Shown piece by piece: positions 1-13,262 of a DNA stretch of 13,262 nt (position 1 is its first letter; the number at the start of each line of letters is the position of its first letter). The stretch comes from an uncultured Erysipelotrichaceae bacterium. Lineage in GTDB: Bacteria > Bacillota_I > Bacilli_A > RF39 > UBA660. The DNA is taken from the NCBI GenBank assembly GCA_902768065.1, contig CACXJP010000042.1, positions 1 through 13,262 on the forward strand. The letters run 5' to 3'. Both the position numbers and the translations under genes were made by a program. The notes under the pieces are model-generated. The model was given only the letters and a program-made list of their open reading frames with translations. It ran no database searches and had not been told where the DNA came from.

Positions 1-7
1 AAACATC

Positions 8-31
8 GAAGATAGAAATATCTTCTTTTTT
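8..31 (+). terminator. Rho-independent terminator upstream of the cassette array
   Basis: A perfect 7-bp stem, GAAGATA with TATCTTC, closes a GAAA loop and is followed by six T residues. It would end transcription of a plus-strand gene lying left of the window. The T run passes directly into an extended -10 element, the same arrangement seen at 5235-5274. Confidence 0.85.
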
Positions 32-32
32 A

Positions 33-41
33 TGATACAAT
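33..41 (+). promoter_or_regulatory. Candidate extended -10 promoter for the first cassette module
   Basis: TGATACAAT fits an extended -10 (TGn plus TACAAT, one mismatch from TATAAT). No good -35 lies 16-18 bp upstream, where the terminator stem sits. A close parallel at 5266-5274 in the same position relative to a terminator and a leader ORF supports it. Confidence 0.5.
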
Positions 42-63
42 TTTAGTGATTTAAGTGTTAAAA

Positions 64-150
64 AGTGATTCTTATGAATGAAAATAAAATGAATATCAAT
101 TGGTTGACTTGTATTTATGATGTACTGGCTTGTAATATGCCGACACATTT
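64..150 (+). repeat. Inter-cassette element copy 0 (type A, core deleted)
   Basis: This copy keeps the leader start (ATGAATGAAAATAAA), the conserved AATTGGTTG, a V1 box (ACTTGTATTTATG) and a V2 box (GGCTTGTAATATGCCG, 127-142). About 125 bp between the boxes is missing compared with the copies at 826-1043, 2324-2539 and 5911-6127. The boxes start about 21 bp apart instead of 145-146. The loss is not a simple V1 x V2 crossover, because both boxes remain. It lies before a broken HAD gene, so this end of the array looks eroded. Confidence 0.8.
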
Positions 151-184
151 TATACCAATAGAAGAGGTGAATTATGAATTATAA
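74..184 (+). CDS. Leader peptide of element copy 0 (36 aa, read through V2)
   Basis: The small ORF starts with MNENKMNINWL, the form seen in the other elements. Because the core is deleted, the frame runs on through V2 (VLACNMPTHF) and ends 11 bp inside the downstream HAD gene, which starts at 174, so translation could be coupled. The only ribosome binding site is a weak AGTGAT. The N-terminal 11 codons are shared with the other copies and partly differ by synonymous changes (ATC for ATA). The rest is probably a by-product of the deletion. No function is known. Confidence 0.5.
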   Translation: MNENKMNINWLTCIYDVLACNMPTHFIPIEEVNYEL

Positions 185-827
185 ATATATTGCTTTAGAC
201 TTTGGAAAAGTTGTAGCAGCACCCACGACTTGAAGTTGGGATATAACTCCTAAGTTTTTAGAATTGATAGATATAAATAAAATAAATATTGATATATTTA
301 AAGAATTAAGAAAACAATATGGTAGTATATTATCAGAAATGGTTACGACTTTAGATGAAGAATATAATATGTTTATTAGATTCTATGAACCAATTCTAAA
401 AGAATTTGGCTATTCTAGAGATATTGCAGAAAAAATTGCGTATGACAGAACTTATAATTTTGATAAATATACTTTATATGAAAATATACATAATGAATTA
501 AAAAAGTTGAAGGAAAAATATAAATTAATTCTTCTAACCGATAATTGGCCTTGTGTTATTGATTATTTAAAAGAATACAATTTGTATGATTTTTTTGATA
601 ATATATATATTTCTTCTATGTATGGAGTTGAAAAGAAAGATAAAATATTATTTGACTATCCAATTAATGAATTAAATTTAAAACAAGGTGAAGCATTATT
701 TATTGATGATAATGAGTCTAATCTAGATATTGCTAAAGAAAAAAACTTTGATGTAATGTTAATGGATAGGGAAAATAAAATTAATGATAGTAAATATAAA
801 ATAATTAATAATTTAAATAATATTTAA
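174..827 (+). pseudogene. HAD-superfamily hydrolase, interrupted by an in-frame TGA
   Basis: The frame starts at ATG 174 behind AGAGGTGAATT and reads MNYKYIALDFGKVVAAPTT, then TGA at 231-233, then continues in the same frame to TAA 825-827. HAD signatures are visible: motif I around D9 (LDFGK, without the usual second Asp), motif II LLTDN near codon 122, the motif III lysine in GVEKKD near codons 154-155, and motif IV FIDDNESN near codons 178-179. About 217 codons is normal for a small HAD phosphatase. The stop probably replaces a GGA glycine by one base change. TGA is a true stop elsewhere here, so I call it a pseudogene. Restart at a later codon would lose the catalytic Asp9. It is the first cassette, and its element copy is also damaged. 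Its substrate is unknown. Confidence 0.8.
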
Positions 828-1043
828 AGGAGGTAATCCAAATGAATGAAAATAAAACTAATATAAACTGGTTGGCTTGTATTTATGGCGACTATCACTT
901 AAACCCTTATAAAATGGGAGTTTTTAAGAATTGAGATTTTGCAAGTTTTAGTAAAAAAAGAAGAAAAATTTGAAAAAATAGGGTAAAATATACTCATTTT
1001 TGTGAGAAATTAGGGTACTGGCTTATAACATGCCGACACATTT
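826..1043 (+). repeat. Inter-cassette element copy 1 (type A)
   Basis: The element begins at the ribosome binding site AAAGGAGG, which touches the HAD stop codon. It has a leader ORF at 842-934, V1 at 874-890, a core hairpin at 898-928 (CTTAAACCC pairing with GGG plus TTTAAG), the motif GATTTTGCAAGTTT, and V2 at 1020-1040 (GGCTTATAACATGCCG). V1 and V2 start 146 bp apart. A 57-bp cassette-specific link separates it from the carboxypeptidase start, longer than the usual 20-27 bp. Confidence 0.85.
842..934 (+). CDS. Element leader peptide, type A (30 aa)
   Basis: Starts at ATG 842 behind a strong AGGAGG. The peptide begins MNENKTNINWLACIYG and ends ...KMGVFKN at TGA 932-934. The last third of the ORF runs through the core hairpin, so a translating ribosome would melt it. 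Type A leaders at 2339 and 5926 have the same length and nearly the same sequence. It has no membrane segment or signal. It could be a regulatory leader peptide or a by-product of the repeat. Synonymous differences among copies favour selection on the peptide. Confidence 0.55.
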   Translation: MNENKTNINWLACIYGDYHLNPYKMGVFKN

Positions 1044-1100
1044 ATATTTTAGTAAGATTGATAATGAATAGTTTGATATTTAATAAATGAGGTGATGATA

Positions 1101-1685
1101 ATGAATTATTTAATTGTTATTAATAAATCAAATCTAATAGATGCTAGTTATTTTGATAATTTAGAATTGGTAGAGTGTGATGATGTTCTTGGTGAAACTA
1201 TTAGTGTCGAAAAAGAAACATATGCTGCATATCTTAAATTAAAAAAATTTTTAAAAACCAAGAATATTTTTATTGAATTAGATTCTGCATATAGAAGTAT
1301 AGAAGAACAGCAAAGAATTATTGATGATTACACTATAAAATATGGTATTGATTATGTTAATAAATATGTTGCCCCAATAAAAACTAGCGAACATCATACT
1401 GGATTAGCTATAGATTTAGCATTAGTAGTTAATGGAAAAAAATTAATAAAAAATGAAGATTTATTTGCTAATGAAAATATTTATTTAGAAATACATAAAT
1501 ATTTAAGTGATTTTGGCTTTATTTTGAGATATCCTAAGGGAAAAGAAAATATAACAGGCTATAATTATGAACCATGGCATATTAGATATGTCGGCATAGA
1601 GAATGCTAGATTTATTTCTAGTAATAATTTAACATTAGAAGAATATATGATTCAATGTAATAATGGAGTTGATGCAAATGAATGA
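1101..1685 (+). CDS. VanY/VanX-type D-alanyl-D-alanine carboxypeptidase (zinc peptidase, M15-like)
   Basis: A 194-aa protein. The start at ATG 1101 is preceded by GAGGTG at the right distance; an upstream GTG at 1092 overlaps that site and is unlikely. The M15 motif SxHxxGxAxD is at residues 96-105 (zinc ligands H98 and D105), EPWH at 157-160 supplies the general base E157 and third ligand H160, and R65 lies in SAYRS, equivalent to the conserved SGYRS. The family removes terminal D-Ala from peptidoglycan precursors, which in van clusters gives glycopeptide resistance. There is no signal peptide or membrane anchor, so a cytoplasmic VanXY-like or recycling role is possible. Substrate and resistance are inference. 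Its last codons and TGA stop (1683-1685) lie inside the next element, overlapping the next leader ORF by 8 bp, so the C-terminal GVDANE is encoded by repeat sequence. Confidence 0.85.
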   Translation: MNYLIVINKSNLIDASYFDNLELVECDDVLGETISVEKETYAAYLKLKKFLKTKNIFIELDSAYRSIEEQQRIIDDYTIKYGIDYVNKYVAPIKTSEHHTGLAIDLALVVNGKKLIKNEDLFANENIYLEIHKYLSDFGFILRYPKGKENITGYNYEPWHIRYVGIENARFISSNNLTLEEYMIQCNNGVDANE

Positions 1686-1887
1686 AAATAAAACTAATAT
1701 AAATTGGTTGATAACAATTTAGTCAAGACCAGTGTTAAAACATTATAATATAAGGGAAAACGCAAAAATAGATTTTGCATGTTCATGTTAAAATATATAT
1801 AAAACTGGTGAAAATTAGTGAAAATAGAGTGATTTTTAATAAAAATTGCTTAGGAATTGACATGGTGAGAACGGCTAGTCAAGACCA
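1664..1887 (+). repeat. Inter-cassette element copy 2 (type B)
   Basis: It starts with GGAGTTGATGCAAATG inside the 3' end of the carboxypeptidase gene. V1 is 1707-1730 (ending TAGTCAAGACC) and V2 is 1865-1886 (GTGAGAACGGC then TAGTCAAGACC), 158 bp apart. The core has a weak hairpin near 1741-1756 and the motif GATTTTGCATGTT. GGAATTGAC just before V2 can pair with GTCAAGACC of V2. A 22-bp link leads to the GNAT start. Confidence 0.85.
1678..1722 (+). CDS. Element leader peptide, type B (MNENKTNINWLITI)
   Basis: A 14-aa ORF with a GGAG ribosome binding site. It stops at TAG 1720-1722, whose bases are the first of the TAGTCAAGACC V1 box. The identical peptide is encoded at 3132-3176, and close forms at 3931, 5298 and 12891. 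The start overlaps the 3' end of the carboxypeptidase gene, so the two are probably coupled. The peptide has no recognised function. Confidence 0.55.
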   Translation: MNENKTNINWLITI

Positions 1888-1909
1888 AGTAAAAATAGAG
1901 GTGAAATAA

Positions 1910-2323
1910 ATGAATATTAAAATCTATCATGAAATGTCAAATGAAGATTTTTTGGAAGTAATACAATCAGTTGGATTTAAGACATATAGTAATGAACAAG
2001 TAACAAAAGCATTAGAAAACACAATGTATATGGTTAAAGTTGAAGTAGATGGTAAGTTAGCTGGAATTGGACGAGTTGTTGGTGATTATAGTATTGTATG
2101 TTGCCTTTCTGATATTTGTGTTAAACCTGAATTTCAGAAAAAAGGAATTGGTTTAATTATTGTGAATGAATTAAAGAAAATGATAGAAGAGGGTGTTAAA
2201 GAAGGTGAAAAGATGCAAATTGAATTAACACCCACTGCAGGTAATGAAGCATTTTATCAAAAAGCAGGATTTAAGTATAAACCAGATGTTATAACTGGTA
2301 TGTATTTATGGATAAAAAAATAA
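1910..2323 (+). CDS. GNAT-family N-acetyltransferase
   Basis: A 137-aa protein starting at ATG 1910 behind GAGGTGAAATAA. It is a single GNAT domain. The beta4-alpha3 acetyl-CoA pyrophosphate loop is Q76-K-K-G79-I-G81 after the strand LSDICVKPEF, and the C-terminal part has the typical GNEAFYQKAGFKY near 111-123. Enzymes of this size transfer the acetyl group of acetyl-CoA to an amine on a small molecule or peptide. The acceptor cannot be predicted. It fills one cassette between a type B and a type A element, and the next element starts at its stop codon. Confidence 0.88.
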   Translation: MNIKIYHEMSNEDFLEVIQSVGFKTYSNEQVTKALENTMYMVKVEVDGKLAGIGRVVGDYSIVCCLSDICVKPEFQKKGIGLIIVNELKKMIEEGVKEGEKMQIELTPTAGNEAFYQKAGFKYKPDVITGMYLWIKK

Positions 2324-2539
2324 AAGGAGTTGATCCAAATGAATGAAAATAAATCTAATATAAATTGGTTGGCTTGTATTTATGCCGGCTATCACTTAAA
2401 CCCTTATAAAATGGGGATTTTTAAGAAATGAGATCTTGCAAGTTTTAATAAAAAATAAGAAATAATTAGAAAAATATATTAAAATATGCTCATTTTTGAG
2501 AGAAATTAGAGTACTGGCTTGTAATATGCCGACACATTT
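2324..2539 (+). repeat. Inter-cassette element copy 3 (type A)
   Basis: It starts with AAGGAGTTGATCCAAATG one base after the GNAT stop. V1 is 2371-2387 (GGCTTGTATTTATGCCG), V2 is 2516-2536 (GGCTTGTAATATGCCG plus ACACA), with starts 145 bp apart. The core hairpin is 2395-2425, followed by GATCTTGCAAGTTT. This copy has the closest V1/V2 match of all. A 26-bp link leads to the glycosylase start. Confidence 0.85.
2339..2431 (+). CDS. Element leader peptide, type A (30 aa)
   Basis: Starts MNENKSNINWLACIYAG behind AAGGAG and ends at TGA 2429-2431 just past the core hairpin. It differs from the 842-934 leader at a few residues (T6S, G16A, D17G, V27I, N30K) and by a synonymous AAC/AAT at Asn9. Its role is unknown. 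Confidence 0.55.
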   Translation: MNENKSNINWLACIYAGYHLNPYKMGIFKK

Positions 2540-2565
2540 AAATTTATAAAAAAGAGGGTGATAAA

Positions 2566-3117
2566 ATGCAATTATCAGATATTGATATTGAAATACATAA
2601 ATGTAATTTATGTAGTGATATGATAGAAAAATTTCCTAACAGTAAAACTGTATCAGTAGGAAAAAGAAATGATATAGTTATATTAGGTGAAGCTCCTGCT
2701 AATAATGGTTGGAGAAAAAGTGGTATTGCATGGTATGACATAAATCATAAATTATTGCCTTCTGGTCTAGTACTTCAAAAGTTATTAGATGAAATTAATT
2801 TAAAAATTGAAGATACTTATTTTCTAGAGGCAATTAAATGTTATCCAAAAGATAGAAAGTATTTAAATAAATGTAGTGAGAATTGTAAAAAATATTTATT
2901 TAAACAACTTGAAATAATTAAACCAAAAGTAGTATTATCATTAGGTGATGCGGCAACTAAATCTATATTAAATATGAAATATAAAAAGTTTAGTGATGTA
3001 GTAGGTAAAACTTTTGATGTAAATGGATATAAAGTTATTCCTATATATCATCCAAGTCCCATATCACCAATGAGTTATAAAGGTAATATAGAAATATTTA
3101 AAAATATAAAAATATAA
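2566..3117 (+). CDS. Uracil-DNA glycosylase superfamily protein, iron-sulfur (family 4-like)
   Basis: A 183-aa protein starting at ATG 2566 behind GAGGGTG. Family marks: an N-terminal CxxC (C13, C16), GEAPANNGW at 41-49 (water-activating motif I region), KCYP at 91-94, a further cysteine at C107, and the HPSP loop at 162-165. C13, C16, C92 and C107 have the layout of the [4Fe-4S] ligands in family 4 uracil-DNA glycosylases, which excise uracil to start base-excision repair. Compared with GEAPG of typical members, motif I reads GEAPA, so activity may differ. It is a lone cassette gene. A role in defence or DNA editing cannot be judged from sequence. Confidence 0.82.
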   Translation: MQLSDIDIEIHKCNLCSDMIEKFPNSKTVSVGKRNDIVILGEAPANNGWRKSGIAWYDINHKLLPSGLVLQKLLDEINLKIEDTYFLEAIKCYPKDRKYLNKCSENCKKYLFKQLEIIKPKVVLSLGDAATKSILNMKYKKFSDVVGKTFDVNGYKVIPIYHPSPISPMSYKGNIEIFKNIKI

Positions 3118-3341
3118 AGGAGTTGATTCTCATGAATGAAAATAAAACTAATATAAATTGGTTGATAACAATTTAGTCAAGACCGCTGCTAAACCCTTAT
3201 AATATAAGAGATAATTAAAAAATAGATCTTGCATGTTTATGTTAAAATATATAAAAAAATGATAAAAATTAGTGAAAATAGAGTTTTTTTAAGTAAAAAT
3301 TTATTAGGAATTGACATGGCGAGAACAGCTAGTCAAGACCA
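3117..3341 (+). repeat. Inter-cassette element copy 4 (type B)
   Basis: It starts with AAGGAGTTGATTC, abutting the glycosylase stop. V1 is 3161-3184, V2 is 3319-3340, with starts 158 bp apart. The core has CCCTTATAATATAAG from 3194 and GATCTTGCATGTTT. GGAATTGAC before V2 can pair with GTCAAGACC. A 22-bp link leads to the Nudix start. Confidence 0.85.
3132..3176 (+). CDS. Element leader peptide, type B (MNENKTNINWLITI)
   Basis: The same 14-aa peptide as at 1678-1722, behind an AAGGAG site. It ends at TAG 3174-3176 at the edge of the TAGTCAAGACC box. No function is known. Confidence 0.55.
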   Translation: MNENKTNINWLITI

Positions 3342-3363
3342 AGTTAAAATTGAGGTGGTATTT

Positions 3364-3918
3364 ATGACATTGAGGGAACAGTTAGAAAAATATATTCCTT
3401 ATGATGAACAAGAAGAAAGAGATAAAGAACAGATGTTAAAATTCATAAATGATTATGATGATGTTTTGACTAGAAATAATATATTTGGTCATTTTTCGGC
3501 ATCTGCATTTGTTGTAAATAAAGAAAGAACAAAAATGGTTGTTGTTTATCATATTATAAATGATGGTTGGATTTATCCAGGAGGTCATGCTGATGGTGAA
3601 GAAGATTTGTTATCGGTTGCTGTTCGTGAAGTTGAAGAAGAGACTGGATTAAAAGTTAAAGTATTAGATAATAATATATATTCTATTCAATCAGCACCTG
3701 TAAAAGGGCACATTAAACGTGGTAAGTATGTTTCAGCTCATTTGCATTTAGACATTTTATATATTATGGAAGCAGATGATACTATTCCACTAGTTTATAG
3801 AGAAGATGAGTCAAAAGGAGTTAAGTGGATTTCCTTTGAAGAAGCAGATAATGAAACAATGTGTGATTTTATTAGACCAATACATAAGAAATTAATAAAG
3901 AAATTAAAAGATAGATAG
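3364..3918 (+). CDS. Nudix hydrolase
   Basis: A 184-aa protein. I choose ATG 3364, behind GAGGTGG, because the longer upstream frame from 3229 only translates the repeat element. The full Nudix box GX5EX7REUXEEXGU runs from G74 to L96 (GGHADGE...REVEEETGL), supplying the metal-binding glutamates. Nudix enzymes split nucleoside diphosphates linked to another group, such as oxidised dNTPs, NDP-sugars or ADP-ribose. The segment before the box (YHIINDGWIYPGGH) is typical of a house-cleaning pyrophosphohydrolase, but the substrate is not predictable. The stop TAG abuts the next element. Confidence 0.88.
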   Translation: MTLREQLEKYIPYDEQEERDKEQMLKFINDYDDVLTRNNIFGHFSASAFVVNKERTKMVVVYHIINDGWIYPGGHADGEEDLLSVAVREVEEETGLKVKVLDNNIYSIQSAPVKGHIKRGKYVSAHLHLDILYIMEADDTIPLVYREDESKGVKWISFEEADNETMCDFIRPIHKKLIKKLKDR

Positions 3919-4126
3919 GAGATGATCCAAATGAATGAAAATAAAACTAATATCAACTGGTTGATATTGATTTAGTCTAGCCATTCATGGAACTCCTATA
4001 AAATAAGGAAAAAACAAGTATATACATGTTACATAATTTGATAAAAATATATAAAGTAATGATAATAATAACTAAAAAGGTATCAAAAATAGCATAGTAT
4101 TTGATACTTGGTATTGACGGTTAAAC
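3916..4126 (+). repeat. Inter-cassette element copy 5 (divergent type C)
   Basis: The 5' part is typical (AGGAGATGATCCAAATG, leader, ACTGGTTG), then V1 reads GATATTGATTTAGTCTAGCC. The core keeps CCTATAAAATAAGG (near 3994) but the TTGCA motif is not clear. A unique perfect 8-bp stem, GTATCAAA (4080-4087) with TTTGATAC (4100-4107), precedes a V2-like TTGGTATTGACGG (4108-4120). V2 matches V1 only over TTGRTATTGA. A related stray box lies at 5191-5215, after the two genes that follow this element. Confidence 0.7.
3931..3975 (+). CDS. Element leader peptide, type C (MNENKTNINWLILI)
   Basis: A 14-aa ORF behind AGGAG, ending at TAG 3973-3975. It differs from the type B leader only by L for T at residue 13, although the DNA after TGGTTG differs more. 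ATC and AAC replace ATA and AAT in the I-N codons, both silent. Confidence 0.5.
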   Translation: MNENKTNINWLILI

Positions 4127-4149
4127 TTTTGAAAAAAGAGGTTGATATT

Positions 4150-4719
4150 ATGGATAGGCCAGAATTAAATAAAAAGTTAGATAGTAAAACATTTAGAGAT
4201 TATTATTATTTAAAAGAAGAGTTAATTGATTTTTGTAGAAAGAATAATTTACAAACTACTGGTAGTAAAATAGAATTAACAGATAGAATATCAAAGTATC
4301 TTGATACTGGAGAAATAATATCTAAGACTTATGATTCCAGGAGAACAAAAATAATAGATGAAATAACTCTTGATAGTATAATAGAAGATAACTTTGTATG
4401 CTCTGAAAAACATAGAGCATTTTATAAAAAAGAAATAGGTAATAGTTTTTCATTTAATGTATTATTTCAAAAATGGTTAAAAAGCAATGCAGGAAAAACT
4501 TATAAAGAATCAATAGATGCATATTATAAAATATTAGAAGATAAAAAGAATAATAAAACTACTATTGATAAACAGTTTGAATATAATACATATATTAGAG
4601 ATTTTTTTAATGATAATAAAGATAAGACACTTGAAGATGCTATTAAATGTTGGAAATATAAAAAGAGTTTAAAAGGTCATAACAAATATGAGAAAGAAGA
4701 TTTAAAGGTGTTACTATGA
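4150..4719 (+). CDS. SAP-domain protein with C-terminal DUF6434-like region
   Basis: A 189-aa protein. ATG 4150 follows GAGGTTGATATT; the longer frame from 4108 is element sequence. Residues about 20-52 (LKEELIDFCRKNNL...GSKIELTDRISKYL) form a SAP-like helix-extended-loop-helix, a fold that usually binds DNA or RNA. The C-terminal part, with FxYNxYIRDFF and AIKCWKYKK, matches my memory of proteins annotated DUF6434; that assignment needs a profile search. No catalytic motif is visible. The protein is highly charged and soluble. The stop TGA overlaps the next gene's ATG (ATGA at 4716-4719), so the two are translationally coupled and form the only two-gene cassette here. Confidence 0.75.
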   Translation: MDRPELNKKLDSKTFRDYYYLKEELIDFCRKNNLQTTGSKIELTDRISKYLDTGEIISKTYDSRRTKIIDEITLDSIIEDNFVCSEKHRAFYKKEIGNSFSFNVLFQKWLKSNAGKTYKESIDAYYKILEDKKNNKTTIDKQFEYNTYIRDFFNDNKDKTLEDAIKCWKYKKSLKGHNKYEKEDLKVLL

Positions 4720-5135
4720 ATTTAGATAAAATTGAAAAATTTATTGATAAACAAAAAGTAAGTTTTATTTGTTCAGTTGATGATGATAATTGTCCAAATG
4801 TTAAAGCAATGCTAAAACCTAGAAAAAGAAATGGTTTAAAAGCATTTTATTTTTCTACTAATACATCATCAATGAGAGTAAAACAATATATGAAAAATCC
4901 AAACGCTAGTATTTATTTTTATCACAAAGGATTAATTAAATATGTTGGTGTTATGTTAAAAGGTAAAATGGAAATATTAACAGACCAAGAAACTAAAAAT
5001 ATGATTTGGAAAAAAGGCGACACAATGTTTTATAAAAAAGGTGTAACTGATCCAGATTATTGTGTTTTAAAATTTACTGCTACAAGTGGTAGATACTACT
5101 CTGATTTAAAAACTGAAAGTTTTGATATAAAATAA
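4716..5135 (+). CDS. Pyridoxamine 5'-phosphate oxidase-fold (flavin-binding split barrel) protein
   Basis: A 139-aa protein whose ATG overlaps the SAP gene by 4 bp; AAAGGTG lies upstream. The pattern is typical of small PNPOx-like proteins: an N-terminal helix (LDKIEKFIDKQ), then strands SFICSVDDDNCPNVKAM, KAFYFSTNTSSMRVKQYMKNPNASIYFY and VGVMLKGKMEILTD, and a final LKFTATSGRYYSD. Members bind FMN, F420 or haem and carry out varied reductions, or act as general stress proteins. The length is normal for this stand-alone group. The cofactor cannot be told from sequence. It ends 56 bp before a stray element box and 100 bp before a terminator. Confidence 0.8.
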   Translation: MNLDKIEKFIDKQKVSFICSVDDDNCPNVKAMLKPRKRNGLKAFYFSTNTSSMRVKQYMKNPNASIYFYHKGLIKYVGVMLKGKMEILTDQETKNMIWKKGDTMFYKKGVTDPDYCVLKFTATSGRYYSDLKTESFDIK

Positions 5136-5190
5136 ATAGAAAATTAAGAGATTATGATTTGCCATATGACCAGGTAACTATTATGGTTAA

Positions 5191-5215
5191 CTTGGTATTG
5201 GATTAGTCTAACTAC
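5191..5215 (+). repeat. Stray type C-like element box
   Basis: CTTGGTATTGG (5191-5201) followed by ATTAGTCTAACTAC joins two pieces that are separate in element copy 5: the V2-like CTTGGTATTGACGG (4107-4120) and the V1-like TTTAGTCTAGCC. No leader, core hairpin or gene follows directly. It may be the 3' relic of a lost element, or the right-hand end of the SAP/PNPOx cassette. Confidence 0.45.
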
Positions 5216-5234
5216 GATAAAAGACCTAAAAATG

Positions 5235-5264
5235 GACGGAATTATACTAAATTTCGTCTTTTTT
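5235..5264 (+). terminator. Rho-independent terminator after the first cassette module
   Basis: GACGGAATT (5235-5243) pairs with AAATTTCGTC (5249-5258), including one G-T pair, and is followed by six T residues (5259-5264). It would end transcription from the array genes at 174-5135. It leads straight into an extended -10 promoter. Confidence 0.8.
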
Positions 5265-5265
5265 A

Positions 5266-5274
5266 TGCTATAAT
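5266..5274 (+). promoter_or_regulatory. Extended -10 promoter for the second cassette module
   Basis: TGCTATAAT is a perfect extended -10. The position 17 bp upstream falls in the terminator stem and has no TTGACA-like hexamer, as expected for extended -10 promoters. The start point would be near 5281, about 17 bp upstream of the leader ATG at 5298. Confidence 0.65.
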
Positions 5275-5284
5275 TGAATAGAAA

Positions 5285-5504
5285 TGGAGTGATTCCTATG
5301 GATAATAAAACTAACATCAACTGGTTGATAACAATTTAGTCAAGACCGCTCCTAAATCCTTATAAAATAAGGTAAAACTCAAAAATAGATCTTGCATATT
5401 TATACTGAAACATATAGAAAAATGATAAAAATTAGTGAAAATAGAGTGATTTTAAGTAATAATTTCTTAGGAATTGATATGGTGAGAACGGCTAGTCAAG
5501 ACCA
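5285..5504 (+). repeat. Inter-cassette element copy 6 (type B)
   Basis: It starts with TGGAGTGATTCCTATG. V1 is 5324-5347 and V2 is 5482-5503, starts 158 bp apart. The core has a perfect CCTTATAAAATAAGG hairpin at 5358-5372 and GATCTTGCATATTT. Before V2 the sequence is GGAATTGAT rather than GGAATTGAC, which still allows a G-U pair with GTCAAGACC in RNA. A 20-bp link leads to the second GNAT. Confidence 0.85.
5298..5339 (+). CDS. Element leader peptide, type B (MDNKTNINWLITI)
   Basis: A 13-aa ORF behind GGAG, closely preceded by the promoter at 5266-5274. The core N-K-T-N-I-N-W-L-I-T-I is identical to other type B leaders although three codons differ silently (AAC, ATC, AAC). It ends at TAG 5337-5339. 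Confidence 0.55.
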   Translation: MDNKTNINWLITI

Positions 5505-5524
5505 ATAAAAAAGAGGTGACTAAT

Positions 5525-5920
5525 ATGAAATTTTCCAATGATTATGAAGATGTTGAAAAAGTTGTTATAAAATTATCGGAAAAAGATTTATTATTTATTT
5601 GTAATGGTACTTTTAGAAGGTCTCCTTATACAAAATATAGACTATGTTTAATAATTGATAATGAAAGTATTGGGTTTATAGAAGTGTATAATTTACCTGA
5701 TGAAGAATATGAATTTATAGTAATCGCAATTAGCCCAAAATATAGAGGTAAAGGATATTCATACATACTATTAGATAAAATGTTTGAAGAATATAATAAT
5801 AGATATCCATATTTATGGAGATGTGATAAAGACAATAATTATTCAATACATTTGGCAAAGAAATATAATTTTGTATTAATGAACGAAACAGAAACAAAAT
5901 ATGAATTCGAAAGGAAGTGA
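5525..5920 (+). CDS. GNAT-family N-acetyltransferase
   Basis: A 131-aa protein. ATG 5525 lies 6 bp after GAGGTG; an in-frame GTG at 5516 is part of that site and unlikely. The acetyl-CoA loop R74-G-K-G77-Y follows strand FIVIAISPKY, and the C-terminal half has the usual NYSIHLAKKYNF. It shares little with the GNAT at 1910-2323 beyond the fold, so the two are separate acquisitions rather than a duplication. The acceptor is unknown. Its stop TGA (5918-5920) lies within the GGAAGTGATCC start of the next element, so the last residues (ERK) are partly encoded by the repeat. Confidence 0.85.
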   Translation: MKFSNDYEDVEKVVIKLSEKDLLFICNGTFRRSPYTKYRLCLIIDNESIGFIEVYNLPDEEYEFIVIAISPKYRGKGYSYILLDKMFEEYNNRYPYLWRCDKDNNYSIHLAKKYNFVLMNETETKYEFERK

Positions 5921-6127
5921 TCCAAATGAATGAAAATAAAACTAATATAAACTGGTTGGCTTGTATTTATGTCGACTATCACTTAAACCTTTATAAAATG
6001 GGAGTTTTTAAGAATTGAGATCTTGCAAGTTTAAATAAAAAAGGAAGAAAAGCAATAAAAAATAGGGTAAAATATACTTATTTTTGGGAGGAATTAGGGT
6101 ACTGGCTTGTAATGTGCCGACACATTT
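5911..6127 (+). repeat. Inter-cassette element copy 7 (type A)
   Basis: It starts with AAGGAAGTGATCCAAATG inside the GNAT 3' end. V1 is 5958-5974, V2 is 6104-6124 (GGCTTGTAATGTGCCG plus ACACA), starts 146 bp apart. The core hairpin at 5982-6012 is weakened by CCT for CCC. GATCTTGCAAGTTT follows. It precedes the methyltransferase pseudogene by a 27-bp link. Confidence 0.85.
5926..6018 (+). CDS. Element leader peptide, type A (30 aa)
   Basis: Starts MNENKTNINWLACIYVD, ends ...KMGVFKN at TGA 6016-6018. It has the same length and stop position as the other type A leaders, although single bases vary. Its ribosome binding site AAGGAAG is weaker than in other copies. Confidence 0.55.
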   Translation: MNENKTNINWLACIYVDYHLNLYKMGVFKN

Positions 6128-6154
6128 TATATCAATAAAAAGAGGTGAATTCTA

Positions 6155-6957
6155 ATGCTTGAATCATATGAAAGTGTAAGTCCAACAGCAATACTTACAT
6201 CATATCCAAGAATAATTACAGATATTCCATATGAAAAAGATATATATGAATGGTTAAATAAAAATTGTAATGAGAAAGTTAAACTAAATAAACTATTAGC
6301 TCCATAATTAGAAGCAAGATATAAACTGGCTAATAAACTTCTAGATAAACAAAATGTAACTCAAATTTTAGAGCTTGCTGCAGGTTATACTTCTAGAGGA
6401 TTAACATATTCAAAAAATGGATATAAGTATGTTGAAATAGATTTAGAAGAAGTTTCTACTAATAAGAAAAAAATAATAAATGAGTTATTTGAAATGAATA
6501 ATAATTTACATATAGTAGATGGAAATGCACTTAATATGGAAGACTATATTAAATGTGAAAAATATTTTGATGATAATAAAGAATTATTAATTATAAATGA
6601 AGGACTGCTTAGATATTTAACATTTGATGAAAAGAAAAAAGTTGGTCAAAATATTTATAGTATGCTTAAAAAATATGGTGGTGCATGGATTACTTGTGAT
6701 GTAACTCCTAAAAAGTTTATTCAAAAGCAAGATGAACAAAATCCAACACTTAATGATAATATAAATAATATTACTTCAAGAAATAATTTAAATGATAGAT
6801 TTGAAGATGAAAATCATATAAGAACTTTTTTTGGAGAAATAGGATTTAATACTAATGAAATCCATAAGTTTATTGAAGTAAAAGATGAATTAAAATCTTT
6901 TGATATACTAGGTATAGATAAAGACTCATGTGATGAATTATTAGATAGTGCATTAGT
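6155..6957 (+). pseudogene. COG3315-like SAM-dependent O-methyltransferase, nonsense-mutated and 3'-truncated
   Basis: ATG 6155 follows AGAGGTG. The frame reads MLESYESVSPTAILTSYPR and meets TAA at 6305-6307 (codon 51, probably GAA in the ancestor), then continues in the same frame. The second part shows class I methyltransferase motifs: ILELAAGYTSRG (SAM-binding motif I) and YVEIDLEEV (motif II acidic residue). It also has NEGLLRYLT, typical of the leucine carboxyl methyltransferase-like COG3315 group. Homology appears to end near 6957 (around ELLDSALV), where the sequence becomes the opposite-strand XRE gene; the frame reads on to 7084 by chance. Two independent lesions make it a pseudogene. 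The junction is accurate to about 10 bp. Confidence 0.75.
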
Positions 6958-7320
6958 TGCAATTAAAGGATTAACTTTAAATGCAGCAATACTAGATACT
7001 ATCCATGTAACTGCAACAAAGTATAATAGTATCCCTATTGCAAGTCCACCAATTCTCTTTTGTTTATTTTCTTTTGTGTCATAAATAATTTCAGATTTAT
7101 CATCTTTATTATTTATAATTTTCTTTTCTCCTGTAATTAATTTTTCTGTTGTAATACCAAATAATTCACATATTGGTAATATTTTATCAAAGTCAGGGGT
7201 ACTTTGATCTGTTTCCCATTTTGATACTGATTGTCTTGTTACATTAAGTTGATCAGCAACCTCTTCCTGTGATAAATGTTTTTCTTTTCTTAGTTTCATT
7301 AATCTTTGACCTAAGCTCAT
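6957..7320 (-). pseudogene. XRE-family regulator with C-terminal membrane segment, 3'-truncated
   Basis: The start is ATG 7320 behind GAGGTGAAAAT; an extended frame from 7368 lacks a binding site. Residues 4-60 form an HTH_3/XRE domain (LGQRLMKLRKEKHLSQEEVA, then NVTRQSVSKWE and PDFDKILPICELFGI). A hydrophobic segment follows at about 92-113 (GLAIGILLYFVAVTWIVSSIAA). Such proteins usually have further membrane or sensor residues. Here, after NPLIA (about residue 121), the frame continues into the reverse complement of the methyltransferase gene, so the native C-terminus was lost at the junction. The DNA-binding half may still be made. The chimeric ORF would end at 6814. Confidence 0.75.
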
Positions 7321-7352
7321 ATTTTCACCTCTTTCGCAATTAACTTTAACAT

Positions 7353-7397
7353 AATTTATCGGTTGCATACTACCAATTCAACACGGAAATTTGTCAA
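7353..7397 (-). promoter_or_regulatory. Candidate promoter region of the XRE regulator
   Basis: On the minus strand TTGAAT (7381-7376) and TAAATT (7358-7353) are 17 bp apart. An upstream consensus TTGACA (7397-7392) lies 19 bp from TAGTAT (7372-7367). GGTTG at 7361-7365 and CAACC at 7395-7399 form an inverted repeat that could be an autoregulatory operator. Which hexamers are used cannot be decided. Confidence 0.4.
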
Positions 7398-7438
7398 CCA
7401 ACGCTAACATTTTATATATTTTTCTATTAAATTATAAC

Positions 7439-7461
7439 AAAAAAAAGAATTTTTAAAATTC
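7439..7461 (-). terminator. Rho-independent terminator of the rdgB operon
   Basis: The near-palindrome GAATTTTTAAAATTC (7447-7461) overlaps the rdgB stop codon. On the minus strand it is followed by eight T residues (7446-7439). The stem is AT-rich and therefore of moderate strength. Confidence 0.65.
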
Positions 7462-8034
7462 TTTTAACATCTTTTCAATAGCTCTGCCTCTATGTGAAAC
7501 ATTATTTTTTTCTTCATCACTTGCTTCACCAAAAGTCTTATTTAATTCATTAGAATAGAATACACAATCATATCCAAATGATTTATCTCCAATTTCTTCT
7601 TCAGTAATATAACCATTAACTCTTCCTTCAAATGATTTTTTTACACCATCTGGATAAAGTACTGCAATTACGCAAACAAAATATGCATCTTTCTTCTTTC
7701 CAATTAATTCTTTTAAAAGCTTATCTCTATTATTTTGATCATTACAATCTTCTCCGGCATATCTTGCACTATAAATTCCAGGTTTTCCATCTAAAGAATC
7801 AACACATAATCCACTATCATCAGCAATTATAGTATAATTAAGACCTTTATCTTTTAAAAACTTACTAACACTATCAGTCTTAATAAAAGCATTCTCAACA
7901 AAACTATTTCCATCTTCAATAATATCTTCATGGAAATCTATATCATTTAAAGATAAAACTTCATAATTAGAAAGTATTTCTCTAAATTCTTTTAACTTAT
8001 GTTTATTATTAGTAGCTAAAACAATTTTTTCCAT
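7453..8034 (-). CDS. rdgB: XTP/dITP diphosphatase (non-canonical purine NTP pyrophosphatase, Ham1/RdgB)
   Basis: A 193-aa protein starting at 8034 behind AGGAG. Family motifs: ATNNKHK at 7-13 (substrate and phosphate contact), ADDSGLCVD at 71-79 (metal binding and catalysis), SARYAG at 89-94, FGYD at 153-156 and SHRGRA at 180-185. The family hydrolyses dITP and XTP to monophosphates and PPi, keeping deaminated purines out of nucleic acids. FGYDCVF has Cys where Pro is usual (FGYDPVF), probably a neutral change. Full length. It is the last gene of a three-gene operon, 20 bp after the LOG gene. Confidence 0.95.
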   Translation of the reverse strand: MEKIVLATNNKHKLKEFREILSNYEVLSLNDIDFHEDIIEDGNSFVENAFIKTDSVSKFLKDKGLNYTIIADDSGLCVDSLDGKPGIYSARYAGEDCNDQNNRDKLLKELIGKKKDAYFVCVIAVLYPDGVKKSFEGRVNGYITEEEIGDKSFGYDCVFYSNELNKTFGEASDEEKNNVSHRGRAIEKMLKEF

Positions 8035-8054
8035 ATTATTCTCCTATTAATTAT

Positions 8055-8630
8055 TTATTTTTTCTTTACATTTAAATCTTGAAATTGTCTTCCAACAAAA
8101 TTAATTAATTCATCCTTATCATTAAATATATTTAAATATTCATAAATACTATCATCATTAAAACCTTTATCAATATATTCTTTAATTTGTGAAAGCAATT
8201 GATTATAATGACCATCTTTATTATAAACAACTATAGTTTTAGGAGTTTTATTATCCCAAGAATCAGTACGTGCTTGTTCTAAAAAAGCAAACGCCTCAGC
8301 TATAGAACCAGTACCTCCCGGCATCATTATTAAAATATCACTTTCATCATAAATTCTTTTAGTTCTTTCAAATGTATCAGTAGAATACTCAAAATCTACA
8401 TAATCAAATTCTTTTGGATTTTCTCCATATACTTTTAAAGTCTTTAAATAAATTTTTCTATTATTATCTTTAAAGCTTTTTAATACTTCTCCTGGCATTC
8501 CTTCATTCATTGCAACACCAATTATTAAATCATATCCTAATTTAGCAATACCATCACTTATATATTTTGCATCATCTAAATAAAACTTATCAATTTTAGT
8601 TCTAGATGAAACTGAAAAAAAAGTTTTCAT
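8055..8630 (-). CDS. LOG-family (lysine decarboxylase-like) nucleotide-binding protein
   Basis: A 191-aa protein starting at 8630 behind GGAGGAGATTTT. It has a Rossmann-like fold. The diagnostic motif is MPGGTGSIAEAF at 103-114, matching the PGGxGTxxE motif of LOG proteins (E112 catalytic), and ERTKRIYDESD at 88-98 provides the basic residues usually found before it. LOG enzymes are phosphoribohydrolases that release cytokinin-like bases or split nucleoside 5'-monophosphates such as AMP. The SIAE variant instead of the usual GTxxE is a small departure. It lies 29 bp after the phosphoesterase and 20 bp before rdgB, consistent with a nucleotide-salvage theme. Confidence 0.82.
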   Translation of the reverse strand: MKTFFSVSSRTKIDKFYLDDAKYISDGIAKLGYDLIIGVAMNEGMPGEVLKSFKDNNRKIYLKTLKVYGENPKEFDYVDFEYSTDTFERTKRIYDESDILIMMPGGTGSIAEAFAFLEQARTDSWDNKTPKTIVVYNKDGHYNQLLSQIKEYIDKGFNDDSIYEYLNIFNDKDELINFVGRQFQDLNVKKK

Positions 8631-8659
8631 AAAATCTCCTCCATAATTTATATTTTACA

Positions 8660-9805
8660 TCATTTTGAAGAAATACGAAATTCTTTTCTTAAAACAGGAT
8701 TTTTTTCCTTAAATTTATATTCATAAGACTCTCCTTCATAAATATAACCATTATTATTACGTAACTCAGTAATAATCATTTTTAAAAGAGAATCATCCCT
8801 ATTAATTAAATCAATATTAAAACCAACAACTCCATCAATATTAAGAGAAGATGTAGAAGGAACAGTAATAAAACACTTATCTCTACCATTCCTATCGGAA
8901 TCAATAAATAATAATCCGTTATGTAAATGACCACATATACATACTGAATAATCATTACCTAAATCTTTAATATCTTTATCTATTTCATCAATATGATGTA
9001 ATATTTTTTTTCTTTCAATTGGATTAATATATAATCTATGCCCAAATCTAAATTCTTTATCAGAAAACTTAATACCTAAATTCTCATGACTATAGAAAAT
9101 AAATGAATTCTTATCTCTACTTAAAGATCTTAAATCACGATATGTTGGTCCACTAATTTTTAATAAACAGTTAACGCCATCACTACCATTAATTAATTCA
9201 TCATGATTACCACAAAGAGAATATGTTTTAATATCTGGAATATCAGGATAATTATCTAAAAATATCTTAATTTGTTCATCAAATTTATTTATTCTATCTT
9301 CTCCTAATACATTTGGCTTTAAACCATCAAAAAGATCCCCTAAATGAAAAACATGTTTAATATTATTTTTAACACAATAATCATAAACTCCATTAATAAT
9401 ATCAAAACTTTGTACTTCAAAATTACCAATATGTGTATCAGCAATTAAAACAAATCTTTTATCAGAAGAACCACAATCATCATAAAAATCACAAAATCCT
9501 CTTGCATATCTAGTATCTTGATATCTTTCACTTAATTTTTCGAAATACTCTGTCCCACTATAACAATCATGTCTAGCGATACTACTAAACTCACATAATA
9601 AAATATTTAAACATATTTTTATTTGTTCCAAAGTATATGGAACATTCTTTTTATCTAAATATTTCATAATATCATCAATTGTTACCATTTCAAAATCTTT
9701 AGTATGATATTGAAAGAAACTATCAACTTCCCCAAACAATTGACGAATATCTCTTTTATATACTTCATCCATTGCTTTAGAAAAGTCGCTAAAATATCGT
9801 CTCAT
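8660..9805 (-). CDS. Calcineurin-like metallophosphoesterase
   Basis: A 381-aa protein. I take ATG 9805, behind GAGGAG. The upstream ATG at 9826 directly abuts a perfect -10 hexamer, so it would precede the transcript start. The dimetal motifs are complete: D123-T-H125 (ADTHIGN), G156-D157 (HLGDLFDG), G199-N200-H201-D202 (CGNHDE) and G292-H293-L-H295 (CGHLHNG). About 115 N-terminal residues precede the catalytic domain and match nothing I recognise; they are helical, with no signal peptide. The substrate is unknown: phosphodiesters, nucleotides or nucleic acids are all possible. It is the first gene of the operon with the LOG protein and RdgB. Confidence 0.88.
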   Translation of the reverse strand: MRRYFSDFSKAMDEVYKRDIRQLFGEVDSFFQYHTKDFEMVTIDDIMKYLDKKNVPYTLEQIKICLNILLCEFSSIARHDCYSGTEYFEKLSERYQDTRYARGFCDFYDDCGSSDKRFVLIADTHIGNFEVQSFDIINGVYDYCVKNNIKHVFHLGDLFDGLKPNVLGEDRINKFDEQIKIFLDNYPDIPDIKTYSLCGNHDELINGSDGVNCLLKISGPTYRDLRSLSRDKNSFIFYSHENLGIKFSDKEFRFGHRLYINPIERKKILHHIDEIDKDIKDLGNDYSVCICGHLHNGLLFIDSDRNGRDKCFITVPSTSSLNIDGVVGFNIDLINRDDSLLKMIITELRNNNGYIYEGESYEYKFKEKNPVLRKEFRISSK

Positions 9806-9826
9806 AATACTCCTCACTTGGGGCAT

Positions 9827-9855
9827 ATTATACTATTTTTTTTCAAATAAGTAAA
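9827..9855 (-). promoter_or_regulatory. Promoter of the phosphoesterase-LOG-rdgB operon
   Basis: Reading the minus strand, TTTACT (9855-9850) is 17 bp from a perfect TATAAT (9832-9827). Transcription would start near 9820, giving a 5' leader of about 15 nt with the GAGGAG site. This placement decides the start codon of the phosphoesterase. Confidence 0.7.
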
Positions 9856-10577
9856 GTTTATCTTTACTCTTATTAAATAAATAATCCATAAATTTATCTA
9901 AATCATCAATTTTACCAGTAGAATTTCGATATTTAGTATTATTTCAACTAATATACTTAATGCATCATCATGTCCATCACTACTTAGTAATAAAGTAATT
10001 CTTTCAGGAGAAATATCATGTTTAAAATTAATAAAATGTGTAGACATATTCCATCTATCCATTTTTGCAGTTGTAAAATCAGAATTAACTCCATAGTACC
10101 ACATCAAATCTTTATCATCATCAGTTAAACTATCATGATCTAATAATTCTCTTTTTTGAAAATTTTCTTTTGAATCACAGTAATCACTAGTATAAGGATC
10201 ATTTCCACTAATTAAATCCAATTTTAAATATACTGCATTCTTAAGCATATCAATTACATCATCATACTCTTGCTCCATTAATTTATCATCAACACTAAAT
10301 CTCCCACTACGTAAGCCATTTCTTTTTTGCATGAATATCATAATTTCCTCTTATCCATATATCAAAAAGTTCAAGTACTCCACCAAAACCTTTAGAAAAA
10401 TATGTACAAGGATAATTCTCATCACCAGAATAAGTATTGGGTCTTTGTCTCGGTTCATTAGAAATACCTACCTTAGGTATACCCCGGTCCTTTTTCATTA
10501 TCAATCATATGAGCTTTATTTGAAAAATGAAAAAATGAATTTTCCTCATCAACTTCAGATAAAAACATAACTTTCAT
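9833..10577 (-). pseudogene. Unrecognised gene broken by three frameshifts
   Basis: The pieces read in order in three frames. From ATG 10577: MKVMFLSEVDEENSFFHFSN, ending at TAA 10475-10473. From about 10500: PKVGISNEPRQRPNTYSGDE through GFGGVLELFDIWIRG. From 10341 onward: RNGLRSGRFSVDDKL through SSDGHDDALSILVEII. From about 9940: KYRNSTGKIDDLDKF to TAG 9835-9833. Together they give about 245 residues. The breaks are near a GGACCGGGG tract (10476-10500), in a six-base homopolymer (10323-10328), and near 9926-9945. The product is acidic, soluble and not one I recognise. Homopolymer breaks could be assembly errors, in which case the gene may be intact. A weak AGGTAG precedes the start. Confidence 0.65.
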
Positions 10578-10657
10578 AATATCTACCTATTTTCATATAT
10601 ACATCAGATTTATATTATAAATAATCCCAGTATCTTTTTCTTTCTTTCATATATTTT

Positions 10658-11056
10658 TTATATTTTTAATGCCATTGTAATTGTTGCGACAAAACTAAGT
10701 CCTGTAGTTACTGCATCTAATAACGGTAAGGCATCATTTGTATTAATTAACCAAATATAAATACCAAATGAAAAAAATAAAAATGTAATAAACATTAAAA
10801 CTTTCTCTTTTACTGTTGAATATATAATTTCGTTATTATATTTGGAAAGTTTAATTGAATACCAACTAAACAATCCAAATATACCTATAATTATATATAA
10901 AGAGTTTTCAAATACATCTCCATATAATCTAACAACAAAAGAGTAAATTGTTAAAGTACCTACATTTAATAAATAAAATATTCAATTTTCTTTTTTATTA
11001 AACATAATTAATATACTCTGTATAAGACCAAATACAGTAGTTATAATCTCTAACAT
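10658..11056 (-). pseudogene. pnuC: PnuC-like nicotinamide riboside transporter, nonsense-mutated and C-terminally truncated
   Basis: It starts at 11056 behind AAGGAGAAAATT. The frame reads MLEIITTVFGLIQSIL..NKKEN, then TGA (10984-10982) where PnuC proteins have Trp (KKENW), then continues in frame to TAA at 10660-10658. The remainder has membrane helices and the family-like LPLLDAVTTGLSFVATITMA. It ends after about 132 codons, while PnuC is usually near 190-220 residues, so the last helices are missing. The family imports nicotinamide riboside for NAD synthesis. It follows the phospholipase-like gene by 10 bp, probably one transcript. The TGG-to-TGA change plus truncation indicates decay. 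Confidence 0.7.
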
Positions 11057-11066
11057 AATTTTCTCC

Positions 11067-11849
11067 TTATCTTACAAGTTTACGAACTAATTCAGGATTT
11101 TCATCCTCAAATTTTGTTGAAACATCATTAATAAAACTTACTACTTTATCTTGATCAAAAACATTTAAAAAAGTATTATTTGCTGCCTTTGATTCAGCAA
11201 TATATCCATTTGTTTCGCGGAATACTGCTTCAATATTTGCATAATCAACTTCCTCAATACCTGGATTAATAAAGAAAGGTAACACTTTACGTAACTCAGT
11301 TTCGTCAAAAGTAACACCATATTTTTCTAATAAGATTTTATTCATTTTAGTATAATCATCATAAATACCAGCATGAGACCAGAAAACATCAGGAGTTAAA
11401 ATTTTTTCATTTTTTAATATTTTGTAAGTTCTTGTATCAGCACTTAAATCAGTAGTATTACCAAATTCATCTAAACAACTAAATGTTTCATCAAAAACAG
11501 TACTAAAGAAATAATTATCAACAAATAAATGATAATAATAGCCAAGTACAGTAGGATCATCTATTAAGTCTCCATACTTAGCCATAAAATCTTCTAAGTA
11601 ACATAATTGAACATTCTTATTGAAATCCTCTTTTCTACGAAAATGAGTAGCATTCTTTTCTTGTTGAATTTGTTTATAGAACTTATCTCTTATAGCTTTT
11701 AACTTATCAGGATTAGTTTCGTTACCTAATGTTTTAATAGAATCAGGTATAAGATTACCTAATAAAAATAATCCTTTTTGTTTATCAGAAATCTTATATT
11801 TATCTAATAAAATATTTCCTGCTATATGGTGTATTACATATGATGGCAT
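11067..11849 (-). CDS. Zinc-dependent phospholipase C-like protein
   Basis: A 260-aa protein starting at 11849 behind a strong AGGAGGTGGAACT. The pattern resembles the zinc-dependent phospholipase C family (PF00882-like): HHIAG at 7-11, GNLIPDS at 31-37, THFRR at 67-71, and YYHLFVDNYF at 104-113. This gives H8, D36, H68, H106 and D110 as likely metal ligands. There is no signal peptide, so it is probably cytoplasmic, unlike secreted phospholipase C toxins; substrates of these bacterial members are generally unproven. It is divergent from lysR with overlapping promoters, so it may be a LysR target. pnuC follows it. Confidence 0.75.
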   Translation of the reverse strand: MPSYVIHHIAGNILLDKYKISDKQKGLFLLGNLIPDSIKTLGNETNPDKLKAIRDKFYKQIQQEKNATHFRRKEDFNKNVQLCYLEDFMAKYGDLIDDPTVLGYYYHLFVDNYFFSTVFDETFSCLDEFGNTTDLSADTRTYKILKNEKILTPDVFWSHAGIYDDYTKMNKILLEKYGVTFDETELRKVLPFFINPGIEEVDYANIEAVFRETNGYIAESKAANNTFLNVFDQDKVVSFINDVSTKFEDENPELVRKLVR

Positions 11850-11868
11850 AGTTCCACCTCCTTTCGAC

Positions 11869-11901
11869 TTGTATTATATTCAGAAACGATGTATAATAAA
11901 A
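11869..11901. promoter_or_regulatory. Overlapping divergent promoters for lysR and the phospholipase-like gene
   Basis: On the plus strand TTGTAT (11869-11874) is 17 bp from TATAAT (11892-11897), toward lysR. On the minus strand TATAAT (11878-11873) has a weak TTTTAT (11901-11896) 17 bp upstream, toward the phospholipase-like gene. The two promoters overlap over some 30 bp, so RNA polymerase could bind only one at a time. Confidence 0.7.
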
Positions 11902-11918
11902 ATACTTTTTTTGAATGC

Positions 11919-11943
11919 TATCTATTCTCTAGAGGAATAGATA
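11919..11943. promoter_or_regulatory. 25-bp palindrome, candidate LysR operator
   Basis: TATCTATTC on the left and GAATAGATA on the right flank a short TCTAGAG centre, a near-perfect inverted repeat. It lies about 20-45 bp after the lysR -10 and just before its ribosome binding site. That position suits autorepression or an RNA hairpin that covers initiation. It has no T run, so it is not a terminator. Confidence 0.6.
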
Positions 11944-11961
11944 ACAAAAGGGGGGAAAATT

Positions 11962-12846
11962 ATGAATATAAATCTAGAATTATATAAAATATTTTATAAT
12001 GTTGCAAAAAACAAAAATATATCAAAAACAGCTAATGAATTATTAATAAGTCAACCTAGTATTTCCAAAGCAATAAAAAACTTAGAAGAACAAATTGGAT
12101 GTCAACTATTTATAAGATCAAAATATGGAGTAGTTTTAACCGAAGAAGGAAAAATATTCTATGATCAAATAAAAACTGCCATGGAAATAATTGATAATGC
12201 AGAATTAAAATTAAAAGAAATAATTAATATTGAAGCAGGTGTTTTAAACATAGGAGTATCACACACTCTTACTCAAAAATTCTTAATGCCATATATAAAA
12301 ATATTTCATGAGAAATATCCAAAAATTAAATTAAATATTATAACTGGACCAACACAAACCCTTTTTGCAAAAACAAGAAATGGTCTTATAGATTTTATAA
12401 TATTAAATCTACCTTATGTAATTCCTCAAGACTTTAAAATAGAGAAACTAAAGGAAATACAAGATATATTTGTCGCAACTAATAATTTTAAAGAATTAAA
12501 AAATAAAACTTTAAAATTAGAAGAATTAAATAACTATCCACTAGTTTTAATATCTAAAGGTTCAAATACTAGATATTTCTTAGATAATTTTACTGGAGAA
12601 AACAATATTATATTAAATCCAGAAATGGAACTTGCAAGTTATTCTCTTGTTGATGAATTTACAAAAATGGGATTAGGAATTGGATATCTAACAAAAGAGT
12701 TTATTGAAGAAGAATTAAAAAATAATGAATTATTCGAAATAAAAACACAACCATCTATTCCAAAAAGACAAATAGGTATTATTTATTGTGAAAATAAAGT
12801 ATTAAGTAAAAGTGCTAACAAATTTGTTGAATTACTAAAAAGTTAA
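11962..12846 (+). CDS. LysR-family transcriptional regulator
   Basis: A 294-aa protein, typical LysR length, starting at ATG 11962 behind GGGGGG. The N-terminal winged helix-turn-helix covers residues about 5-62 (YKIFYNVAKNKNISKTANEL, then SQPSISKAIKNLEEQIGCQLF, then LTEEGKIFY), followed by a linker helix and a two-lobed effector domain from about 92 (VLNIGVSHTLTQKFLMPYIK). LysR proteins are tetramers that respond to a small ligand and often control a divergent neighbour, here the zinc-phospholipase-like gene and pnuC. The ligand is not predictable. Codon use is as AT-rich as its neighbours. Confidence 0.93.
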   Translation: MNINLELYKIFYNVAKNKNISKTANELLISQPSISKAIKNLEEQIGCQLFIRSKYGVVLTEEGKIFYDQIKTAMEIIDNAELKLKEIINIEAGVLNIGVSHTLTQKFLMPYIKIFHEKYPKIKLNIITGPTQTLFAKTRNGLIDFIILNLPYVIPQDFKIEKLKEIQDIFVATNNFKELKNKTLKLEELNNYPLVLISKGSNTRYFLDNFTGENNIILNPEMELASYSLVDEFTKMGLGIGYLTKEFIEEELKNNELFEIKTQPSIPKRQIGIIYCENKVLSKSANKFVELLKS

Positions 12847-12864
12847 TACAACAAATAAATTTCA

Positions 12865-12873
12865 TGTTATATT
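12865..12873 (+). promoter_or_regulatory. Candidate extended -10 promoter for the third cassette module
   Basis: TGTTATATT gives TGn plus TATATT just after the lysR stop codon and 18 bp before the leader ATG. It resembles the promoters at 33-41 and 5266-5274, but no terminator stem precedes it. No convincing -35 is present. Confidence 0.45.
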
Positions 12874-12879
12874 ATTATT

Positions 12880-13120
12880 GGAGTGATAATATGAAAAATT
12901 CAGAAAATAATGATGTTCTTAACAAAACCGTAATCAACTGGTTGAGAACAATTTAGTCAAGACCGATTCCAAATCCTTATAAAATAAGGAAAAAGTAAAA
13001 AATAAATCTTGCATGTTTTATATAAAAATATGTTAAAATAGATAAAATATAGTAAAAATATAGTGTTTTTAAGCAAAATTGCTTAGGAATTGATAAGGTG
13101 AGAACGGATAGTCAAGACCA
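12880..13120 (+). repeat. Inter-cassette element copy 8 (type B, variant leader)
   Basis: V1 is 12941-12964 and V2 is 13098-13119 (both ending TAGTCAAGACC), starts 157 bp apart. The core has a perfect CCTTATAAAATAAGG hairpin at 12975-12989 and CTTGCATGTTT. The 5' end differs, with a longer leader. The V1 start GTTGAGAACA is closer to its V2 GTGAGAACGG than in other type B copies, as if this copy were older or less altered. It shows that the element system resumes after 6.7 kb of other genes. A 60-bp link leads to the ABC gene. Confidence 0.82.
12891..12956 (+). CDS. Element leader peptide, long type B variant (21 aa)
   Basis: It begins MKNSENNDVL and continues NKTVINWLRTI, ending at TAG 12954-12956. 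A GGAGTGATAAT site precedes the start. The N-terminus shares nothing clear with MNEN- leaders, yet N-K-T-x-I-N-W-L-x-T-I is kept with different codons. This is the best single sign that the peptide itself is under selection. Confidence 0.55.
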   Translation: MKNSENNDVLNKTVINWLRTI

Positions 13121-13180
13121 GACAAAGAACATATAATAAAAATTTTGTATGATATAAATGTTTGTTAGAGGTGTTTAAAG

Positions 13181-13262
13181 ATGATTAAAATAAAAGATAT
13201 ATATAAATCATATGGTGAAAAAGAAAATAAAGTTGAAGTATTAAAAGGAATTAATTTAAATA
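13181..13262 (+). CDS. ABC transporter ATP-binding protein (5' end only)
   Basis: ATG 13181 follows AGAGGTG. The 27 visible residues, starting MIKIKDIYKSYGEKENKVEV and followed by LKGINL, match the N-terminus of MacB/LolD/SalX-type ATPases, with the aromatic Y11 (A-loop) before the Walker A motif, which lies outside the window. Such ATPases often pair with an FtsX-like permease and export peptides or antibiotics. The gene runs off the right edge, so only the class is supported. Confidence 0.75.
   Translation, partial: MIKIKDIYKSYGEKENKVEVLKGINLN

What the first reader, a model, noticed from the sequence alone, without database searches (positions are those of the whole stretch)
64..6127. Cassette-like array: eight diverse single genes each preceded by a homologous ~215-bp element
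Eight element copies in 6 kb, all on the plus strand, alternate with unrelated small accessory genes (HAD, VanY, GNAT, UDG, Nudix, SAP+PNPOx, GNAT, methyltransferase). Each element starts at or within the stop codon of the previous gene. Gene content and layout match integron cassettes, but no attC pattern is visible and no integrase is in the window. It could be a different cassette-collecting system in an AT-rich Bacillota-like genome, or a shared regulatory leader spread with resistance genes.
Basis: partly seen in the sequence, partly recalled or inferred. Interest (0 to 1): 0.9.

Follow-up and report, generated by a model that had tools for sequence, protein, structure and literature searches.

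The report
Gene-cassette array at the rbgA start
Rumen and gut bacteria line up single, unrelated genes one after another at the start of an essential gene (rbgA), each unit bringing its own copy of that gene's start, so they seem to collect mobile genes as integrons do but probably with a different class of enzyme.

Summary
The repeat is real. Eight full copies in the window match one strict pattern, none expected by chance, and a shortened copy opens the array. The "leader ORF" of the copies (typically MNENKTNINW) is the start of rbgA/ylqF, a ribosome-assembly GTPase. In related Bacilli the same elements form one-strand arrays of up to 18 copies upstream of rbgA. Of 135 printed elements outside rbgA itself, the 74 on the rbgA contig all lie upstream on its strand. 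A unit (median 897 bp) is a variable site half, about 150 bp of AT-rich DNA ending in a repeat of that half, a gene, and a new rbgA start. Twenty-six cassette families recur on several contigs without a repeated neighbour pair. In 9 of 11 compared genome pairs shared cassettes are 91.7-97.5% identical, rbgA 66-80%. Large serine recombinases, single or paired, often sit just upstream of rbgA, and some elements carrying them have the same left end; others showed none. Best reading: an integron-like platform run by large serine recombinases that integrate at the 5' end of rbgA. Array and gene mobility are shown; recombinase action is inferred. It is not an integron, nor SCC by the models tested. 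Seven open-access literature searches found no description.

The parts
64..868 (+). Unit 1: rbgA-start sequence (ATG 74, TG at 101-102), shortened site element, HAD-family gene (ATG 174, stop 825-827) interrupted by TGA at 231-233
826..870 (+). Copy 2, RBS + rbgA start MNENKTNINW up to the invariant TG
869..1704 (+). Unit 2 (type 1 site, 3' repeat near 1015-1043) with VanY-family gene ending at 1685
1662..1706 (+). Copy 3, rbgA-start sequence; overlaps the end of the VanY ORF
1705..2365 (+). Unit 3 (type 2 site, 3' repeat near 1862-1887) with GNAT gene 1910-2323
2323..2367 (+). Copy 4, rbgA-start sequence
2366..3158 (+). Unit 4 (type 1 site, 3' repeat near 2511-2539) with UDG-superfamily gene 2566-3117
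3116..3160 (+). Copy 5, rbgA-start sequence
3159..3957 (+). Unit 5 (type 2 site, 3' repeat near 3316-3341) with NUDIX gene 3364-3918; the same gene with a shortened element in G008 (95.7% nt over 627 bp)
3915..3959 (+). Copy 6, rbgA-start sequence
3958..5321 (+). Unit 6 (type 3 site, 3' repeat near 4107-4126) with SAP/DUF6434 gene 4150-4719 and PNPOx-like gene 4716-5135; the same unit in G005 (96.6%) and G010 (93.5%)
5272..5323 (+). Copy 7, rbgA-start sequence, version MDNKTNINW
5322..5952 (+). Unit 7 (type 2 site, 3' repeat near 5479-5504) with GNAT gene ending at 5920
5910..5954 (+). Copy 8, rbgA-start sequence
5953..7010 (+). Unit 8 (type 1 site, 3' repeat near 6099-6124) with a leucine-carboxyl-methyltransferase-like gene from ATG 6155, interrupted by TAA at 6305-6307; right end not defined
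12889..13262 (+). Copy 9: rbgA-start version MKNSENNDVLNKTVINW (ATG 12892, TG at 12939-12940), type 2 site, 3' repeat near 13095-13120, start of an ABC-transporter ATPase-like gene (by eye, from about 13181, cut by window end); first 324 bp from the TG 98.8% identical to a unit in G005

Best explanation
The array is a tandem series of mobile single-gene cassettes inserted at the 5' end of rbgA. Each cassette runs from a TG dinucleotide through a type-specific right half-site, about 100-150 bp of AT-rich DNA, a second copy of that half-site, an RBS and the cargo gene, to an RBS plus a replacement rbgA start ending at the same TG. Because a cassette ends in an rbgA start, insertion between TG and the rest of rbgA leaves the essential gene readable, and a new site is always present. 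I infer that a large serine recombinase, encoded by conjugative or small elements that occupy the same site, joins circular cassettes (start-TG-variable half) to rbgA or to array junctions with TG as crossover dinucleotide, and can excise them. Shown: array anatomy, position at rbgA, gene sharing without shared neighbours, identity contrast, linkage of recombinases to rbgA, same kind of left end in some recombinase-bearing elements. Inferred: circles, the enzyme acting in trans on cassettes, the role of the second half-site.
For: (1) Identity of the leader: arrays that reach their end run into rbgA whose N-terminus is the leader itself, e.g. MNENKTNINWFPGHM; the G003 RbgA matches TIGR03596 from residue 18 on, after the extension. 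In an aligned set of 279 copies T and G are invariant (278 of 278 each) and the base after them varies; left of TG the variation is mainly at third codon positions of NIN, as expected of coding sequence. (2) Position: 18 of 18 contigs with both an element and an rbgA start have all elements upstream on the rbgA strand (three more rbgA contigs held no element); in a family sample chosen by taxonomy, which shares at least nine genomes with the first set, 74 of 74 elements on rbgA contigs in 32 genomes (rows). (3) Order without insertion L19 (rplS)-signal peptidase (lepB)-rbgA in G073 and G048; in G032 elements lie between lepB and rbgA. (4) Exchange: 26 shared families among 188 complete units, no repeated neighbour pair. 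Cassette against rbgA nt identity: 95.2 v 70.3, 94.6 v 67.8, 94.9 v 68.0, 92.4 v 67.0, 94.0 v 66.1. (5) Enzyme: the 10 closest relatives of one recombinase (53-100%, 9 genomes): in all 9 genomes one ends within 160 bp of rbgA, same strand; 9 of the 10 have a second recombinase directly before them, the tenth (G031) starts at a contig end. In the first 12 genomes 6 have a relative before rbgA: pairs in G001, G003, G004, single in G005, G008, a shortened one in G002 with another ORF between. (6) Some elements bearing the enzymes begin with the same kind of site: ICE in G003 and G001 (in G001 left and right end are on different contigs), short units in G103 and G091, the stretch after the first pair in G126.
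Against: No circle, excision or strain pair was seen. Three array-bearing genomes (G006, G010, G011) have no such recombinase and G007 and G009 only relatives of at most 36%. Left ends were not found for most recombinase pairs: of the pair-bearing loci fetched in the family sample, only G126 showed an element; none was found in the stretches of G123, G083, G015, G020 and G119 (2.6 to about 17 kb before the pair, contig ends reached) nor in G138 over about 58 kb before rbgA, nor in the 3.5 kb of G069; G060 gave only a doubtful match (E 0.034). So the shared left end is shown for a few elements only. Several right half-site types share one array and I could not assign a recombinase to each. In many shared units the cargo ORF matches from about its RBS to its stop while the upstream element and the downstream rbgA start differ; movement of whole units does not explain that. 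rbgA was the only core gene compared. Most genomes are MAGs.
Confidence: 0.77

Rival explanations
1. The array is old debris of repeated insertions by large elements at rbgA; genes are now shuffled only by homologous recombination between the repeated element copies, without site-specific cassette mobility.
For: ORFs swap between element types with breakpoints near RBS and stop; mosaic elements join two types near the conserved TATAAAATAAGG; short and long forms differ by loss of about 156 bp between direct repeats; leftmost copies tend to be weaker (16 of 23 arrays, Wilcoxon p 0.04, many contigs truncated); most recombinase pairs examined showed no element at their left.
Against: Units are small, fairly regular (median 897 bp), in one orientation, upstream of rbgA; the TG is invariant while its right neighbour varies; some whole units, site to start, are 97-99% identical between contigs, e.g. 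F13 99.1% over 1099 bp and F4 98.2% over 389 bp; single-recombinase units of the same build exist.
Confidence: 0.16
2. The element is a shared regulatory leader (attenuator or leader-peptide device) that spread with accessory genes.
For: It precedes each gene, opens with a conserved RBS and ORF, and ends before the gene's RBS.
Against: The ORF is the rbgA start and arrays lie upstream of rbgA; consensus folding gave no structure or at most -4.4 kcal/mol in six type groups; no Rfam family; the two repeats in an element are direct, not complementary.
Confidence: 0.04
3. A tyrosine recombinase integrates the units at rbgA, as for Tn5253-type ICEs in streptococci (PMC8571831, PMC4701971, passages read).
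For: Those elements use the same 5' end of rbgA and restore its reading frame.
Against: In 12 array genomes no PF00589 match lies in the array or directly before rbgA; the nearest in G003 is about 30 kb from the array inside the ICE, between reading frames that I take by eye for hsdS subunits. Serine recombinases do lie directly before rbgA in part of the genomes.
Confidence: 0.03

Closest known systems
Integrons / chromosomal integrons (IntI, attI, attC; features recalled)
   Same: Linear one-strand arrays of single genes, each with a site, diverse cargo shared between species, arrays without a recombinase nearby.
   Different: No IntI-type match beside arrays, no foldable attC-like element; linked enzymes are large serine recombinases; target is an essential gene, and each cassette carries a replacement start for it.
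Staphylococcal and enterococcal cassette chromosomes (SCC/ECC; CcrA, CcrB)
   Same: Adjacent pair of large serine recombinases, attachment site inside a conserved housekeeping gene (PMC6222049, passages read).
   Different: SCC/ECC sit at the 3' end of rlmH and ECCs are 21 kb and more; here the site is the 5' end of rbgA and most units carry one gene. The recombinases score only 91.6-107 bits against the CcrB model with a cut-off of 900.
Tn5253-type ICEs at rbgA
   Same: Same target position (first codons of rbgA), reading frame restored, attL equal to attB (PMC8571831, abstract and passages).
   Different: Tyrosine integrase (PMC4701971, passages), large ICE, no single-gene arrays mentioned in the passages read.
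Tandem accretion of ICEs/IMEs at one site (recalled)
   Same: Several elements stacked at one attachment site; G126 has two recombinase pairs about 38 kb apart before rbgA with an element copy right after the first.
   Different: The cassettes examined carry no mobility gene, with few exceptions, and up to 18 element copies stand in a row.

Membership tests
Integron | IntI-type tyrosine recombinase gene next to the array | tested here: not met
   PF00589 matches in 11 of 12 array genomes, none in an array or directly before rbgA
Integron | attC sites (imperfect inverted repeats folding to a hairpin) | tested here: not met
   no consensus structure or negligible energy in six type groups; repeats are direct. 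No dedicated attC model was run
Integron | Array of single-gene units in one orientation with species-crossing cargo | tested here: met
Integron | Circular cassette intermediates, insertion by recombinase | not testable with these tools
   no read data
SCC/ECC | ccr recombinase genes | tested here: not met
   three recombinases, CcrA/CcrB/CcrC models at 56-107 bits, cut-offs 700-900
SCC/ECC | Insertion at the 3' end of rlmH | tested here: not met
   arrays lie at the 5' end of rbgA
Large serine recombinase integrative element | Resolvase + Recombinase + Zn-ribbon protein at one end of the element | tested here: met
   for the G003 ICE and small units; the cassettes in the window carry none
Large serine recombinase integrative element | Central dinucleotide shared by all recombining sites, where strands are exchanged | tested here: inconclusive
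   TG in 278 of 278 copies and the next base varies; rbgA starts have TG in their Trp codon, but they were found with patterns that require it, and strand exchange was not observed
Large serine recombinase integrative element | Recombinase-bearing element flanked on the left by the same site as the cassettes | tested here: inconclusive
   found for G003, G001, G103, G091, G126; not found for G123, G083, G015, G020, G119, G138, G069, in most of them because contigs or fetched stretches end
Tn5253-type ICE | Tyrosine integrase next to rbgA | tested here: not met

The most novel reading that the evidence does not exclude
This is a gene-capture platform that arose independently of integrons: large serine recombinases build arrays of single-gene cassettes at the start of an essential gene, every cassette carrying both the recombination site and a spare start of that gene, and ORFs are additionally swapped between site modules from start codon to stop codon.
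Probability: 0.58. Interest if true: 0.95.

Novelty: new variant of a known kind. Interest (0 to 1): 0.88.

Why it matters
Integrons are the textbook case of arrays of single mobile gene cassettes. A second, enzymatically unrelated way to build such arrays in gut Bacillota would show that the cassette lifestyle evolved more than once, would expose a large pool of small shared genes (acetyltransferases, hydrolases, VanY-like, RhuM, ADP-ribosylglycohydrolase and unknowns) moving between species of ruminant microbiomes, and would make an open question of the integron field, how an ORF becomes a cassette, testable in a system with simple double-stranded sites. If the recombinases work in vitro they would also be new site-specific integration tools.

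Tried and rejected
Regulatory RNA: no Rfam match; RNAalifold on six type groups gave no structure, or at most -4.4 kcal/mol with almost no covariation. Phage or plasmid origin: no blastn match of one element in either collection; one IMG/VR contig, L075, carries elements. Tyrosine recombinase: PF00589 positions do not fit. Polar growth: leftmost copies are weaker in 16 of 23 arrays (p 0.04), mean rank correlation only 0.09, so suggestive at most. Assigning a recombinase to each half-site type: not possible from these data. Left ends of further recombinase pairs: not found in G123, G083, G015, G020, G119 and G138. Recoding of TGA as Trp in the window: not followed further. Placing the window in a genome: none held, and its metallophosphatase has only weak partial matches in three of the 12 array genomes.

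Novelty searches: five full-text searches by topic and two for rbgA/ylqF with recombinases listed no paper describing such arrays; the library holds open-licence PMC papers only, and of the listed papers I saw titles and abstract starts.

Rows dropped: 7 of 74 stretches (L008, L012, L033, L034, L042, L061, L063) were left out of later counts because the context looked like chance matches in other groups. In one search I had left out rows by hand; one search repeats it with the 150 rows that one search printed (the call says that more matches are not listed). In one search units over 6 kb and contig-edge units were not counted. One search's own class for rbgA starts came out empty, so its 279 rows may include a few rbgA starts. 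The 11 pairs were picked by me among those with an rbgA sequence.
Full report
What the window shows. Eight full copies of one element lie on the + strand (pattern starts 863 to 12933; 8 matches, 0 expected) and a shortened copy opens the array. Between copies are unrelated small genes. Copies start with an RBS and a short reading frame, typically MNENKTNINW..., then a variable segment that recurs about 150 bp further on as a direct repeat. In the window there are three types of variable segment, seen best as GGCTTGTATTTATG.CGAC (type 1), GATAACAATTTAGTCAAGACC (type 2) and GATATTGATTTAGTCTAGCC (type 3). Across 187 units the 5' segment matches its own unit's 3' region better than those of other units (mean local score 22.5 against 17.8; 0 of 2000 permutations as high; own among the top 10% for 90 of 187 and best or tied for 17, many units sharing a type). 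A shorter form lacking the middle exists: the NUDIX unit of the window (3159-3957) has a 95.7% identical partner in G008 that lacks about 156 bp.

What the leader is. A scan of GTDB genomes with the core pattern found 74 stretches, by their titles mostly Bacilli, Bacillales, Erysipelotrichaceae, Clostridia or Tenericutes MAGs, many from ruminant samples; seven looked like chance. In arrays that run to their end, the last copy of the reading frame continues into RbgA/YlqF, e.g. MNENKTNINWFPGHMAKTK in G010. The G003 protein matches TIGR03596 at 323 bits (cut-off 208.2) from residue 18 on. So the leader is the beginning of rbgA, repeated once per unit. In an aligned set of 279 copies the T and G of the Trp codon are invariant (278 of 278). 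The third codon positions of Asn-Ile-Asn vary synonymously to the left, and the base after TG may be G, T, C or A. The left half therefore behaves as coding sequence and the right half does not, with the change right after TG.

Where arrays sit. Of 21 contigs with an rbgA start in the first set, 18 also hold elements, and in all 18 the elements lie upstream on the rbgA strand. In 145 genomes of the GTDB family of G003 searched with a sequence-only profile, 68 had a match (at least nine of these genomes also belong to the first set). Of the 150 rows printed, 15 are rbgA starts themselves and 135 are elements in 59 genomes; 74 of the 135 lie on the rbgA contig (32 genomes) and all 74 are upstream on its strand. 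56 lie on other contigs and 5 in genomes without an rbgA row. In a phylum-wide sample 12 of 392 genomes had a match, seven of them also in the family sample (fewer candidates were scored per genome, so this is a lower bound). The order without insertion is ribosomal protein L19 - signal peptidase - rbgA with nothing between the last two in G073 and G048; in G032 genes and elements lie between the signal peptidase gene and rbgA. Native starts there are short (MSINW in G073, MEKINW in G048); starts next to arrays carry the extension.

Units move between species. From 188 complete units (median 897 bp, quartiles 742 and 1290), 26 families recur on more than one contig at 75% nucleotide identity or more over more than 60% of the length, and no pair of neighbouring families recurs. 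Eleven genome pairs sharing a cassette were compared with their rbgA genes. In 9 of the 11 the shared cassettes are 91.7-97.5% identical while rbgA is 66.1-79.8%, for example 95.2 against 70.3, 94.6 against 67.8, 97.5 against 79.8 and 91.7 against 77.8. In the other two the contrast is smaller: 83.9 against 69.1 and, for G002 with G003, 85.5 and 78.7 against 67.9. Cassette values are local BLAST identities for most pairs and rbgA values global ones; no other core gene was compared. The window's SAP/PNPOx unit is 96.6% identical to one in G005 and 93.5% to one in G010, and its ABC unit (first 324 bp) 98.8% to one in G005; the neighbours differ.

The likely enzyme. In G003 (a 204,883-base contig) the array of 18 copies is followed by about 38 kb with ParB, a TraG-like ATPase, a coupling protein and a MobL relaxase, i.e. 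an ICE, ending in two adjacent large serine recombinases (566 and 522 aa; Resolvase, Recombinase and Zn-ribbon domains) and then rbgA. The last of the 18 copies is the ICE's own left end. In the family sample the 10 closest relatives of the second recombinase (53-100% identity) lie in 9 genomes, and in each of the 9 one ends within 160 bp of rbgA; 9 of the 10 follow a second recombinase directly, and the tenth (G031) begins at a contig end. The next relatives (40-46%) are often single: four of them (G060, G069, G091, G103) also lie within 550 bp upstream of rbgA, two degraded ones (G072, G092) within 2.6 kb, and others (for example in G094 and G144) on other contigs. In the printed list, which is capped, relatives below 39% other than the first members of the pairs were common and none was beside rbgA. 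In the 12 array genomes first studied, 6 have a relative before rbgA (in G002 a shortened one with another ORF between), G012 has two on its array contig, G007 and G009 have only distant ones and G006, G010 and G011 none. G103 and G091 hold short units of element + recombinase + rbgA start, which could be the ancestors of cargo cassettes. G126 has two recombinase pairs about 38 kb apart, with an element directly after the first. Against this, no element was found before the pairs of G123, G083, G015, G020 and G119, where contigs end 2.6 to about 17 kb before the pair, nor in about 58 kb before rbgA in G138.

Mechanism. A circle carrying [rbgA start-TG-variable half] recombines with rbgA [start-TG-GTWTCCAGG] at TG. 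The product is [old start-TG-variable half-gene-new start-TG-rest of rbgA]. The gene stays readable, the junction keeps a site, and the process can repeat. This follows from the anatomy; the steps from circle to insertion are inferred. The 150-bp segment and the second half-site may be accessory binding sites; no RNA structure supports a transcript role.

What does not fit. Many shared cargo ORFs match from about their RBS to their stop codon, while both the element before and the rbgA start after them belong to other versions. Mosaic elements join two types near TATAAAATAAGG. So besides moving whole units, ORFs and site modules are reshuffled, perhaps by homologous recombination at short conserved stretches. 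How a new ORF enters is open, as it is for integrons (recalled).

Comparison. It works like an integron but is not one by the features tested: no IntI-type gene at the array, no folding site. It resembles SCC/ECC in using paired large serine recombinases and a conserved gene as target (PMC6222049, passages), but the recombinases fall far below the Ccr model cut-offs and gene, gene end and unit size differ. Tn5253-type ICEs use the same rbgA end with a tyrosine integrase (PMC8571831 abstract and passages; PMC4701971 passages). Seven literature searches showed no description of these arrays.

Limits. Most genomes are MAGs; the GTDB family is not named by the tools; no reads or isolates were examined; the window itself contains neither rbgA nor, among the ORFs scanned, a recombinase, and its genome is not held.

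Noticed in passing
window 231-233 and 6305-6307: In-frame TGA in the HAD gene and TAA in the methyltransferase-like gene: first and last units of the array look inactivated.
   Followed up: partly
window 6814-12846: A block of mostly minus-strand genes (helix-turn-helix protein whose end overlaps the methyltransferase, Ham1-family, lysine-decarboxylase-like, metallophosphatase, NMN-transporter-like) and a plus-strand LysR gene separates the array from the ninth element copy at 12892.
   Followed up: partly
window 1092-1685: VanY-family carboxypeptidase closest to the VanXY model but well below its cut-off (128 against 250 bits).
   Followed up: no
L087:10578-11594, L131, L138: RhuM-family proteins (one confirmed by Pfam; others by eye) and BRO-N-like proteins (by eye) recur in and around the arrays.
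   Followed up: partly
G012 contig C54 (L100): Two serine recombinase genes (one with a stop) lie on the array contig, apparently inside array units.
   Followed up: partly
G126:C10 (L114-L116): Two recombinase pairs about 38 kb apart before rbgA, with an element copy right after the first: looks like two tandem integrated elements; the genes between were not read.
   Followed up: partly
G138:C2 (L120, L146, L147): A recombinase pair beside rbgA but no element found in about 58 kb upstream: its left end is lost, lies further away or is too different for the profile.
   Followed up: partly
L077, L080 units: A cargo protein shared by five contigs (MEYILGYDCDGNEIYEYRVLRAIW...) has no Pfam family; others are queuosine salvage, ADP-ribosylglycohydrolase, peptidase C26.
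   Followed up: partly
L075: An IMG/VR contig of 6512 bases carries three elements and two complete units, so either these units enter viruses or the contig is misclassified.
   Followed up: no
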